NCBI RefSeq assembly: GCF_031082295.1 | Contig: NZ_JAVHLD010000001.1 | Location: forward strand, 1-64,000 | DNA length: 64,000 bases | Source of the DNA: Humidesulfovibrio sp. | Lineage (GTDB): Bacteria > Desulfobacterota > Desulfovibrionia > Desulfovibrionales > Desulfovibrionaceae | Direction: 5' to 3' | Shown here: positions 1-64,000 of the stretch, piece by piece | How positions within the stretch are numbered: the stretch's first letter is position 1 | Layout: the number at the start of each line of letters is the position of its first letter | Notes under the pieces: model-generated | What the model saw: the letters and a program-made list of their open reading frames with translations, nothing else | Databases searched by the model: none | What the model was told of the DNA's origin: nothing | Program-made: the position numbers and the translations under genes

Positions 1-342
1 CTTCTTGGCGCCGCAGGCCAGGTGCTTGGCCAGATCCTCGCGCTTGGTCAGCTTGCCTGTGGTCTCGATGACCAGCTCGACGCCCAGCTCCTTCCAGGTC
101 CACTCGCCGGGGGCGCTACGGGTCACGAGCACCTGGCGTCCGTCGATGAGCATGCCCTTGTCGTTGGGCTCCACGCGCAGGAAGCGGCCATGCACGGAGT
201 CGTATTTCAGGAGATGCGCCAGGTCCTTGTTCTCGGCCCGGGCGTTGATGGCGACAAGCTCAACGTCTTTCACGTCGGCCAGAAGCCGGGTCAGGTAGCG
301 GCCGATGCGGCCAAAACCGTTGATGCCTACTTTCATAGCCAT
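1..342 (-). CDS. gap: Glyceraldehyde-3-phosphate dehydrogenase, N-terminal part (cut by window edge)
   Basis: NAD-dependent glycolytic dehydrogenase that oxidises glyceraldehyde-3-phosphate to 1,3-bisphosphoglycerate in the cytoplasm. The visible 114 codons begin MAMKVGINGFGRIGR, the Rossmann NAD-binding signature of the family, and continue through the cofactor domain. The frame is open to the window edge, so the catalytic cysteine domain lies outside. The ATG at 342 is chosen over the one at 336 because an AAGGAG Shine-Dalgarno sequence sits 6-7 nt upstream of it. It lies 28 nt downstream of fba on the same strand, so the two central-carbon genes are probably co-transcribed. Confidence 0.95.
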   Translation of the reverse strand, partial: MAMKVGINGFGRIGRYLTRLLADVKDVELVAINARAENKDLAHLLKYDSVHGRFLRVEPNDKGMLIDGRQVLVTRSAPGEWTWKELGVELVIETTGKLTKREDLAKHLACGAKK

Positions 343-370
343 GATCTCTCTCCTTGCGGTATTGGGGTGG

Positions 371-1294
371 CTAGGCCTTGCCGGAGCAGCCGAGCACGTT
401 CTTGATCTTGCGCTGGACCATTTCCTTGACCGCCGTGCGGGCCGGGGCCAAGTACTGCCTGGGGTCGAAGTCAGCCGGGTTCTCCACGAAATGCTTGCGG
501 ATGGTGGCAGTCATGGCCAGGCGGATGTCGGTGTCGATGTTGATTTTGCACACGGCCATGCTTGCGGCCTTGCGCAGCAGGTCCTCGGGCACGCCGCGAG
601 CGCCGGGGATGTTGCCGCCGTACTTGTTGGCCATCTCCACGAACTCCTGGGGCACGCTGGACGCGCCGTGCAGCACGATGGGCACGCCGGGCAGAAGCTT
701 GCCGACTTTTTCCAGGCGGTCGAAGTCGAGCTTGGCCTCGCCCTTGAACTTGTAGGCGCCGTGGCTGGTGCCGATGGCGATGGCCAGGGAGTCGCAGCCG
801 GTGCGGGTGACGAAGTCCTTGGCCTGTTCAGGGTCGGTGTAGATGTGCTCGTCGGAGTGGACGTCGTCCTCCACGCCGGCCAGGCGGCCGAGTTCGGCCT
901 CGACCCAGACGCCGCGAGCGTGGGCGTATTCCACGACTTTCTTGGTCTCGGCGATGTTTTCCTCGTAGGGCAGGTGCGAGCCGTCATACATGACAGAGGT
1001 GAAGCCGCCGTCGATGACATCCTTGCACAGCTCAAAATTCGGGCCGTGGTCCAGGTGCAGCACCACGGGCAGGTCGGCCAGCTGCAGCGCGGCCTCCATG
1101 AGCTTCATGATGTAGACCTGCCCGGCGTACTTGCGCGCCCCGGCGGACACCTGAAGAATGAGAGGCGCGTTTTCGGCCTTGCCCGCCTCCATGATGCCCT
1201 GGACGATTTCCATGTTGTTCACGTTGAAGGCGCCGATGGCATAGCCGCCAGCGTAAGCTTTCTGGAACATTTCCTTGGGTGATACGAGTGGCAT
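371..1294 (-). CDS. fba: Fructose-bisphosphate aldolase, class II
   Basis: Zinc-dependent aldolase that splits or forms fructose-1,6-bisphosphate. The 307-residue product has the class II metal-binding segment HLDHGP at about residues 80-85 and the usual N-terminus ending in AFNVNN. The length is typical for the long-form class II enzymes. An upstream in-frame start at 1345 exists, but the ATG at 1294 is preceded by a strong AAGGAGG and is preferred. It stands between surE (upstream) and gap (downstream) on the minus strand. Pairing with gap fits a glycolysis/gluconeogenesis unit. Confidence 0.96.
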   Translation of the reverse strand: MPLVSPKEMFQKAYAGGYAIGAFNVNNMEIVQGIMEAGKAENAPLILQVSAGARKYAGQVYIMKLMEAALQLADLPVVLHLDHGPNFELCKDVIDGGFTSVMYDGSHLPYEENIAETKKVVEYAHARGVWVEAELGRLAGVEDDVHSDEHIYTDPEQAKDFVTRTGCDSLAIAIGTSHGAYKFKGEAKLDFDRLEKVGKLLPGVPIVLHGASSVPQEFVEMANKYGGNIPGARGVPEDLLRKAASMAVCKINIDTDIRLAMTATIRKHFVENPADFDPRQYLAPARTAVKEMVQRKIKNVLGCSGKA

Positions 1295-1390
1295 GGACTC
1301 CTCCTTGGGGCTCGAAAGGACGTAGTGTGGTAATGGCTCGTTCAATCAGTACATATTCTTGGCACGCAGACCAGATTCTGTCAATCGGGC

Positions 1391-2143
1391 TTACGTAATT
1401 ATTGATTCCAACAGGCTCAAAGTCTCATGGTCGTTGAAGTCGAAACGCAGGGCAGTCAGGGTGATGAAGCCCTCGGAAAGCAGCCTGCGGTCGCGCCCCT
1501 GGCTGATGGACTCCGGCTTGAGCTCGCCGCACATCCAGTAATACTTGCGCCCGCGCGGATCCAGACGCTCCTCGTACCAGTCGGTGTAGGCCACGCGGGT
1601 GTGCGCGCAGACGCGCAGCTCACCGGCCTCGTCTATCGGGCGGTTCGGAAAGTTCAGGTTCAGCACGCACTTCCGCGGCAGTTCGGCAAAGGGCAGCCGG
1701 GGCAGCAGCGCCGCGGCATAGGCCGCCTGGCCGGAGAGCTCCGTCGGGTTGTGGTCGTCCATGGACACGGCCAGCGCCGGGAAGCCCATGAGCGCGCCCT
1801 CCGTGGCGGCGGAAACCGTGCCGGAGTACATGATGTCCACGCCGACGTTGGCACCGGCGTTGATGCCCGAGACAACGAGGTCCGGCGCAGGCGAAACGAG
1901 GGTCGAGATGCCGAGCTTGACGCAGTCGGCCGGGGTGCCGGAGACGCCCAGTCCGAAGAAGCCCTCCTCGCGGAACTCCTTCACGCGAAGGGGGGCAAGC
2001 AGCGTGATGGCGTGCCCCACGGCGGACTGCTCCGCGATGGGCGCGACGACCTGCACGTCGTGCCCGGCAGCCACCAGCGCCTTGTACAAAGCCCGCAGGC
2101 CTACGGCCTGGATGCCGTCGTCGTTTGTGAGGAGGATGCGCAT
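1391..2143 (-). CDS. surE: 5'/3'-nucleotidase SurE
   Basis: Metal-dependent nucleoside monophosphate phosphatase of the SurE family. The 250-residue product starts MRILLTNDDGI, where the paired aspartates at 8-9 are the metal ligands that define the family. It continues with SGTPADCVKLG and SGINAGANVG, also conserved SurE segments. The ATG at 2143 follows AGGGAG. An ATG 18 nt further upstream is possible but adds residues that the family lacks. It is divergent from the HD-domain gene at 2302 and lies upstream of fba. Confidence 0.95.
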   Translation of the reverse strand: MRILLTNDDGIQAVGLRALYKALVAAGHDVQVVAPIAEQSAVGHAITLLAPLRVKEFREEGFFGLGVSGTPADCVKLGISTLVSPAPDLVVSGINAGANVGVDIMYSGTVSAATEGALMGFPALAVSMDDHNPTELSGQAAYAAALLPRLPFAELPRKCVLNLNFPNRPIDEAGELRVCAHTRVAYTDWYEERLDPRGRKYYWMCGELKPESISQGRDRRLLSEGFITLTALRFDFNDHETLSLLESIIT

Positions 2144-2301
2144 GGAGTCTCCCTGGCTCACGCCTTAGAGCGCCCTTCGGTTTTACAGCAGAGTTTGACA
2201 ATCAAGGCTGTCGGGGGCAATGAATTCTGTTCAAGACATAATCGCCGCCGCCTGAACGCGGTAGGCTTGAACTATCCCAACACGATGGAGAAGGCAAGGC
2301 C

Positions 2302-3339
2302 GTGATTGCGAAAGCCGTGTACATACGGGACATTAGCCCCGGGCAAACGATACAGGACACCTTCCTCCTGGCCGACGCCCGCACCGGCCAGTCGCGCAAT
2401 GGGCCTTACTGGAGCCTGGTCCTGCAGGACTCCACCGGACAGATGGACGCCAAGGTCTGGAGCCCGCTCTCGCAGCAGCACCCGGGCCTGAGCGCCGGGC
2501 AGTTCGTCACGGTGCGCGGCCTGGCTGCAAACTACCGCGACAAGTGCCAGCTCACCCTCGACCAGCTCGCCCCGGTCTCCGAAGCCGAGGTCGACCCGGC
2601 GGACTTCCTGCCGCCAAGCCCCGTGAGGCCCGTCGAGCTGCTGGCCGAGATTGAGGCCTTGTGCCGCCGTGAGCTCACGCACAAGCCCTGGCGCAATCTC
2701 ATGAAAAAGATCCTCGGCGACGAGGAGATCCGAGCGCGGCTGCTGCCCGCCACCGGTGCCAAGACCGTGCACCACGCCTACGTGGGCGGCCTGCTTGAGC
2801 ACACCCTCTGCGTTGCCCGCACCTGTCTGGCTCTGTGCGACCTCTACCCCCAGCTCGACCGGCAGGTGCTGCTGGTCGCGGCCATCCTGCACGACATGGG
2901 CAAGGCCTGGGAGCTGACCAGCGGCCTCACCACGGACTACACCGACGAGGGCCGCCTGCTGGGCCACGTGCAGCTCGGCCTGGAGCGCCTGGAAGGCTTC
3001 CTGGCCAAGGCCAGGGACCTCGACCCGGCGCTCATCCTGCACCTGAAGCACTTGATCATCAGCCACCACGGCGAGTACGAATTCGGCGCGGCCCGGCGCC
3101 CCAAGACCCCGGAAGCGTTCATCCTGCACTTCGCGGACAACATCGACGCCAAGATGAACACCATCCGCGGCGCCTATGAAGAAATCGAGGGCACCGGCCA
3201 GGCGTGGACCCCCTTCCAACGCTATCTCGACCGGTTCATCTACCGTCCGGTTCAAACCCCGGCCCCGGAGCAGCAGACGAAGCCCGATGCGCCCAAGCCA
3301 GACGCCCGCATCCTGCTCCTGCCGCTGAGCCCGGAATAG
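2302..3339 (+). CDS. OB-fold plus HD-domain protein, YhaM-like 3'-5' exoribonuclease
   Basis: A 345-residue protein with two parts. Residues 1-95 form an OB-fold nucleic-acid-binding module (WSLVLQDSTGQMDAKVW), and residues 120-310 form an HD phosphohydrolase domain. Metal-binding residues are visible: H157 in GGLLEHT, H187-D188 in ILHDMGK, and H245-H246 in ISHHGEYE followed by FADNIDAKMN. This order matches the YhaM/CBF1 family of 3'-5' exonucleases. That role is inferred from architecture only. The start is GTG; no in-frame ATG lies near. A purine-rich AAGGCAAGG precedes it. The C-terminal tail is proline-rich and probably disordered. Confidence 0.85.
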   Translation: MIAKAVYIRDISPGQTIQDTFLLADARTGQSRNGPYWSLVLQDSTGQMDAKVWSPLSQQHPGLSAGQFVTVRGLAANYRDKCQLTLDQLAPVSEAEVDPADFLPPSPVRPVELLAEIEALCRRELTHKPWRNLMKKILGDEEIRARLLPATGAKTVHHAYVGGLLEHTLCVARTCLALCDLYPQLDRQVLLVAAILHDMGKAWELTSGLTTDYTDEGRLLGHVQLGLERLEGFLAKARDLDPALILHLKHLIISHHGEYEFGAARRPKTPEAFILHFADNIDAKMNTIRGAYEEIEGTGQAWTPFQRYLDRFIYRPVQTPAPEQQTKPDAPKPDARILLLPLSPE

Positions 3340-3387
3340 AACCACCGCCGGTGCCGAGCGCCCAGGATTTTGATAAGAAGGAACCGC

Positions 3388-5241
3388 ATGGCCGCTGCCG
3401 CTCAAGACACACCGAAACTGACCGCGATCAGGCTGTTCCAGCGCCTGGTCAAGAGCTTCAGCGGACTGCACACCAGCGACGCCCTGCGCATCATCGTCCT
3501 CGGCAGCATCATCGGCGTGCTCTCGGGCTTGCTGGCTGTAGGGTTCTATGCCGCACTGAACGCGCTTCAGGAGTTGCTGCTGGGACAGCTGGCTGGCGCC
3601 CCCATGCCCACCCACGGCGTTGAAGCGCTCACCGCGTCCACCTCCTCGCCCCTGTACATCCCGCTCATGACCACCGCCACCGGCGCGCTCATCGGCCTGT
3701 GCATGCACTACATCCTGCCGGACAATCCAGACCTCGGGACCGACGGCACGGACATCATGATCCGCGCCTTCCACGGCGCCACCGGCCGTGTGAGCGGGCG
3801 CATCACCACCGTGCGCGGGGCGGGCGCGATCCTGACCATCGCCAGCGGCGCCAGCGCGGGCCAGGAAGGCCCGATCTCGCTCATCGGCGCGGGCGCGGCC
3901 TCCTGGCTGGCCGACAGGCTCAAGCTCACCGCGCGGGAACGCCGCACGCTGCTGCTGGCTGGAGCCGCGGGCGGGCTCGGCGCCATCTTCCGCGCGCCCT
4001 TGGGCGGGGCGCTCACAGCCATCGAGGTCATCTACCGCGAGGACTTCGAGGCCGACGCCTTGCTGGCAGCGCTGTTCTCCTCCACCACTGCCTATTCCAT
4101 CTTCACCATCTTCTACGGAGCCGACCCCATCTTCCACGTGCCGGACCTGAAACTGCACAGCGTGGCCGAGCTGCCCTTCTATGCAATGCTGGCGGTGGTC
4201 TGCTCGGTGGCGGCCTGGGCCTTCGTGACAGGCTTCCGCAGGGCCAAATATCATTTCTTCGCCCCCCTGCGCTCACGCATCGGGGTCATCGGCACCACGG
4301 CCCTGGGCGGCTTCATGGCCGGTGTCGTGGGCATGCTCTTTCCGCAGCTGCTGGGCGGCGGGCTGGAGTGGGTGGAGCTGGCCCTGCGCGGCGACCTGCC
4401 CATGCTGGCCCTGTGCCTGCTCGCCCTCGGCAAGACCGTGGACACGGCGCTGACCATCGGCTCAGGCATGAGCGGTGGCATGTTCGCGCCCTCGCTCTAC
4501 GTGGGCGGAATGACCGGCACGGCCGTCGGCACGCTCTTCCAGTCGTGGTTCCCCGAGATCATCACCAAGCCCGCCGCCTTCGGCATCGTGGGCATGTCGG
4601 TGTTCTTCTCCTGCGCCACAGGAGCCTCCCTCGGGCCGCTGGTCATGACCTGCGAGCTCACCAGCAGCTATGGCCTGCTCGTGCCCCTCATGCTGGCCAC
4701 GGGCTGCGGGCTGCTTTTGTCGCGCAACGTCTCGCTCTACAACAACCAGTTGCCCAACCGCCTGGCCTCCCACGCCCACACCCACGAGGCCGCCGTGAAC
4801 ATGCTCAAGGGCAGCACCGTGTCCAAGCTCTCCCTGGCCCCGCCACCGCCCGTGCTGCTGGAATCGACCAAGCTGGGCGACCTGCGCGGGCTGGTGACCA
4901 GCTCTCAGGCCCTGTGCTTCCCGGTGTTCAACGCCCAGGGCGACCTGACCGGCATCGCCACCCTTTCCGACCTGCGCGAGGTGCTCTACGAGACCTGCCT
5001 GTTCGACATCGTTGTGGTGAAGGAAGTGGCACGCGCACCGGTCTTTGTGACGCCCGACGCCGACGGCTACGAGGCGCTGCTGACCATGCTCGACACGGGC
5101 CTGGACGAACTCCCCGTGCTCGACACCGCCACCGGGAAGATCATCGGCATGCTCGACCGCAAGGCGCTGCTCAGCATCTATCGCCAGACGCCGCCCCAGG
5201 CCGCAAACGTACAAGACCCCACAGGGCTCGCATGTTCATAA
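3388..5241 (+). CDS. ClC-family chloride channel/antiporter with C-terminal CBS pair
   Basis: Integral membrane anion channel or H+/Cl- exchanger of 617 residues. ClC hallmarks are present: [10 protein letters not shown] with the gating glutamate, the [14 protein letters not shown] segment, and [12 protein letters not shown] for the GxFxP anion-pore motif. About ten hydrophobic helices occupy residues 30-470. The last ~120 residues are soluble and form two CBS-like repeats ([21 protein letters not shown] and [20 protein letters not shown]), which usually sense adenine nucleotides. The ATG at 3388 follows AAGAAGGAA; the longer TTG start is unlikely. The stop codon overlaps the tmk start by 10 nt, which suggests translational coupling. 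Confidence 0.93.
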
Positions 5242-5867
5242 CATTTGAAGGCATCGAAGGCACCGGCAAGTCCACGCAGATCGCCCTGCTCCAACAGCAC
5301 CTGGAGTCGCAGGGACACAAAGTGCGCGTGACGCTTGAGCCGGGCGGCAGCCGCATCGGCGCGGAGCTGCGGCGCGTGCTGTTGTCGCTGGAGAACCGCG
5401 ACCTGACGCCCCAGGCTGAACTGTTCCTGTACCTGGCCGACCGCGCCCAGCACGTGGCCCAGGTGGTGCGCCCGGCGATCGCCGCCGGTGCCGTGGTGCT
5501 CTCGGACCGCTTCGCCGACTCCACCGTGGCCTACCAGGGCTACGGGCGCGGCATGGACCCGGAGCTGCTGCACAGGCTCAACGCCGTGGCCGTCGACGGC
5601 CTCTGGCCCGACCTCACGCTGCTGCTGGACCTGGACCCGGTCATCGGGCTTGAGCGGGCCATGTCGCGCAACAGCCGCGAGGGCAAGACCAATGCCGAGG
5701 GACGCTTCGAGGCGGAGAGCATCGCCTTCCACACCCGCGTGCGCCAGGGCTTTCTGGACCTCGCCGCACGTTCGCCAGAGCGCATCAGCATCGTGGACGC
5801 CACGGGCGCGCCGGAGGACATCGCCCTGCGTGTGCGCGCCCTGGTGGAGGCCAAGCTTCATGCATAA
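5232..5867 (+). CDS. tmk: Thymidylate kinase
   Basis: Phosphorylates dTMP to dTDP for DNA synthesis. The 211-residue product opens with the P-loop GIEGTGKST at residues 7-15, has the SDRFADST substrate segment (the DR motif) near residue 95, and has a LID region with SRNSREGK. Length and order are those of bacterial TMK. The start ATG lies inside the 3' end of the ClC gene. It is followed after 8 nt by the ABC permease, so it belongs to a compact plus-strand operon. Confidence 0.95.
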
Positions 5868-5875
5868 GGGAACAC

Positions 5876-6682
5876 ATGCCTGAGCCTTCCGGCAGGCCCG
5901 CACACCCCCTCTCTTCCGTCCTGAGCGACTGGCTGCTCTTCCTGCTTGCGGCAACCGGCTTCGTGTGGCTGGTGCTGCGCGGCGCCGAAAATCTCGGCTA
6001 CAACTGGCAATGGTACCAGGTGCCACGCTCCATCTTCCTCAGCCAGGACGGTTCCCTTGCCCCTGGCCCGCTCATGCAGGGCCTCTCTGTGACGCTCAAG
6101 CTCACGGCCCTGAGCTTTGCCGGGGCCTTCGCCGTGGGGCTTGCAACAGCCATGCTGCGGCTCTCCGGCTCGTGGTCCGGGCGGGCGCTGGCGCGCGGCT
6201 ACATGGAACTGGTGCGCAACACGCCCCTGCTCATCCAGCTCTTCTTCCTCTACTTCGTGCTTTCGCCTGTGCTTGGAATGGACGCCTTCGGCACCGCCGT
6301 GCTCGGCCTGTCGCTGTTCGAAGGGGCCTACGTGTCGGAGATCCTGCGCGCCGGGGTGCGCTCCATCGAACAGGGCCAGTGGGACGCCGCCCGCAGCCTC
6401 GGCATGGGGCCGGTCACGGCATATTCAACGGTGATCCTGCCCCAGGCCATGCGCCGCGTGCTGCCGCCCCTGGCGGGCCAGGGAGTGTCGCTCATCAAGG
6501 ACTCGTCCCTCGCCAGCGTCATCGCCATCAACGAACTGACCCTGCGCGGGCAGAATATCGTGTCCGAGACCTTCCTCAGCTTTGAAATTTGGTTTACGGT
6601 TGCGGCCATATACTGGCTTGTGACCACGATCCTTTCCGGCGCGGCGGATGCCCTGGAGCGCCGTCTGGCCTTTCCCGCTTGA
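5876..6682 (+). CDS. Amino-acid ABC transporter permease (HisM/GlnP type)
   Basis: Inner-membrane permease of 268 residues with about five hydrophobic spans. The cytoplasmic coupling loop is EQGQWDAARSLGMGP, the EAA-type motif that docks the ATPase in polar amino-acid importers. MELVRNTPLLIQLFFLYF is the typical start of the core domain. It is followed by a substrate-binding protein and a second permease, so the pair should form a heterodimeric channel. No ATPase gene is in the cluster; see the finding on split ABC modules. Confidence 0.92.
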   Translation: MPEPSGRPAHPLSSVLSDWLLFLLAATGFVWLVLRGAENLGYNWQWYQVPRSIFLSQDGSLAPGPLMQGLSVTLKLTALSFAGAFAVGLATAMLRLSGSWSGRALARGYMELVRNTPLLIQLFFLYFVLSPVLGMDAFGTAVLGLSLFEGAYVSEILRAGVRSIEQGQWDAARSLGMGPVTAYSTVILPQAMRRVLPPLAGQGVSLIKDSSLASVIAINELTLRGQNIVSETFLSFEIWFTVAAIYWLVTTILSGAADALERRLAFPA

Positions 6683-6706
6683 TCAAACTCGCTCAAGGAG
6701 GAACCC

Positions 6707-7546
6707 ATGCGCACAGCCCTTTCCACCAAGCATTCCCTGTGGTTCGCCGCAGCCGTCCTGATGCTGCTGTTGGCCGCGAGCGCGGCCAGCGCCGCCACCC
6801 GCGCCGACCTTGCGCGCGAAAGCACCCTTGAGCAGGTGCTCCAGCGCGGCGTGCTGCGCGTGGGCTTCAGCACCTTCGTGCCCTGGGCCATGCAGGACAA
6901 AAAGGGAGACTTCGTGGGCTTCGAGATCGACGTCGCGCGCAGGCTGGCCAAGGACATGGGCGTGCAGGTGCAGTTCGAGCCCACCCAGTGGTCGGGCATC
7001 ATCCCGGCGCTTTTGTCCGGCAAGTTCGACATCATCATAGGCGGCATGAGCATCCAGCCCCAGCGCGGCCTCAAGGTCAACTTCACCATCCCCTACGAGT
7101 ACTCTGGCATGTCGCTTGTGGCTGGCAGGAAGCTGGCGGGCAAGCTCAAGACCCTGAACGACTTCAACCAGCCGAGCATCATCCTGGCCGTGCGCCAGGG
7201 CACAACCGCCGTTGAGGCCGCCAGGAAGCATCTGCCCAAGGCCCAGCTGAAGTTCTTCGACAACGAGGCCCAGACCGTGCAGGAAGTGCTCAACGGACGC
7301 GCCCACGCCGTGGTCGCCTCGGAGCCCTTCCCGGCCTTCCAGGCGCTCAAGCACAAGGACCAGCTCTTCCTGCCCGTGACCAAGGCCTTCACCCGCGAGC
7401 CCATCGCCTTCGCCGTGCGCAAGGGCGACCCGGACTTCCTGAACTTCCTCGACGGCTGGATCCGCGTGGTCGACGACGAGGGCTGGCTGACGGAACGCCA
7501 CAACTACTGGTTCCGCACCGACGCCTGGAAGGGCATGGTGGAGTAG
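6707..7546 (+). CDS. Periplasmic amino-acid-binding protein (SBP family 3)
   Basis: Solute receptor for the flanking permeases, 279 residues. An N-terminal signal peptide with a hydrophobic core at about residues 11-29 ends near AASA. It is followed by the family 3 pattern GVLRVGFSTFVPWAMQDKKG, the FVGFEIDVARRLAKDMG segment, and IIGGMSIQPQRGLKVNFTIPY. A strong AAGGAGGA sits before the start. The ligand cannot be told from sequence; a polar amino acid is likely. No lipobox cysteine was seen, so it should be free in the periplasm. Confidence 0.93.
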   Translation: MRTALSTKHSLWFAAAVLMLLLAASAASAATRADLARESTLEQVLQRGVLRVGFSTFVPWAMQDKKGDFVGFEIDVARRLAKDMGVQVQFEPTQWSGIIPALLSGKFDIIIGGMSIQPQRGLKVNFTIPYEYSGMSLVAGRKLAGKLKTLNDFNQPSIILAVRQGTTAVEAARKHLPKAQLKFFDNEAQTVQEVLNGRAHAVVASEPFPAFQALKHKDQLFLPVTKAFTREPIAFAVRKGDPDFLNFLDGWIRVVDDEGWLTERHNYWFRTDAWKGMVE

Positions 7547-7555
7547 CCCCGCCCA

Positions 7556-8512
7556 ATGCCGCAGAGCAAGACGAGCCCGTCCGCAAGCGCACAGGCCGCC
7601 GCCCGGAGCAACCCGCTGGCCCGCCTGCACATCGTCGACCTGGCGGTGCTGCTACTGGCTGGCGCGGGCCTGGCCTGGCTGGTGCTGCGCGCCCGCGCCA
7701 CCCTGCCCTACAGCTGGGAATGGTCCGTCATTCCGCAGTTCCTGGCCTACGTCGGGGAAGACGGCGCGTGGCACGCGGGCCGCATCGCCACAGGCATGGC
7801 CGCCACCATCCGCCTGAGCCTCTGGGCCGGGCTGCTGGCGCTGGCGCTGGGCACCTGCGCCGGGCTCATGCGCGTGAGCAAGCGCCTGTTCTGGCGGCTC
7901 AGCGGCGGCACTTACGTGCTCTTCGTGCGCAACACGCCGCCTCTCGTGCTCATCTTCCTGTTCTCGTACTTCCTGAGCGGCCAGCTCATCAACGCGCTGG
8001 GCCTGGACCTGGCCGTGAACAACATGCCGCCGGTCCTGCGCCCGATCGCCGAGACGCTGTTCGGCCCCCTCCGGCAGATGCCCGCGTTCCTCACCGCCAT
8101 CGTCACACTGGGCCTCATCGAGGGCGCGTACATGGCCGAGATCGTGCGCGCGGGCGTGCAGTCCGTCGAGCAGGGCCAGTGGGACGCGGCCTACGCCCTG
8201 GGCCTGTCGCGCCGACAGACATTGGCCACCGTCATCCTGCCGCAGGCCTTCCGGCGCATGCTGCCGCCGCTCACCAGCCAGTTCGTGTCCACGGTCAAGG
8301 ACTCGGCCATCGTGTCCGTCATCTCCATCCCCGAGCTGACCTTCCAGGCCCAGGAGCTCGTCAGCGCCACGTACCGCAGCTTCGAGGTCTGGACGCTGGT
8401 GCTGGTGCTGTACCTGGCGCTGAACCTGCCCTGCTCGCTGGCGTCCAGGTGGCTGGAGCTACGGCTGCGGCGCTCGGACACGAGCTTTGGCCAGGGCGCC
8501 ACGCAGCGCTAG
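7556..8512 (+). CDS. Amino-acid ABC transporter permease, second subunit
   Basis: Permease of 318 residues, paralogous to the product at 5876-6682. It shares VRNTPPLVLIFLFSYFL and the coupling loop EQGQWDAAYALGLSR. A longer N-terminus and an extra stretch around residues 140-165 (LINALGLDLAVNNMPPVLRP) distinguish it from its partner. It lies 9 nt after the binding-protein gene and is the last gene of the ClC-tmk-ABC run. The ATPase that should complete the importer is absent from this cluster. Confidence 0.92.
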   Translation: MPQSKTSPSASAQAAARSNPLARLHIVDLAVLLLAGAGLAWLVLRARATLPYSWEWSVIPQFLAYVGEDGAWHAGRIATGMAATIRLSLWAGLLALALGTCAGLMRVSKRLFWRLSGGTYVLFVRNTPPLVLIFLFSYFLSGQLINALGLDLAVNNMPPVLRPIAETLFGPLRQMPAFLTAIVTLGLIEGAYMAEIVRAGVQSVEQGQWDAAYALGLSRRQTLATVILPQAFRRMLPPLTSQFVSTVKDSAIVSVISIPELTFQAQELVSATYRSFEVWTLVLVLYLALNLPCSLASRWLELRLRRSDTSFGQGATQR

Positions 8513-8569
8513 CCGCGCGGCATCGCGACACCACGAAAATAGTCAGCGGCACGACTGCGCAACATGGCT

Positions 8570-8598
8570 TTGACAGCCGTGGGTATTTCGCGCATTAG
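8570..8598 (+). promoter_or_regulatory. Possible sigma-70 promoter for glutaredoxin/FTR pair
   Basis: A perfect -35 hexamer TTGACA at 8570-8575 is followed after 17 nt by a poor -10 (CATTAG, 8593-8598) in the 162-nt gap before the glutaredoxin gene. The weak -10 keeps confidence low. Confidence 0.35.
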
Positions 8599-8674
8599 GA
8601 AATTATTCCGAAAGGATGTTGACCCCCTGTTTGCCCGCGCCACCGGCGCAGCACCTACCAGCAAGGAGAACCGC

Positions 8675-8929
8675 ATGGCCCCGGAAATCAAAGTCTACGC
8701 CCTGTCCACCTGTGTGCATTGCAAGAACGCCAAGGCCTACCTGGACCAGTGCGGCGTGAAGTACGACTGCGTGCATGTGGACCAGCTCACCGGCGACGAG
8801 CGCAAGGCCATGATCGAGGAAGTGAAGAAGCTGAACCCGAGCGTGTCGTTCCCCACGCTGGTCATCGACGGCAAGACCCTGGTGGGCTTCGACAAGGCCA
8901 AGGTCGACGAGGCGCTGGGCAAGAAATGA
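8675..8929 (+). CDS. Glutaredoxin-like thiol-disulfide protein
   Basis: Small redox protein of 84 residues with a thioredoxin fold. The active site is CVHC at residues 13-16, in IKVYALSTCVHCKNAKAYL. The cis-proline motif is SFPTLVIDGK, and GFDKAKVDEALG ends the domain. The ATG at 8675 is chosen because AAGGAG stands 8 nt upstream; an in-frame ATG at 8564 would add an unrelated tail. The stop overlaps the FTR start (ATGA), so the two products are probably made together and may form a redox pair. Confidence 0.92.
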   Translation: MAPEIKVYALSTCVHCKNAKAYLDQCGVKYDCVHVDQLTGDERKAMIEEVKKLNPSVSFPTLVIDGKTLVGFDKAKVDEALGKK

Positions 8930-9258
8930 ACGCGCAACAGCTCTTTGATGCGCTGAAGAAGATCCAGGAGGCCAAGGGCTGCTACTTCAACGCGGACATG
9001 GACATGACTATGGCGCTCATGGAGAGCCTGCTTACGAACAAGGAGCGGCTTGGCTACATGGCGTGCCCGTGCAGGCTCGCCAACGGCACCTTCGAGGCCG
9101 ACCGGGACATCGTGTGCCCGTGCGAGTACCGCGAGCCGGACATGGCCGAGTACGGGACTTGTTTTTGCGGACTATATGTGACAAGCGATTGGAACGAGGG
9201 CAAGCGGGAGAAGGTGTACGTGCCGGAAAGAAGGCCGGTGGAGAAGATATTGGGGTAG
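8926..9258 (+). CDS. Ferredoxin:thioredoxin reductase, catalytic subunit
   Basis: [4Fe-4S] enzyme of 110 residues that passes electrons from ferredoxin to a disulfide. The family cysteine pattern is complete: CPC at 47-49, CPC at 64-66 and CFC at 79-81, supplying the cluster and redox-active disulfide ligands, with a further cysteine at 19. The plant/cyanobacterial variable subunit is not present next to it, as is usual in anaerobes. Translational overlap with the glutaredoxin-like gene suggests that this protein is the reductant's partner or substrate. Confidence 0.93.
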   Translation: MNAQQLFDALKKIQEAKGCYFNADMDMTMALMESLLTNKERLGYMACPCRLANGTFEADRDIVCPCEYREPDMAEYGTCFCGLYVTSDWNEGKREKVYVPERRPVEKILG

Positions 9259-9318
9259 TGACCAAGTCTAAAGGACACCCAATTTAAGCCCAGTGCATTT
9301 CTTACAGGATAACCATAT

Positions 9319-10446
9319 ATGCCATTCCATTTCAAATTCGACAACCCACCAGTTGGCTACTCCTTGGAGGATGCAGCAAAGGAAGATGCAACTATCAAGA
9401 TAATCTCACGTGAATTTGTCTCTTCTGAAGATGGCGACATTTTTATTTCAAGGCTTGATGGCTTTCCTTCCGAAGTATTAAGAAAACTTCCACAGAACAT
9501 AGATCTAAAGCGCTCAAACGTTGACCATTTACTAGCAATAATTGATAAGGATGGCAACTGCAGTGCATATGTAAATGAATTGCAAATAATTGCATTAACA
9601 AAAGTTAGGCGTTCACTTGAAAAGGGTGAAACAATTTTTGAAAATGACATCTATGATATATTACAGGTCAAATTTGAGGATGTTGAGATACCGAACGATT
9701 GTGGCATTGCTTTTGTATTTTCTAAGGGCTGGAGAAAAGGGTATTTCTATGATTTTACACCACTAGTTCCAGGGAATAAACCAAGAAGCATAGACCTACA
9801 CACACTGCTTGGAAGCTACTACAATTATTTAATATTCCAAGATTTTTTCAAAATTTGCGATGATGATTGGGCAAAATTCTATATGGAAGGCTGGTTTCCA
9901 TTTATCTCGCTAGATCATGACACGGCCTTAAATTTGATAAAGCACATAAAATACAACTGGAACACTGACGAATTGATACAAAGCATCACTGGAGAAGTCA
10001 AAAATAAAGCCAACTTATTATTAAATAACTGGATACTCAATCCCGTATTTGCTGAACATGAAGAATTCCTTAAAACTGCAATTGATCGATACTTAAACAA
10101 CGACTATATTAGTTGCCTAACCATACTCTACACAAGAGCAGAAGGCATTCTCAGGGCTATAGTTAAAAATCTTAACGAAAAGGATTACAAGCAAGACAAC
10201 CTTGCCAATGCTGCAAGGAAGGCGTTTGACGACAATCGTTCTTTTTCAAAAATTCTTCCACACCGATTTAGCGAATATCTTCAGAAGGTATTATTCTCAT
10301 CGTTTGATCACAACAAAATTATTAATCTATCTCGCAACTCTGTTTCACATGGCGTAGCACCAAACCACCTATACAATGCCAAGTCAGCAACAATTGCAAT
10401 TTTAACGATTGAACAGATATACCAGCACCTTCAGTCGTACAGTTAG
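9319..10446 (+). CDS. AT-rich orphan gene, HEPN-like C-terminal motif, function unknown
   Basis: A 375-residue soluble protein that I do not recognise as a whole. Its base and codon use (AT-ending codons, many AAA, ATA and TTA) differ sharply from every neighbour, which points to recent transfer. Near the C-terminus the segment SRNSVSHGVAP gives R339-x4-H344, the Rx4-6H pattern of HEPN domains, inside an all-helical region (about 240-375) that begins after many charged and aromatic residues. No signal peptide or membrane span is seen. AGGA lies 9 nt before the ATG. It is flanked by FTR and an RRM gene with no integrase or repeats visible. A HEPN ribonuclease or defence role is only a suggestion. 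Confidence 0.8.
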   Translation: MPFHFKFDNPPVGYSLEDAAKEDATIKIISREFVSSEDGDIFISRLDGFPSEVLRKLPQNIDLKRSNVDHLLAIIDKDGNCSAYVNELQIIALTKVRRSLEKGETIFENDIYDILQVKFEDVEIPNDCGIAFVFSKGWRKGYFYDFTPLVPGNKPRSIDLHTLLGSYYNYLIFQDFFKICDDDWAKFYMEGWFPFISLDHDTALNLIKHIKYNWNTDELIQSITGEVKNKANLLLNNWILNPVFAEHEEFLKTAIDRYLNNDYISCLTILYTRAEGILRAIVKNLNEKDYKQDNLANAARKAFDDNRSFSKILPHRFSEYLQKVLFSSFDHNKIINLSRNSVSHGVAPNHLYNAKSATIAILTIEQIYQHLQSYS

Positions 10447-10464
10447 AACTTTAGCATTCCCAAA

Positions 10465-10500
10465 CCAAAAAAGCCCCGGTCCGCTTGCGCAGACCGGGGC
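10465..10500 (-). terminator. Rho-independent terminator of the RRM gene
   Basis: On the minus strand a 9-bp GC stem (GCCCCGGTC paired with GACCGGGGC, 10473-10481 and 10492-10500) is followed by a run of six T. It lies 24 nt after the RRM stop codon. Confidence 0.9.
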
Positions 10501-10523
10501 CAATTAATGTGCTTCGTTAGATC

Positions 10524-10796
10524 TTAGTAATCGCGACGGGGCGGACGGGACTCACGTTCCTGAGCCTCGTTGACCTTCAGGGCGCGGCCGCCGAGCTCCT
10601 TGCCGTTCAGGGCCTGCACGGCCTCACGAGCGGAGTTGTCGTCCATCTCCACGAAGCCGAAGCCGCGGAAACGGCCGGTCTCACGGTCGCTGATGAACTT
10701 GACGGAGTTGACTTCACCGAACTGGGAGAACAAGTTGCGGATGTCGTCCTCGGAGGTGCTGAAAGCGATGTTACCGACGTAGATAGACTTAGGCAT
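10524..10796 (-). CDS. RRM-type RNA-binding protein
   Basis: Single RNA-recognition-motif protein of 90 residues. RNP2 is IYVGNI at residues 5-10 and RNP1 is RGFGFVEM at 44-51, and both carry the aromatic residues that stack on RNA bases. A short basic tail (ESRPPRRDY) follows the domain. Small RRM proteins of this type occur in cyanobacteria and deltaproteobacteria and are often cold-inducible; that link is family knowledge and was not shown here. AGGAG is 9 nt before the ATG. It is monocistronic, with its own terminator and an AT-rich upstream region. Confidence 0.95.
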   Translation of the reverse strand: MPKSIYVGNIAFSTSEDDIRNLFSQFGEVNSVKFISDRETGRFRGFGFVEMDDNSAREAVQALNGKELGGRALKVNEAQERESRPPRRDY

Positions 10797-10884
10797 GTGA
10801 TAAAACTCCTAAAGAGAAACTGTAAAATTTTGTCGCCCATTTCGCCTGAGCAAAAAGCCTCCAGAACTCAAATCCAGATGTTGT

Positions 10885-10913
10885 TAACTAGGCTCACTCT
10901 GCGCACTTGTAAA
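10885..10913 (-). promoter_or_regulatory. Possible promoter of the RRM gene
   Basis: Minus strand -35 TTTACA (10908-10913), a 17-nt spacer, then a weak -10 TAGTTA (10885-10890). AT-rich sequence at 10920-10955, just upstream, could act as an UP element. It leaves an untranslated leader of about 80 nt. Confidence 0.35.
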
Positions 10914-10987
10914 GCCCTAAATCGCAGAAATTAAAATTATTTTCGCGTCCATAAACCCCGTTATCCATGCACTTCTCCAGGGCATGA

Positions 10988-11023
10988 AAATACTGCATCT
11001 TCTACTTGCAGTAGCAGATGCAG
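10988..11023 (-). terminator. Hairpin terminator of trmFO
   Basis: A 13-bp stem with one internal mismatch spans 10993-11023 (outer arm CTGCATCT/AGATGCAG, inner arm CTACT/AGTAG, three-base loop). On the minus strand TATTTT follows, directly after the trmFO stop codon. Confidence 0.65.
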
Positions 11024-11026
11024 ACT

Positions 11027-12457
11027 TTACTCACCGCCGATACAGTCCTTTTTCCACTCCGCGAATGCATCTCTGGCCCGCTGGCCGTACAATTCTTTTC
11101 TGATCTTTTTTCCCGCGCGGCGGTTCAATTCAGGCGTGAGCCCGAAGTGCGCGTTGGACGGCTGGAAGTTCTTTGGCGGCGGCGTGCGCAAGTGGCCCAG
11201 CAGCGCGCCCAGGGCAGTGGTGGTGGGCGGCGGCGGCAGGGTCTCGCCATTGAGCTTCCTGCCCAGCATGAGGCCCACCCACAGCCCGCAGGCCGCGCTC
11301 TCCAGGTAGCCCTCCACCCCGGTGATCTGCCCGGCGAGGTGGACGTTCGGGCGGAGCTTGAGCGCCAGCTCCTCGTTCAGCACCTGGGGCGCGTCGACGA
11401 AGGTGTTGCGGTGGATGCTGCCCAGGCGCAGGAACTCGGCCTTTTCGAGCCCCGGAATCAGCCGGAACACGCGCTCCTGCTCCGGGTACTTGAGCTTGGT
11501 CTGGAAGCCCACGAGGTTGAAGGCGGTCTTTTCCTTGTTCTCCGCGCGCAGCTGGACGACGGCGAAAGCCTCCTCGCTGGTGCGCGGGTTGGGCAGTCCC
11601 ACGGGCTTCAGCGGGCCGAAGGCCAGGGTGAGCCGCCCGCGCTCGGCCATTTCCTCCACGGGCAGGCAGCCCTCGAAGTGGATGTGCTTCTCGAACTCGT
11701 GCGGGGCGACCTTTTCGGCCTTGATGAGCGCGTCGAGGAAGGTGTCGTACTGCTCCTCGGTCATGGGGCAGTTCAGGTAGTCGTCTTCCTCCGGCCGGTA
11801 GCGGCTGCCCCAGAAGCAGATGTCCATGTCGACGCTCTCGCGGCTGATGATGGGCGCGATGGCGTCGTAGAAATACAGGCGCTTGCCGCCGCCCTCGCCG
11901 CCGGTCATGTCGACGGTCAGGTCGGCCAGGCTGGCGGCCAGGGAGTCGCTCACCAGCGGCCCGGCGGCCACCACGATGGCCTCGAACCCGTCCAGCAGCG
12001 GGGAGTCCAGGCTGTCGATCTCCTCGCGCACCACCTCGATCTTGGGGTCGTGCTCCACGATGGCGGTGATGTAGTCGGCAAAGAGCTTGCGGTCCACGGC
12101 CAGCGCCTTTCCGGCGGGGATGCGCGTCTCGTCGGCCACCTTCATGACCAGGCTGTCCAGCTCGCGCATTTCGGCCTTCAGCACGCCGATGGCGGTGGTC
12201 AGCTCCTCGGAGCGCAAGGAGTTGGAGCACACCAGCTCAGCCAGCTTGCCGGTTTCGTGCGCGGGCGACATCTTGTGCGGGCGCATCTCGAACAGGCGCA
12301 CGCCGATGCCCGCCTTGACCAGGGCCAGGGCGCACTCGCATCCGGCAAGGCCGCCGCCGATGATGGCCACGCGCGCGACGGCGTGGGCCTGGGGCTTGTC
12401 GTTCAGGAGCTTGTCGTTCTGGGCCACGTTCGCAGGAGACTCGTTGTGATCTGGCAT
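11027..12457 (-). CDS. trmFO: Methylenetetrahydrofolate-tRNA-(uracil-54-C5)-methyltransferase TrmFO
   Basis: Folate- and FAD-dependent enzyme that makes ribothymidine at position 54 of tRNA. The 476-residue product has the FAD-binding motif IIGGGLAGCECALAL near residue 32, the ELVCSNSLRSEE block with the conserved cysteine, and the C-terminal QITGVEGYLESAACGLWVG block. All are typical of TrmFO rather than its paralogue GidA. The ATG at 12457 is preferred, with AGGA 11 nt upstream. An alternative at 12475 has no Shine-Dalgarno. About 25 residues before the FAD motif look like a poorly conserved extension. It is divergent from the ABC ATPase gene at 12523. Confidence 0.95.
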   Translation of the reverse strand: MPDHNESPANVAQNDKLLNDKPQAHAVARVAIIGGGLAGCECALALVKAGIGVRLFEMRPHKMSPAHETGKLAELVCSNSLRSEELTTAIGVLKAEMRELDSLVMKVADETRIPAGKALAVDRKLFADYITAIVEHDPKIEVVREEIDSLDSPLLDGFEAIVVAAGPLVSDSLAASLADLTVDMTGGEGGGKRLYFYDAIAPIISRESVDMDICFWGSRYRPEEDDYLNCPMTEEQYDTFLDALIKAEKVAPHEFEKHIHFEGCLPVEEMAERGRLTLAFGPLKPVGLPNPRTSEEAFAVVQLRAENKEKTAFNLVGFQTKLKYPEQERVFRLIPGLEKAEFLRLGSIHRNTFVDAPQVLNEELALKLRPNVHLAGQITGVEGYLESAACGLWVGLMLGRKLNGETLPPPPTTTALGALLGHLRTPPPKNFQPSNAHFGLTPELNRRAGKKIRKELYGQRARDAFAEWKKDCIGGE

Positions 12458-12522
12458 GTTTTCAGCTATCCTCATGAAAGATTTGCATTGTGCGACATTC
12501 ACGCAGCGACAGGCGACGGCAG

Positions 12523-13548
12523 ATGAGCGAGATTCTACTGGACATACGCGGACTCACCACGGCTTTTGCCGCGCACACCGGCGCGGGCGGCGCCGTCGCC
12601 AAGGCTGTGGATACCGTGAGCCTGACGGTTCGGCAAGGCGAAACCCTGGCCGTGGTCGGCGAATCGGGCTGCGGCAAGACCGTGCTGGCGCTCTCGGTGC
12701 TGGGGCTGATCCCCGACCCGCCGGGCCGGGTCATCCACGGGCAGGCGCTGTACAAGGGCCGCGACCTCGCCGCCATGGACGAGGCCGAACTGGAGAGCGT
12801 GCGCGGCAACCACATCGCCATGATTTTCCAGGAGCCCATGACCTCGCTGAACCCCGTGTTTCGCGTGGGCGAGCAGATCGCCGAGGGCTACCGCCTGCAC
12901 AAGGGCGCCAGCAAGGCCGAGGCCGACGCTAGGGCCGTGGAGATGTTGCGGCTGGTGGGCATCCCCAACCCGGAGGAGCGCGCCGGGAGCTACCCTTTCG
13001 AGCTGTCCGGCGGCATGCGCCAGCGGGTGATGATCGCCATGGCGCTGGCCAACGACCCGGACCTGCTCTTCGCCGACGAGCCCACAACCGCCCTGGACGT
13101 TACCATCCAGGCCCAGATTTTGGACCTCATGCGCGAGCTGCAGCGACGCCGGGGCTCGGGCATCCTGCTCATCACCCACGACCTGGGCGTGGTGGCCGAG
13201 ATGGCGCATCAGGTGGCCGTCATGTACGCCGGGCAGGTGGTGGAGCAGGCCCCGGTGGCGGAGCTGTTCGCCTCTCCGCGTCACCCCTACACCCAGGGCC
13301 TGCTGGCCAGCGTGCCGCGCCTGGGCCAGCGGCGCACCCTTTCGCCCATCCCCGGCATGGTGCCGGGCATCTTCAACCTGCCCTTCGGCTGCCGCTTCCG
13401 TCCGCGCTGCGCGCACGCCTTCGGCCGTTGCGAGTCCTGCCCGCCCCTGTTCGAGCTTGGCCCCGGGCACTCTGCCCGCTGCTGGCTGCACGACGGCGCG
13501 CCCCTGGCCGAACCGGTCCATTGCGACCACAGGGAGGCCGACGCATGA
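12523..13548 (+). CDS. Oligopeptide/dipeptide ABC transporter ATPase, OppD type
   Basis: Cytoplasmic ATPase of 341 residues for a peptide or nickel importer of the Opp/Dpp class. Walker A is GESGCGKT at 46-53, the signature is LSGGMRQRV, and Walker B is LLFADEP, followed by the D-loop [10 protein letters not shown]. The C-terminal oligo_HPY region with several cysteines ([18 protein letters not shown]) is typical of the OppD/OppF subfamily. The ATG at 12523 fits the family N-terminus. The stop overlaps the next ATPase gene (ATGA). No permease or binding protein of this class is adjacent. Confidence 0.93.
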
Positions 13549-14507
13549 GCGCCCTGCTGGAACTTGAGAACGTGTCCCGGCACTATGCCGTCAGCGGCGG
13601 GCTGCTGGGCCTCCGGCACGGGCTGGTGCGCGCCGTGGACGGCGTGAGCCTGACCGTTGACGCGGGCGCGAGCCTGGGCCTGGTGGGCGAGAGCGGCTGC
13701 GGCAAGTCCACCCTGGCGCGCTGCATCCTCGGCCTGGAGCAGCTTGAGGGCGGGGCAATCCGCTTCCAGGGCCGCGACATCACCGACTGGCCGCAGACTG
13801 AACTGCGCCGCCAGATGCAGATGGTCTTCCAGGACCCTTACTCGTCCCTCAACCCGCGCATGAGCGTGGGGGCAATCGTGGCCGAGCCGCTGACCATCCA
13901 CGGCCTCGGCACGGCGGCGGAGCGCAAGGCCAAGACGCTCGCGCTGCTGCGCACCGTCGGCCTGGACACGGACATGGCCCGGCGCTACCCGCACCAGCTC
14001 TCCGGCGGCCAGCGCCAGCGCGTGGCGGTTGCGCGCGCCCTGGCCCTCAGCCCGGCGCTTGTGGTCTGCGACGAGCCCGTGAGCGCGCTCGACGTCTCCA
14101 TCCAGGCCCAGGTGCTGCTTCTGCTGCAGGACCTTCGGACGCGCCTTGGGCTCACCTACCTGTTCATCTCCCACGACCTGGCCGTGGTGGGCCAGATCTG
14201 CGACCGCATCGCCGTCATGTACCTGGGGAGAGTGGTGGAACTCGGCCCGGCCGAGACGCTCATCAACGATCCCCGGCACCCGTACACGCGCGTGCTGCTC
14301 TCCGCCGTGCCAGTGCCGGACCCCGGCCACAAGCGCAACCGCGAGAACCTGACAGGCGAGCTGCCCAGCCCGCTGAACCCGCCCAGCGGCTGCCCGTTCC
14401 ACCCCCGCTGCCCGCAGGTCATGGACATCTGCCGCCATGAGTTCCCCCAGGCCTTCAGCACCGGCGAGGCCCGCCTGGCCCACTGCTGGCTGCACAAACC
14501 GGCGTAG
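13545..14507 (+). CDS. Oligopeptide/dipeptide ABC transporter ATPase, OppF type
   Basis: Second ATPase, 320 residues, which should dimerise with the preceding product. It has Walker A GESGCGKS, the extended OppF-type insert [17 protein letters not shown], signature [15 protein letters not shown] and Walker B LVVCDEP. The C-terminus again carries the oligo_HPY block with cysteines ([14 protein letters not shown]). The start ATG overlaps the stop of its partner. Because no Opp permeases follow, this pair must work with membrane subunits encoded elsewhere. Confidence 0.93.
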
Positions 14508-14530
14508 CCACGCCAGACAAGGAGTTCCCC

Positions 14531-15124
14531 TTGCGCGTTTCCGTCATCCTCGGCCATCCTGACCCCAAGAGCCTGAACCACGCCATTGCCGCCGCCGCGG
14601 TGAACACGTTGCGAGAGCTGGGGCATGAGGTACGCTTCCACGACCTCCAGGCCGAGGGGTTCGACCCTGTGCTGCCCGCTGGCGAGGCCGCCCGCGATGC
14701 CGAATTGCCGCCGCTGGTTGCGCTGCACTGCGCGGAAATCGCCGAAGCGGACGGGCTCATCCTTATGCACCCCAACTGGTGGGGCCAGCCGCCCGCAGTG
14801 CTGAAGGGCTGGGTGGACCGCGTGCTGCGACCCGGCGTGGCCTATGAATTTCTGCCCGGCGACGGCGGCGAGGGCGTCCCCGTCGGGCTGCTGAAGCCAA
14901 TGACAGCCCTGGTGCTGAACACCTCCAACACCCTGGCCGCCCGTGAGCAGGCCGTCTTCGGCGATCCTCTGGAGCGCCTGTGGGCCGACTGCATACTCCG
15001 CTTTTGCGGAGTCGGTAAGGTGGTCCGGCGCATGTTCGGGGTGGTCTGCACCAGCACGGCCGAACAGCGCCACGCATGGCTTGCCGAGGTGGCCGAGCTG
15101 GTGCGCCGGGAGTTCCCGGCCTAG
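14531..15124 (+). CDS. NAD(P)H:quinone oxidoreductase-like flavoprotein
   Basis: Flavodoxin-fold FMN/FAD oxidoreductase of 197 residues, NQO1/KefF/MdaB-like. The start is [15 protein letters not shown], the family phosphate-binding loop, and the flavin and active-site segment is [23 protein letters not shown]. The start codon is TTG with AAGGAG 9 nt upstream, and no better ATG exists in frame. It is likely to reduce quinones or other electrophiles by two electrons, or to act as a regulatory subunit of a K+ efflux system. Neighbours do not decide between these. Confidence 0.85.
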
Positions 15125-15160
15125 GCCTTTTTTCCGCATCACAACCAAGGAGATTCGCCC

Positions 15161-15715
15161 ATGCTCACCCGCGACGAAGCGCTCGCACTCCTGCACAAGC
15201 ATGTCCCCGACCCCCAACTTGTCTGCCACAGCCTGGAGTCCGAGGCAGTGCTGGCCGCTCTGGCCCGCAGGCTAGGCAAGGACGAGACCCTGTGGGGCAT
15301 CACCGGGCTGCTGCACGACCTGGATTACGCCACCACCAAGGACCAGCCCGAGCGGCACGGTCTCGCGTCTGCGGAGCTGCTCGCCGGGCTGCTGCCGGAC
15401 GAGGCTCTCACTGCCATTCGCGCTCACAACGGCGAGCGCACGGGCGTCGCGCCGAGCACAGAGCTGGACTTCGCCCTGCGCTGCGGCGAAACCGTCACCG
15501 GCCTCATCCACACCAACGCCCTGGTGCGCCCGGCGCGCATGGACGGCATGGACGCAAAGAGCCTGAAGAAGAAAATGAAAGACAAGGCCTTCGCCGCCAG
15601 CGTCTGCCGCGAGACCATCGGCGAATGCCAGAAGCTTGGGCTTGAACAGGCGGAGTTCTTCACCATCGCCATCGGCGCGGTGGCGGGCATCGCCGGACAG
15701 GTGGGCCTGGCCTAA
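15161..15715 (+). CDS. HD-domain phosphohydrolase, HDIG-like
   Basis: Small HD-superfamily protein of 184 residues. Metal ligands visible are H23 (VCHSLESEAV) and H52-D53 in GLLHDLDYA, with further histidines in AHNGERTG and GLIHTNALVRP. These small HD proteins are metal-dependent phosphohydrolases, most with unassigned substrate. AAGGAG precedes the ATG. It is preceded by the flavoprotein gene at 36 nt and followed by an exported SH3 protein. No function is implied by that order. Confidence 0.85.
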   Translation: MLTRDEALALLHKHVPDPQLVCHSLESEAVLAALARRLGKDETLWGITGLLHDLDYATTKDQPERHGLASAELLAGLLPDEALTAIRAHNGERTGVAPSTELDFALRCGETVTGLIHTNALVRPARMDGMDAKSLKKKMKDKAFAASVCRETIGECQKLGLEQAEFFTIAIGAVAGIAGQVGLA

Positions 15716-15807
15716 CGACGCGCCGTGCCGGACATCGCTTGCATTCATGCGCCGGTTCGCGCAGAATGGGTAGGATTGATATCAACCCTCTCACCAGGGA
15801 GCGAGAC

Positions 15808-16326
15808 ATGAAACGCATACCGACAATCGTCGCCAGCCTGGCTTGCATGGCGCTCTTCGCCGTGCCTGCGCTGGCCCAGGACAAGCTCTTCGTCGCCTCA
15901 GAAGGGGCCAAGCTCAAGGCTGACAAAAGCGCCAGCTCAGACACCGTGGCAGAGCTGCCCGTGGGACAGGAGCTCAAGGTCGCAGGCCAGGAGGAGAGCT
16001 GGTACAAGGTCAGCGCCAACGGGAAATCCGGCTGGATATATCGCGGCAAAGTCTCCGCCACGGCGCCTGAGCCCTCCAGGCAGGGCGGCGACAACCTCTT
16101 CGGCGGCGCGGGCTCAAGCACCATCATGGTCAGCGAGGCCGACAGCGCGCGCAGCATGCGCGGCCTGAACGAGAGCGAGCAGGCCGCGGCCAAGGCAGCC
16201 GGACGTCCGGCGCGCCCCTTGTCCGACTACAAGAACGCCCTGGACAAAATCCTGGCGGAGAAGGTGGACAAGAAGGAGATCGAGAACTTCCTCAAGGCCG
16301 GCCACATCGGCGAGTATGCGAAATAG
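15808..16326 (+). CDS. Exported protein with bacterial SH3 domain
   Basis: A 172-residue periplasmic protein. A signal peptide (MKRIPTIVASLACMALFAVP, cleaved near ALA-Q) is followed by an SH3b domain at about 25-90 (KLKADKSASSDTVAELPVGQELKV ... WYKVSANGKSGWIYRG). A helical C-terminal half follows with no clear match. SH3b domains often bind peptidoglycan or partner proteins. The ATG at 15808 has AGGGAGCGAGAC before it; the longer frame from 15739 lacks any signal. It is followed after 10 nt by an M48 metalloprotease, so the two may act together in the envelope. Confidence 0.88.
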   Translation: MKRIPTIVASLACMALFAVPALAQDKLFVASEGAKLKADKSASSDTVAELPVGQELKVAGQEESWYKVSANGKSGWIYRGKVSATAPEPSRQGGDNLFGGAGSSTIMVSEADSARSMRGLNESEQAAAKAAGRPARPLSDYKNALDKILAEKVDKKEIENFLKAGHIGEYAK

Positions 16327-16336
16327 GGGGCCTGAA

Positions 16337-17203
16337 ATGAACGCCAAACGCATTCTCACCACCCTTGTCCTGTTTGTCCTTGTGGCCCTGCCCGCCATGG
16401 CGACAGCCGGGTTCCTCGACGCCATCCTCGACCCCAACTCCAAAGAGGCAAAGATCCTCTCCGGCGCGCAGAGCGTGCTCAGCAGTTCGCAGCAGATGGA
16501 CTACAAAAGCGAGCGGGCCATCGGCGAACGCCTGGCGGTGGAAGGCCTGCGCCGCTACGGAATGCCCACAACGAACCAGCAGATGCAGCACTACGTGAAC
16601 CTGGTGGGCATCGCCGTGGCCATGAACTCGCCCCGGCCCGACATCCCCTACCGCTTCGTGGTGGTGGACAGCCCGGTGCAGAACGCCTTTGCCTGCCCCG
16701 GCGGCATCATCTTCGTCACCTCCGCGCTCATGCACACCATCCAGAACGAGGCCCAGCTCGCGGGCATCCTGGCCCATGAGGTCGGGCACGTTGCCCTGCG
16801 CCATGCGCTGAAGAGCATTCAGCGGGCGCAGTTCTTCTCCGGCGTAGGCCAGATCACCGCCGCCACCATGAAGGGCGACAAGGGCGCGCAGTTCGAGAGC
16901 ATGATCGCCGACATGCAGAATGTGCTCTTCGACAAGGGCCTGGACCAGAACATGGAGTACGAGGCCGATGCCTCGGCCATGGAGACGGCCTACCGCACTG
17001 GCTACAACCCGGCGGGGCTCATGGAGGTGCTGGTGGAACTCAAGCGCATCGAGGCCAGCTCGCCCGACAAGAAGGGCTCCTGGTTCTCCACGCACCCGCC
17101 TTTGGCCTCACGCATCGCCAAAAACCAGACCCAGATGAAGAAATATCCCGACGCCGCCAAGCTAGCCGTGCTGGCCGACCGCTTCAAGGCCAAGGCCCGC
17201 TAG
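16337..17203 (+). CDS. M48-family periplasmic metalloprotease (LoiP/BepA-like)
   Basis: Zinc endopeptidase of 288 residues. A signal peptide ends near ATAG at about residue 25. The active site is HEVGH at 147-151 in GILAHEVGHVALRHAL, and the third ligand glutamate is in EYEADASAMETAYRTGYNP. The C-terminal HPPLASRIA is typical of M48 peptidases. Such proteins carry out quality control of outer-membrane proteins in the periplasm. GGGGG precedes the start, and a strong terminator follows. Confidence 0.93.
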   Translation: MNAKRILTTLVLFVLVALPAMATAGFLDAILDPNSKEAKILSGAQSVLSSSQQMDYKSERAIGERLAVEGLRRYGMPTTNQQMQHYVNLVGIAVAMNSPRPDIPYRFVVVDSPVQNAFACPGGIIFVTSALMHTIQNEAQLAGILAHEVGHVALRHALKSIQRAQFFSGVGQITAATMKGDKGAQFESMIADMQNVLFDKGLDQNMEYEADASAMETAYRTGYNPAGLMEVLVELKRIEASSPDKKGSWFSTHPPLASRIAKNQTQMKKYPDAAKLAVLADRFKAKAR

Positions 17204-17226
17204 ATCATTCGCACTTCCACGTCAGG

Positions 17227-17256
17227 GGGCGGGGGCTGAAAGGCCTCCGCCCTTTT
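17227..17256 (+). terminator. Rho-independent terminator after the M48 gene
   Basis: A 10-bp GC stem with one G.U pair (17227-17236 with 17243-17252), a 6-nt loop, then four T, 24 nt after the stop codon. Confidence 0.85.
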
Positions 17257-17363
17257 GCGTGGGAGGCGGGCCAGGGTCCAAATACCGCCGCAGCCCTAAA
17301 GATAGCGCCAAACCGGGCCGATAAGAGGGATGTCAACGTCTGAAAAGCAATATGGAGAGCCCC

Positions 17364-17792
17364 ATGTCAAAGAAACTGCTCCACGCCACTGGGTTCGGAA
17401 GAATCCACCAGCTCATTACCGAGGGCAGGGATGACGAGGCCAGGGAACTTCTCAAGGCCTTGCAGGACGAATACATCGGTCTTGTTGAGGAAAACGAAGC
17501 CCTCAAGAACCAGATCATCGAGGTGGCGCAAGTCTTGGACATGGCCGAGTGCATGGAGTTTGACGGCCAAAAGTACTGGCTGACGGACGACCTGCGCCAC
17601 AAGGGCCCCTACTGCCAGCTCTGCTATGACCGCGACGGCCTGCTCATGCGCTTGCAGAAGCAGCAGCGCCACTGGAAGTGCCAGTGTTGCGGCAACGTGT
17701 TCGTGGACACCAAGGCCGTGAAGGAAACCGCCGCCAAGCGCTCGTTCCCCGCCGCCGTGCCCCGGCCGCCCATCCCGCTGTTCATGAAATAG
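17364..17792 (+). CDS. Coiled-coil/zinc-ribbon protein of unknown function
   Basis: A 142-residue cytoplasmic protein. Residues 20-65 are strongly helical and look like a short coiled coil (DDEARELLKALQDEYIGLVEE). The second half holds two CxxC pairs, CQLC and CQCC, in PYCQLCYDRDG and WKCQCCGNVFVD, forming a treble-clef or ribbon zinc site. The ATG at 17364 is used because GGAGAG sits just before it. I do not recognise a named family. It has its own terminator and stands alone between two operons. Confidence 0.8.
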   Translation: MSKKLLHATGFGRIHQLITEGRDDEARELLKALQDEYIGLVEENEALKNQIIEVAQVLDMAECMEFDGQKYWLTDDLRHKGPYCQLCYDRDGLLMRLQKQQRHWKCQCCGNVFVDTKAVKETAAKRSFPAAVPRPPIPLFMK

Positions 17793-17814
17793 TCGCAACC
17801 CCTGCAAAAGCGAA

Positions 17815-17844
17815 GGGCCGCGGAGTGATCTGCGGCCCTTTTTT
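17815..17844 (+). terminator. Rho-independent terminator, possibly bidirectional
   Basis: A 10-bp stem GGGCCGCGGA/TCTGCGGCCC with a GTGA loop is followed by six T on the plus strand. On the minus strand TTCGCTTTT follows, so it may also stop the long minus-strand operon that ends at 17885. Confidence 0.9.
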
Positions 17845-17884
17845 GTCGGCGCAAGCGCGAGGCCTGCCGGAGTCGAAACGCAGC

Positions 17885-18940
17885 CTAGCGTTTCGGCAAC
17901 AGCACCACGTCACGCCACCAGAATTCCTTGAGGCGACCATCCTCGTAAAACCGGGCCACGGCATAGGCCAGCCCGGCCTTGTCCATGCCTTGCAGCAGCA
18001 CCTCCACCTGAAGGTCCTCGCCCTTGCGGCGCTCGGCCTTCCAGATCTCACGCACGATCTTGCGCAGGGCCTCGGTCGTGGGGGCCGTCGACGCCTCGAT
18101 GCGCACGCGCAGCACCACGGGCGCCAGGGGGCGAAGGCTGTCGCCCTGGCGGCCAAGCACGGAATAGGCAACCGTGTCGCTGTCCGCGGCGTTGTGCTTC
18201 GGCTTCTGGGCAGAGGCGTCCGGCGTTTCCCTGGGCGCGGCGGACTTGGCCGTGGCATCGCCAGCGGTGGAGGCGGATGCCTCCGGCTGGGGCTGTCCGG
18301 CGTAGTCCTTCTCCGGCACCAGGTACTTGTCCCGCCCATAGCCCCAGGCTCGCTTCAGGTCGCGCACCTTCTCGTCCGGGTCGAAGATGGCGAACCAGCC
18401 ATCCTCGTGGAAGTCGACGCGCACACGCCGCCCGGCCTGCAGCAGGCGCACGAAGTCCGTGTCCTTGTCGCGCCCGGCGCGGATGGCCATCTTGCGGTCC
18501 GCCACGCGGATCTCGCCGAACTCCTGGCCCTGCGCGGCCTTCTGCGGAGGTTTCTTCGCGGCCTTTTCAGATGTTGCCGATTTGCCGGACTTGGCGGACT
18601 TCTCTTGCTTTTCGGAGCTGTCGGCGCGGGGGGCAGGCTCGGCCTGGGCGCCGGAGCGCAGCTCGGCCAGGCGGACGTATCCCTGGGCGCGGGTCTCGGC
18701 GCGGACAGTCTCTGCCGGGTCGAACACCGCGGCCCAGCCGTCGGATTCGAAATCCACGCGCACCTTCTGGCCGCGCTTGAGCACGCGCACGGCTATGGCG
18801 CCCTCGGACGGGTTCTCGCGCACCGTGACCTTGCCGCTGGCGGTGTACACCCTGCCCCAGCCCGCGTCCTTGGCCTGGGCCACGGCTGCGGTGGTCACGG
18901 CCAGCAGCGCGAAGATGAGGAGAAAGACAGCTCTGCGCAT
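17885..18940 (-). CDS. Exported protein with two SH3-like domains
   Basis: Periplasmic protein of 351 residues. A signal peptide (hydrophobic core at residues 5-20) ends near AQA. Two related SH3-like domains follow, at about 28-92 (GKVTVRENPSEGAIAVRVLKRG) and 142-215 (RKMAIRAGRDKDTDFVRLLQAGR). They share the pattern RVDF-(E/H)-(S/E)-DGW-(A/F)-A-(V/I)-FDP, so they look like an internal duplication. A lysine/alanine/serine-rich linker separates them. The last ~100 residues form a separate alpha/beta domain. It overlaps the skp operon spacing (2 nt) and ends the long minus-strand transcript. Confidence 0.85.
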   Translation of the reverse strand: MRRAVFLLIFALLAVTTAAVAQAKDAGWGRVYTASGKVTVRENPSEGAIAVRVLKRGQKVRVDFESDGWAAVFDPAETVRAETRAQGYVRLAELRSGAQAEPAPRADSSEKQEKSAKSGKSATSEKAAKKPPQKAAQGQEFGEIRVADRKMAIRAGRDKDTDFVRLLQAGRRVRVDFHEDGWFAIFDPDEKVRDLKRAWGYGRDKYLVPEKDYAGQPQPEASASTAGDATAKSAAPRETPDASAQKPKHNAADSDTVAYSVLGRQGDSLRPLAPVVLRVRIEASTAPTTEALRKIVREIWKAERRKGEDLQVEVLLQGMDKAGLAYAVARFYEDGRLKEFWWRDVVLLPKR

Positions 18941-18942
18941 GG

Positions 18943-19470
18943 CTATTTGCTGCGACCATCGAGTTCGCGGGCCACGCGCTCGGTCAGGTCCGTCGAGGCC
19001 TTGTCCACATAGCCGACTGAAGCCGGATCCGTGAAAATGATGGCGTAGCCGCCCTTCTTGCCCAGCTCCTCAAGCACGGCTTCGGCCTTGCGCATGACGT
19101 ACTGCAAAAGCTTGGTCTCCTCGGCCTTGATGTCGCGGGCGTTCTCGGCCAGCAGCTGCTCGTGCTGGGCGGCCTTGCGCCGCAGCAGGTCCTCGCGCCG
19201 GGTACGGTCCTGGGGCGAAAGCCCGTGCGCCTCGGCCTCCTTGCGCAGGGTCGCCACCTGTGCGGCGCTCTCCTTGGCAAGGCGGTCCTTTTCGGCCACG
19301 TAGCGCGCCAGGTCGGCCTTGGCCGACTGCCCCAGGCGCGTCTCGTTGACCACGCGCTGCGGGTTCACGAAGCCGATCTTCTGCTCTGCCAGCGCAGCCG
19401 GAGGAGCGAGAAGAAACACAAGCATTACAGCGAGGAAGCACGGCGCGAAGAAGATGTTGGAGCGGCTCAT
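18943..19470 (-). CDS. Skp/OmpH-family periplasmic chaperone
   Basis: Periplasmic holdase that escorts outer-membrane proteins. The product of about 175 residues has a signal peptide (MSRSNIFFAPCFLAVMLVFL, cleaved after ALA). Then comes EQKIGFVNPQRVVNETRLGQ, the OmpH N-terminal strand, a long coiled-coil arm (residues 50-130), and GGYAIIFTDPASVGYVDKASTDLTE to close the trimer body. The start is uncertain: 19485 or 19470 are both possible and neither has a good Shine-Dalgarno. The neighbouring SH3 protein and M48 protease also act in the envelope. Confidence 0.9.
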   Translation of the reverse strand: MSRSNIFFAPCFLAVMLVFLLAPPAALAEQKIGFVNPQRVVNETRLGQSAKADLARYVAEKDRLAKESAAQVATLRKEAEAHGLSPQDRTRREDLLRRKAAQHEQLLAENARDIKAEETKLLQYVMRKAEAVLEELGKKGGYAIIFTDPASVGYVDKASTDLTERVARELDGRSK

Positions 19471-19537
19471 TGGGGTTTGATACATGCGTGCGCCCGTCTT
19501 GTCGAGAGCCACGGAAACGGTGTGTGGCCCGACACGC

Positions 19538-21949
19538 TCACAGCATGTTCACAGGATCCTGGTCCAGCTCCAGGCGGAAGCCCGCAGGCGCGACGCTCCC
19601 GCGGGACACGGCGGCGAAGAGCGTGCGTATGGGCTGCCAGTCGGCGCACTTGAGCAGGCAGTTGAAGCGCTTGCGGCCCCGGAGCATGGCCATGGGCGCG
19701 GGCGCAGGGCCGAGCACATCGACGCCGAGGGGCCGTGCCTTCTCGCGCAGGGCCTTGGCGAAGGCCAGCATGGCCTCGTGCAGATGCTCCTGATCCGCAG
19801 GGCAGGAAAGGCGCAGGAGCGCCAGCCGCGTGAAGGGCGGATAGCGGAAGCGTTGACGCTGCTCGATCTCCCTGGCGTAGAAACCAGGATAGTCGGCACG
19901 GAGCACGAAGTCCCAGAAGGGGTGCGCCGGGTTGCGCGTCTGCACCAGCACGCGCCCGGGCTTTTCTCCGCGCCCGGCCCGGCCGGAAACCTGGACGAGA
20001 AGCTGGTAGGTGCGCTCAGCCGCGCGGTAGTCCGGCAGGTACAGGCCCATGTCCGCGTTGGCCACCACCACGAGCGTCACGCCCGGAAAGTGGTGTCCCT
20101 TGCTGAGCATCTGGGTGCCGACGAGCACCTGGGCCTCTCCCTCGCGGAAGCGGCGCAGAATCTCCTCCAGGCGCTCCTGCCTGCGGGCGCTGTCGCGGTC
20201 CATGCGCAGCACGGAAACCTCGTGCCCCAGCGTGCGCAGGAAATACTCCTCCAGGCGTTCGGTGCCCTCGCCCATGGGCACGAAGGTCACGCCGCCGCAC
20301 TTGCCGCAGGGGATGGGATACGGGTAGGTCAGGCCGCAGTAGTGGCAGACCAGGCGCTCGCGCAGTTTGTGGTAGGTCAGGCCCACCTGGCAGTCCGGGC
20401 ACTGGACCACCTCCTCGCAGGCCATGCAGTACATCACCGGGGCGTAGCCGCGTCGGTTCAGCATGACGATGACCTGATCGCCCGCGTCGAGGGTTTCCTT
20501 GATGGCCGCGAGAGTCTCCGGCGCAAAGGGCTCGTCCGGGTCCTTCTGGCCCGCTATGTCCACCAGCCGCACATCTGGCATGGCCCGGCTGCCAACGCGA
20601 TTGGCCAACGTCTGCACGGGCAGTTGCCCGCTCTGCCCCGCGTGGAAGGTCTTCACATCCGGCGTGGCCGAGCCCAGCACCAGCAGCCCGCCCGAACGCT
20701 TGATGCGCGAGTACGCCAGTTCCTTGGCGTGGTATGGCAGGCGCTCCTCCTGCTTGTAGGATTCGTCATGCTCCTCGTCGAGCACGATGAGCCCAAGGTC
20801 ACGGATGGGCAGGAACAGCGACGAGCGGGTGCCGACCACAAGCACGGGGCCTCTTTTCATGCTGGCGGCCGCGGCGATCTTCGAGAAGGTCTCCTCGCGG
20901 CGGCGCGGGGTCTGGTAGCCGTGGGAAAAATAGGCCTCCGCGTGCGGCAGCGCAGCCTTGGCCTGCCGCCACAAGTGACAGGCCAGGGCCACCTCCGGCG
21001 CGAGCAACAGCGCCGAGCGCCCGAGCTCCAGGCAGCGCCGCGCCAGCTCCAGGTACACGTGCGTCTTGCCGCTGCCTGTGACCCCGTGCATCAGCGCCAT
21101 GCGCGCCGAAGCGGACGCAAGCGCCGGCAAAAGCTCATCCAGGGAGGCCTGCTGCTCCGGCGTGGCGGAAAGGGCATCCATGTCGTCGTCGGGAAGGGGC
21201 GCGCAGGCAGGCGCCTCGTCGGCGGCGTCCGTCGTCTCCAACGGTTCGCCCAGGCGCACAATGCCCGCCGTGGCCAAGCGCTTCATGGCCTGGATGCCGG
21301 GGTCGCCGTAAACCGCGCGCACCGCGCCAAGGCTCATGGGGCCGGACTCGAACAGGCGCTCCAGCAGGCGGATCTGGTTCACGGCGTTGGGCCGCACGGC
21401 CCAGGGCGGGTCCGCGTTCAGCATGACGAAGAGTTCTTCGGCCTGCCTGCGCGGGGCCAGCCGCACGCGCATGCGGCCCTCGTCCCAGAGCAGCGCCAGG
21501 GCCTCCAGCCGGTCCGTGGGCAGCTCCTGCAACGCCTTGGGGCTGTATGTGGGGCGGAAGTCCGGGTGCTCGACGGAGTACGACACCTGCGAGGTGCGCA
21601 GTCCGCGCGGCAAAATCAGCTCCAGCACCCGGCCCGGATGCGCCATGTGACGGGAGGAGAGGTCGCGGACAAGCTCCAGCATGCCGGGGTCGAGCACGGG
21701 TTCCTGCTCAAGCGTCCAGACCAGGGGCTTCAGGTCCACCCCCTCGGGCGGCACCTTGGTGGGTTCCTGCAGGATGCCCACGCGCAGCCCGCGACCGAGC
21801 GGCGCGAGCACGCGCAGGCCGGGCCTGGGGTTCGGGAACCAGGCCGGGCAGAGGTAGGTGAGGGCCGCGTACGGCGGGCTGGCCAGCCAGACCTGCCAGG
21901 CTGTCGGCTGCACGCCGGGCCGGGCGCTGCTCACGAGAGTTCCACGCAT
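19538..21949 (-). CDS. priA: Primosomal protein N', helicase PriA
   Basis: 3'-5' superfamily 2 helicase that restarts stalled replication forks. At 803 residues, it has an N-terminal 3'BD-like domain (1-110), Walker A GVTGSGKT at 289-296, and the DEEH box at 391-394. The zinc-binding insertion carries CMAC, CPDC, CHYC and CGKC pairs, and helicase motifs V-VI include QVSGRAGRGEKPGRV. Length is slightly above E. coli PriA. A GGGGAC sequence precedes the ATG. It lies between galU and skp in the minus-strand block. Confidence 0.96.
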   Translation of the reverse strand: MRGTLVSSARPGVQPTAWQVWLASPPYAALTYLCPAWFPNPRPGLRVLAPLGRGLRVGILQEPTKVPPEGVDLKPLVWTLEQEPVLDPGMLELVRDLSSRHMAHPGRVLELILPRGLRTSQVSYSVEHPDFRPTYSPKALQELPTDRLEALALLWDEGRMRVRLAPRRQAEELFVMLNADPPWAVRPNAVNQIRLLERLFESGPMSLGAVRAVYGDPGIQAMKRLATAGIVRLGEPLETTDAADEAPACAPLPDDDMDALSATPEQQASLDELLPALASASARMALMHGVTGSGKTHVYLELARRCLELGRSALLLAPEVALACHLWRQAKAALPHAEAYFSHGYQTPRRREETFSKIAAAASMKRGPVLVVGTRSSLFLPIRDLGLIVLDEEHDESYKQEERLPYHAKELAYSRIKRSGGLLVLGSATPDVKTFHAGQSGQLPVQTLANRVGSRAMPDVRLVDIAGQKDPDEPFAPETLAAIKETLDAGDQVIVMLNRRGYAPVMYCMACEEVVQCPDCQVGLTYHKLRERLVCHYCGLTYPYPIPCGKCGGVTFVPMGEGTERLEEYFLRTLGHEVSVLRMDRDSARRQERLEEILRRFREGEAQVLVGTQMLSKGHHFPGVTLVVVANADMGLYLPDYRAAERTYQLLVQVSGRAGRGEKPGRVLVQTRNPAHPFWDFVLRADYPGFYAREIEQRQRFRYPPFTRLALLRLSCPADQEHLHEAMLAFAKALREKARPLGVDVLGPAPAPMAMLRGRKRFNCLLKCADWQPIRTLFAAVSRGSVAPAGFRLELDQDPVNML

Positions 21950-21964
21950 GTCCCCAGCGGGGCC

Positions 21965-22840
21965 TTACCTGCCCTTGCAGGGCACGAGCTCCTGGATGCG
22001 CTTCACCAGATCGTCGTGCAGGTCTTCGTCGTGCAGGGCGAAGTAGATGTTGGCCGTCAGGTACTCCACCCAGTCGCCCGCGTCGAAGCGCTGCCCGCGC
22101 AGCTTCACGGCCAGCAGGCGGTTCTCGTTGGCCAGGCCCTGGAGGGCGTCGGTGAGCTGGAGCTCGCCGCCAACGCCGGGTTCGAGCTTTTCCAGGTACT
22201 TGAAGATCTCCGGCACAAGCACATAGCGGCCCACGATGGCCAGGCGCGACGGGGCCGTGCCAATGGCCGGCTTTTCCACCAGGTTGCGCACGCGGAAGAC
22301 GCCGGGCCGGAACTCCTCGCCCTGAATGATGCCGTAGCGGTCGACCTTGTTCTCCGGCACCTCGATGACGCCGACAACAGCCATGTTCTCGGTCCTGGCC
22401 ACGTCGAGCAGCTGCTGGATGCCGGGTTCCTTGCCGAACATGAGGTCGTCGCCCACCATGACCGCGAACGCCTCGTCCTTGCAGACCTCCTTGGCGCAGA
22501 GCACGGCGTGGCCCAGGCCCAACTGGACCTTCTGGCGCACGGCGATGATGTTGACCATCTCCGACACGTCGCGGACTTCCTGCAGCAGCTGGGACTTGCC
22601 CTTGCGCTCCAGCAGGTTCTCCAGCGTCAGGTTGTGGTCGAAATGGTCCTCGATGATGGTCTTGTTCTGGCTGGTGACGAGCACCACCGTGTCGATGCCC
22701 GCGGACTGGGCCTCCTCGACAACGTACTGGACCACCGGTTTCTTGAAGATGGGCAGCATTTCCTTTGGAATGTTCTTCGTCGCCGGAAGTGAACGGGTTC
22801 CCCAGCCAGCAACGGGAATGACGACCTTGCGCACTTCCAT
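21965..22840 (-). CDS. galU: UTP-glucose-1-phosphate uridylyltransferase
   Basis: Makes UDP-glucose from UTP and glucose-1-phosphate for envelope polysaccharides. The 291-residue product starts MEVRKVVIPVAGWGTRSLPA, the nucleotide-binding signature, and continues with KEMLPIFKKPVVQYVVEEA and VMVGDDLMF. The ATG at 22840 has GGAGGAGGA before it; the longer frame upstream is spurious. It follows glmM by 37 nt. GalU and GlmM together feed UDP-sugar pools used for LPS and possibly for the Pel locus at 33-49 kb. Confidence 0.96.
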   Translation of the reverse strand: MEVRKVVIPVAGWGTRSLPATKNIPKEMLPIFKKPVVQYVVEEAQSAGIDTVVLVTSQNKTIIEDHFDHNLTLENLLERKGKSQLLQEVRDVSEMVNIIAVRQKVQLGLGHAVLCAKEVCKDEAFAVMVGDDLMFGKEPGIQQLLDVARTENMAVVGVIEVPENKVDRYGIIQGEEFRPGVFRVRNLVEKPAIGTAPSRLAIVGRYVLVPEIFKYLEKLEPGVGGELQLTDALQGLANENRLLAVKLRGQRFDAGDWVEYLTANIYFALHDEDLHDDLVKRIQELVPCKGR

Positions 22841-22877
22841 GGACTTCCTCCTCCGGTCTTGATGCCGCTGCCCGCGC

Positions 22878-24230
22878 CTAGCGCAGGGAGCTCTCCAGAA
22901 CAGCCGCGATGTCGGCGGCATACCGCTCCACGCGGGCGATGTCCTCGCCCTCGACCATGACCCTGGCCTTGGGCTCGGTGCCGGAGTAGCGCAACAGCAC
23001 GCGCCCCCGGCCAGCCAGTTCGGTCTCGACGGAAGCGACGGCTCGCCCGACCTCCGGCAGATCCTCGAAAGGCACTTTGCGGCTCAGCTTCACGTTGACC
23101 ATGACCTGCGGGAACGGCTCGATCAAGTGCGCAAGCCGCGACAGCGGCATGTTCTTCTGGCACATGATGCGCAGCAGTTGCAGGGCAGCCAGCGTGCCAT
23201 CGCCGGTGGTCGAATGGTCCATGAAGATGAGGTGCCCGGACTGCTCGCCGCCGAGAGCCGCGCCCTCGCGGCGCATGGCCTCCACCACGTAGCGGTCGCC
23301 AACAGGGGTGCGCAGCAGGCGGCCGCCCTGGTCGCGCATGAACATCTCCAGGGCCATGTTGCTCATGACGGTGGCGACCAGCGTGTTGCCGGGCAGCGCG
23401 CCGCGCTCCAGCATGTCCTGGGCGCACAGGGCCATGATCTGGTCCCCGTCGAGCACGTTGCCCTGCTCGTCAACCACGATGAGCCGGTCGGCGTCGCCAT
23501 CAAGCGCCAGACCGATGTCCGCGCCGACCTCGCGCACCTTGGCGGCCACCACGTCGGGGTACAACGATCCGCAGCCCTCGTTGATGTTCACGCCGTTGGG
23601 GTTCACCCCCAGCGTGATGACCTCGGCCCCGAGTTCCTGAAAGACCAGCGGAGCGCCGCCATAGGCCGCGCCGTGGGCGCAGTCGAGGACGATCTTCAGG
23701 CCGTTCAGGTTCATCTCGCGCGGGAACGTGTTCTTCAGGTACACGATGTAGCGGCCCCAGCTGTCGACCATGCGCTTGGCGCGACCGACGCGGTCGGGAG
23801 CGGGGAAGCTCCAGTCCGGCTTGTCGGCCAGGGTCAGCTCGGCGATCTCGGTCTCCAGGTCGTCGGGAAGCTTGAAGCCGCCGCTGTCGAAGAATTTGAT
23901 GCCGTTGTCGTGGAAGGGGTTGTGCGAGGCGGAAATGACCACGCCCAGGTCCGCGCGCATGTTGCGCGTGAGGAAGCTGATGGCCGGGGTGGGCATGGGG
24001 CCGACCAGATACACGTCAAGCCCGATGGCGCAGAGGCCGGAGGTCAGCGCCGTCTCGAAGACATAGCCCGACAGGCGCGTGTCCTTGCCGATGATGACCT
24101 TGTGCTTGCGTCCGCCGTTGCGAAACTTTTGCCCCACGGCCATGCCCAACTTAAGCGCAATGTCCGGGGTCATGGGATATTCGTTCACCCGGCCGCGCAG
24201 GCCGTCGGTGCCAAACAATTTGTCACGCAT
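22878..24230 (-). CDS. glmM: Phosphoglucosamine mutase
   Basis: Converts glucosamine-6-phosphate to glucosamine-1-phosphate, the first step toward UDP-GlcNAc. At 450 residues it has the start [11 protein letters not shown] and the active phosphoserine S102 in VVISASHNP, the same position as in E. coli. The metal loop DGDADR and the sugar-binding GEQSGHLIF are also present. It directly follows ybbR/cdaA, the conserved order in which c-di-AMP synthesis is coupled to GlmM. In Firmicutes, CdaR and GlmM regulate CdaA by contact; whether that holds here is inference. Confidence 0.96.
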
Positions 24231-24273
24231 TAAACTCTCTCCAGCTTCAAGCGGGCTGTGCCGCTTGACTATG

Positions 24274-25182
24274 TTACTTGTGCACGATGACGACGACGCT
24301 CTCGTCCTTCGCCGTCACCACGCGCGTTCCGTCGGGAACGACCATTTCATACTTCAGGGCGTGGCGGCCAGGCTTGAGACCGCCGGGGACCTTGACCAGC
24401 GCGTTGAGGCCGGTGATGTCGCGCCCGGCCTCGGCCTCGCGCATCAAGGCCACGGGCGCCTCCACCTGCACGCGCACATGCTTCACGGGCGTCTGGGCCG
24501 AGGTGCCCAGCGTGGTGCTGAGCAGCACAGGAACCTTGACCCAGGCGGTCTTGACCTCAGGTCCGAAGCGCAGGGTCATCTTCACCTGGCCGGGAGTCGC
24601 CTCCAGGCCTTCGGCGAGCTTGATGGGCACGTCGTCGGACCAGGTGGACAAGGGTTCCTCGAAATCATTCTGCAGGAGCACGCGCACCTGGGTCATGGGG
24701 CGCACCTGGCGCTCGGCGCCGCGCACCTCAACCTGCTCCGGCACGGCCTTGACCTCCAGCAGGCGATAGTCCTTGGGCAGCGCGCCGCGCCATTCGGCAA
24801 CCACGGGCAATTCCTTCTTGGCCAAGCGGTCCACGGAGAGAATGAGCCGGGAGGGTTTCACCTCGACCACCTCGTAGGCCATGGACAGGGGGATGCGCTC
24901 GCGGTCGATGTCCACGAGATTCTCACCCACCTTGAGCTTGCTCACGTCCAGGGAGTAGGTCCACTTGCGGCGGTCCAGCGAGCGCACAAGGCCCTTGGGA
25001 CCGCGCACGCGCACCTCGATCTTGCTGATGAGCCCCTTGCGGATGATGAGGCCCTCGGGGGCGTTCGACATCTCCACGCTCATGTCCACCCAGGTCTCGA
25101 CCTTCTCGCGGCCGGTGATGAGGTACCAGGTGAGTATGGCCAGGGCCAGGGCGATGCCGATGTCTTTCCAGTTCTTGAGCAT
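24274..25182 (-). CDS. cdaR: YbbR-domain membrane protein, CdaR-like
   Basis: Regulator-type partner of diadenylate cyclase, 302 residues. One N-terminal transmembrane helix (about 8-24) anchors a large extracytoplasmic part made of YbbR repeats. Repeat-like patterns occur in [18 protein letters not shown] and [17 protein letters not shown]. It begins 2 nt after the cdaA stop, and glmM follows. This cdaA-ybbR-glmM order is the basis for the name; sequence alone supports only YbbR. Confidence 0.88.
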
Positions 25183-25184
25183 GG

Positions 25185-25934
25185 CTAGCGTTCCAGGGCG
25201 TTCTTGATGACCCGGCGCAGGCGCTGGTCATTAAGTGAGGTTGTGAGCCGTCCGCTCATGGCGATGGACACGGTGCCGCGCTCCTCGGAAACGACGATGG
25301 ACAGGGCGTCGGACTCTTCGCTAATGCCCAGGGCGGCGCGGTGGCGCGTGCCGAAAAGGCTCTGGGCCTTGAGCTTTGAGGACAGCGGCAGGATGCACCC
25401 GGCGGCGGCTATGCGCCCGCGGCGGATGATGACGGCGCCGTCGTGCAGCGGGGTGTTGACCTGGAAGATCGTGGTCAGCAGCGAGCCGGTGACAACGGCG
25501 TCCAGGGGCACGCCGCGTTCGATGACATCGCCCAGCGGCACGTGGCGCTCGATGACGATGAGCGCGCCCACGTTGCCCTTGGCAAGCGTCATGACGGCCT
25601 GGGCGATCTCATCCACCACGGCCTCGGAGAGTTGGGGCTTCTTGAAGAACCGCCCCGCGCCCATCTGGGCCAGCGCCCTTCGCAGGTCGCCCTGAAAAAG
25701 AATGATGATGATGAGCACGATGGAGCCCAGGAAATTCGTCAAAAGCCAATTGAGCGAGTACAGGCCGAGCTCGCTCGAAAGGTAGTAGACCAGGAGCACC
25801 AGGACCAGGCCGTAGATGACCGCCACGGCGCGAGTGCCGCGCACAAGATGGATTATGTAAGCGTAGATGACCGCCACGAGCAGGATGTCCAGGGCCTCCC
25901 GCCAGGCGATGTTCAGGCTGATGAGATACTCCAT
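25185..25934 (-). CDS. cdaA: Membrane diadenylate cyclase CdaA
   Basis: Makes cyclic di-AMP from two ATP. At 249 residues, three hydrophobic helices occupy 15-85, then a DAC domain carries both diagnostic motifs: DGA at 165-167 in TPLHDGAVII and RHR at 197-199 in FGTRHRAALG. It sits in the order ftsH-folP-cdaA-ybbR-glmM. No c-di-AMP phosphodiesterase or known receptor is seen in the window; the HD proteins here lack the relevant signatures for a firm link. Confidence 0.95.
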   Translation of the reverse strand: MEYLISLNIAWREALDILLVAVIYAYIIHLVRGTRAVAVIYGLVLVLLVYYLSSELGLYSLNWLLTNFLGSIVLIIIILFQGDLRRALAQMGAGRFFKKPQLSEAVVDEIAQAVMTLAKGNVGALIVIERHVPLGDVIERGVPLDAVVTGSLLTTIFQVNTPLHDGAVIIRRGRIAAAGCILPLSSKLKAQSLFGTRHRAALGISEESDALSIVVSEERGTVSIAMSGRLTTSLNDQRLRRVIKNALER

Positions 25935-25944
25935 CGATTCCTTC

Positions 25945-26819
25945 TTACGTGCTTGGGCTCATGGCCGTTGCAACCGTTGCCGCCTGATGCGCGCCTGCCA
26001 CGTCGTGCACCCGGTGCACAAAGACCCCGCGCGCCACGAGCAGCCCTGTGGCAACCGCCGTGGCGAGCTGCCTGTTCGCGGGTTCGAGCCCAAGCAGCTT
26101 GCCCCAAAGGCTCTTGTTGGACAATCCCATGTACAGTGGGCGGCCAAGGACGCCGAAGCGCTCCACCCCGCGCAGGATTTCCAGATTGTGCTCCAGCAGT
26201 TTGCCAAATCCGATGCCGGGGTCAAGCACGATGTTGGCCTCGGGCAGCCCAGCCTTGGTCAACGCGCTCAGCCGCTCCTCGAAAAACCGCAGGATCTCGC
26301 CCACAACGTCATCGTAGCGAGGGTCGGCCTGCATGGTCTGGGGTCGGCCCAGGCTGTGCATCAAGACGTAACCGGGCTTGTGCTGGGCCAAAACGTCCAG
26401 CAATGCCGGCTCAAATCGGCAGGCCGAGACATCGTTGACGATCATGGCCCCGGCGCTGAGGGACTCCGCCGCGACCTTGGCCTTGTAGGTGTCAACGCTG
26501 ATGACCGGATTGGCGCAGGGCAGGCCGTCCGGGCAGGATGGCGAGAGGTCGGCCAGGGCTCGGATCACCGGAATGACGCGGGAAAGCTCCTCGGCCTCGG
26601 AAACGGCCGCGGCGCCCGGGCGCGTGCTCTCGCCGCCAACGTCCAAAATGTGCGCCCCGGCGCAGAGCAGTTCGCGGCCCTGGTCCACGGCGCTGTCGGG
26701 GTCGAGATAACGCCCGCCGTCAAAAAACGAGTCCGGCGTCACGTTGACGATGCCGGACACAAGAAAAGGGGCAGGGCCTAGCACCCTGCCCCCAGACAAA
26801 TGCCATGTGTTCCCGCCGA

Positions 26820-26823
<4 letters not shown>
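25945..26823 (-). CDS. folP: Dihydropteroate synthase
   Basis: Condenses p-aminobenzoate with pterin pyrophosphate in folate synthesis and is the sulfonamide target. The 292-residue product has [26 protein letters not shown] and [15 protein letters not shown], all FolP signatures. The ATG overlaps the ftsH stop (ATGA), so translation is probably coupled. It is upstream of cdaA by 10 nt. The ~20 C-terminal residues after the barrel are not conserved. Confidence 0.96.
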
Positions 26824-28823
<2,000 letters not shown>

Positions 28824-28921
28824 GCGGAAGTCCTCCGGTGGCGGACAGGCACGTTGTGAGCCGCTGGCCTGTGGTTGTGCGTGGGGAGACGGTTCCCGGC
28901 GCGGCCCGGTCAATGAAATCC

Positions 28922-28949
28922 AAGATAAGGCATACTCCTGAAAAAGCAA
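28922..28949 (-). promoter_or_regulatory. Possible promoter of the ftsH-folP-cdaA operon
   Basis: Minus strand -35 TTGCTT (28944-28949), 16-nt spacer, -10 TATCTT (28922-28927), about 90 nt before the TTG start. A 7-bp inverted repeat AGCAAGT/ACTTGCT (28945-28951 and 28972-28978) lies at its upstream edge. The -35 is imperfect. Confidence 0.35.
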
Positions 28950-29015
28950 GTGCTGGCCTGGGGCCTCCGAAACTTGCTCTGCCAATAATTCAACAATCAC
29001 GTAATCGCATCGTTT

Positions 29016-29058
29016 TGTCGGATTGCTGACAGTTCTTGTCGGATTCTTCGTGCATGAT
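29016..29058 (+). promoter_or_regulatory. CooA-type operator and promoter of cooS
   Basis: TGTCG-GATTGC-TGACA at 29016-29031 reads, on the other strand, TGTCA-N6-CGACA, the CooA binding consensus known from Rhodospirillum rubrum. A -10-like CATGAT lies at 29053-29058, which would place the start of transcription near 29065 and the box about 41 nt upstream, a class II activator position. A second half-site, TTGTCGGATT, repeats at 29036-29045. The cooA gene itself is 2.9 kb downstream. Confidence 0.75.
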
Positions 29059-29117
29059 CACCGCAACAATCGCGGCTGCAGCGGACGAGCGCAACCGCAC
29101 AACCGGAGGTCTTGCAC

Positions 29118-31013
29118 ATGGTTAAGGAACGTAAGGTAAGGGACATCGCGGACTTGTCAATATGGGAAGACGCCAAACACATGATCGCCAAGGCCAAGGA
29201 GGAAGGCATCCAGACCGCCTGGGACCGTCTGGAAACCCAGACCCCGCACTGCAACTTCTGCGAGCTTGGCACCACCTGCCGCAACTGCACCATGGGACCC
29301 TGCCGCATCACCTCCAAGCCCGACGGCAAGCGCAAGCGCGGCGTGTGCGGCGCCGACGCCGACGTGGTGGTGGCGCGCAACTTCGGCCGCTTCGTGGCGG
29401 GCGGCTCGGCCGGACACTCGGACCACGGGCGCGACCTCATCGAGGTGCTCGAAGCCATTGTCGAGGGCCGCACGGCCGACTACGCCATCCGCGACGAGGC
29501 CAAGCTGCTGCGCATCTCCGCCGAACTGGGCATCGCCACCGAGGGCCGCCCGCTCATGGACGTGGCCCGCGACCTCATGGACGTCTGTTTCGCGGACTTC
29601 GGCAGCCGCAAGCACGCAGTGTCGTTCCTGTCCCGCGTGCCGAAAAAGCGCCGGGCCATCTGGGACAAGCTCGGCATCACCCCGCGCGGCGTGGACCGCG
29701 AGATTGCGGAGATGATGCACCGCACCCACATGGGCTGCGACAACGACGCCCCGAACACCATGCTGCACGCGGCCCGCACCGCCCTGTCCGACGGCTGGGG
29801 CGGCTCCATGATCGGCACCGAGCTCTCGGACATCATCTTCGGCACGCCCGCCCCGCGCATGTCCACCACCAACCTCGCCACCATCAAGAAGGAGCTGGTG
29901 AACATCCTGGTTCACGGGCACAACCCCGTGGTCTCCGAGATGATCCTGGCCGCCGCGCGCTCGCCGGAGCTTCTGGCAGAGGCCAAGGCGCTGGGCGCCT
30001 CGGGCATCAACGTCGTGGGGCTGTGCTGCACCGGCAACGAGCTGCTCATGCGCCAGGGCATCCCCATGGCGGGCAACCACCTCATGACCGAGCTGGCCAT
30101 CCTGACCGGGGCTGTGGAAGCCATCGTGGTGGACTACCAGTGCATCATGCCGAGCCTGGTGCAGATCGCCCACTGCTACCACACCAAGTTCATCGACACC
30201 GCCCAGAAGGCCCGCTTCACCGGCGCGATCCACTTCGACATCCACCCGGAGAACGCGCTGGTCAAGGCCAAGGAGATCGTGCGCCTGGCGGTGCAGGGCT
30301 ATGCCGAGCGCAACCAGTCCCGCGTGGACATCCCCGGCGAGCCGGTGGAGATCATGACCGGATTCAGCAACGAGGCCGTCATCGGGGCCCTGGGCGGCAC
30401 CCTGACCCCGCTCATTGACGCCATAAAAGCGGGGCAGATCCGCGGCGCGGTAGGCATCGTGGGCTGCAACAACCCCAAGTTCCAACAGGACTCCATGAAC
30501 GTGGGCCTGGCCAAGGAGCTCATCAAGCGCGACATCCTGGTGCTGGCCACGGGCTGCGTGACCACGGCTGCGGGCAAGGCCGGGCTGCTGGTGCCGAAGG
30601 CCATCGAGATGGCCGGGCCGGGCCTCAAGGCCGTGTGCGGGTCGCTGGGCATTCCGCCGGTGCTGCACTACGGCAGCTGCGTGGACAACTCGCGCATCCT
30701 TCAGCTCTGTGCCGCCCTGGCCAACGAGCTGGGCGTGGACATAAGCGACCTGCCCGTGGGCGCGTCGTCGCCGGAATGGTACTCCGAGAAGGCGGCCGCC
30801 ATCGGCCTGTACGCGGTTGCCAGCGGCATCTACACGCACCTCGGCCACCCGCCGCACATCCTGGGTTCCAAGGTCGTCACCGACCTGGCCGTGTCCGGGC
30901 TGGAGGACCTGGTGGGCGCCACCTTCGTCATCGAGCCTGACCCCGTGAAGGCGGCGGAGCTGTTCGACAAGCGCATTACGGCGAAGCGGCTGGCCCTGGG
31001 CCTTTCCGCCTAG
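29118..31013 (+). CDS. cooS: Anaerobic carbon monoxide dehydrogenase, catalytic subunit
   Basis: Ni-Fe-S enzyme that interconverts CO and CO2, 631 residues. N-terminal cysteines for the B and D clusters are C45, C48, C54, C57, C62 and C77. The C-cluster ligands are all present: the histidine of VHGHNP, and cysteines of GLCCTGNE, DYQCIMPS, VGCNNPK, LATGCVTT and YGSCVDN. The D-cluster cysteines are spaced CX2C (45-48), unlike the CX7C of Carboxydothermus; as I recall, CX2C goes with a [2Fe-2S] D-cluster as in Desulfovibrio vulgaris. GGAGG precedes the ATG at 29118. No acetyl-CoA synthase or energy-converting hydrogenase genes are adjacent, so this is a stand-alone CODH. Confidence 0.97.
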   Translation: MVKERKVRDIADLSIWEDAKHMIAKAKEEGIQTAWDRLETQTPHCNFCELGTTCRNCTMGPCRITSKPDGKRKRGVCGADADVVVARNFGRFVAGGSAGHSDHGRDLIEVLEAIVEGRTADYAIRDEAKLLRISAELGIATEGRPLMDVARDLMDVCFADFGSRKHAVSFLSRVPKKRRAIWDKLGITPRGVDREIAEMMHRTHMGCDNDAPNTMLHAARTALSDGWGGSMIGTELSDIIFGTPAPRMSTTNLATIKKELVNILVHGHNPVVSEMILAAARSPELLAEAKALGASGINVVGLCCTGNELLMRQGIPMAGNHLMTELAILTGAVEAIVVDYQCIMPSLVQIAHCYHTKFIDTAQKARFTGAIHFDIHPENALVKAKEIVRLAVQGYAERNQSRVDIPGEPVEIMTGFSNEAVIGALGGTLTPLIDAIKAGQIRGAVGIVGCNNPKFQQDSMNVGLAKELIKRDILVLATGCVTTAAGKAGLLVPKAIEMAGPGLKAVCGSLGIPPVLHYGSCVDNSRILQLCAALANELGVDISDLPVGASSPEWYSEKAAAIGLYAVASGIYTHLGHPPHILGSKVVTDLAVSGLEDLVGATFVIEPDPVKAAELFDKRITAKRLALGLSA

Positions 31014-31024
31014 TCAGAATAAAT

Positions 31025-31058
31025 GGCGGACCGGAGAGACCCCCCTTTCCGGTCCGCC
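31025..31058 (+). other. Perfect 11-bp hairpin between cooS and cooC
   Basis: GGCGGACCGGA (31025-31035) pairs perfectly with TCCGGTCCGCC (31048-31058) around a 12-nt loop. No T-run follows, so it is not a classical terminator. It lies 11 nt after the cooS stop and could protect the cooS mRNA 3' end or lower cooC expression. Confidence 0.7.
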
Positions 31059-31082
31059 GCACTCAAGCACAGGAGCAGAATT

Positions 31083-31883
31083 ATGAAGATCGCATTCGCA
31101 GGCAAGGGCGGCGCGGGCAAGACCAGCCTTGCCGCATGGCTTGGCGACTACCTGGCCCGCAGCGGCGAGAACGTCTGGCTCGTGGATGCCGACACGGCAC
31201 TGTCCCTGGGCCAGGCCTCGGGGCTGGACCCCTCTCTCCTGCCCACGCCCCTGGCCGAGCGTGAGGACATCATCCGCACGTACATCGGGCAGGGCTACAT
31301 GAGCCTGAACCCGGAGGTCTCCGGCCTGCCGGAAACCCTGAGCGTGCCACTGCCACTGGGCGGCCCCGCCTTTGCCGGGCGCACCGCCGGTGACAAGAAG
31401 CTGCTAGTCATGGGCACGGTGGCCGGGGCTGCAAGCGGTTGCGCCTGCGCCGCAAACGCCCTGCTCAAGTCCGTTCTTGCACACCTGATCCTGGAGGAGC
31501 GCGCCTGGGTACTGGTGGACATGGAGGCCGGGGTGGAGCACCTGGGCCGCGGCACCGTGGCCGACGTGGACGCGCTGGTGGTGGTGAGCGAGCCCAGCCT
31601 GCGTTCCCTGCACACCGCCGCCGAGGTCGCTCGGCTGGCAGAGGGGCTCGGACTCGCGCGTCAGGCGCTTGCGCTCAACCGCAGCGAGGCGGGCGACGCC
31701 CTGCCGGACATCGCCGGCCTGCCCGGCCACGTGCTTCGCATTCCGGTCCTGCCGGGGCTGCGCAAGCGCCAGTTGAGCTCCGGGTCCGTGCTCGGGCTGC
31801 CCGAAGACGCGCTGATAAACGCCCTCTGCGCCGAACTGCTCCGCGCGCTGGCGACGGAAAGCTCTCCACCGGCCCAGGCATGA
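31083..31883 (+). CDS. cooC: CODH nickel-insertion ATPase
   Basis: MinD/ParA-type ATPase that loads nickel into CooS. The 266-residue product starts MKIAFAGKGGAGKTSLA with a deviant Walker A at 7-14. The nickel-binding CxC is at C120-A-C122 in ASGCACAANALL. VLVDMEAGVEHLGRG is the characteristic Walker B region of CooC. AGGAG precedes the ATG at 31083; the longer frame includes the intergenic hairpin and is not used. It lies in order cooS-cooC-cooA. Confidence 0.95.
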   Translation: MKIAFAGKGGAGKTSLAAWLGDYLARSGENVWLVDADTALSLGQASGLDPSLLPTPLAEREDIIRTYIGQGYMSLNPEVSGLPETLSVPLPLGGPAFAGRTAGDKKLLVMGTVAGAASGCACAANALLKSVLAHLILEERAWVLVDMEAGVEHLGRGTVADVDALVVVSEPSLRSLHTAAEVARLAEGLGLARQALALNRSEAGDALPDIAGLPGHVLRIPVLPGLRKRQLSSGSVLGLPEDALINALCAELLRALATESSPPAQA

Positions 31884-31948
31884 AACGCCCGTTGTTTGCA
31901 TCTCCATCGATTACGGCTATAGAGTCAGGATGACCATGGAGGGCGCTC

Positions 31949-32584
31949 ATGATCCATACCCGCATCGACATCCTGGCGGAACTGCAAAAGCCCGGCCTTG
32001 AGGAACTGGCAAAATCCTTCCAGGCGCGGACCTATGCCCGGAAGACGCAGATTTTCTTGCCCAACCACGAGCAGGACCTGATCTTCATCGTCTCCAGCGG
32101 CCGCACGCGCATCTACCTGGCCTACGAGGACAAGGAGTTCACCCTGGCCATCCTGGAACGCGGCGACGTGTACAGCACGCACACCCGCGCCTACGTGTAC
32201 GCCCTGGAGGAGACCACCCTCCTCTGCGCCCCAACGTCGCAAGTGCGCAAGCACATGCTGCGCATTCCGGAATTCACGGGCACAATGGTTCGCGTGCTGA
32301 GCGAGCTGCTCAAGCATTCCATCAGCATCATTGACGACTTGGCCTTCCGCGACGTGCAGTCCCGCATCGTGCGCTTCATGCGTTTCGTCTCCAAGCAGAG
32401 CGGCGTAGCCGAGGCAGGCGGCGTGCTGCTCAACCTGGGCCTGACCACGGAGGAATTCGCAAGCCTCGTCGGCACCACCCGCCAGACCCTCTCCACCATG
32501 CTGAACAGCCTGGAACGCGATGGGCTGATAGAGCTGCGCGGGCGTGGAGCCATTTTCATCCCGGATGCAGCCGCCCTGGAGTAA
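31949..32584 (+). CDS. cooA: CO-sensing haem transcription activator CooA (CRP/FNR family)
   Basis: A 211-residue CRP-fold regulator with an N-terminal sensor and C-terminal helix-turn-helix. GDVYSTHTR at 72-80 aligns with GDMFCMHSG of R. rubrum CooA, so H78 corresponds to the haem ligand H77. The redox ligand C75 is replaced by serine here, and Pro2 by isoleucine. The recognition helix GTTRQTLSTMLNS matches the GSSRQTTSTALNS of CooA, which fits the CooA box found before cooS. GGAGG is 6 nt before the ATG. The gap of 65 nt after cooC may carry its own weak promoter (TATAGA near 31918). Confidence 0.9.
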   Translation: MIHTRIDILAELQKPGLEELAKSFQARTYARKTQIFLPNHEQDLIFIVSSGRTRIYLAYEDKEFTLAILERGDVYSTHTRAYVYALEETTLLCAPTSQVRKHMLRIPEFTGTMVRVLSELLKHSISIIDDLAFRDVQSRIVRFMRFVSKQSGVAEAGGVLLNLGLTTEEFASLVGTTRQTLSTMLNSLERDGLIELRGRGAIFIPDAAALE

Positions 32585-32662
32585 CCCCCTGCGTTGCCCA
32601 ACGTTTTCGGCGTTGCCTGCTTGCAGAGCCGTGGCAAAGGGGATAGAGACTTTTTCCGGCAT

Positions 32663-32756
32663 GGAAGCGTATCGTCACCGGTGTGGCGCCTGGACTTCAA
32701 ATCCAGTGTGTGGCCGAGAGGTCACAGGTAGGTTCGACCCCTATACGCTTCCGCCA
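32663..32756 (+). tRNA. selC: tRNA-Sec (anticodon TCA)
   Basis: Selenocysteine tRNA of 94 nt including CCA. It has an 8-bp acceptor stem (GGAAGCGT/ACGCTTCC), a 5-bp T stem, a long variable arm (GTGTGGCC..GGTCACA) and the anticodon loop ACTTCAAAT in the stem CTGG..CCAG with anticodon TCA. G73 and encoded CCA are present. Close similarity to E. coli selC is visible throughout. selA, selB and selD are not in the window, and no named gene here contains an obvious in-frame TGA. Confidence 0.96.
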
Positions 32757-32786
32757 CCATCCCTCCCAAGAATCGCCGGAGCCCCC

Positions 32787-33260
32787 GTGGACAGCATCGC
32801 CATACGAATCTGGGTCGACGCCGACGCCTGCCCCGGCGCCATCCGCGACATCATTGTGCGCGCGGCCATGCGTCGCGGCGTCATGACCACCTTCGTGGCC
32901 AACAAGAGCCTCAACATCCCCGGTTCGCCGCACCTGGCCGCCATGCGGGTGAGCCAAGGCTTTGACGTGGTGGACGAGACCATCGCCTCCCTGGTGCAAG
33001 CCGGCGACCTGGTCATCACCGCCGACATCCCCCTGGCGGCAAAGGTCGTCGAACGCGGTGGCACGGGGCTGAATCCGCGCGGCGAACTCTACACGCACGA
33101 GAACATCGGCGCTCGGCTGACCATGCGCAACATGCTCGACGAGCTGCGCAGCACAGGTGTGGCCACCGGCGGGCCCGCGCCCCTGAGCCTGGCCGACCGC
33201 AACGCCTTCGCCAACCAGCTGGACAAGTACCTGACCGCCCAGGCCCGACCCGCCACCTGA
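32787..33260 (+). CDS. UPF0178 family protein (YaiI/YqxD)
   Basis: A 157-residue NYN/PIN-like fold protein of uncharacterised family. The signature is RIWVDADACPGAIRDII near the N-terminus, then VVDETIASLVQAGDLVITADIPLA and GGPAPLSLADRNAFANQLD. Family conservation of acidic residues suggests a metal-dependent nuclease, but no function is proven. The GTG at 32787 follows GGAG by 5 nt; the longer frame runs through tRNA-Sec and is rejected. It lies 30 nt downstream of selC. Confidence 0.85.
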   Translation: MDSIAIRIWVDADACPGAIRDIIVRAAMRRGVMTTFVANKSLNIPGSPHLAAMRVSQGFDVVDETIASLVQAGDLVITADIPLAAKVVERGGTGLNPRGELYTHENIGARLTMRNMLDELRSTGVATGGPAPLSLADRNAFANQLDKYLTAQARPAT

Positions 33261-33327
33261 ATCCGCCCCTCCCATATCCTCACACGCCAGCCCCCACCCA
33301 GGACACCGCTTGCCGCGGCGCTTGGCA

Positions 33328-33356
33328 TTGACCACGGCATGTTATTCGCATAGATT
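33328..33356 (+). promoter_or_regulatory. Sigma-70 promoter of the pelEFG operon
   Basis: -35 TTGACC (33328-33333), 17-nt spacer, -10 TAGATT (33351-33356), about 50 nt before the GTG start of pelE. Both hexamers and the spacing agree with the consensus. Confidence 0.65.
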
Positions 33357-33406
33357 ATTCCTACCTATAGCGTATCCGAAAAACTCTATCAGGGGATGAT
33401 TCTGAC

Positions 33407-34474
33407 GTGGACGAGAGCAGCCAGCCGAACAACCGCACAGGCGGGCTCTTCGTTTGGGTCGTGGCGCTGGGGTTGCAGACCGCCTGCCTGTTGTCGGCCT
33501 GGCGCTTTTACACCGGCGGGCAGCCCTTCATGGCGGAGCTGGCCCTTGGGTTGCTTGTGTCCTCTTCCCTGGTCTTCGTCCTCCCCTTGCTGTTTGCCCG
33601 GCACTGGTTCGCCCCGCGCAGCACGGTGTACGGCTTCGCAGCTGCTCTCAGCCTGTGCCTGCCCGGCATAGGCATCATCGGCTGCCTGTTTTCGCTGCTT
33701 TGTGCGCAAGTGGTCATGCGTCAAAAGAACAAGACCAAGGAATTTCTGGAAAGTCTCGAAATGGCGCTGGGCGACGACTCCGGCCGGATCACCCGCAAGC
33801 GCGTGGGGCAGGTGCTGGCGGACGAGATCGCCATCGAGCCCGTGGTGGACGTGCTCAAGGGCGACGACCCCGACCTAAAGCGCGGCGCGGTGAAGCTCTT
33901 GCAGCGCATCGGCACCAGAAGCGCCGTCAGCCTGCTGCGCCAGAGCCTCTCGGACCAGTTCCCGGAGGTCCGCTTCTACGCGCACTCCGCCCTGACCGAG
34001 CTTGAGGACGGCTACACCAAGCGCATTCAGGACATCGAGAAGAATATCGAGCAGGCTCCCAGCGCGGCCTTGTACCGCCTTTTGGGGCAACAGTACCGGG
34101 CCTACGCGGACTCCGGCCTGGCCGACGAGATCGCACGCGGGCAGCACCTGGAAAACTGCCGCGACGCCCTCAACAAAGCCCTTGAGATTGAGCCCGAGCA
34201 CGCCAAGACCATGCTGCTGCTGGCCCAGGCCTTGCTGGACCTGAACCTGCTGCGTGAGGCCTGGCGCCTCTTCGAGAAGTGCACAAGCTACGACGAGACC
34301 GTCTCCGAGGCCCAACTCGGCATGGCACAGATCGCCTACCAGATGCGCGACTTCGGCCAATTGGCCCGGCTGGCGCGCAGCATGGCCAACTCCGAGGCAG
34401 CCCGCCCCGAAAAGGCTGACGCCCTGGAGCTGTTCGAATTCTGGGCAGGCTTGGGCAAGGTGGGCCATGGCTGA
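33407..34474 (+). CDS. pelE: PelE-like membrane protein with HEAT/TPR domain
   Basis: Inner-membrane component of the Pel synthase, 355 residues. Three hydrophobic segments at about 14-35, 43-63 and 73-104 are followed by a cytosolic helical-repeat part: HEAT-like (130-200) and TPR-like (205-330, including LNKALEIEPEHAKTMLLLAQALL). This layout matches PelE, which scaffolds PelD and PelF. The start is GTG with AGGGG 11 nt upstream. The stop overlaps pelF by 8 nt. Identification leans on context, as sequence conservation of PelE is low. Confidence 0.8.
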   Translation: MDESSQPNNRTGGLFVWVVALGLQTACLLSAWRFYTGGQPFMAELALGLLVSSSLVFVLPLLFARHWFAPRSTVYGFAAALSLCLPGIGIIGCLFSLLCAQVVMRQKNKTKEFLESLEMALGDDSGRITRKRVGQVLADEIAIEPVVDVLKGDDPDLKRGAVKLLQRIGTRSAVSLLRQSLSDQFPEVRFYAHSALTELEDGYTKRIQDIEKNIEQAPSAALYRLLGQQYRAYADSGLADEIARGQHLENCRDALNKALEIEPEHAKTMLLLAQALLDLNLLREAWRLFEKCTSYDETVSEAQLGMAQIAYQMRDFGQLARLARSMANSEAARPEKADALELFEFWAGLGKVGHG

Positions 34475-35993
34475 GAAAACCTACGACGTTTGCCTGATTC
34501 TCGAGGGCACGTACCCGTATGTTCCAGGCGGCGTGTCCACCTGGGTCCACCATCTCATCAAGTCCATGCCGGAGCTTTCCTTCACCTCGGTCTGCATCCG
34601 CGCCACGGCCAAGGAAAAGGCCGAGTACCGCTACCAGGTGCCGGACAACTTCGTTGATCCCCGACTCGTCTATCTGCACGACCACGACACGCAGAAAACG
34701 GCCAAGATGAGCAAGAAGAACCGGGCGGAGCTCATGGAGAACATCCGCCTGTGGCACCACAGCGCCGGCAAGGCCGATTCCGGCGGCATCCTTGACCTGG
34801 TTCACGCGCTGGATCGCTCCGGCGGGCAGCTCGACGTGAAGGACATGGTCTTTGGCCGCACGCCCTGGAATATCATGCTTGAGCTTTACAACACCAAGCA
34901 TCCGGACGTGTCGTTCCTGGACTACTTCTGGACGTACCGCTTCACCCACCTGCCCATGTGCAACGTTATCAACGCTAGCCTGCCCAAGGCCAGGGTCTAC
35001 CACACCATCTGCACCGGCTTTGCCGGGCTCATGGCCGTGCTGGCCAGCCTGCGCATGAACAGGCCCATGCTCCTGACCGAGCACGGCATCTACACCAAGG
35101 AACGCAAGATCGAGGTGGCCCAGTCCAAATGGATCCACACCGAGCAGGACGAACGCCTGCGCATCGAGCGCGACCTGGGCACCTTCCAGAACCTCTGGAT
35201 CCATATTTTCGAGACCCTGAGCCGCCTGACGTACGCCCACGCCCACCGGGTCATCACCCTGTTCGAGGGCAACCGCAAAATGCAGATACTTGGCGGCTCC
35301 GACCCGGAACGCACCGAGGTCATCCCCAACGGCATCACCATCTCGCGCTACGAGAATCTGAAGCCGCGCGCCGAGACCATTGTCGACGAACGCAGGGCCG
35401 AGGGACCGTTTGAGATTGGGTTCGTCGGACGCGTGGTGCCCATCAAGGACGTCAAGACCTTCATCCGGGCCATCAAGATCGTCACCCAGGAAGTGCGCAA
35501 CATCCAGGCCTACATCATCGGGCCCGAGGACGAGAGCGAGGAATACGCGCGCGAATGCCACGAACTGGTGCACATGCTGGGCCTGGACAAAACAATCATC
35601 TTCACCGGCAAGGTCAACGTCAACGACTACTACGCCAAGCTCGACCTGCTGGTGCTCACAAGCGTCAGCGAGGCGCAGCCCCTGGTGATCCTTGAGGCCA
35701 ACTGCGCGGGCATCCCTGTGGTGGCCTCGGACGTGGGCGCATGCAGCGAACTGCTGCACGGCCGAACCCCTGAAGACGAAGCCTTGGGACCGTCCGGCTA
35801 CATCACCCGCCCGGCCGAGCCCATGGACACGGCCCAGGGCATCCTGACCATTTTGCTCAACCCCGAGCTGCGCAGGGCCATGTCCATCAGCGCCAGGGAA
35901 CGCGTGACGCGCTTCTACACGGAGGCAGACCTCATCAACAAATACAGGGCGCTGTACAACGAGTGCATGGCGCTCCCAGGCAGGATGGCCTAA
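34467..35993 (+). CDS. pelF: Pel polysaccharide glycosyltransferase PelF
   Basis: Cytosolic GT-B fold transferase (GT4) that polymerises the Pel chain from UDP-sugars, 508 residues, almost the same as Pseudomonas PelF. The start DVCLILEGTYPYVPGGVSTW is the PelF N-terminal signature. TEHGIYTKERKIE and the EX7E pair in EAQPLVILEANCAGIP mark the two nucleotide-sugar motifs. The start lies inside pelE; pelG follows 3 nt after the stop. It is the core of the plus-strand pel operon. Confidence 0.95.
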   Translation: MAEKTYDVCLILEGTYPYVPGGVSTWVHHLIKSMPELSFTSVCIRATAKEKAEYRYQVPDNFVDPRLVYLHDHDTQKTAKMSKKNRAELMENIRLWHHSAGKADSGGILDLVHALDRSGGQLDVKDMVFGRTPWNIMLELYNTKHPDVSFLDYFWTYRFTHLPMCNVINASLPKARVYHTICTGFAGLMAVLASLRMNRPMLLTEHGIYTKERKIEVAQSKWIHTEQDERLRIERDLGTFQNLWIHIFETLSRLTYAHAHRVITLFEGNRKMQILGGSDPERTEVIPNGITISRYENLKPRAETIVDERRAEGPFEIGFVGRVVPIKDVKTFIRAIKIVTQEVRNIQAYIIGPEDESEEYARECHELVHMLGLDKTIIFTGKVNVNDYYAKLDLLVLTSVSEAQPLVILEANCAGIPVVASDVGACSELLHGRTPEDEALGPSGYITRPAEPMDTAQGILTILLNPELRRAMSISARERVTRFYTEADLINKYRALYNECMALPGRMA

Positions 35994-35996
35994 GTC

Positions 35997-37364
35997 ATGG
36001 CAGGCATCGGCTTCGAACTTCGCAAGCTTCTGGATAAGGACAACTTCACGGGCGACCTGCGCGCCTTTCTCTACGCCGCGCTCCTGTCGTCCGGCCCCTG
36101 GCTTCTGTCCATCACCTGCCTGGGCGTGCTCACGGCGCTCTCTTCCACGGGCGGCAATGAGCAGGATGGCGAAGTCTTCCGCACGACGGTGGTCTACGTC
36201 TTCGCCTTCTCGCTCATCTTCGTGGGCATTTTCCAGCTGGTGCTGACGCGCTTTCTGGCCGACAGGCTGTACCTGAAGGACAACGCGGCGCTGCTTTCGG
36301 CCTTTGTGGCCTCGGCCATACTGGTGCTCGTGGGAGGACTGTTCGTGGGGCTGGCCGTATTCCATTCCGGCCCGCTGCCCTGGACCTACAAGGCGCTGGC
36401 CATCATGCTCTTCGACGTGGTCTGCCTGCTCTGGCTCACCATGATCATGCTCTCGGCGGTGAAGGACTATAACAACATCGTCATCGGCTTCGCCGTCGGG
36501 GCCATACTCTCGGTGGGCGGCGTGTGGGCGCTGGAGCCGCTGCTCGGCCTGCACGGGCGCATCCTTGGCTACACCTTGGGGCTTGTGGTCAGCGTATTCT
36601 GGTTCTTGGCCATCATCTTCTCGGAGTTCGACCAGAACACGAAGCTCACCTTCGACGTGGTAAGCTATTTCAAAAAGTACTGGGACCTTGCGCTCATCGG
36701 CTTCGTGTACAACCTGGCCATCTGGTCGGACAAGTTCATGTACTGGATGGACCCCGGCGCCCGAGTCATCGTGGTGCCGCTCACCGTGCACGACTTCTAC
36801 GAAGGCCCGGTGTTTTTGTCCTACCTGAGCATCGTTCCAGCCCTGGCAGTGTTCATGGTCAAGATCGAGACCGGCTTCTACGAGCACTATCGGCGCTACT
36901 ACCAGTGCATTACCGAGAAGCGCCCCCTCTCCGCCCTGCTGGAGGAAAAGGAAGGCATGGCGAACATGCTCAAGGCCAGCATCCGCGAGATGTTCATCAT
37001 CCAGGGCGGCATCTCGACCCTGTGCGTCGTCTTCGCCCCGGAGATCTGCGTCGTGGGCGGGCTTTCCCCGGCCCAGGTGCCGCTGTTGCGCATCAGCTGC
37101 ATCGGCTCGTTCCTGCAGGCGCTCATGTCGCTTACGGTGACCATCCTCTTCTATTTCGACCTGCGCCAGCGCGTCCTGCTCATCAGCCTCTGCTACCTCG
37201 TCCTGAACGCGGGGCTGACCCAGCTGACCCTTTGGCTTGGTTTCCCGTTCTACGGTTATGGCTACACTTACGCCTGCTTCATCTCACTCATGGTCGGCTT
37301 CTACCTGCTGGTGGACACTGTGCAGGATCTGGAGTTCATCACATTTGCGCGTCAACCCATCTAG
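35997..37364 (+). CDS. pelG: Pel polysaccharide membrane transporter PelG
   Basis: Inner-membrane protein of 455 residues with about twelve hydrophobic helices, of MATE/Wzx-like fold. The start MAGIGFELRKLL is shared with known PelG, and length agrees. PelG with PelD, PelE and PelF forms the inner-membrane synthase/translocation complex. It follows pelF immediately and precedes the epimerase gene by 12 nt. Confidence 0.94.
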   Translation: MAGIGFELRKLLDKDNFTGDLRAFLYAALLSSGPWLLSITCLGVLTALSSTGGNEQDGEVFRTTVVYVFAFSLIFVGIFQLVLTRFLADRLYLKDNAALLSAFVASAILVLVGGLFVGLAVFHSGPLPWTYKALAIMLFDVVCLLWLTMIMLSAVKDYNNIVIGFAVGAILSVGGVWALEPLLGLHGRILGYTLGLVVSVFWFLAIIFSEFDQNTKLTFDVVSYFKKYWDLALIGFVYNLAIWSDKFMYWMDPGARVIVVPLTVHDFYEGPVFLSYLSIVPALAVFMVKIETGFYEHYRRYYQCITEKRPLSALLEEKEGMANMLKASIREMFIIQGGISTLCVVFAPEICVVGGLSPAQVPLLRISCIGSFLQALMSLTVTILFYFDLRQRVLLISLCYLVLNAGLTQLTLWLGFPFYGYGYTYACFISLMVGFYLLVDTVQDLEFITFARQPI

Positions 37365-37376
37365 ACAAGGCTTCAC

Positions 37377-38462
37377 ATGAATCCTGACTCCATCACCATC
37401 GAAGAAAAGCTAGAGCACATTGCGGGAAAAACCTGCCTGGTGACCGGCTGCGCAGGCTTCGTGGGCAGCCACCTGACCCAGAGCCTGCTCGACATGGGGC
37501 ATCGCGTCATCGGCGTGGACAATTTCTTCTCCGGCAAGCCGGAAAACATGCAACCCTTCATCACGCATGAGCGCTTCCTTTTCGTCGAGCGCTCCATCGC
37601 CGAGCCCATGCTGTTCGAGGAGCTCTTCAATGAGCATGCCCCGATCCGCGCGGTCTTCCATCTGGCGGCCATCGTGAGCGTGCCCTACTCCATGAACCAC
37701 GCCGACGAGACGTACGACATCAACTTCCTTGCCACAGAGCGGCTGCTCGCGGCGGCGGAAAAGCACGGCGCCACGCGCCTGGTCTTTGCCGGGTCCGCGG
37801 CGGAATACGGCACCGAGGACCGCATGCCCGTCAAGGAGATATACGCGAACGACGATACCCTCCAGCTAAGCCCCTACGGCACCGCAAAGTACCTGTCCAC
37901 CCGCGCGGTCAGCACCAGCCCAATCGGCGTCTCGCTGCGCTTCTTCAACATCTTCGGCCCGCGCCAGGATCCGTCCAGCCCCTACAGCGGCGTCATCTCC
38001 AAGTTCATGTCCCAGGCGCTGACCGACCAGTCCCTGACCATTTTCGGCGATGGCCAGCAGACGCGCGACTTCGTGTATGTGCACGACGTGGTGCTCGCCT
38101 ACCTGACGGCGGCCGGGATGATCGGGGAGAAACTCCTGCCTAGCGGCGTGTACAACATCGGCACCGGCAAGGCCGTGAAGATCGTCGGACTGGCGCGCAT
38201 CGTGCTCATCCTGTCGGACAAGCCCAACGCCATCGTGCTGGACATCGGGCCGACCGAGAACCTCATGGTTGGGGGCGATCCGGTCTGCCTGTTCTATCCC
38301 TCGCGCGAGGGTGACATCGTGCACTCTGTGGCGGACATATGCGAGATGACGACCAAGTCCGACTGGAAGGCGGAAACTGTGCTGAGCGTGGGCCTGGCAC
38401 GGACCATCGCCTGGTACCGGCAGGAGCTGGCCAAGGCTCAGGCCGCAAAGACGAGCGACTAG
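37377..38462 (+). CDS. NAD-dependent sugar epimerase, PelX-like
   Basis: Short-chain dehydrogenase/epimerase of 361 residues. The Rossmann signature is TGCAGFVGSHL, and the catalytic YxxxK lies in LSPYGTAKYL after AGSAAEYG. This fits UDP-sugar 4-epimerases and dehydratases of the GalE/WbpP class. In some Pseudomonas species an epimerase named PelX makes UDP-GalNAc for Pel; position as the last gene of pelEFG suggests the same job here. The substrate is inferred, not shown. It ends 9 bp before the convergent EAL/HDOD gene. Confidence 0.88.
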   Translation: MNPDSITIEEKLEHIAGKTCLVTGCAGFVGSHLTQSLLDMGHRVIGVDNFFSGKPENMQPFITHERFLFVERSIAEPMLFEELFNEHAPIRAVFHLAAIVSVPYSMNHADETYDINFLATERLLAAAEKHGATRLVFAGSAAEYGTEDRMPVKEIYANDDTLQLSPYGTAKYLSTRAVSTSPIGVSLRFFNIFGPRQDPSSPYSGVISKFMSQALTDQSLTIFGDGQQTRDFVYVHDVVLAYLTAAGMIGEKLLPSGVYNIGTGKAVKIVGLARIVLILSDKPNAIVLDIGPTENLMVGGDPVCLFYPSREGDIVHSVADICEMTTKSDWKAETVLSVGLARTIAWYRQELAKAQAAKTSD

Positions 38463-38471
38463 GGCAAGAGG

Positions 38472-39725
38472 CTAGTTCAGGAAAGAGAAGATGGCGTGCG
38501 CCCACTGCATGGATTCGGTGTAGCAGGCAGCCACCACCACGGGGTCGATCCCCAGGGCCTCGAAACGCGACGAAAGATCATCCCATTCGGCGCGCTCAAA
38601 ACTGTGCACCAACTGAAGCCAGGGGACCAGGGGGGTAGGCTTCAGGCACAGGGTATCCTTGAGCTCCTGGTCCAGCGGCAGCGAGCCGACAATGTCAATC
38701 ATCTGCATGTCGAAGATGCTGTCCAGCAGCGAGAACAGCCCGAGCAGCAACATGCGCTCGGAGTTCACGCGGCGCCCGCCCGTGCGCTGGGCCGCAAGCT
38801 CCAGAAAGCGCCCGCGCTGGGCGGAGAGAAAAACCAGCTCGTTCGGCTTGTGCTTGGGCTTCATCTCCGTGATGAGCACCAGCCGGAGCCAGGTGCGCAT
38901 CTGCTGCCAGCCGGCCAGGATCAGCGCGACCTTGATGGAAGAGACCTCGCGCGCGAAGCCGAAATAGGGCGAGTTCAGGAACTTGAGCAGCCGGTAACTC
39001 AGGGACACGTCCTTCTGGATGGCCTGGGCCAGGGCGCTTATGTCTGGATCCTCACGCTCAAGCATCTGCAAGATGCCGAGGCTTCCGGCGAGGCTTGACG
39101 AAACGACCTTGCTCGAGATGCGCTCCGGCTTTTGGAAGAAGAAGCCCTGAAACAGGCTGCAACCGGCGTTCTTGGCGACGGTGAAGGTCTGCACGTCCTC
39201 CACCTTTCTGGCCATGATCTGCACCGGGTGTTGCCCCTGCTGCCTGCGGACCGCCTCGAAGAGCTCATCGAGGTTGGCGCGCTGCATGTCCACGGCGATG
39301 ATGTCCATCATGTTCAGCAGCGAAGCGCCCTCGACCTGGCCTGTATAGTCGCTCAGCGCCATGAGATAATTCTCCTGGCGCAGGTTCAGCAGAGTGTCAT
39401 GCATGCCCGGCGCGAAGAGGGCCTCTTCGGAAAGGGTGAATACGGACCGGCCCTTGGGCAGCACTCCGGTGATGCTGGAGGATGCTGTATTGGGGTCCAG
39501 AGTGACCATCAGATAGGAGTTCGGGCTTTGCTGCCACTGGGGGCTGAGGAACGCCCTTGTGGCCACTTCCAGCATGGTCTTGTGGTCCGTCGCGCCCTGG
39601 GCGTGCTCCAGACTCTGGCGGTAGAGGATCTCATAGCCCCAGATGTTGCGCTTGATGTCAAACAGCGCCTGCCGCGCGATAAAGCCCTGGTAGAATGCCG
39701 GATCGACGGGGGGAGTCGTGTTCAT
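38472..39725 (-). CDS. Degenerate EAL plus HDOD signalling protein
   Basis: A 417-residue YuxH-type protein. Residues 10-200 form an EAL-like domain: YEILYR stands where active enzymes have E-A/V-L-L-R, and other catalytic segments are altered (SDYTGQ, ARKVED), so phosphodiesterase activity is unlikely. Residues 205-400 form an HDOD domain (ISALAQAIQKDVSLSYRLLKFLNSPYFG), a protein-interaction module. It is the last gene of the minus-strand pel operon, 25 nt after pelD. It could relay a signal to the c-di-GMP-dependent Pel complex, but that is inference. Confidence 0.88.
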   Translation of the reverse strand: MNTTPPVDPAFYQGFIARQALFDIKRNIWGYEILYRQSLEHAQGATDHKTMLEVATRAFLSPQWQQSPNSYLMVTLDPNTASSSITGVLPKGRSVFTLSEEALFAPGMHDTLLNLRQENYLMALSDYTGQVEGASLLNMMDIIAVDMQRANLDELFEAVRRQQGQHPVQIMARKVEDVQTFTVAKNAGCSLFQGFFFQKPERISSKVVSSSLAGSLGILQMLEREDPDISALAQAIQKDVSLSYRLLKFLNSPYFGFAREVSSIKVALILAGWQQMRTWLRLVLITEMKPKHKPNELVFLSAQRGRFLELAAQRTGGRRVNSERMLLLGLFSLLDSIFDMQMIDIVGSLPLDQELKDTLCLKPTPLVPWLQLVHSFERAEWDDLSSRFEALGIDPVVVAACYTESMQWAHAIFSFLN

Positions 39726-39750
39726 TCCTGTTGCAGCTCTCTTGCAGCGC

Positions 39751-41193
39751 TCAAGCTCGCGCTAGACCCGTTTCTCCCCCCTTCTTCGCGTCCAGGTCCG
39801 TCAATGCGGCCGCAAGGATGAGTTCAGGGGTGTTGTTCGTTTCATCAAAGGCGCTGACGCCCATGCCGACCGGCAACGACCCGGTGACGGAAGCCACCAC
39901 GCCGCCCAGGTCGCCGACCATGGTCACGATCTTTCCGCCCACGACCTTTGCGCCGACGAGCGGTGTGTTCGGCATGAGGATGATGTAGCGGCCCGGCACG
40001 TCTCCAGAGAAAAGCAGGTCGATGTTCCTGAGCAGCGTCTTCAAGGCCTTGCTGAGCTGCGTGAGGATCTCCCGCTGTTCCTCTTCTGAGTAATCAACAT
40101 ATCCCAGGATGTCCAGAATGATCATGGCAAGATCAGTCTTGTAGCGTCTGGCACGGGCGCACTCCTCCAAGAGCCGGGCATTCATGTAGTTGATCGTGTA
40201 GGCGCCGGTGATGTCGTCGGTGATGGTCTTGGACTTGGTGTCCGTGTAGAGCAGCGCGTTTTCCAGCGCGTCCGCGCACCAGCCGGAAAACACCTCGGCC
40301 ATGCGGATGGTCTGGGAGTTGAACTTGAGGAAGGGCAGCCTCTCGATGCTGAGCACCCCGAGGACCTTGCGGCTGCTGGTCAGCAGAGGCGCGGCGATGA
40401 GGGCGTCGCCATCCGGCAGGACGCCCTTCTCGTACATCTCGAGCAGCACGTTGGCGGAGGCCACATGAGTGCTGGTGAAGGCGCGGCCGAGGAGACCGTC
40501 GTCCGGGAGAAGGCTCTCCGGGCGCGTGCGGTTTTGCAGCTCGCCGTGCACGGCCTTGAGCTTCAGTTGGCCGTCCTCAAAAAGATAGATGGAGCTCGCC
40601 TCCGCGCCCAGGAACTTGGCCACCATGTCCAGTGCCGCCGGATAGAGTTCGCCCTCGCTCAGCGAGCGCAGCGCCTGGGCCGTCTCGTGCATGGTGGTCA
40701 GGGTCTGCTCCTGGGACAGGATGCGCGTGTCGACCTCCTGCTTGGCCTTGACAACGGCGTCGTAGCGCTCGCGCAGCTTGTCGAAGGTTTCCTTGAGTTC
40801 CTCGTGCTCGTCCAGCAAGGCCTCGTAGCGGCTCTTGATGGTCTGGCTGATCTCGCCCAGGGTGCAGCCAACAGCGATGAAGAGGACAGGCTCGCCCAGG
40901 AGCAGCTTCCACAGCTCATAGATTGTGGTGCCTTGCCGCCCGATGATGGAAAGCCCGATGGCCAGCGCCGCGGAGACGATGCCGCTGAACAGCCCGGCCA
41001 GAAAGCCGTAGCGCGACGCCAGCAGCAGCACCACCGCCCAGTACGGATGCGGGCTGACCCCCACAAAGCCCAGATTGGCACGGAACCACATGACGTTCAC
41101 GGCAGTGATCAACGCAAAGCCGAGCAGGGCCTCGACAATGTAGCCCATGGACGATGATTTCCCCGGGCGTGCGATCAGACGATTCCTGTCCAT
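39751..41193 (-). CDS. pelD: c-di-GMP receptor PelD (GAF + degenerate GGDEF)
   Basis: Inner-membrane receptor of 480 residues that switches on Pel synthesis. About four hydrophobic helices (17-115), a coiled coil (118-165), a GAF domain (about 175-310) and a GGDEF-fold domain (315-465). In the last, RNID at 389-392 is the RxxD c-di-GMP inhibitory site, whereas the catalytic GGDEF is replaced by SGDVP at 396-400. This is the PelD pattern: ligand binding without cyclase activity. The start at 41193 has a poor Shine-Dalgarno; ATG at 41148 is an alternative that keeps all domains. Confidence 0.93.
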   Translation of the reverse strand: MDRNRLIARPGKSSSMGYIVEALLGFALITAVNVMWFRANLGFVGVSPHPYWAVVLLLASRYGFLAGLFSGIVSAALAIGLSIIGRQGTTIYELWKLLLGEPVLFIAVGCTLGEISQTIKSRYEALLDEHEELKETFDKLRERYDAVVKAKQEVDTRILSQEQTLTTMHETAQALRSLSEGELYPAALDMVAKFLGAEASSIYLFEDGQLKLKAVHGELQNRTRPESLLPDDGLLGRAFTSTHVASANVLLEMYEKGVLPDGDALIAAPLLTSSRKVLGVLSIERLPFLKFNSQTIRMAEVFSGWCADALENALLYTDTKSKTITDDITGAYTINYMNARLLEECARARRYKTDLAMIILDILGYVDYSEEEQREILTQLSKALKTLLRNIDLLFSGDVPGRYIILMPNTPLVGAKVVGGKIVTMVGDLGGVVASVTGSLPVGMGVSAFDETNNTPELILAAALTDLDAKKGGETGLARA

Positions 41194-41197
41194 ACTG

Positions 41198-42718
41198 CTA
41201 CCACACCCAATAGAACTTCGCGCTGTAAGTGCTCGACTCGCCGCCGCCGGTGGTGTCGGCCTCGCTGGCGTAATCCCAGCCGATCTCCAGGCGCATGCGC
41301 TGCACGGGCCTGAAGGTGAACTTGGGGCTCAGCTGCACGGCCTCGACCTTGCGCTTGTAGTCGTGCTTGATGCCGCCGCTCACGGAGCCCTCCAGCCAGG
41401 AGAAGAACGGATAGCTAACCGTCAGAGTGCCGCCGTGGCTCTCCTCGCGACGGAGCAGGTCAAAGGGGATCTCGACGTTGGGCTGCGACTCGGCGCGCTG
41501 GTACGTGTAGGTCGCATAGACGTCGGGACGCGTCCAGAGGCGCCTGGTCAGGCTGGCTGTGCCTTCCCAGCGGTAGCCCGCGTCGTCCAGGTCGCTCAGC
41601 CGATAGGAATCCCTGGTGTATCCGGCGTAGGCAACCCAGACATCACGGAAGGGAACCTCATATTCGGCCTGGAAGCGATCCCTGGAGCCACGCAGGGGCA
41701 CGGCGTCCATGTTGTCGTACCAGGGGGCGTGGAAGGTGAAGCTTGCCCTGGCCCGGCCATAGCGCTCGAAGTTGTATCGCGCCCCGACCATCGGCGAGAG
41801 GCCGTCGCCCAGCCCGAGGTAGCTTTGCAGGCCCACGTCGAGGGTGATGCTGCGGTTGAATTCATGCTCGATGCGCGCGCCAAAGGCGCTCAGATCCTCG
41901 CGAATGCCGTTCACGTCATCCGGGCGCGAGAGGTGCACCTGGTTGTAGTCGATGAACAGGCGGGTGTGGTCGCCCGTCTGGGCGGACCAGCCAGTGGACC
42001 ATGTGGTGGTCTGGGTCTTCTTGCCCTGGTCGTACAAGCTCACGCCGGCCTCGAACCTGGGCCGCTTCTCCAGCAGCATCCCGTGCAGGGCGTCCTTGGC
42101 GGCCTGGTTGTCAGGATCAAGCTCCAGCACCTGCGAGAAGGCCTGGATGGCGCCGTTGATGTCACGACTGGCCTGGCGCTGCACGGCAAGATCGCTCCAC
42201 AGGCCGGTGTCGCTGGGATTGCCGCGCATGGCGCGCTCGAGAATGTCGAGCCCGTACTGGGGCTTTTCCAGCTCGGCGTAGAGTCCGGCCTCGATGCGTT
42301 CGGAACGCGAGGTGCTCCCGAACTTCTTGCGGAACTTGACCAGCTCGAACAGCGTGCGCTCGTACTGGGCGTTGGCGACCAGGGTCTCCAGAAAGTCCTC
42401 GTAGACCTCCACGTCGTTTGGATATTCCAGCCGCAACTGCTCGTACAAGGCAAGGCTCTTTGGGAAATCACCCTGGCGGCTCAGAATGCGCGCCTCCATG
42501 AGCGCCATCTGGCGTTCCGTGAGGGGCTCGTCCTGGTCGCGCACGGCGCGCTGGGCCGTTGCGTTCGCCTGGGCCGTTGCCTGCGTGGGCGATGGCGCCC
42601 CTGTTAAAGTCGGCTCCATGGCCGGAGCTTCCGCCGTGGCCGGGACCTGGGCCAGCGCCAGCGCCTGCCAGGTCAACACAAGCAGAACGGCCATGGTGCG
42701 GATATGCGAGCGGGTCAT
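41198..42718 (-). CDS. pelB: PelB outer-membrane beta-barrel, separate gene
   Basis: Export pore of 506 residues. A signal peptide (hydrophobic core 8-20, cleavage near ALAQ) precedes a few TPR-like helices (65-185), then about 310 residues of alternating strands ending in SAKFYWVW, a terminal aromatic residue typical of outer-membrane proteins. This corresponds to the C-terminal barrel of PelB. In Pseudomonas the barrel and the TPR scaffold are one ~1190-residue protein; here it is a separate exported product. Its ATG overlaps the stop of the TPR gene (ATGA), so production of both halves is coupled. Confidence 0.87.
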   Translation of the reverse strand: MTRSHIRTMAVLLVLTWQALALAQVPATAEAPAMEPTLTGAPSPTQATAQANATAQRAVRDQDEPLTERQMALMEARILSRQGDFPKSLALYEQLRLEYPNDVEVYEDFLETLVANAQYERTLFELVKFRKKFGSTSRSERIEAGLYAELEKPQYGLDILERAMRGNPSDTGLWSDLAVQRQASRDINGAIQAFSQVLELDPDNQAAKDALHGMLLEKRPRFEAGVSLYDQGKKTQTTTWSTGWSAQTGDHTRLFIDYNQVHLSRPDDVNGIREDLSAFGARIEHEFNRSITLDVGLQSYLGLGDGLSPMVGARYNFERYGRARASFTFHAPWYDNMDAVPLRGSRDRFQAEYEVPFRDVWVAYAGYTRDSYRLSDLDDAGYRWEGTASLTRRLWTRPDVYATYTYQRAESQPNVEIPFDLLRREESHGGTLTVSYPFFSWLEGSVSGGIKHDYKRKVEAVQLSPKFTFRPVQRMRLEIGWDYASEADTTGGGESSTYSAKFYWVW

Positions 42719-45279
42719 TGGGGCACGCTCCTTGCGGCGTTTTTGCCTGCCGCCCTGGCCTGCCTGGCCTGGCGGATGAGGCTCAATGTCTTCTTGTATT
42801 CCCCGGAGGCCTCGCCTTCGCGGTCAGTCGAGAAATACAGCTCGCCCAACTGGTAGCGGGCTTCGATGTCCTTGGGATTCTGCACGCGGTAGTGCTCAAA
42901 GCCCTTGATGGCGCGCTCGGCGTCGTTGTTCCAGGCATGGATCTGCGCCTGGCCCTTGAGCGCGGCCCGGTTGCGCGGATCGACGCGCAGCGCGGCGGCG
43001 TAGCAGTCCATGGCGAAGTCCATGCGCTTGCTCAGCACGGCCATGTCGCCTATGGCAGCAAGCCGCACGGCGTCGGACTCATAGTCGCTCTTGAGACGGC
43101 GCATGGCCTGCTGGGTCAGCTCCAGGCGGTTCATGAGGGTGTAGGTCTGCACCAGAAGCGCGCCAGCGTCCCAGGGGATTGGCTTCATGTTCTCGAAACG
43201 CGCCAGCACCGCCAGGGCCTTCTGGCTCTGCTTGCGGTCCAGGTAGTGCTGGGCCACGAACACGGCCTCATCCTCCGTGAGCAGGCCGCGCGCGGCCAAA
43301 GGCTCCAGGGTGGCGGCCTGCCGGTCCACATAGCCCAGCCAGCCGAAGGTCTCCGCCAGCAGGCGGCGCACCTCGATATCGTCCGTCTTGAGCGCCAGCG
43401 CCCGCTCCAGGTACGGCAGGGCGCGCTTGGGCGCATTGGCGGCCAGGAAGGCCTCGGCGGTCTGTCTGGCCTTCTGGAGATTATGCGGCTCGCGGTCGGA
43501 GTCCTCGGCCAGGAGCGCGGCGCTCTCGCTGGTGCGCCCGGTCCACTCGGCCAGGCGCATGAAGTTCTCCCGCGCCTTCCTGTCCTTGGGATTCTGGCGG
43601 TAGATCTCTGCGTAGATGCGGAAGGCGTCGTTGTCCTTGCCCGCCTCCTCGGCGTAGCCCGCGGCGAGCTTCAGCAGGGCCTTGTCGCCGGGGTAGGCCG
43701 TGAGCAGCCTTTCCACCACGCCGAAGGCCAGGTCCGGGGCTTCGCGCCAGGAGTGCACCTGGGCCAGCTTGAGCGCGGTGGCGCGGTCGCCTGGGCTGCG
43801 GGCCAGATAACGCTGGTACACCGTGGCCGCGCCCTTGAGTTCGCCGTTGTCCGCCAGCATGTCGGCTACTTCGAGCAGCAGCGCAGTGTCCGCGAAGTCC
43901 GGCCGCTCGATGAGGGCCAGCACCTCGCGCATGGTGGCCGGGTTGTTGGTCTGCGACGCGGCCTGCACGGCCTTGCGGATGAGCACCGGGTCTCCGCCGG
44001 AGTTGGCGGCAAGGGAACGCAAGATCCCCCAGGCCTCCACCGGGCGGTTCACGTCCAGCCAGGCGTCGGCCAGCTTCATGCCGACCACGGAATCACTCTG
44101 GGCCATGTCCTTCACGGCAAGCGCCGCGCCCGCCACGGCCTCGGGACTTCTTGTGCCGCCAGCGGCGTCGAGCAGCAGGTTGGCCTCGCCCACCGTGCCA
44201 ACGGGCAGCGGCTGCAGCATGGCGTAGGCCTCGGGGGCCCGGTTGGACGCGAGCAGCGCCTCGCCCAGCAGGCGCCTGGCGTCCGTGTTGGCGGGGTCGA
44301 GCTCGATGACGCGCTGCAGATGCTTCACCGCGTCGAGCGGCAGGTTGGCGTTCAAAGCCATCTCGGCCAGGCCGCGCAGCAGGTTGGCGTCGTTCGGCCT
44401 CTCCTTGACCAGATCGGACATAAGCTGCGCGGCTGGTTTCTCGGCGCCATAACCGCCAAGGGCCACGGCCACGGCCAGGCGCGAGTTGGCGCCGCCGTCC
44501 TGCTGGTCGAGAAGCGTGGCCAGTTGCACGGCCTCCTGCGTCAGCCCGCCGCGAACGAACAGCTCCAGGGAGTCGTTGACGAAAATAATCTCAATCTGCG
44601 CGGTGGCTGCCCCTTCCAGGACATTCTCCAAATAGCCGCGCCGGAGGTTGTAGGCGTCAACCAGGAGGGCGCGGGCCACGGCGTCGTCATTTTTGGAGAC
44701 ATCGGCGGAAAGGGCCTCAAGCACCCTGCTGATCAGCTGCAAGGGCTTCCTGCTGGCGATCTCCTTGGCCACCACGACCTTGTCCAGCGGGATGAGGCGC
44801 TGCACGGTCGTGTACATGGCCTCGCGGTCGCCCTGGTAGGTGTAGTTCGAAAGCAGATGCAGCAAGACCTCGCGCCGGTTGGCGTAGGTTTCGGGCTTGC
44901 GCTCGTTCAGCTCGGGCATGACCTGGAGCGCGGCCTCCATGCTCTCGTTGGCTTCCTGGGGATGCCCAGCCCATTCCTGCCATTCGGCCAGGCGCAGGAT
45001 CAATTCCTTCCGGCCGGGCCGAAGCTGCATGACCTTTTTCAAGAGGTCGATGGCCTTTTCCACCTCGCCGTCGGAGTGGGCGAGCTCGGCCGCGTCCATG
45101 ATCAGGTCAGGATCATTGGGATGCATGGCCAGCAGCCGTCCCAGCATGACCCTGGCCAGGGCCGCCTTGTTGTCGTTGATGTAGATGGAAATGAGCGTGC
45201 GCGGGCCTGGAAACACCAGCCACGTAGCCCCCACGATGAGGACGACGAAAAGGATGGTCTGCCAGGCGCTTATCTTCAT
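42715..45279 (-). CDS. pelB: PelB periplasmic TPR scaffold, separate gene
   Basis: An 854-residue protein. One N-terminal transmembrane helix (about 7-25) anchors a long periplasmic solenoid. More than a dozen TPR-like repeats follow, such as ALARVMLGRLLAMHPNDPDL and DAVKHLQRVIELDPANTDAR. In Pseudomonas this part of PelB binds PelA and guides the polymer. No barrel follows; the protein ends in a basic tail (RQARAAGKNAARSVPQ). GGAGG lies 10 nt before the ATG, which overlaps the stop of the deacetylase gene. Confidence 0.87.
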   Translation of the reverse strand: MKISAWQTILFVVLIVGATWLVFPGPRTLISIYINDNKAALARVMLGRLLAMHPNDPDLIMDAAELAHSDGEVEKAIDLLKKVMQLRPGRKELILRLAEWQEWAGHPQEANESMEAALQVMPELNERKPETYANRREVLLHLLSNYTYQGDREAMYTTVQRLIPLDKVVVAKEIASRKPLQLISRVLEALSADVSKNDDAVARALLVDAYNLRRGYLENVLEGAATAQIEIIFVNDSLELFVRGGLTQEAVQLATLLDQQDGGANSRLAVAVALGGYGAEKPAAQLMSDLVKERPNDANLLRGLAEMALNANLPLDAVKHLQRVIELDPANTDARRLLGEALLASNRAPEAYAMLQPLPVGTVGEANLLLDAAGGTRSPEAVAGAALAVKDMAQSDSVVGMKLADAWLDVNRPVEAWGILRSLAANSGGDPVLIRKAVQAASQTNNPATMREVLALIERPDFADTALLLEVADMLADNGELKGAATVYQRYLARSPGDRATALKLAQVHSWREAPDLAFGVVERLLTAYPGDKALLKLAAGYAEEAGKDNDAFRIYAEIYRQNPKDRKARENFMRLAEWTGRTSESAALLAEDSDREPHNLQKARQTAEAFLAANAPKRALPYLERALALKTDDIEVRRLLAETFGWLGYVDRQAATLEPLAARGLLTEDEAVFVAQHYLDRKQSQKALAVLARFENMKPIPWDAGALLVQTYTLMNRLELTQQAMRRLKSDYESDAVRLAAIGDMAVLSKRMDFAMDCYAAALRVDPRNRAALKGQAQIHAWNNDAERAIKGFEHYRVQNPKDIEARYQLGELYFSTDREGEASGEYKKTLSLIRQARQARAAGKNAARSVPQ

Positions 45280-47447
45280 GGCGCGGCAACCTCCAGATTC
45301 CCGCTGCGCAGGCCAGCAATGTCGACGAAACCGGCGGCATCGACGCGCGCGTTGGCGGGCTTGGCCAGTGCGGTTCCGCTGGCCTGCAGCGTTGCGCCGG
45401 GCGCAAACCCCGCCAGACGGATGCGACCCGCTGCGCCGAAGCCGTTGTAGCCCAGCGACACCCTGCCCTTGCCCGGCCTGAAGTCCGAGACATGGCCCGT
45501 GGCCTCGGCCAGATACGGCAACGGCTCGGGCTTGCCCGTCCTCGGCTCGAAGGACAGCACGGCCCTGTCCGCCCCAGGCGCCAGGGACACGTACAGCCCC
45601 TCCTTCTGCCGGGAATACCCCAGGACGTTCTGCGAGCGCTCCAGGTTGGGCGCTGGCGCGTCGGCGTCCAGACGCAGGGTCAGGCTCTTGCCATAGTTCT
45701 CGATGTGATAGACTCCAGGCCCTGCGCGCAGGACGCGGACCTTGATGTAGTCGCGCGCGGCCTCCAGGTACTGGGTGGTGAACACCGGGGCCAGCGGCAG
45801 GGTCATGACGAAGCCGTACACGTCTTCCAAGGCCCGCACCGAGGCCTCGTGCTCTCCGCTGAAGAAGTGGTAGTAGATGTCGATGGGCTTGAGCCGCCTG
45901 GGCGAGCCAGTGCGCTTTATGGTCTCGATGACCGCGCGGTAGCCGTAGAACGGCCCGGTCCAGAGATTGGTCATGACGTTCTCGTTGGCCATGGCCGTGA
46001 ACATCTGCACCCTGTTTCCCACCACACGGAACATGGGCGAGACGCTGGACAAGGAGTTGCTCCGCTGGTCCAGCATGGTGTCGCCGCCGTTGATGTTGAA
46101 CAGGCCCTGGTCGTCGACGCGGGCGATCTGCTGCGCCGTGGGCAAGCAGTCGCCCGACCACTGGAGCAGGCGGCAGGGCTTGTCCGGCGGGCTGAGCGAG
46201 CTGACGAACCGCATGGACCCGTCGATCTCCTGGGCCAGATTGAAGGTATACCCAGGGATCTTGTAGGGGAACCGGTTCTCGTACCTGGTCTTTGTCTTGC
46301 CCTTCTCGTTCCAATAAAACGGATGCGAATACGTGTGGCTTCCCGGCTCGACGTTGGGCATGCGGAACAGTTCCCGCGCAACGTCCTGGGCCTGCCTAGC
46401 GCGCTTGGAGTCGGTGGCGATCTTGGGGTCCACGTCTGCCACGATGAGCGAGAGGGTCACCGGAAAGTTGACGCGCTTGTAGATGCGGTCGCGCAGGACC
46501 TCGGCGCACATCTGCTTGCTGCCCACCTGCGAATACCCGGCGAAGCCGTCGGCATCCACATGGGAGAAGGCCATGCGCAGGCCGTTCAGCGTTGTCACGT
46601 CCGGGACGGGGATGTTGCGCCCCTTGAGACCGAAGCAATCCGCCACGAAGGCGAAGGGATCCAGGTACCACTTCCGGCGGTTGTCGCCTGTGGACTCCTC
46701 CCAGTAGATATGATGCTCCGCAGCGAACCCGCCGGATGCGCCGACGAACACGGCAGGATACTCCTTGCCGGGACGAGCCGGGTGCTTCAGGCTCGCGTAG
46801 ACCTTGAGGTCGGGGCTCTTCTGCTCGAAAAAGCTGGTGACGACGGGCTGCGGCGGCAGCCGACGCTCGAAGTCCATGAGGCCCGGCGCCTTGTGGGCGT
46901 AGCGAAAGGCGCGCTGATCCAGACCCAGCAGGCTGGACGGGGCCACGCCAAGCTGCGCGAACACCGCGCGCGAAAGCTGGTCCACATCGGCGAAGTCGGC
47001 CCCCTGGGCCAGAGACACGCCGAGATGCCCGAGAATCATGACGCGCTTGCCCGCCTTGAGCTGCCTGAGCAGCCAGGGCAGATAGGGCCGTGGCTTGCGC
47101 ACCGCGTTCTGGCCGAGGGTCGTGACCACGCCAAGGGTGTCGGACATGGCCGCGTCATCCGGCAGCGCCTGCGAGTTGATGTCCTGGAAATAGGGTACGA
47201 GGCCGTAGTAGTCGAAGACCATCTGGAAGCCCTGGTGCACGATGTTGTCGTCAGGGCCGGCCCCTGCGGAGCCGTCGTACAGCACGAGCACCCTGCGCGG
47301 CACAAGCTCCGGCGCCGCGGGCGCAGTCTTGCCGCCCGCCTTGGCCGCCAGGGCGCAAAGGGGAAGCAGGGCCAGCGCGAACAGGCAGAGGAGGCTAGCG
47401 GTCCAGCGTGTGATAGAACACCTGGTCCAGCGCAAGCGTGCTGACAT
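45276..47447 (-). CDS. pelA: PelA deacetylase part, separate gene
   Basis: Periplasmic polysaccharide deacetylase, 723 residues. An N-terminal hydrophobic stretch (about 16-35) serves as signal or anchor, followed by a reductase-like Rossmann domain (50-160) and a CE4-type domain. Metal motifs are HVDAD at 296-300 and HTYSH at 371-375. The C-terminal ~150 residues are beta-rich. It matches the second and later domains of Pseudomonas PelA. Its 5' end overlaps the hydrolase gene by about 50 nt; ATG at 47447 is preferred over TTG at 47456, with AGGA 11 nt upstream. Confidence 0.87.
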   Translation of the reverse strand: MSARLRWTRCSITRWTASLLCLFALALLPLCALAAKAGGKTAPAAPELVPRRVLVLYDGSAGAGPDDNIVHQGFQMVFDYYGLVPYFQDINSQALPDDAAMSDTLGVVTTLGQNAVRKPRPYLPWLLRQLKAGKRVMILGHLGVSLAQGADFADVDQLSRAVFAQLGVAPSSLLGLDQRAFRYAHKAPGLMDFERRLPPQPVVTSFFEQKSPDLKVYASLKHPARPGKEYPAVFVGASGGFAAEHHIYWEESTGDNRRKWYLDPFAFVADCFGLKGRNIPVPDVTTLNGLRMAFSHVDADGFAGYSQVGSKQMCAEVLRDRIYKRVNFPVTLSLIVADVDPKIATDSKRARQAQDVARELFRMPNVEPGSHTYSHPFYWNEKGKTKTRYENRFPYKIPGYTFNLAQEIDGSMRFVSSLSPPDKPCRLLQWSGDCLPTAQQIARVDDQGLFNINGGDTMLDQRSNSLSSVSPMFRVVGNRVQMFTAMANENVMTNLWTGPFYGYRAVIETIKRTGSPRRLKPIDIYYHFFSGEHEASVRALEDVYGFVMTLPLAPVFTTQYLEAARDYIKVRVLRAGPGVYHIENYGKSLTLRLDADAPAPNLERSQNVLGYSRQKEGLYVSLAPGADRAVLSFEPRTGKPEPLPYLAEATGHVSDFRPGKGRVSLGYNGFGAAGRIRLAGFAPGATLQASGTALAKPANARVDAAGFVDIAGLRSGNLEVAAP

Positions 47448-48264
47448 AGGGCACAAATCCTTTGCTGCGTGAATAGTCGATTGCCTCTTTAATGCGGGCC
47501 TTCTGGTCCGGTTTCGCGTAGTCGAGGGTCAGCACGGTCAGCTCCGGGTTGGCGGCAAGCCCCCGGCGCGCCGCGGCAACCAGGGCCTGTTGCACCTGCT
47601 TGGGTACAGCACGGTACTCCTTCTTCTCAAAGTCGTACTCGAACGAGAGATCTTCAATCAAAAGCGAATTGATGATGGGCGCGGCGTCCGGCAGGAGGTC
47701 GAGCCCCCGGTTCATGCAGATGTGAATGTCCGGGAAGCGCTCCCTGATCGTGCGCAGGAAGCCGAGGATGCTCGCGCGCATGCCCTCGTACTTGGCCGCG
47801 TCCTTGCCCTCGGCCAGGGCCATGGCCGAGTCGATGGTGTCGAGGAAGATGCCGTCGAAGCCCTGGGCCAGCACCTTGGGGATGACCAGATCGAGCAGGA
47901 TGCCCTGCCACTTGGGGCTGCGCATGTCGATGATGAGCGAGCCCCAGTTCTCGTTCTTCCCGGCGATGAAGCTCTGGTGCTGGGCAAGCATCCAGGTGGG
48001 GCTGGACGGATCTGACTCGCCGACGGTGACGTAGCCGAGCAGCAGCGGTTTGCCCGGCTCCTTGCGCTCCAGCGGCGGGTGCTTCATGCCGTCCAGCACC
48101 ACCAGATCGAAGCGTCCGTAGTGCGCAGGCCCGAAGTCGGTGCCGTAGTAGCACAGCCAATTCCTGTAGCGCGGGGCCTGGGCGCCCTGCGCGTCGTGAG
48201 CGGCGACGGGCAGCAGTCCCGCCAGCGTAAGCAGCAGCGTACAGAGCAGATGGCGCCTGATCAT
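47395..48264 (-). CDS. pelA: PelA glycoside-hydrolase part, separate gene (GH114-like)
   Basis: Exported 289-residue TIM-barrel protein. A signal peptide ends near residue 29. The barrel starts WLCYYGTDFGPAHYGRFDLVVLDG and includes GFDGIFLDTIDSAMAL. A candidate catalytic glutamate is E204 in LLIEDLSFEYDF, by analogy with E218 of Pseudomonas PelA. The domain is an endo-alpha-1,4-N-acetylgalactosaminidase in PelA and can cut Pel. Being separate from the deacetylase, it could be regulated or released independently. GGAGAAG precedes the ATG. Confidence 0.88.
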   Translation of the reverse strand: MIRRHLLCTLLLTLAGLLPVAAHDAQGAQAPRYRNWLCYYGTDFGPAHYGRFDLVVLDGMKHPPLERKEPGKPLLLGYVTVGESDPSSPTWMLAQHQSFIAGKNENWGSLIIDMRSPKWQGILLDLVIPKVLAQGFDGIFLDTIDSAMALAEGKDAAKYEGMRASILGFLRTIRERFPDIHICMNRGLDLLPDAAPIINSLLIEDLSFEYDFEKKEYRAVPKQVQQALVAAARRGLAANPELTVLTLDYAKPDQKARIKEAIDYSRSKGFVPYVSTLALDQVFYHTLDR

Positions 48265-48286
48265 GTCGACTTCTCCACCGTTCCGG

Positions 48287-48841
48287 CTACTTCAACTTCG
48301 AGGCCAGGGTCTTGACCATGTCTGAGCAGACCATATGCGCCAGCGAACTGAGCGAGGTGCGACCCGAGTACATGGAGCCGGTGGCGGTGACGCTCTCGGC
48401 CCAGAGGATGCGCGTCTCGGGGATGTCCAACATTTTGACGGAGATGCCCACCACGGGATCCTCGTCCACGCCCTTCTTGTAGCGGTACTCGGTCACAGCG
48501 CCATAGATGACTGTGTCCACACCCAGCGAACGGCCGACCTTGGCGGCGGCGGACTTCTCCAGCACCTCCTCCACCTCGATCTTGCCGCTGGACAGATGCT
48601 CCATCATTTCGGAACGTTCAAGCATCCTGAAGTCCGTCTGGGCGATGATCTCCGTGCTCAAGAGCTCGCCCACGATGCGGCCCGCGTTGGGCATGGAGGT
48701 CAGGTTCACCAGAGGCAGCACGACGACTTTGCGCGCACGCGAGTTCAACTGGGCCTGGTCGAGCGCCGTGGTGCGCTGGATCGTGCCACAACCAGTGACA
48801 AGGAACAGAGACAGTACGAGTAAACAGATGGCCCGCCGCAT
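48287..48841 (-). CDS. pelC: PelC outer-membrane lipoprotein
   Basis: Lipoprotein of 184 residues with lipobox LVTGC (cysteine 18). The rest is an alpha/beta domain with VVVLPLVNLTSMPNAGRIVGELLSTEI and LGVDTVIYGAVTEYRYKKG, as in PelC and other CsgG-like proteins. PelC forms a periplasmic ring under PelB that funnels the charged polymer. It is the first gene of the minus-strand pel operon. GGAGGG lies 8 nt before the ATG. Confidence 0.88.
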   Translation of the reverse strand: MRRAICLLVLSLFLVTGCGTIQRTTALDQAQLNSRARKVVVLPLVNLTSMPNAGRIVGELLSTEIIAQTDFRMLERSEMMEHLSSGKIEVEEVLEKSAAAKVGRSLGVDTVIYGAVTEYRYKKGVDEDPVVGISVKMLDIPETRILWAESVTATGSMYSGRTSLSSLAHMVCSDMVKTLASKLK

Positions 48842-48872
48842 AATGAAACCCTCCGAATGAAATCTACATCAA

Positions 48873-48907
48873 ATTATATTCCAGGCATTTGCAGTCAACC
48901 AAATGCC
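48873..48907 (-). promoter_or_regulatory. pelC promoter with overlapping palindromic operator
   Basis: Minus strand -10 TATAAT (48873-48878) with -35 TTGGTT at 18 nt (48897-48902), or TTGACT at 14 nt. Over the -35/spacer lies a perfect inverted repeat, GGCATTTG-N8-CAAATGCC at 48884-48907. The position suggests a repressor or FleQ-like regulator site. Confidence 0.65.
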
Positions 48908-49349
48908 CAAGCTGGTGAACCCGTTTCCACCGGATCACGCCCTATTGCCATCGACCAATAAAATCAAAACATCACCAATAACTATTAATCGGTCTGGTCC
49001 TTTCAAAGATTTAGATGCACGGGATACGTATCCGCGCACTTCTTCAGGCAAAATCTGCCCGCTCAATTTTTTCTCAAATAAGCACGAAGCATGCCATGTA
49101 TAGGATGTGGTTCTGCAAGCAGGAGGAGACACACGCCTCGTGGCTCTACAGAAAGCATCAGGATTTCGCAACCGTCATAGAAATTTTCAATACTGCAGGA
49201 TCGTCTCATTTGCTCGCCAGCAGGCAAAGACAAATCAAATGAATTCGTGCCGACAGGTCCTGTGCGACAAAAGGTTGGGATAATGTCGGTTCGCATGCAA
49301 AAATTTCTTGCCAACGCAGGGGGGCTTGGATTAGACAATCCTTCCCTGT
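48908..49349 (+). other. AT-richer noncoding stretch between pelC and tRNA-Val
   Basis: About 440 bases with no convincing gene. Short open frames on both strands lack Shine-Dalgarno sequences and resemble nothing known. Composition is clearly richer in A+T than the flanks, with a T-run at 49068-49073. It probably holds upstream regulatory sequence for pelC and the promoter of tRNA-Val. Confidence 0.6.
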
Positions 49350-49425
49350 GGGCGATTAACTCAGCGGTTAGAGTGCCACCTTCACACGGTGGAAGTCCCG
49401 AGTTCAAATCCCGGATCGCCCACCA
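49350..49425 (+). tRNA. tRNA-Val (anticodon CAC)
   Basis: A 76-nt cloverleaf: acceptor GGGCGAT/ATCGCCC, D-arm AACTCAGCGGTTAGAGT, anticodon stem CCACC/GGTGG with loop TTCACAC (anticodon CAC), T-arm CCGAGTTCAAATCCCGG, A73 and encoded CCA. Confidence 0.95.
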
Positions 49426-49435
49426 CCGGAAATTC

Positions 49436-49459
49436 GGCCCTGCAATGCGGGGCCTTTTT
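49436..49459 (+). terminator. Terminator of tRNA-Val
   Basis: GGCCCTGC (49436-49443) pairs with GCGGGGCC (49447-49454) with one T.G pair and a 3-nt loop, followed by TTTTT, 11 nt after the tRNA. Confidence 0.75.
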
Positions 49460-49506
49460 CGTTTCAGCCCTGCGCCATTGCCCAGCAGAACCAGAGGACA
49501 ACCGCC

Positions 49507-49986
49507 ATGCGCCTCGTGCTCTACCAACCGGAGATTCCGCCCAACACCGGCAACGTCGCCCGGCTCTGCGCGGCCCTGCGCACGCCCCTGCACCTCATCG
49601 AGCCCCTTGGCTTCAAGATCGACGACAAGCACCTCAAGCGCGCGGGGCTGGACTACTGGCCCTTTGTGGACCTCTCGGTGCACCCGCACTGGGCGGCCTT
49701 CGAGTCCGCCGCCATCGCAAGCGATCCCGCAGCGCGAGTGGTGCTCACCAGCGCCCGCGCCGGCACGCCGTTGAACGAGTATGTCTTCCGCCCCGGCGAC
49801 GCCATCGTGTTGGGCCAGGAGACCAAAGGCCTGCCGGACTTCCTCCACGACCTGTACCCGGACCGGGTGCGCATCCCAATCGCGTGTGAAGGCGTGCGCA
49901 GCCTGAACATGTCCACCGCCGCGGGCATCCTGCTCTTCGAGGCCCTGCGGCAAACCGGTGGATTGGCCGGCGGCCTGGGCAAGTAG
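49507..49986 (+). CDS. trmL: tRNA (cytidine/uridine-34-2'-O)-methyltransferase TrmL
   Basis: SPOUT-class methyltransferase of 159 residues that methylates the wobble ribose in tRNA-Leu. The family blocks are RLVLYQPEIPPNTGNVARLC at the start, IVLGQETKGLPD, and the knot motif IPIACEGVRSLNMSTAAGILLFEAL at the end, which binds S-adenosylmethionine. It lies just after tRNA-Val; no functional link to that gene is implied. Confidence 0.95.
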   Translation: MRLVLYQPEIPPNTGNVARLCAALRTPLHLIEPLGFKIDDKHLKRAGLDYWPFVDLSVHPHWAAFESAAIASDPAARVVLTSARAGTPLNEYVFRPGDAIVLGQETKGLPDFLHDLYPDRVRIPIACEGVRSLNMSTAAGILLFEALRQTGGLAGGLGK

Positions 49987-50067
49987 CTTCCGAGCCCGCG
50001 CGTCTGCCTTGCGAATCCGCCGCCGAGCGGGTACTAAGCCCTGAACAACAATCCCAAGGAGCCCTCC

Positions 50068-51087
50068 ATGCGCCTGCTCGTTACCGGCGGCTGCGGATTC
50101 ATCGGCGCCAACTTCCTCTACGCCATGCGCGCGCGCCACCCGGAGTGGCAGCTCGTGAACCTGGACAAGCTGACCTATGCCGGCAACCTGGGCAACCTGC
50201 GCGCGCTGGAGGCAGAGGCCGGAGCGCACTACTCCTTCGTCCACGGCGACATCTGCGACCGCGAGCTGGTCACCCGCATCCTTGCGGAGCAAGGGATCGA
50301 CGCGGTGGTGAACTTCGCGGCGGAGTCCCACGTGGACCGCTCCATCGACGACCCCTCGCCCTTTGTGATCACCAACGTCCTGGGCGCGCAGAACATCCTC
50401 GACTGCGCCCGGCGCGCTGGCGTTGAGCGCGTGGTCCACGTCTCCACGGACGAAGTCTACGGCAGCCTCGGCCCCACCGGGCAATTCCACGAGACCACGC
50501 CGCTTCAGCCCAACAGCCCCTACTCCGCTTCCAAGGCCGGGGCGGACATGCTGGCCCGTGCCTGCCACGAGACCTACGGACAGAACGTGGTCGTCACCCG
50601 CTGCTCCAACAACTACGGCCCGTACCAGTTCCCCGAGAAGCTCATCCCGCTCATGTACGTCAAGGCCACACGGGGAGAGGCGCTGCCCGTCTACGGCGAC
50701 GGCAAGAACGTGCGCGACTGGATATTCGTGGACGACCACTGCCGGGGGGTGGAACTGGCGCTGCTGAAGGGCCGCCCTGGCGCGGTGTACAACTTCGGCG
50801 GCGCGGCGGAGATGCCCAACATAGAAGTCGTGCGCACCATTTTGCGCCTCACCGGGCAGGACGAGGGGCTCATCCGCTTCGTTACCGACCGGCCCGGCCA
50901 CGACCGCCGCTACGCCATGAACTTCGACCTCGCGGCGGCGGAGCTCGGCTTCGCGCCCAGCGTGAGCTTCGCCGAGGGCATGGAACGCACCATCGCCTGG
51001 TACCGGGCCAACCCGGACTGGCTGGCCGAGGTGCAGAGCGGCGAATACCTGAAGTTCATGGACACCTGGTACAAGGAGCGCGCATGA
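50068..51087 (+). CDS. rfbB: dTDP-glucose 4,6-dehydratase
   Basis: Second step of dTDP-rhamnose synthesis, 339 residues. NAD motif TGGCGFIGANFL, then AAESHVDRSIDDP, the catalytic TDEVYG and YSASK (SPYSASKAG), and NNYGPYQFPEKLIPL, all RfbB/RmlB hallmarks. AAGGAG precedes the ATG. The stop overlaps the rfbD start (ATGA). rfbA and rfbC are not adjacent, so the pathway is completed elsewhere. Confidence 0.96.
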   Translation: MRLLVTGGCGFIGANFLYAMRARHPEWQLVNLDKLTYAGNLGNLRALEAEAGAHYSFVHGDICDRELVTRILAEQGIDAVVNFAAESHVDRSIDDPSPFVITNVLGAQNILDCARRAGVERVVHVSTDEVYGSLGPTGQFHETTPLQPNSPYSASKAGADMLARACHETYGQNVVVTRCSNNYGPYQFPEKLIPLMYVKATRGEALPVYGDGKNVRDWIFVDDHCRGVELALLKGRPGAVYNFGGAAEMPNIEVVRTILRLTGQDEGLIRFVTDRPGHDRRYAMNFDLAAAELGFAPSVSFAEGMERTIAWYRANPDWLAEVQSGEYLKFMDTWYKERA

Positions 51088-51980
51088 GCCTGCCGAAACG
51101 AGTTCTCGTCCTGGGCGGCGCCAACGGCATGCTGGGCCGGGCAGTGGTGACGGCTCTGGCCAGCGCCGGTGTAGCCGCCGTGGCCGCCTCCAGCGAAGAT
51201 GTGGACTATTTCGACGCCGACGACCTTGCCGACTACCTGGACGAGTTGGACGAGGACGGCGCCGAGAAAGGACTTGGGGCCGTGGACTGCATCGTCAACG
51301 CCGTGGCCTACACCCAGGTGGACAAGGCCGAGGACCAGCCAGAGGAAGCATACAAGCTCAACGCCTCCATGCCCGCGCTGGTAGGCGTCGTGGCGTTGGA
51401 GCGCCAGCTTCGGCTGGTGCACTACTCAACCGATTTCGTCTTCGACGGCAAGAAGGGGGCGCCCTACCTGCCCACGGACGACACCAATCCGCTCTCCGTC
51501 TACGGCGCGAGCAAGCTGGCGGGCGAACAGGCCCTGCTGGCGCTGGAGGTTCCGGGCCTGCTCATCCTGCGCACGGCCTGGCTCTTCGGTCCCGGCAAGA
51601 TGAATTTCGTCCGGCGCATCCTGGAACTGGCGGCGGAGCGCAAGGAGCTGAAGGTCGTGGCCGACCAGTTCGGCTCGCCCACCTGCACCACGGACCTGGC
51701 CCGCATGACCGTGGAGCTTCTGGACGCGAATGCCACCGGACTTCTCCACGCCGTGAACAGTGGCGAGGCCTCCTGGCACCAGCTGGCCTCCGAGGCCGTG
51801 CGCTTGGCCGAGCTGGACTGCCGCGTGCTGCCCATCCCCACCAGCGGCTACCCCACGCGCGCCGTGCGTCCGGCCAATTCAGCGCTCGACATGGCGGACA
51901 CCCTGCGGCTGCTTCGGCATCCCCCGCGCCACTGGCGAGAGGCCTTGGCCGAGTATGTGGCGAGCTTTCCGACTATCTGA
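51084..51980 (+). CDS. rfbD: dTDP-4-dehydrorhamnose reductase
   Basis: Final step of dTDP-L-rhamnose synthesis, 298 residues. Contains LVLGGANGMLGRAVV (nucleotide loop), NAVAYTQVDKAEDQP, HYSTDFVFDG, and the catalytic YGASK in LSVYGASKLAGEQ. Residues 40-62 hold an acidic insert (DVDYFDADDLADYLDELDED) longer than in most homologues. Coupled to rfbB by overlap. Confidence 0.93.
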   Translation: MSLPKRVLVLGGANGMLGRAVVTALASAGVAAVAASSEDVDYFDADDLADYLDELDEDGAEKGLGAVDCIVNAVAYTQVDKAEDQPEEAYKLNASMPALVGVVALERQLRLVHYSTDFVFDGKKGAPYLPTDDTNPLSVYGASKLAGEQALLALEVPGLLILRTAWLFGPGKMNFVRRILELAAERKELKVVADQFGSPTCTTDLARMTVELLDANATGLLHAVNSGEASWHQLASEAVRLAELDCRVLPIPTSGYPTRAVRPANSALDMADTLRLLRHPPRHWREALAEYVASFPTI

Positions 51981-52100
51981 TGCGGGAATCTGACGCTGGC
52001 ATTTGACGCGACGGTCTGGCACGGCTCTCTGGCGCGGCCTTCTGACGAGACGAGCTGGGCCGACTTGCCAAAGCCTGAGGATTATGGTTTGCAAGTGGCC

Positions 52101-53156
52101 ATGAAGTCCTACTTTTTCCTGCCTCCTGTGCGCCAGGCCGCTGGCGGCGTCACCGTGCTGCGGCGGATGGCGTCCTTTCTCGCCGCCTCCGGGCGGGAGG
52201 CGCACCTCGTCCCGCGCGAGATGCAGGGCGAAGGTCCCGGCTGGGCCCCTTCCGAGTCCTTTGTCGAAGCGCCCATCGTGGCCTGGGACAAGCTTGCGCT
52301 CAAGTCCGGCGACCTCTGGGTCGTGCCCGAGGGCTGGGTCAACGCCCTCACCCCCGGACTGAGCGCGGGCGCGCGTTGCCTGGTGTACGTGCAGAACTGG
52401 GCGTACCTGCTCTCGGCCCTGCCCGAGGGCGTGTCCTGGCGCATGCTGCCCGTGGACTTCCTCGCCGTGTCCGATCCGGTGGCGCAGTTCGTCGCCGCCA
52501 CCACGGGACGCGAAGCGCCGGTTCTCAGGCCCGGCATCGACACGAACCTGTTCAGCGCGCCAAAGCAGAAGCCCTCTGTTTCCGACGGGGTGCGCATCGC
52601 CTACATGCCACGCAAGAACAAGGCCCTGGCCAAGCAGATCCGCGAGACATTCAGCGCCCTGGACGAAAGCCTCGCCGCGCGCTGCCACTTCGTCGAGATC
52701 GCCGGAATGACGGCCCAGGGCGTGGCCGAGGCGCTGCAAAGCGCGCACATTTTCCTGGCCACGGGCTTCCCCGAGGGTTGCCCCCTGCCGCCGCTGGAGG
52801 CCATGGCCTGCGGCTGCCTGCCTGTGGGCTACATGGGCTTCGGCGGCGCGGACTACATGCGCCAGGCCATCGCGCCCGAAAGCGACCCCGCGCCTTTCGC
52901 CCCCTGGTGGCCCGTGCGCGATGTGCCCTGGGCCGCACACGGCGGCGGCAACGGCTTGTGGAGCGCCGACGCCGACATCCTGGGCGCGGCCCTGCATCTC
53001 AAGACCGCCGCCGAATGGTTTCTTTCCGGCAGCCCGCAGGTTGCACAGACCCTGGCCGCCACCCTGGCGAACGGGCGCGCCACCGCAGCGGCCTACACCC
53101 TGGACGTCCAGCGCCAAAACGTGCTGGACCTCTGGCAGCGCTACGAATCCACCTGA
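52101..53156 (+). CDS. Glycosyltransferase, GT-B fold, group 1-like
   Basis: A 351-residue GT-B protein. It starts MKSYFFLPPVRQAAGGVTVLRRMASFLAASG, the glycine-rich acceptor loop, and later has FPEGCPLPPLEAMACGCLPVGY, the E-x7-E-like donor-binding motif of family GT4. Donor and acceptor are not predictable. The start is uncertain because no good Shine-Dalgarno precedes any candidate; ATG 52101 fits the fold. It is 120 nt downstream of rfbD and may transfer rhamnose, which is inference. Confidence 0.82.
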   Translation: MKSYFFLPPVRQAAGGVTVLRRMASFLAASGREAHLVPREMQGEGPGWAPSESFVEAPIVAWDKLALKSGDLWVVPEGWVNALTPGLSAGARCLVYVQNWAYLLSALPEGVSWRMLPVDFLAVSDPVAQFVAATTGREAPVLRPGIDTNLFSAPKQKPSVSDGVRIAYMPRKNKALAKQIRETFSALDESLAARCHFVEIAGMTAQGVAEALQSAHIFLATGFPEGCPLPPLEAMACGCLPVGYMGFGGADYMRQAIAPESDPAPFAPWWPVRDVPWAAHGGGNGLWSADADILGAALHLKTAAEWFLSGSPQVAQTLAATLANGRATAAAYTLDVQRQNVLDLWQRYEST

Positions 53157-53170
53157 GCCCCTCGCACAGC

Positions 53171-54028
53171 ATGTCAAAAAAGAACAAGCCCCCCCGCCCG
53201 GAGCCTGAAAGCCTGGCTCTGCCGCCCTGCGGCGTGGATTCCCACGCGCACCTGGACATGGTGGAGTTCGACACCGACCGCGTGGAGCTCATGGAGCGCG
53301 CCCTTTCAAGCGGCGTGGCCCGCACCGGCAACGTGTTCCTCGGCCCCGAGGCCTATCGGATGAACCGCGCCATGTTCGCAGACCGCCCGGAGATCTTCTT
53401 CATCCTCGGTGTGCACCCCGGCAATGCCGACCAGTGCCCGCCCGAGGCGGTGGAGGCCATGCGCCAGGCCTTCCGCACCGACCCGCGCCTTCGGGCCGTG
53501 GGCGAAATCGGTCTGGACTTCTACTGGGACGACCACCCGCGCGAGCTACAGGAGAGAGTGTTTCGCGCGCAGTTGGCCCTGGCGCGGGAACTCGGCCTGC
53601 CGCCGGTGATCCACTGCCGCGACGCCTTTGACGACACCATCCGCGTGCTCAAGGACGAGGGGTTTTCCGGCCGCAAGCTGCTCTGGCACTGCTTCGGCGG
53701 CGACGAGGACCAGGCCGGGATCATCCTCGGCCACGGCTGGCACGTGAGCATCCCCGGTCCCGTGAGCTACGCCAGGAACGAGGCCCTGCACCGAGCAGTT
53801 GCCGCCATTCCGCTGGAGCGCATGCTGCTTGAGACCGACTGCCCGTACCTTTCCGCCGAGCCTTGGCGCGGCAAGCGAAACCACCCTGCCCTGCTGGGCT
53901 TCACCGCCCAGGCCGTGGCCCGCATCAAGGGCATGCCCGTGGATGCGCTCTGGCGCGCCACCGGCGACAATGCCGTCGAGTTTTTCGGCCTGACAAAATC
54001 CCCCAGCTTTCAGGAGGACCACGCATGA
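53171..54028 (+). CDS. TatD-family metal-dependent hydrolase
   Basis: TIM-barrel DNase/hydrolase of 285 residues. Metal ligands appear in VDSHAHLDM (HxH), GEIGLDFYW, PVIHCRDAFDDT, LWHCFGG and LLETDCPYLSAEPWRGKRNHP. After a charged 20-residue N-terminal extension, the family barrel is complete. The ATG at 53171 fits; the longer open frame upstream overlaps the glycosyltransferase. The stop overlaps the thioesterase gene (ATGA). Confidence 0.92.
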   Translation: MSKKNKPPRPEPESLALPPCGVDSHAHLDMVEFDTDRVELMERALSSGVARTGNVFLGPEAYRMNRAMFADRPEIFFILGVHPGNADQCPPEAVEAMRQAFRTDPRLRAVGEIGLDFYWDDHPRELQERVFRAQLALARELGLPPVIHCRDAFDDTIRVLKDEGFSGRKLLWHCFGGDEDQAGIILGHGWHVSIPGPVSYARNEALHRAVAAIPLERMLLETDCPYLSAEPWRGKRNHPALLGFTAQAVARIKGMPVDALWRATGDNAVEFFGLTKSPSFQEDHA

Positions 54029-54468
54029 CCCCGCACATGAGCGACGCCGAACGTTTCCAGCGCCTCAAGCGCTTCTTCAACAATCGCGACAGGTTGTGCA
54101 AATGCCTGGGCATCGAGGTCACGGACATCGGGCACGGCACCGCCACCACGCGCATGGTCATCGAGGACAAGCACATGAATGGCGCGGACGTGGTGCAGGG
54201 CGGAGCCATCTTCACCCTGGCCGACCTGGCCTTCGGCGCGGCCTGCAACTCCCACGGCACGCTGGCCCTGGGCGTGAACATGAGCATCGCCTACACCAAG
54301 CCCGGCGTCAGCGGCAGCCTGACGGCCCATGCGCGCGAGACCGCAGCTGCCGGACCGCTCTCGACCTATGTGGTGGAGGTGAAGGATGACAGCGGCGAGA
54401 CCATCGCCACCTTCCAGGGCACGGCCTACCGCAAGCGCGACAAGATCGACCTGTCGGCCTGGGGCTAG
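54025..54468 (+). CDS. PaaI-family hot-dog thioesterase
   Basis: A 147-residue acyl-CoA thioesterase with hotdog fold. NGADVVQGGAIFTLADLAFGAACN is the family signature, with the catalytic acidic residue in TLADLA and the helix that follows. AGGAGG is 9 nt before the ATG. It is translationally coupled to tatD. The acyl substrate is unknown; many homologues act on aromatic acyl-CoA. Confidence 0.9.
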   Translation: MTPHMSDAERFQRLKRFFNNRDRLCKCLGIEVTDIGHGTATTRMVIEDKHMNGADVVQGGAIFTLADLAFGAACNSHGTLALGVNMSIAYTKPGVSGSLTAHARETAAAGPLSTYVVEVKDDSGETIATFQGTAYRKRDKIDLSAWG

Positions 54469-54489
54469 TTCAAGAGAAGGGAATGCGCG

Positions 54490-57051
54490 CTAGAGTTGCG
54501 CGGCGCGGTTCTTGGCGTTCTCTTCGGCCAGGCGTTCTGCCAGCAACGTCACAATGAAGCGGTTCACCGCGGCGGCAAGCTGCGGGGCCTTGTCTTGGAT
54601 GAGCTTGAAGCGCTCCACCGAAAGCCGGTAGACCACGCAACGCTCCGTGGCGATGACCGAAGCCGAGCGAGGGGCGCTGGTGTACAGGCCCATCTCGCCG
54701 AAGACCGTGCCCGGCCCCATCTTCTTCAGGCGCAGAATCTTGCCGCCAGGCAACGCCAGCTCCACCTGCACCTTGCCCGCCTGCAGGAAATACAAGGAAT
54801 CCGACTCGTCGCCCTGGCGGATGACATGCTTCTTTTTCAGCACCTCCACGCGCTCCAGGCACTTCACGAGCGTGGGCACAAGGCGCGGCTCTGGGAAGGT
54901 GGCCGCCAGCAGCTCCTCCAGGGTATCCTGGGTCTGATGCACCTCGCCCGCCTCGGACAGAAGCTGATCCTCGCAGGACTCCAGGGCGTAGTCCAGGTTC
55001 AGGTAGATGCGGCCCAGGCCAGCCTCGTCGCTCAGGCTATAGCCCAGGGCCTCCAGGTGGTCCTCCATCTCCAGGGGGACGCTGGTGAACATGAACTGAA
55101 GGCCGTTATCCTGGGCCAGATTCTCCAGTCGCCGGAAACCGTGCACGCAAGAGGCCCCAAGCCCGCTCACCGCGCCGAAATCAAGCAGGACGTACCTGAG
55201 GCCAGCCGATCCGGCGGCGTCGATGCGTTGGCGAATGAGCCGCAGCAGGCCGTAAATGCTGCCCAGGAAGAGGAAGCCCTGCAGGCGCAGAATCAGAATC
55301 TGGCCGCCGCGTTCACGCAGGATGCGGCGTTCGGAGGGCGAGCGGTCCACATTGCTGTGGAAAACGTCGCCAGTCTGGATGAGCTTGATGCCAGCGCCTT
55401 CCACTGCGCGCGCCAGGGCGACGGCCAGCCCAAGCCCCAGGCAGGCGAACACGCCGAGCACCGGGCCAAGCAGCAGGATCAGGAAGCAGGCCACCCAGGC
55501 CTTGCGCTGGTCGTCCTTGCGGGTGAGAGGGTTCCTGCTGTCGCGCAGGAGCCAGCTGACCGGCAAGGACAGCGCCGTGGCCAGAAGAATGCCCAGCGGC
55601 ACGAACAGGGGGATGTGCGCCAGAAGCAGCTGGCCGCGCAGGGCAAAGGCCAGGCACACAAGCCCAACGGTGAAGCCCGCGAGCGGCCCCTTGGCGCCCA
55701 GACCACGCAGACCGAGGCTGCTCGAAAGAGACAACGTCGCTGGCAAACCGCCAAGGAAGCCGGAGCACATGCTCGCAGCGCCCACCATGCGCAGTTGCGA
55801 GTCGGGTTCGGCATCGCGGGCCAGAACAGACTCCAGAATGGTGGTGCGCAACAGCGTCGGGCCTATGGCCACCACGGCCACGGCTGCGAAGAACTCCTTG
55901 TGGTCGAGCAACGCCGCCCAGTCGATATGCGCGAGATTGTTCACGTCGAAGAGCGCCAGATAGCAGCTCTGCTCAAGGACGTTCGGCACCTTGGGAAGAT
56001 GCGCGGCCAACTGTCCCAGCGCACCTCCGCCCTGCAACGACGCATAGTTCCATCCGCCGATGGCCAGAAGCGCAAGCGATAACGGCCACAGCATGCCCTT
56101 CAGGCTTGTCCGCACGACAAAGAAGACGAGGCCGAAGGCCACGGGTGGCCCCCATGCCTGAGCGTGGGTCACAAGCAGCGTGCCCATCTCGTGCGCGGGC
56201 AGGTTGAAAAGACCAGCCAGTTCCGGCGTGCCACGGGTCAAGATGAGAAACCAGGGCTTGAGCAGCAGCAGGCCAAAACCGGCCAGCATGCCGCCAAACA
56301 CCTCGGCGGGCAGGAAGCGGACGCGTTCGGCAAGCCCGAAGCGCGAAGAAAAGACGCTGACCAGGCCAGTCGACAGCGATGCCAGCGCCAACGCTGCGGT
56401 CAGCGTGAGTGCGATCTGCTGCGGAGAGGCGCGGCCGTCCAAGTCGGCCCCCAGCGCGGTGAGCAGAAGCACCACGCAAAGGGTTGCTGCCGGTCCGGGC
56501 CCGCCCACTGCCACCGGTAGCCGCCCGTGCAGCGCAAAGAGCACCGACCCGAAAACGGCCGGCATCAACGTCAAAAGCAGTGCATGCGGGAAGGCGGTGG
56601 ACAGGTGCGGGACGGAAAAAACGAGGAGCGCTAGGGACAGGCAGACCAGGATCTCCTGCGCACCCCCGACAAGGCCGGTGAGCAGATTAATGGCGGGGTT
56701 GCCGGCAAAAAACTGCCGGACATGGTCAAGCGCCCCCTCGGGCTTTTTGACGGCCTCAAGGGCCAGGGAGTCCGGGGAGGGCATGGGCGCGGCAGGCCGG
56801 GGCAACGCAGCGGCCGGATCATCCTCGGCCAGGTCGTCGACGCGGACGTCGTTGATATCAGGCTCGCGCGCGGGCGTAGGCGGCCGGTCCACAAGGCCGA
56901 GCTGCCCACAAGCGGGGCACTTGGCCTGGCGTCCCAGGAGCCCCTCGGGCACGGCCTGGGTGTGTCCACAGGACGCGCACTGGAACACGGCCCCTTCCGG
57001 GGCAACCGTGGACGCGCTTGCGGCCTCCTGCGTCTTCTGCTCGTCGGGCAC
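54490..57051 (-). CDS. SulP-family transporter with zinc ribbon, STAS and cNMP-binding domains
   Basis: An 853-residue membrane protein with an unusual domain string. An N-terminal zinc ribbon (C25, C28, C45, C48), a disordered linker (55-105), a SulP-like transporter core of about twelve helices (115-560), a STAS domain (about 600-720; LDFGAVSGLGASCVHGFRRL), and a C-terminal cyclic-nucleotide-binding domain (about 735-840; GPGTVFGEMGLYTSAPRSASV). SulP-STAS-cNMP proteins are known anion transporters; the zinc ribbon is uncommon. Transport substrate and nucleotide ligand are unknown. It has its own promoter and converges on the thioesterase gene. Confidence 0.87.
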   Translation of the reverse strand: MPDEQKTQEAASASTVAPEGAVFQCASCGHTQAVPEGLLGRQAKCPACGQLGLVDRPPTPAREPDINDVRVDDLAEDDPAAALPRPAAPMPSPDSLALEAVKKPEGALDHVRQFFAGNPAINLLTGLVGGAQEILVCLSLALLVFSVPHLSTAFPHALLLTLMPAVFGSVLFALHGRLPVAVGGPGPAATLCVVLLLTALGADLDGRASPQQIALTLTAALALASLSTGLVSVFSSRFGLAERVRFLPAEVFGGMLAGFGLLLLKPWFLILTRGTPELAGLFNLPAHEMGTLLVTHAQAWGPPVAFGLVFFVVRTSLKGMLWPLSLALLAIGGWNYASLQGGGALGQLAAHLPKVPNVLEQSCYLALFDVNNLAHIDWAALLDHKEFFAAVAVVAIGPTLLRTTILESVLARDAEPDSQLRMVGAASMCSGFLGGLPATLSLSSSLGLRGLGAKGPLAGFTVGLVCLAFALRGQLLLAHIPLFVPLGILLATALSLPVSWLLRDSRNPLTRKDDQRKAWVACFLILLLGPVLGVFACLGLGLAVALARAVEGAGIKLIQTGDVFHSNVDRSPSERRILRERGGQILILRLQGFLFLGSIYGLLRLIRQRIDAAGSAGLRYVLLDFGAVSGLGASCVHGFRRLENLAQDNGLQFMFTSVPLEMEDHLEALGYSLSDEAGLGRIYLNLDYALESCEDQLLSEAGEVHQTQDTLEELLAATFPEPRLVPTLVKCLERVEVLKKKHVIRQGDESDSLYFLQAGKVQVELALPGGKILRLKKMGPGTVFGEMGLYTSAPRSASVIATERCVVYRLSVERFKLIQDKAPQLAAAVNRFIVTLLAERLAEENAKNRAAQL

Positions 57052-57093
57052 TCAGTTCTCCGATTGTGGTGGCGGATGTACACCGTCTGTTGG

Positions 57094-57122
57094 ACTATGG
57101 CAAATTCAACAAAAATTCTCAA
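57094..57122 (-). promoter_or_regulatory. Sigma-70 promoter of the SulP gene
   Basis: -35 TTGAGA (57117-57122), 17-nt spacer, -10 CATAGT (57094-57099) on the minus strand, about 40 nt before the ATG. Confidence 0.6.
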
Positions 57123-57147
57123 GGCCGCATTGAGTATTCGTTCCCTC

Positions 57148-58896
57148 TCAGCCGAAACTCGCGCGCATCACCTTAATCAGCCTAGCCAGCCTGTGCTCGT
57201 AGGTGTGCTCCGCCAGAATGCGGCGCCTTGCCGCCTGGATGATTCGCGTGCGCCCGGCTTCATCGTCAAGGTAGCGCTGGGCGAGTTCCGCGATCTCCTC
57301 CGGCCCGTCGTAAACGACCACTTCGCTGCCCGGTTCAAAAAGCGCCTCAAGCTGGGCGCGCCGGTCCGTCAACACAAAACTTCCGCAGGCAGGCACGTCG
57401 AACACGCGCTGATTCACCGCGCCCTTCATCTGTCTGCTGGTGCAGTTCAGGTTCACCGCGCTCAGGGGGTAAAACGCAGGCAGGTCCCGATAATAGTCCA
57501 GGCGGGGCAACAGGCGCACCGTTCCGCCCGGCGCGAACTCATGGCTCCAGCCGTCGGAATCCCCCGCCACCACGGCGTCGAAGCCTGACAGTGCGCGCAC
57601 GCAGCGCGCGCGATACTGCCGCGTGGCTTCCCAGGTCAGCAGCGACTCGCAGGCCAGACGGCTGGCGTCATCATCCAAAGACTTGAGGGCGGCGGCATGT
57701 TCGGGGTGCCGGGCCTCCAGAAAGTCCTGCACCGAACGCTCGGTGGCCTCGCCAAACTCTGCCGCCAGCGAAACATGGTCGGCCACGAATTCCTTGGGAC
57801 CGCCGCACGCCGCGAGACTATCCGCAACGGCGCGGCGCATGGAGTCGCCCACGAAGGAGACCTCGGCCCGCCAGGCGTCGGCCTGCCTGGAATCAAGCCC
57901 CTGCCCCAGGCCGGGACGAAAACGCGTGGCGTCCGTGGCAAGCGGCAGGTAGTGCACGTTGGCGTAGCCCTGGGCTGTCAGGCTCGGCACGTTGTCCGCG
58001 TCCCAGGTGAAGATCACCGTGCCCGCGCGGGCCAGCCCGGCATGGCGCGAGAGGATCAGATGCGGGTTGTCGACAAACCACGAGGCGAGGGGCAGGTTCA
58101 GCCGCTCCAGGAGTTCGGCCAGCCTGCCCTGGCTGTCCAGGCCGAAGTGGTTCACGGTGAGCAGGAAGTCCGGCTTGCACTCCAGCACGCGCCGCAGCAG
58201 GTCCTCGACGAACCGCGTGCTGCCGCGCTCTTCCAGGCCGACTGGCAGGGCCGACCAGGGGATGCCCAGGCGTGTGAGGGCATCCTTGATCTCGGTCTGC
58301 AAAAAATAGGGGCGGTCGAGCAGCAGCACGCGCGGGGCGCTGCCCTGAAATTTTGGGTACGCGGCCCTGTCCCAGAAGTTGGCCTTGGCGCTGGCGGCAA
58401 GCTCCGCCTCCAGCCGCGCATAGTGGCCGGGGTCGATGCGACGGGCGGTGGGAGCAATGAGCGGCGCGAAAGGCAGCCCGCCCTGCGCCGCCTGCCAACG
58501 CGTCAGATCGCCAAGAACCTGCTCCGGGTCGTCAGCGTCGAGCCACAGGACATTCGCAGAGGCGCGGTGGCGCTCCCGCGCTCCCGTGACGTCCCAGACC
58601 GCCGCCTCTCGGTCCACCACGGCGACAGGGCGCCCAGTTGCGGCCAGCAGGTCCAGGCACAGGCCCAGGCTCGGGCCGAGCAGCACCGGAAGGCTGCGCT
58701 GCGACGGCGAGCCGGCCAGTGCCCGCTCCCGCGCCCTGCCGTCACGTCCCCAGAGATGCCAGTCTTTCCCGTTCACCAGCAGGCGCACGTCGACGAGCTC
58801 GCCATCGGCAAGACCGCCTTCGCGAACGGCGGCGGCTGCAGCCACGGCCTGAGGCCGGGGCATGACCGCGTCAGATTTCTTACGTGTATTCCGCAT
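57148..58896 (-). CDS. CgeB-family glycosyltransferase-like protein
   Basis: A 582-residue protein. The N-terminal ~190 residues are a poorly conserved alpha/beta domain. The rest resembles CgeB/DUF3880 GT-B proteins: [29 protein letters not shown], and near the C-terminus [40 protein letters not shown], the donor-binding half. Such proteins glycosylate flagellin, spore coat or cell-surface polymers; the target here is unknown. The ATG at 58896 follows GGACAGG. It is divergent from the next gene. Confidence 0.85.
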
Positions 58897-59026
58897 GGCG
58901 CACCTGTCCGGGAACAATCATGCAAGGATCGTGACAGGAAATTGCGGCGAATATTGCCGAAGATGCTGATCAGGCTAAAGTATTGCCCAAAGATGACCGA
59001 TAAGTGCTGCGAAAGGGGTCTACTCC

Positions 59027-59043
59027 GGCACACGGATTGTGCC
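59027..59043. repeat. Inverted repeat in the CgeB/GT intergenic region
   Basis: GGCACA-CGGAT-TGTGCC at 59027-59043, a 6-bp perfect inverted repeat between two divergent genes, 33 nt before the plus-strand ATG. It may be an operator, though chance is possible at this length. Confidence 0.4.
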
Positions 59044-59075
59044 TGCCCCAGTCTATCCCAAGGAAGGGGTGCCAC

Positions 59076-59936
59076 ATGGTCGCAACGAACCGAATTCGGG
59101 TTCTGGTCCGCTCACGCGGGACCGGGACAGACATATTCCGCACTCTCGTCACCCTCGCCTGCCAGGACATCGGCCCCAAGCGGCTGGAGGTCGTCCTTGC
59201 CGCAACGTCCCCGGACCTGCACACAGGCCCGGAGGCGAAACTGCTGCACAGCGCCCTGGGCTTCAGCGCCGTCGACGTACTCGACACGCGCGGCCTGACC
59301 CCGGCCCAGGCACTGAACGTGGCCGCAGAAGACGGACACGCCGGCCACCTGGCCCTGGTGCCCGAAGGCGCCCGGCTGCATCCGCAGCTCCTGTCGCGTT
59401 GCCTGTCGACCATGCGCGGGCAAATGAGCCCCCAGGTGGTCTTCTGCGAGCATACCGCCGGAACAGAAGACATGCGCCCCTTCTTGCGCCGCCCCTCCTT
59501 CCGTCCGGAACAACTCCTCCGGCGAAACGCTGTCGGGCCAGTGGCGCTCATCCAGCGCACGGCCTGGGACATCCTGAACGGCCTGCACCCCAACCTGGAA
59601 TACTCCCTGTGGGACTTCTGGCTCCGGCTGGCACTGGCCGGGGGCCGTCTGTCCCAGCTACCCGGGCTGTTGGCCTCGACCCCGCGTTTGAACAGGCTCA
59701 CGCCCGAGCAGGACGGCCGCGCAAAGGCCATGCTCGTGGTGCACACGCCCGGAGCCTTTGAGCCGGATGTCTGCCGCTGGGCCATGGCCCTCTTGCGCGG
59801 AGACGCCTGGGCCGGGCCCTTTGAGCCGGGCGTGATCCCCTCCTCGCGCGACGTTTCCGCCCTGTTCGCGGGCATGGGCATGCCGCTGCGCCCGGGCAGC
59901 TTCAGCTGGGAGAGCCGACAGCGCTGGAGCGCCTGA
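59076..59936 (+). CDS. Glycosyltransferase-2-like protein, degenerate
   Basis: A 286-residue protein. RIRVLVRSRGTGTDIFRTLVTLACQDIGPKR resembles the start of GT-A (family 2) transferases, and the body has NAVGPVALIQRTAWDILNGLHPN and YSLWDFWLRLALAGG, close to the acceptor-side pattern of GT2 enzymes. The DxD donor motif is not seen, so activity is doubtful. AAGGAAGGGG precedes the ATG at 59076. It is next to the CgeB-like gene and may belong to the same surface-glycan function. Confidence 0.7.
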   Translation: MVATNRIRVLVRSRGTGTDIFRTLVTLACQDIGPKRLEVVLAATSPDLHTGPEAKLLHSALGFSAVDVLDTRGLTPAQALNVAAEDGHAGHLALVPEGARLHPQLLSRCLSTMRGQMSPQVVFCEHTAGTEDMRPFLRRPSFRPEQLLRRNAVGPVALIQRTAWDILNGLHPNLEYSLWDFWLRLALAGGRLSQLPGLLASTPRLNRLTPEQDGRAKAMLVVHTPGAFEPDVCRWAMALLRGDAWAGPFEPGVIPSSRDVSALFAGMGMPLRPGSFSWESRQRWSA

Positions 59937-59944
59937 GTTCTGGC

Positions 59945-60538
59945 CTACTCCGCAAGATTCTTTCCTCGGCGAGTTGTCTTGAGCTGCTTGCCGACGTTCC
60001 AGCAGGGCGCGACCTCCGCGCCAAGGCTCCAGTATTTGACGCTCGCCATGTCGAAGAGCAGCGGCCGCACGCGGGAGATGTCGATCTTGCCGTTCTGGTG
60101 CAGCACGGTCTCCTCCGCGTGGGTGGCGACGATCTCGCCAATGAACACGTCGTGGGTGTTGAAATCAACCACCTGCTTCAAGCGGCATTCCATGCACACC
60201 GGGCAGCCCTGGATCAGCGGCGCATGCGCCAGCTCACCCTGGAACAGGTCGAACACCTTCGACTTGTCCGTGTTTTTGCCGCTTACGAGCCCGACGTAGT
60301 CCGTCTCGACCACCATGTCCTCTCCGGGGAGGCACACGCTGAACTCTCCGTGCTCCACAATACCCCTGTTGGAATAATGCGACTTGCTGATGCCGAAGGA
60401 CAAATACTGCGGCTGGCCGTGGTTCATGATGCCCACGTGGGCGATGGCAAGAAAGTTCGGCTTGCCGTCCACGATCGCCCCGACGATGGTCGTCAGCGAA
60501 GGATAGAGCGCGTTCACAGGTCCGAGATTGCGTTTCAT
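59945..60538 (-). CDS. Flavin reductase-like FMN-binding protein
   Basis: A 197-residue split-barrel flavoprotein of the flavin-reductase/flavoredoxin type. Features include NALYPSLTTIVGAIVDGKPNFLAIAH, LSFGISKSHYSNRGI, FSVCLPG and CPVCMECRLKQVVDFNTHDVFIGEI. The first ATG with a Shine-Dalgarno (AAGGGGGG) is at 60538. Related proteins in Desulfovibrio reduce FMN and act in electron transfer; substrate not certain. It lies downstream of a MarR-type gene on the same strand, with a candidate operator between them. Confidence 0.88.
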   Translation of the reverse strand: MKRNLGPVNALYPSLTTIVGAIVDGKPNFLAIAHVGIMNHGQPQYLSFGISKSHYSNRGIVEHGEFSVCLPGEDMVVETDYVGLVSGKNTDKSKVFDLFQGELAHAPLIQGCPVCMECRLKQVVDFNTHDVFIGEIVATHAEETVLHQNGKIDISRVRPLLFDMASVKYWSLGAEVAPCWNVGKQLKTTRRGKNLAE

Positions 60539-60555
60539 ATGCCCCCCTTCAAGTG

Positions 60556-60571
60556 TTGTGTGTACAAACAA
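60556..60571. promoter_or_regulatory. Candidate MarR operator, site 1
   Basis: TTGTGTGTACAAACAA, a 16-bp near-palindrome with core TGTACA (14 of 16 positions symmetric). It lies directly before the flavoprotein start and after the MarR gene. Confidence 0.6.
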
Positions 60572-60609
60572 TCAGCATGGCGCGCGACTGCCTCGCGCAG
60601 ACGCGCCGG

Positions 60610-61041
60610 CTACTCTTCGCCCTCCAGCTTGAGGCAGGCGGCGTTGATGTCCGCAGCAAGCCGGTCGCCGTCGGGACCAAGGATGTCGACATAGGCCGTG
60701 TGCAGTCGCTTCCACGCCTTTTCCACGCCCTTCAGCAGCGCAAGCCCTGCGGGGGTTGCCGCCAAACGAGACGCCCTGCCCTCGGAGGTGCGCGTGAGCA
60801 GGCCCTTGGCCACCAGAGCGTCGGCGAAACGCGTCACAGTGGAGGGGGCCAGGGACAGCTTGGCGGCCAACTCGCCGGGGCCGATGCCGGGGTTCGTGGC
60901 CGCTGTCATGAGCAGGAAGGCGTGGGACGGCGACAGGCCCGTGGGACGGAAGGCCTCATCCGCGATGCGCGTGATGGTCCGGGCCAGACTGTTGGCCGTG
61001 AAATACAAGCAGCTATGCAACATATCGCAAGATTCTGTCAT
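60610..61041 (-). CDS. MarR-family transcriptional regulator
   Basis: A 143-residue winged-helix regulator, acting as a dimer. The DNA-binding part is GIGPGELAAKLSLAPSTVTRFADALVAKGLL, and the wing is TRTSEGRASRLAATPAGLALL. Few cysteines exist (C5, C11, C137), so thiol sensing is possible but unproven. It probably represses itself and the adjacent flavoprotein; two related sites support this. AGAGGA precedes the ATG. Confidence 0.92.
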   Translation of the reverse strand: MTESCDMLHSCLYFTANSLARTITRIADEAFRPTGLSPSHAFLLMTAATNPGIGPGELAAKLSLAPSTVTRFADALVAKGLLTRTSEGRASRLAATPAGLALLKGVEKAWKRLHTAYVDILGPDGDRLAADINAACLKLEGEE

Positions 61042-61052
61042 GGCGTCCTCTA

Positions 61053-61090
61053 TTGCATGTACAACTAATCGATCTTTGGGGTAATGTCAA
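61053..61090 (-). promoter_or_regulatory. MarR promoter with candidate operator, site 2
   Basis: -35 TTGACA at 61085-61090 with a weak -10 near 61062-61067. TTGCATGTACAACTAA at 61053-61068 shares the TTG-N2-TGTACAA core with site 1 and overlaps the -10 region, which fits autorepression. Confidence 0.55.
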
Positions 61091-61100
61091 CGGGAATTGC

Positions 61101-61135
61101 AAAAAAAGGCCGCGCCCAGTCGCCCGGACGCGGCC
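61101..61135 (-). terminator. Terminator of glnS
   Basis: Minus-strand stem GGCCGCG/CGCGGCC (7 bp at the base, more pairing inside) is followed by seven T, 28 nt after the glnS stop. Confidence 0.9.
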
Positions 61136-61162
61136 GTGAAGCCGTTTGTGCATGACGGGAGG

Positions 61163-62893
<1,731 letters not shown>

Positions 62894-62965
62894 GCGCGTG
62901 CGTCCTTCACGTTGAGTGGTGTTGCAAAAACCAAACGGCCAGGCGCATGCCAGCCGTAAACATTA

Positions 62966-62994
62966 ATAATATGGCAAAGCGCCTGCGCGGTCAA
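62966..62994 (-). promoter_or_regulatory. Sigma-70 promoter of glnS
   Basis: -35 TTGACC (62989-62994), 17-nt spacer, -10 TATTAT (62966-62971) on the minus strand, about 70 nt before the ATG. Good match to consensus. Confidence 0.75.
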
Positions 62995-63044
62995 ACGTTA
63001 GGCGTCGGACCTGCAGGCGCAGAAGGGCTTGGCGGATTGCGGAG

Positions 63045-63530
63045 CTAGTTCGGCGGCGGGCCGGGAGGCATTCCGCCAGGAGGAGGTCCGGGCGGCGGGC
63101 CGGTCATTCCACCGGGAGGAGGTCCGGGCGGCGGCCCGTGAGGCGGGCCGGGCGGCATGGACCGGCGGAACTTCTCCATGCGGGCGCGCAGCTCGGCAAA
63201 TTTCACCTTTTGGGCCGCATCAAGCTTTTCGGCGATGGCGTCGTCCAGTTGCTTGAAATTGGCATCCATCGCCGGACGCACGGACTCCTGCAAGGCGCCC
63301 CCGCGCTCGAGTCCCGCCTTGATGAGCGGGCGCAGCTCCGCGCGCTGGGCGTCCGTCAGTCCCACCTCGGCATCGATATGCGACAGGATGCGATCCTCAA
63401 AACGCTCGGCAGGCCGGGCAAGCATCTCCGGCAGATGCCGTAATATGTACGCGCGCATGCCAAAGGCACCGGCGCAAACGCCGGTCAGGAATATTACGGC
63501 CACAAGGGCCCAGGCCTTCCAGGATGTCAT
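63045..63530 (-). CDS. Periplasmic CpxP/CnrX-like sensor with proline-rich tail
   Basis: A 161-residue protein with one N-terminal transmembrane segment (about 5-25) and a helical periplasmic domain (30-125; LTDAQRAELRPLIKAGLERGG), as in Metal_resist/CnrX and CpxP-like proteins. The last ~35 residues are Gly/Pro/Met-rich (GPPPGPPPGGM repeats). No clear histidine/methionine metal site is complete. It follows a small membrane protein and an ECF sigma factor in the same direction, the layout of sigma/anti-sigma/sensor modules. Confidence 0.82.
   Translation of the reverse strand: MTSWKAWALVAVIFLTGVCAGAFGMRAYILRHLPEMLARPAERFEDRILSHIDAEVGLTDAQRAELRPLIKAGLERGGALQESVRPAMDANFKQLDDAIAEKLDAAQKVKFAELRARMEKFRRSMPPGPPHGPPPGPPPGGMTGPPPGPPPGGMPPGPPPN
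63069..63140. repeat. Two 36-bp tandem repeats in coding sequence
   Basis: Units at 63069-63104 and 63105-63140 differ at few bases. In the minus-strand protein they encode the repeated GPPPGPPPGGM tail. Such repeats can change length by slippage. Confidence 0.75.
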
Positions 63531-63544
63531 GGAACCCGCTCCGT

Positions 63545-63856
63545 TCAAGGCATCAGCCCGGCCAGGATGTACGTTCCGCCCGTGCCGTGCAGGGACAGCG
63601 AGACCACAGCCTGAGTCAGCAACCGTTCGGACATGAGGGCATAGGCGCAGGCCGCGCTGGCAACCAGAGCCCCGGCTGGAGCGAATCGGCTGCCAGCGAG
63701 CGAAAAGAGGCTCCAAAAATCGTTGCGGGCCTCGACCATTGCGCGCACCGCGCGCATGACGCCCTCCGTGAAGCCCGCAGGCGCCGCCATCGGCGAACGT
63801 CCCCGGGCATGCCGCAGCAACACCTGTTCAAGCTGGTCGAGTCTGCCATCATCCAT
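63545..63856 (-). CDS. Small membrane protein, possible anti-sigma factor
   Basis: A 103-residue protein. A soluble N-terminal part (MDDGRLDQLEQVLLRHARGR) precedes hydrophobic stretches at about 55-75 and 80-100. Anti-sigma factors of ECF systems are often short, with an N-terminal sigma-binding part and one or two membrane helices. There is no recognisable zinc motif (HxxxCxxC). GAGG precedes the ATG at 63856. Role inferred from position between sigma factor and periplasmic sensor. Confidence 0.7.
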   Translation of the reverse strand: MDDGRLDQLEQVLLRHARGRSPMAAPAGFTEGVMRAVRAMVEARNDFWSLFSLAGSRFAPAGALVASAACAYALMSERLLTQAVVSLSLHGTGGTYILAGLMP

Positions 63857-63886
63857 GATCGCGACCTCCCTCATGTCTGTCCACTT

Positions 63887-64000
63887 TCAGCGCTCAAGGA
63901 GCCGCCCCAGCAGTTCCCGCAGCTTCCTCCGCGCCCGGAACGAGCGCACCTTGACCTTGGCCAGGCTCCAGCCCAACAACTCCGCCGCCTCGGAAAGCGC
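63887..64000 (-). CDS. ECF sigma factor, C-terminal fragment (cut by window edge)
   Basis: The last 37 residues of a sigma-70 family protein: LSEAAELLGWSLAKVKVRSF is region 4.2, the helix-turn-helix that binds the -35 element, followed by RARRKLRELLGRLLER and the stop. Everything upstream lies outside the window. It is the first visible gene of an operon that continues with the small membrane protein 30 nt later. Confidence 0.85.
   Translation of the reverse strand, partial: ALSEAAELLGWSLAKVKVRSFRARRKLRELLGRLLER

Follow-up and report, generated by a model that had tools for sequence, protein, structure and literature searches.

We asked whether a pel locus whose synthase and export genes converge on each other represents a Pel subtype of its own or a known Pel machine rearranged within a single lineage. 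The window analyzed, i.e., a 64,000-nucleotide stretch from Humidesulfovibrio sp., encodes a complete Gram-negative Pel system at positions 33407–48841. The eleven open frames of the original prediction lie where they had been placed and are all intact, and they do form two convergent units: pelE, pelF, pelG, and an epimerase gene run rightward, while pelC, both pelA genes, both pelB genes, pelD, and an EAL-HDOD gene run leftward, with a 9 bp spacer between the stops at 38462 and 38472. The single-operon order pelABCDEFG, typical of Pel loci and not defining for them, is not found here. The features of the locus and its borders are:

32663–32756, + strand: tRNA-Sec, bounding the inserted segment on the left
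33328–33356, + strand: sigma-70-like promoter TTGACC-N17-TAGATT ahead of pelE, conserved in the genus
33407–34474, + strand: pelE, with membrane helices, HEAT and TPR repeats (model from related loci)
34470–35993, + strand: pelF, GT4 glycosyltransferase (NF038011, 511 bits, cut-off 100; PF11997, 278 bits)
35997–37364, + strand: pelG, inner-membrane exporter (PF16933, 460 bits, cut-off 29)
37377–38462, + strand: NAD-dependent sugar-nucleotide epimerase, PelX/GalE-like (PF01370, 172 bits; best solved epimerase 6dnt)
38472–39725, − strand: degenerate EAL plus HDOD signalling protein (PF08668, 58 bits; PF00563, 25.5 bits, below the cut-off of 31.3)
39751–41193, − strand: pelD, with membrane part, GAF, degenerate GGDEF, and RxxD (RNID) (family model, alignment)
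41198–42718, − strand: pelB porin half, with signal, TPR, and 16-stranded barrel (predicted fold; PelB 9h80_M, TM 0.57/0.71)
42715–45264, − strand: pelB TPR half, with a membrane helix at the N terminus (general TPR matches, place, relatives)
45276–47447, − strand: pelA deacetylase half (PelA 9cgy, E 3.3e-76; HxDxD and SHTxSH motifs aligned)
47395–48264, − strand: pelA hydrolase half, GH114-like/GH166 (PelA 5tcb, E 1.1e-25)
48287–48841, − strand: pelC, outer-membrane lipoprotein (5t10/5t11, E 2.3e-13; 9h80_C, E 4.1e-11)
49081–49096, − strand: sigma-54-like −24/−12 site TGGCATGCTTCGTGCT ahead of pelC
49350–49425, + strand: tRNA-Val, bounding the inserted segment on the right

Gene-by-gene matches support the presence of all seven Pel functions. 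The identities of pelF and pelG, already thought strong from sequence, are certain by NF038011 and PF16933, and in the model search PelF and PelG win clearly over other families. For pelE and pelC, the original prediction leaned on context. The place of pelE directly ahead of pelF does support a PelE membrane/TPR protein, but so does a model built from related loci, with which Pseudomonas and Halopseudomonas PelE score ~53–67 bits, a weak but repeated signal; for pelC, matches to solved PelC structures now give the identity of the lipoprotein. Both PelA activities are encoded with their catalytic residues, in two genes instead of one: the glutamate altered in variant entry 5tsy is conserved in the hydrolase half, and the deacetylase residues follow the roles given in the available text of PMC12022489. 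PelB likewise comprises a TPR scaffold and an outer-membrane barrel in two genes instead of one. The best PDB match of the fold predicted for the porin half is PelB of the PelBC complex, this fold being an alignment-based prediction (single-sequence prediction reached only pLDDT 42), while the TPR half has only general TPR matches and is assigned to PelB by its place. We rejected the idea that these splits are peculiar to Desulfovibrionales-type loci, as both recur in several phyla, and pelB fission is already in print (PMC7112194, in the portion available).

PelD was the weakest-matching of the named enzymes in single-sequence search, and the prediction that its identity is strong from sequence stands only in part. 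No PelD model matched among Pfam and NCBIfam, and in the PDB an unrelated GGDEF chain (6zxm, E 6e-7) outscores the PelD chains, which match the GAF part at E ~1e-4; among PelD, PelF, and PelG, it is for PelD only that another family thus scores higher. The family model and the RxxD site still favor PelD: Pseudomonas-type PelD scores ~50–68 bits with a model from the family, the RxxD sites align, and GAF and degenerate GGDEF domains are both found. P. aeruginosa PelD requires R367, D370, and R402 according to the accessible part of PMC2170427; in our reading of the alignment, the window protein keeps the RxxD pair but has a lysine at the R402 position. It may bind c-di-GMP.

The layout had been proposed as a distinct Pel subtype of deltaproteobacteria, and the gene order of relatives does not bear this out. 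Among 33 loci found in the order Desulfovibrionales, 29 could be scored (all except G142, G201, G027, and G051), and pelD and pelF lie on one strand in 24 of these; the remaining five are exactly the Pel-bearing genomes of the genus that the window comes from. Similarly, in a named set of 80 loci retained from 543 relatives, 67 have both genes, and these are on opposite strands only in L122 (1/67), itself one of the five genus genomes; the remaining 66, from several phyla, have them on the same strand. The usual Desulfovibrionales order is pelC-AH-AD-B(TPR)-B(porin)-D-E-F-G-epimerase in one collinear unit, followed in 20 loci by an HDOD gene, and it equals the Pseudomonas order A-B-D-E-F-G except for pelC at the front. 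Only in the five genus genomes is the E-F-G-epimerase block inverted. A single contig carries the entire convergent order in each of G000, G191, and G211, whereas the contigs of G084 and G250 stop short of pelC, and the spacer between the convergent ends ranges from −17 to 38 bp in the sister genomes. Because five species have the same convergent order, chance or misassembly is unlikely. The order is thus found beyond a single strain, and its genes are unbroken. The five genomes belong to one genus and are not independent witnesses. The convergent layout is thus a local variant of a known Pel machine, and among the genomes examined this arrangement is limited to one genus. Judged by title, none of the 10 papers listed out of 556 matches deals with a convergent pel operon, in a search of a library lacking most subscription journals.

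Each half of the locus likely has its own promoter. The sigma-70-like site ahead of pelE is present in 5/5 Pel genomes of the genus with ≤3 substitutions, and its pattern has one match in its own genome at ≤3 mismatches. The sigma-54-like site ahead of pelC, TGGCATG-N4-GTGCT, scores 10/12 and occurs in four of the five; it has GG-N10-GC spacing and elements near the Desulfovibrio consensus tGGcacg/tTGCt (PMC4641369, available part), reading GTGCT where the consensus has TTGCT. G250, the fifth genome, shows no such site in the 397 bp up to its contig end, although the tRNA-Val spacing in 3/4 other genomes would put it inside that stretch. In the four-genome alignment, the site is the best-conserved 16-column stretch outside the tRNA-Val leader. 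The 24 regions upstream of pelC from outside the genus all lack it. In 2.19 Mb scanned, 61 sites, genus sites included, score at least as high. The 9 bp spacer between the two units is too short to hold a terminator.

We regard it as probable that this is a standard Pel machine, gated by c-di-GMP, in which the synthase block was inverted and came under a new promoter in a single genus. Specifically, the putative epimerase would supply UDP-GalNAc for PelF to polymerize, and PelD-E-F-G would move the chain over the inner membrane once c-di-GMP fills the PelD RxxD site. The PelB-TPR protein would then guide the chain, the separate PelA deacetylase and hydrolase would modify and trim it, and it would exit via the PelB porin within a PelC ring, presumably as Pel, the alpha-1,4 GalNAc polymer with partial deacetylation. 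Compared with the collinear operon found in related genera, E-F-G-epimerase is inverted, with the EAL-HDOD gene at the junction. This inversion would have taken pelEFG out of read-through behind pelD, leaving it with its own sigma-70-like promoter, and the sigma-54-like promoter would drive the envelope block (C-A-B-D-HDOD). With separate promoters, polymer making and export-path building could therefore be switched separately, and PelD with c-di-GMP would act as a common gate.

The locus occupies a defined site: tRNA-Sec and tRNA-Val lie 16,593 bp apart in the window genome, whereas six Pel-free genomes have gaps of 120, 79, 113, 115, 648, and 2,590 bp, the four at 79–120 bp being sister genomes. 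A mobile element with att repeats was rejected, since no integrase was found in ten flanking frames scanned and the flanks share no direct repeat of 12 bases (one inverted 12-mer only). Recent foreign origin by composition is likewise unsupported, as the locus (63.7% GC) differs little from its flanks (64.9 and 66.3%). Overall, Pel is present in 5 of 15 genus genomes and absent from 10. One of the latter, G005, retains the EAL-HDOD gene with no pel, and groups with three Pel genomes in the rpoB-region tree (support 100/100) and with four in the rfbB-region tree (99/99). Because G005 is nested among Pel genomes, with Pel-bearing G191 outside its group, it most simply lost pel. Pel-free G298 (73% complete) is also placed among Pel genomes in the rpoB-region tree.

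The retention of the EAL-HDOD gene in G005 leaves a serious, if lesser, chance that this gene is unrelated to Pel and merely present at the site: it is under purifying selection there, with dN/dS of 0.30–0.41 in the five pairs involving G005 vs. 0.20–0.35 in ten others. Yet of 15 genomes, only G005 and the five that carry Pel were found to have a close orthologue (≥76% identity), and in two other genera a different HDOD gene follows the last pel gene in 20/20 loci (16 g13, 4 g5). Simple inversion of the g13-type order would not have carried an HDOD gene to its present place, since its strand would then oppose pelD. HDOD proteins may be a standing Pel control module in Desulfovibrionaceae, for which two kinds would have been recruited independently: an HDOD-only gene behind the last pel gene (two genera) and an EAL-HDOD gene behind pelD (this genus). 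The two-promoter inverted layout would then let a sigma-54 signal set up the export path apart from the synthase. We advance this reading tentatively, as somewhat improbable in full.

It is rather unlikely that the convergent order is the older one and collinear operons derived, or that the genus obtained a convergent locus from an unsampled donor. In a PelF+PelG tree, the five genomes do split off first within the Desulfovibrionales-type Pel clade, on a long stem (0.54), and the locus is patchy and placed in an insertion site. However, its base composition resembles its surroundings, and the shared strand of pelD and pelF in the other 66 named loci makes the collinear state the likely older one, so that by parsimony the rearrangement likely went from collinear to convergent. 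Decay, i.e., a degenerate system or a polymer other than Pel with split, rearranged genes, would fit the absence of Pel from most of the genus and its probable loss in G005, but is very improbable given intact frames, retained catalytic motifs in both PelA halves, the same splits in several phyla, and conserved promoter-like sites.

The preferred history, inversion of the synthase block, makes this genus a natural experiment in operon architecture, in which the synthase and export machine of one exopolysaccharide are uncoupled. Relatives with collinear loci, insertion sites that are empty, and G005, where pel was probably lost secondarily, provide the comparison. HDOD proteins also emerge as possible regulators linked to Pel in sulfate reducers, a group whose biofilms are of importance in metal corrosion.

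Compared with known systems, the window locus likewise has all seven functions of P. aeruginosa Pel, including a PelD with RxxD and degenerate GGDEF, and its PelA and PelC are recognizable in solved structures. It also has an epimerase, pelX belonging with the Pel system of P. aeruginosa. Unlike P. aeruginosa, it has two-gene PelA and PelB, pelC first, E-F-G-epimerase inverted and convergent, and an EAL-HDOD gene included. In Bacillus cereus (pelDEADAFG with separate pelAH and galE; PMC7112168), PelA hydrolase and deacetylase are in separate genes and an epimerase gene adjoins the operon, as in the window, but that system is Gram-positive, and the accessible text describes no PelB or PelC. The pel operon of ANME-partner Seep-SRB1a/1g also places Pel genes in sulfate reducers; the available part of PMC10553843 names only PelA, PelE, PelF, PelG, and a protein resembling PelD, and gives no gene order. 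The nearest sequence relatives outside the genus are collinear Desulfovibrionales loci (e.g., Desulfovibrio sp. UBA2564, Halodesulfovibrio sp. SZUA-473), which encode the same proteins on one strand, with no sigma-54-like site found upstream of pelC and an HDOD-only gene after the epimerase vs. EAL-HDOD after pelD in the window.

The Pel locus (33407-48841) is real, complete and conserved, in a form rearranged at the level of the genus. Within the window, which lies on contig C11 of a draft genome of 3.45 Mb, an open-frame check found all eleven genes of the original prediction intact and in place, four on the plus and seven on the minus strand, with 9 bp separating the stops of the two convergent units.

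Genes of the Pel locus (window coordinates, strand, identity and match)
33407-34474, +, pelE
34470-35993, +, pelF (NF038011, 511 bits)
35997-37364, +, pelG (PF16933, 460 bits)
37377-38462, +, epimerase gene
38472-39725, -, EAL-HDOD gene (degenerate EAL plus HDOD)
39751-41193, -, pelD (GAF, PF13492, 51 bits; GGDEF match below cut-off)
41198-42718, -, pelB-porin (aligned fold, 9h80_M)
42715-45264, -, pelB-TPR (general TPR matches)
45276-47447, -, pelA-deacetylase (PelA 9cgy, E 3.3e-76)
47395-48264, -, pelA-hydrolase (PelA 5tcb, E 1.1e-25)
48287-48841, -, pelC (solved PelC, E 2.3e-13)

Profile search bore out PelF and PelG (511 and 460 bits), and PelC, previously left to genomic context, matched the solved PelC (E 2.3e-13). 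PelE carries HEAT and TPR repeats by profile search, with a HEAT match also in PelE of another genome of the order (G152). For the pelA-deacetylase half, the alignment to 9cgy begins at residue 413 and lines up the HxDxD and SHTxSH motifs, within which catalytic and metal residues are named in a passage of PMC12022489; the hydrolase half keeps the glutamate altered in entry 5tsy. The pelB-porin fold, built from 23 aligned sequences, was predicted with 16 strands and TPR helices (mean pLDDT 84), its top PDB match being PelB of the PelBC complex (9h80_M, TM 0.57/0.71), while profile searches returned only general TPR matches for the pelB-TPR half. The identity of PelD, predicted to be strong, held in part: the family PelD model gives Pseudomonas-type PelD about 50-68 bits, and RNID of the window protein aligns with RGLD of Pseudomonas-type PelD, an alignment in which the window PelD lacks the GGDEF signature; in the PDB search, however, PelD chains (E about 1e-4) were outranked by a GGDEF chain (6zxm, E 6e-7). 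Part of PMC2170427 reports that c-di-GMP binding by P. aeruginosa PelD requires R367, D370 and R402, the last of which reads as lysine in our alignment. Judging from sequence, the window PelD likely binds c-di-GMP.

We then placed the gene order among Desulfovibrionales. Across 297 genomes of the order, PelG was present in 33, and these loci (the window plus 32 fetched stretches) were mapped with models made from window proteins; 29 were scorable, with pelD and pelF each scoring above 30 bits, which left out G142, G201, G027 and G051. The convergent layout had been proposed as a deltaproteobacterial subtype, a reading that did not survive: pelD and pelF share a strand in 24/29 loci, and the five exceptions (G000, G084, G191, G211 and G250) all belong to the window's genus, with gaps between convergent stops of 9, 9, 38, 17 and -17 bp, respectively. 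The usual layout in the order is C-AH-AD-B(TPR)-B(porin)-D-E-F-G-epimerase (AH and AD, pelA hydrolase and deacetylase halves), with variations: in five genomes (G076, G170, G285, G206 and G190), AH is missing from its place between C and AD, and a GH gene lies elsewhere nearby. In the first three of these, a GH114-like hydrolase was seen only as a gene divergent to pelC. In 15 of 16 loci of genus g13, a second such gene stands divergent to pelC alongside the pelA-hydrolase gene (e.g., L034 4613-5572); the 16th contig ends. Among named genomes (one scan with a PelF alignment, 80 of 543 relatives kept, 67 holding pelD and pelF), opposite strands occurred only in L122 (1/67), which is no additional case since it was taken as the G191 locus. 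By model matches, pelA is likewise split in Rhodospirillales, Acidobacteriota, Calditrichota and Lambdaproteobacteria, and so is pelB in Rhodospirillales, Lambdaproteobacteria and Rokuibacteriota; pelB fission is already described in part of PMC7112194. The G051 pel genes (C22:1-8000, L094-L095) are fragments that carry stop codons, and the genome is 43% complete; this reflects decay or poor assembly.

In a PelF+PelG tree, a quick search in which the program flagged long branches, the five genomes form a clade that branches first within the Desulfovibrionales-type Pel group (SH-aLRT 100). Because pelD and pelF share a strand in the other sampled lineages, inversion within the window's genus is the simplest account. 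In G027, from another family (C5 around 76688, L088-L089; order pelE-pelF-pelG-pelA-deacetylase), PelF and PelG cluster with gammaproteobacterial Pel, suggesting a separate transfer.

The locus is flanked by tRNA-Sec (32663-32756) and tRNA-Val (49350-49425), and in the four other Pel genomes, too, pelE has tRNA-Sec or its neighbourhood next to it. Of 15 sampled genomes of the genus, 5 have PelG and 10 do not; in six of these ten (all but G287, G297, G298 and G299), the tRNA spacing is 120 (G219), 79 (G193), 113 (G269), 115 (G257), 648 (G053) and 2,590 bp (G005). The window-matching parts of the G005 interval are a DUF188 gene and the EAL-HDOD gene (G005:C8:363604-364851; L116 14605-15852), retained between the tRNAs without pel, likely a footprint of pel loss. 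In rpoB-region (12/15 genomes) and rfbB-region (13/15) trees, G005 groups with strong support with three or four Pel genomes, and the Pel genome G191 falls outside; therefore, G005 most simply lost pel, while the EAL-HDOD gene, which is under purifying selection there, stayed. Pel-free G298 (73% complete) pairs with G191 in the rpoB-region tree (support 81/82), and Pel-free G299 falls just outside the group of G005 and Pel genomes in the rfbB-region tree. Another genus also has a tRNA-Sec roughly 10 kb away from pelG (G137, L090 7488-7580). Past the right border, at 50068-51980, lie rmlD and a dTDP-glucose-dehydratase-like gene, the latter with 83-91% identical orthologues in 12 more genomes of the genus.

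Within the genus, a close orthologue of the EAL-HDOD gene was found only in G005 and the five genomes that carry Pel. The EAL part of the gene product scores 25.5 bits against a Pfam cut-off of 31.3 and, by eye, is without most residues of the EAL catalytic motif. A different, HDOD-only protein (201 bits in G152) follows the last pel gene in genera g13 (16/16 loci, 8 of them with a tandem pair) and g5 (4/4); its model found none in G137, G150, G190, G201, G206, G234, G027 and G051, some of these loci being truncated at the end of a contig. That the two are not a single relocated gene is shown by strand and architecture. In P. aeruginosa, Pel is affected by SadB. This Pseudomonas HDOD protein binds c-di-GMP, as a passage in PMC6543031 states.

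Upstream of pelE, a promoter scan found one site, TTGACC-N17-TAGATT (mean 0.0 in shuffles), kept in 5/5 Pel genomes of the genus (G084 differs by one base in the second hexamer) and, at ≤3 mismatches, occurring once in its own genome. Upstream of pelC, TGGCATGCTTCGTGCT fits a sigma-54 consensus, TGGCACG-N4-TTGCW (itself near the Desulfovibrio consensus tGGcacg/tTGCt in part of PMC4641369), at 10 of 12 scored positions. This site is kept in G000, G084, G191 and G211, and no other 16-column stretch of their alignment outside the tRNA-Val leader is as well conserved; it was not found in the 397 bp before the contig end in G250. It was found in 0/24 pelC upstream regions of other genera, two of them short (253 and 155 bp); background amounts to 61 sites scoring at least as high in 2,187,198 bases, both strands, genus included. 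The pelC leader also holds a terminator-like hairpin (48881-48910, -; 1 found vs 0.6 expected), at a position that is a gap in the other three aligned leaders.

Taken together, these genes imply a standard Pel machine: UDP-GalNAc from the epimerase would be polymerised by PelF, with c-di-GMP gating PelDEFG, PelB-TPR guiding the polymer, PelA deacetylating and trimming it, and exit via the PelB porin and PelC. The special feature would be transcription. Being inverted, the synthase block needs its own promoter, which it appears to have, and this putative promoter appears to be of another type than the one before the envelope block; the overlapping 3' ends would mean that both predicted transcripts are mutually antisense, if there is no stop inside the genes. 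The exopolysaccharide operons of D. vulgaris include sigma-54-dependent ones, according to passages of PMC4641369. The machinery of this locus is ordinary, and its architecture and regulation are moderately interesting.
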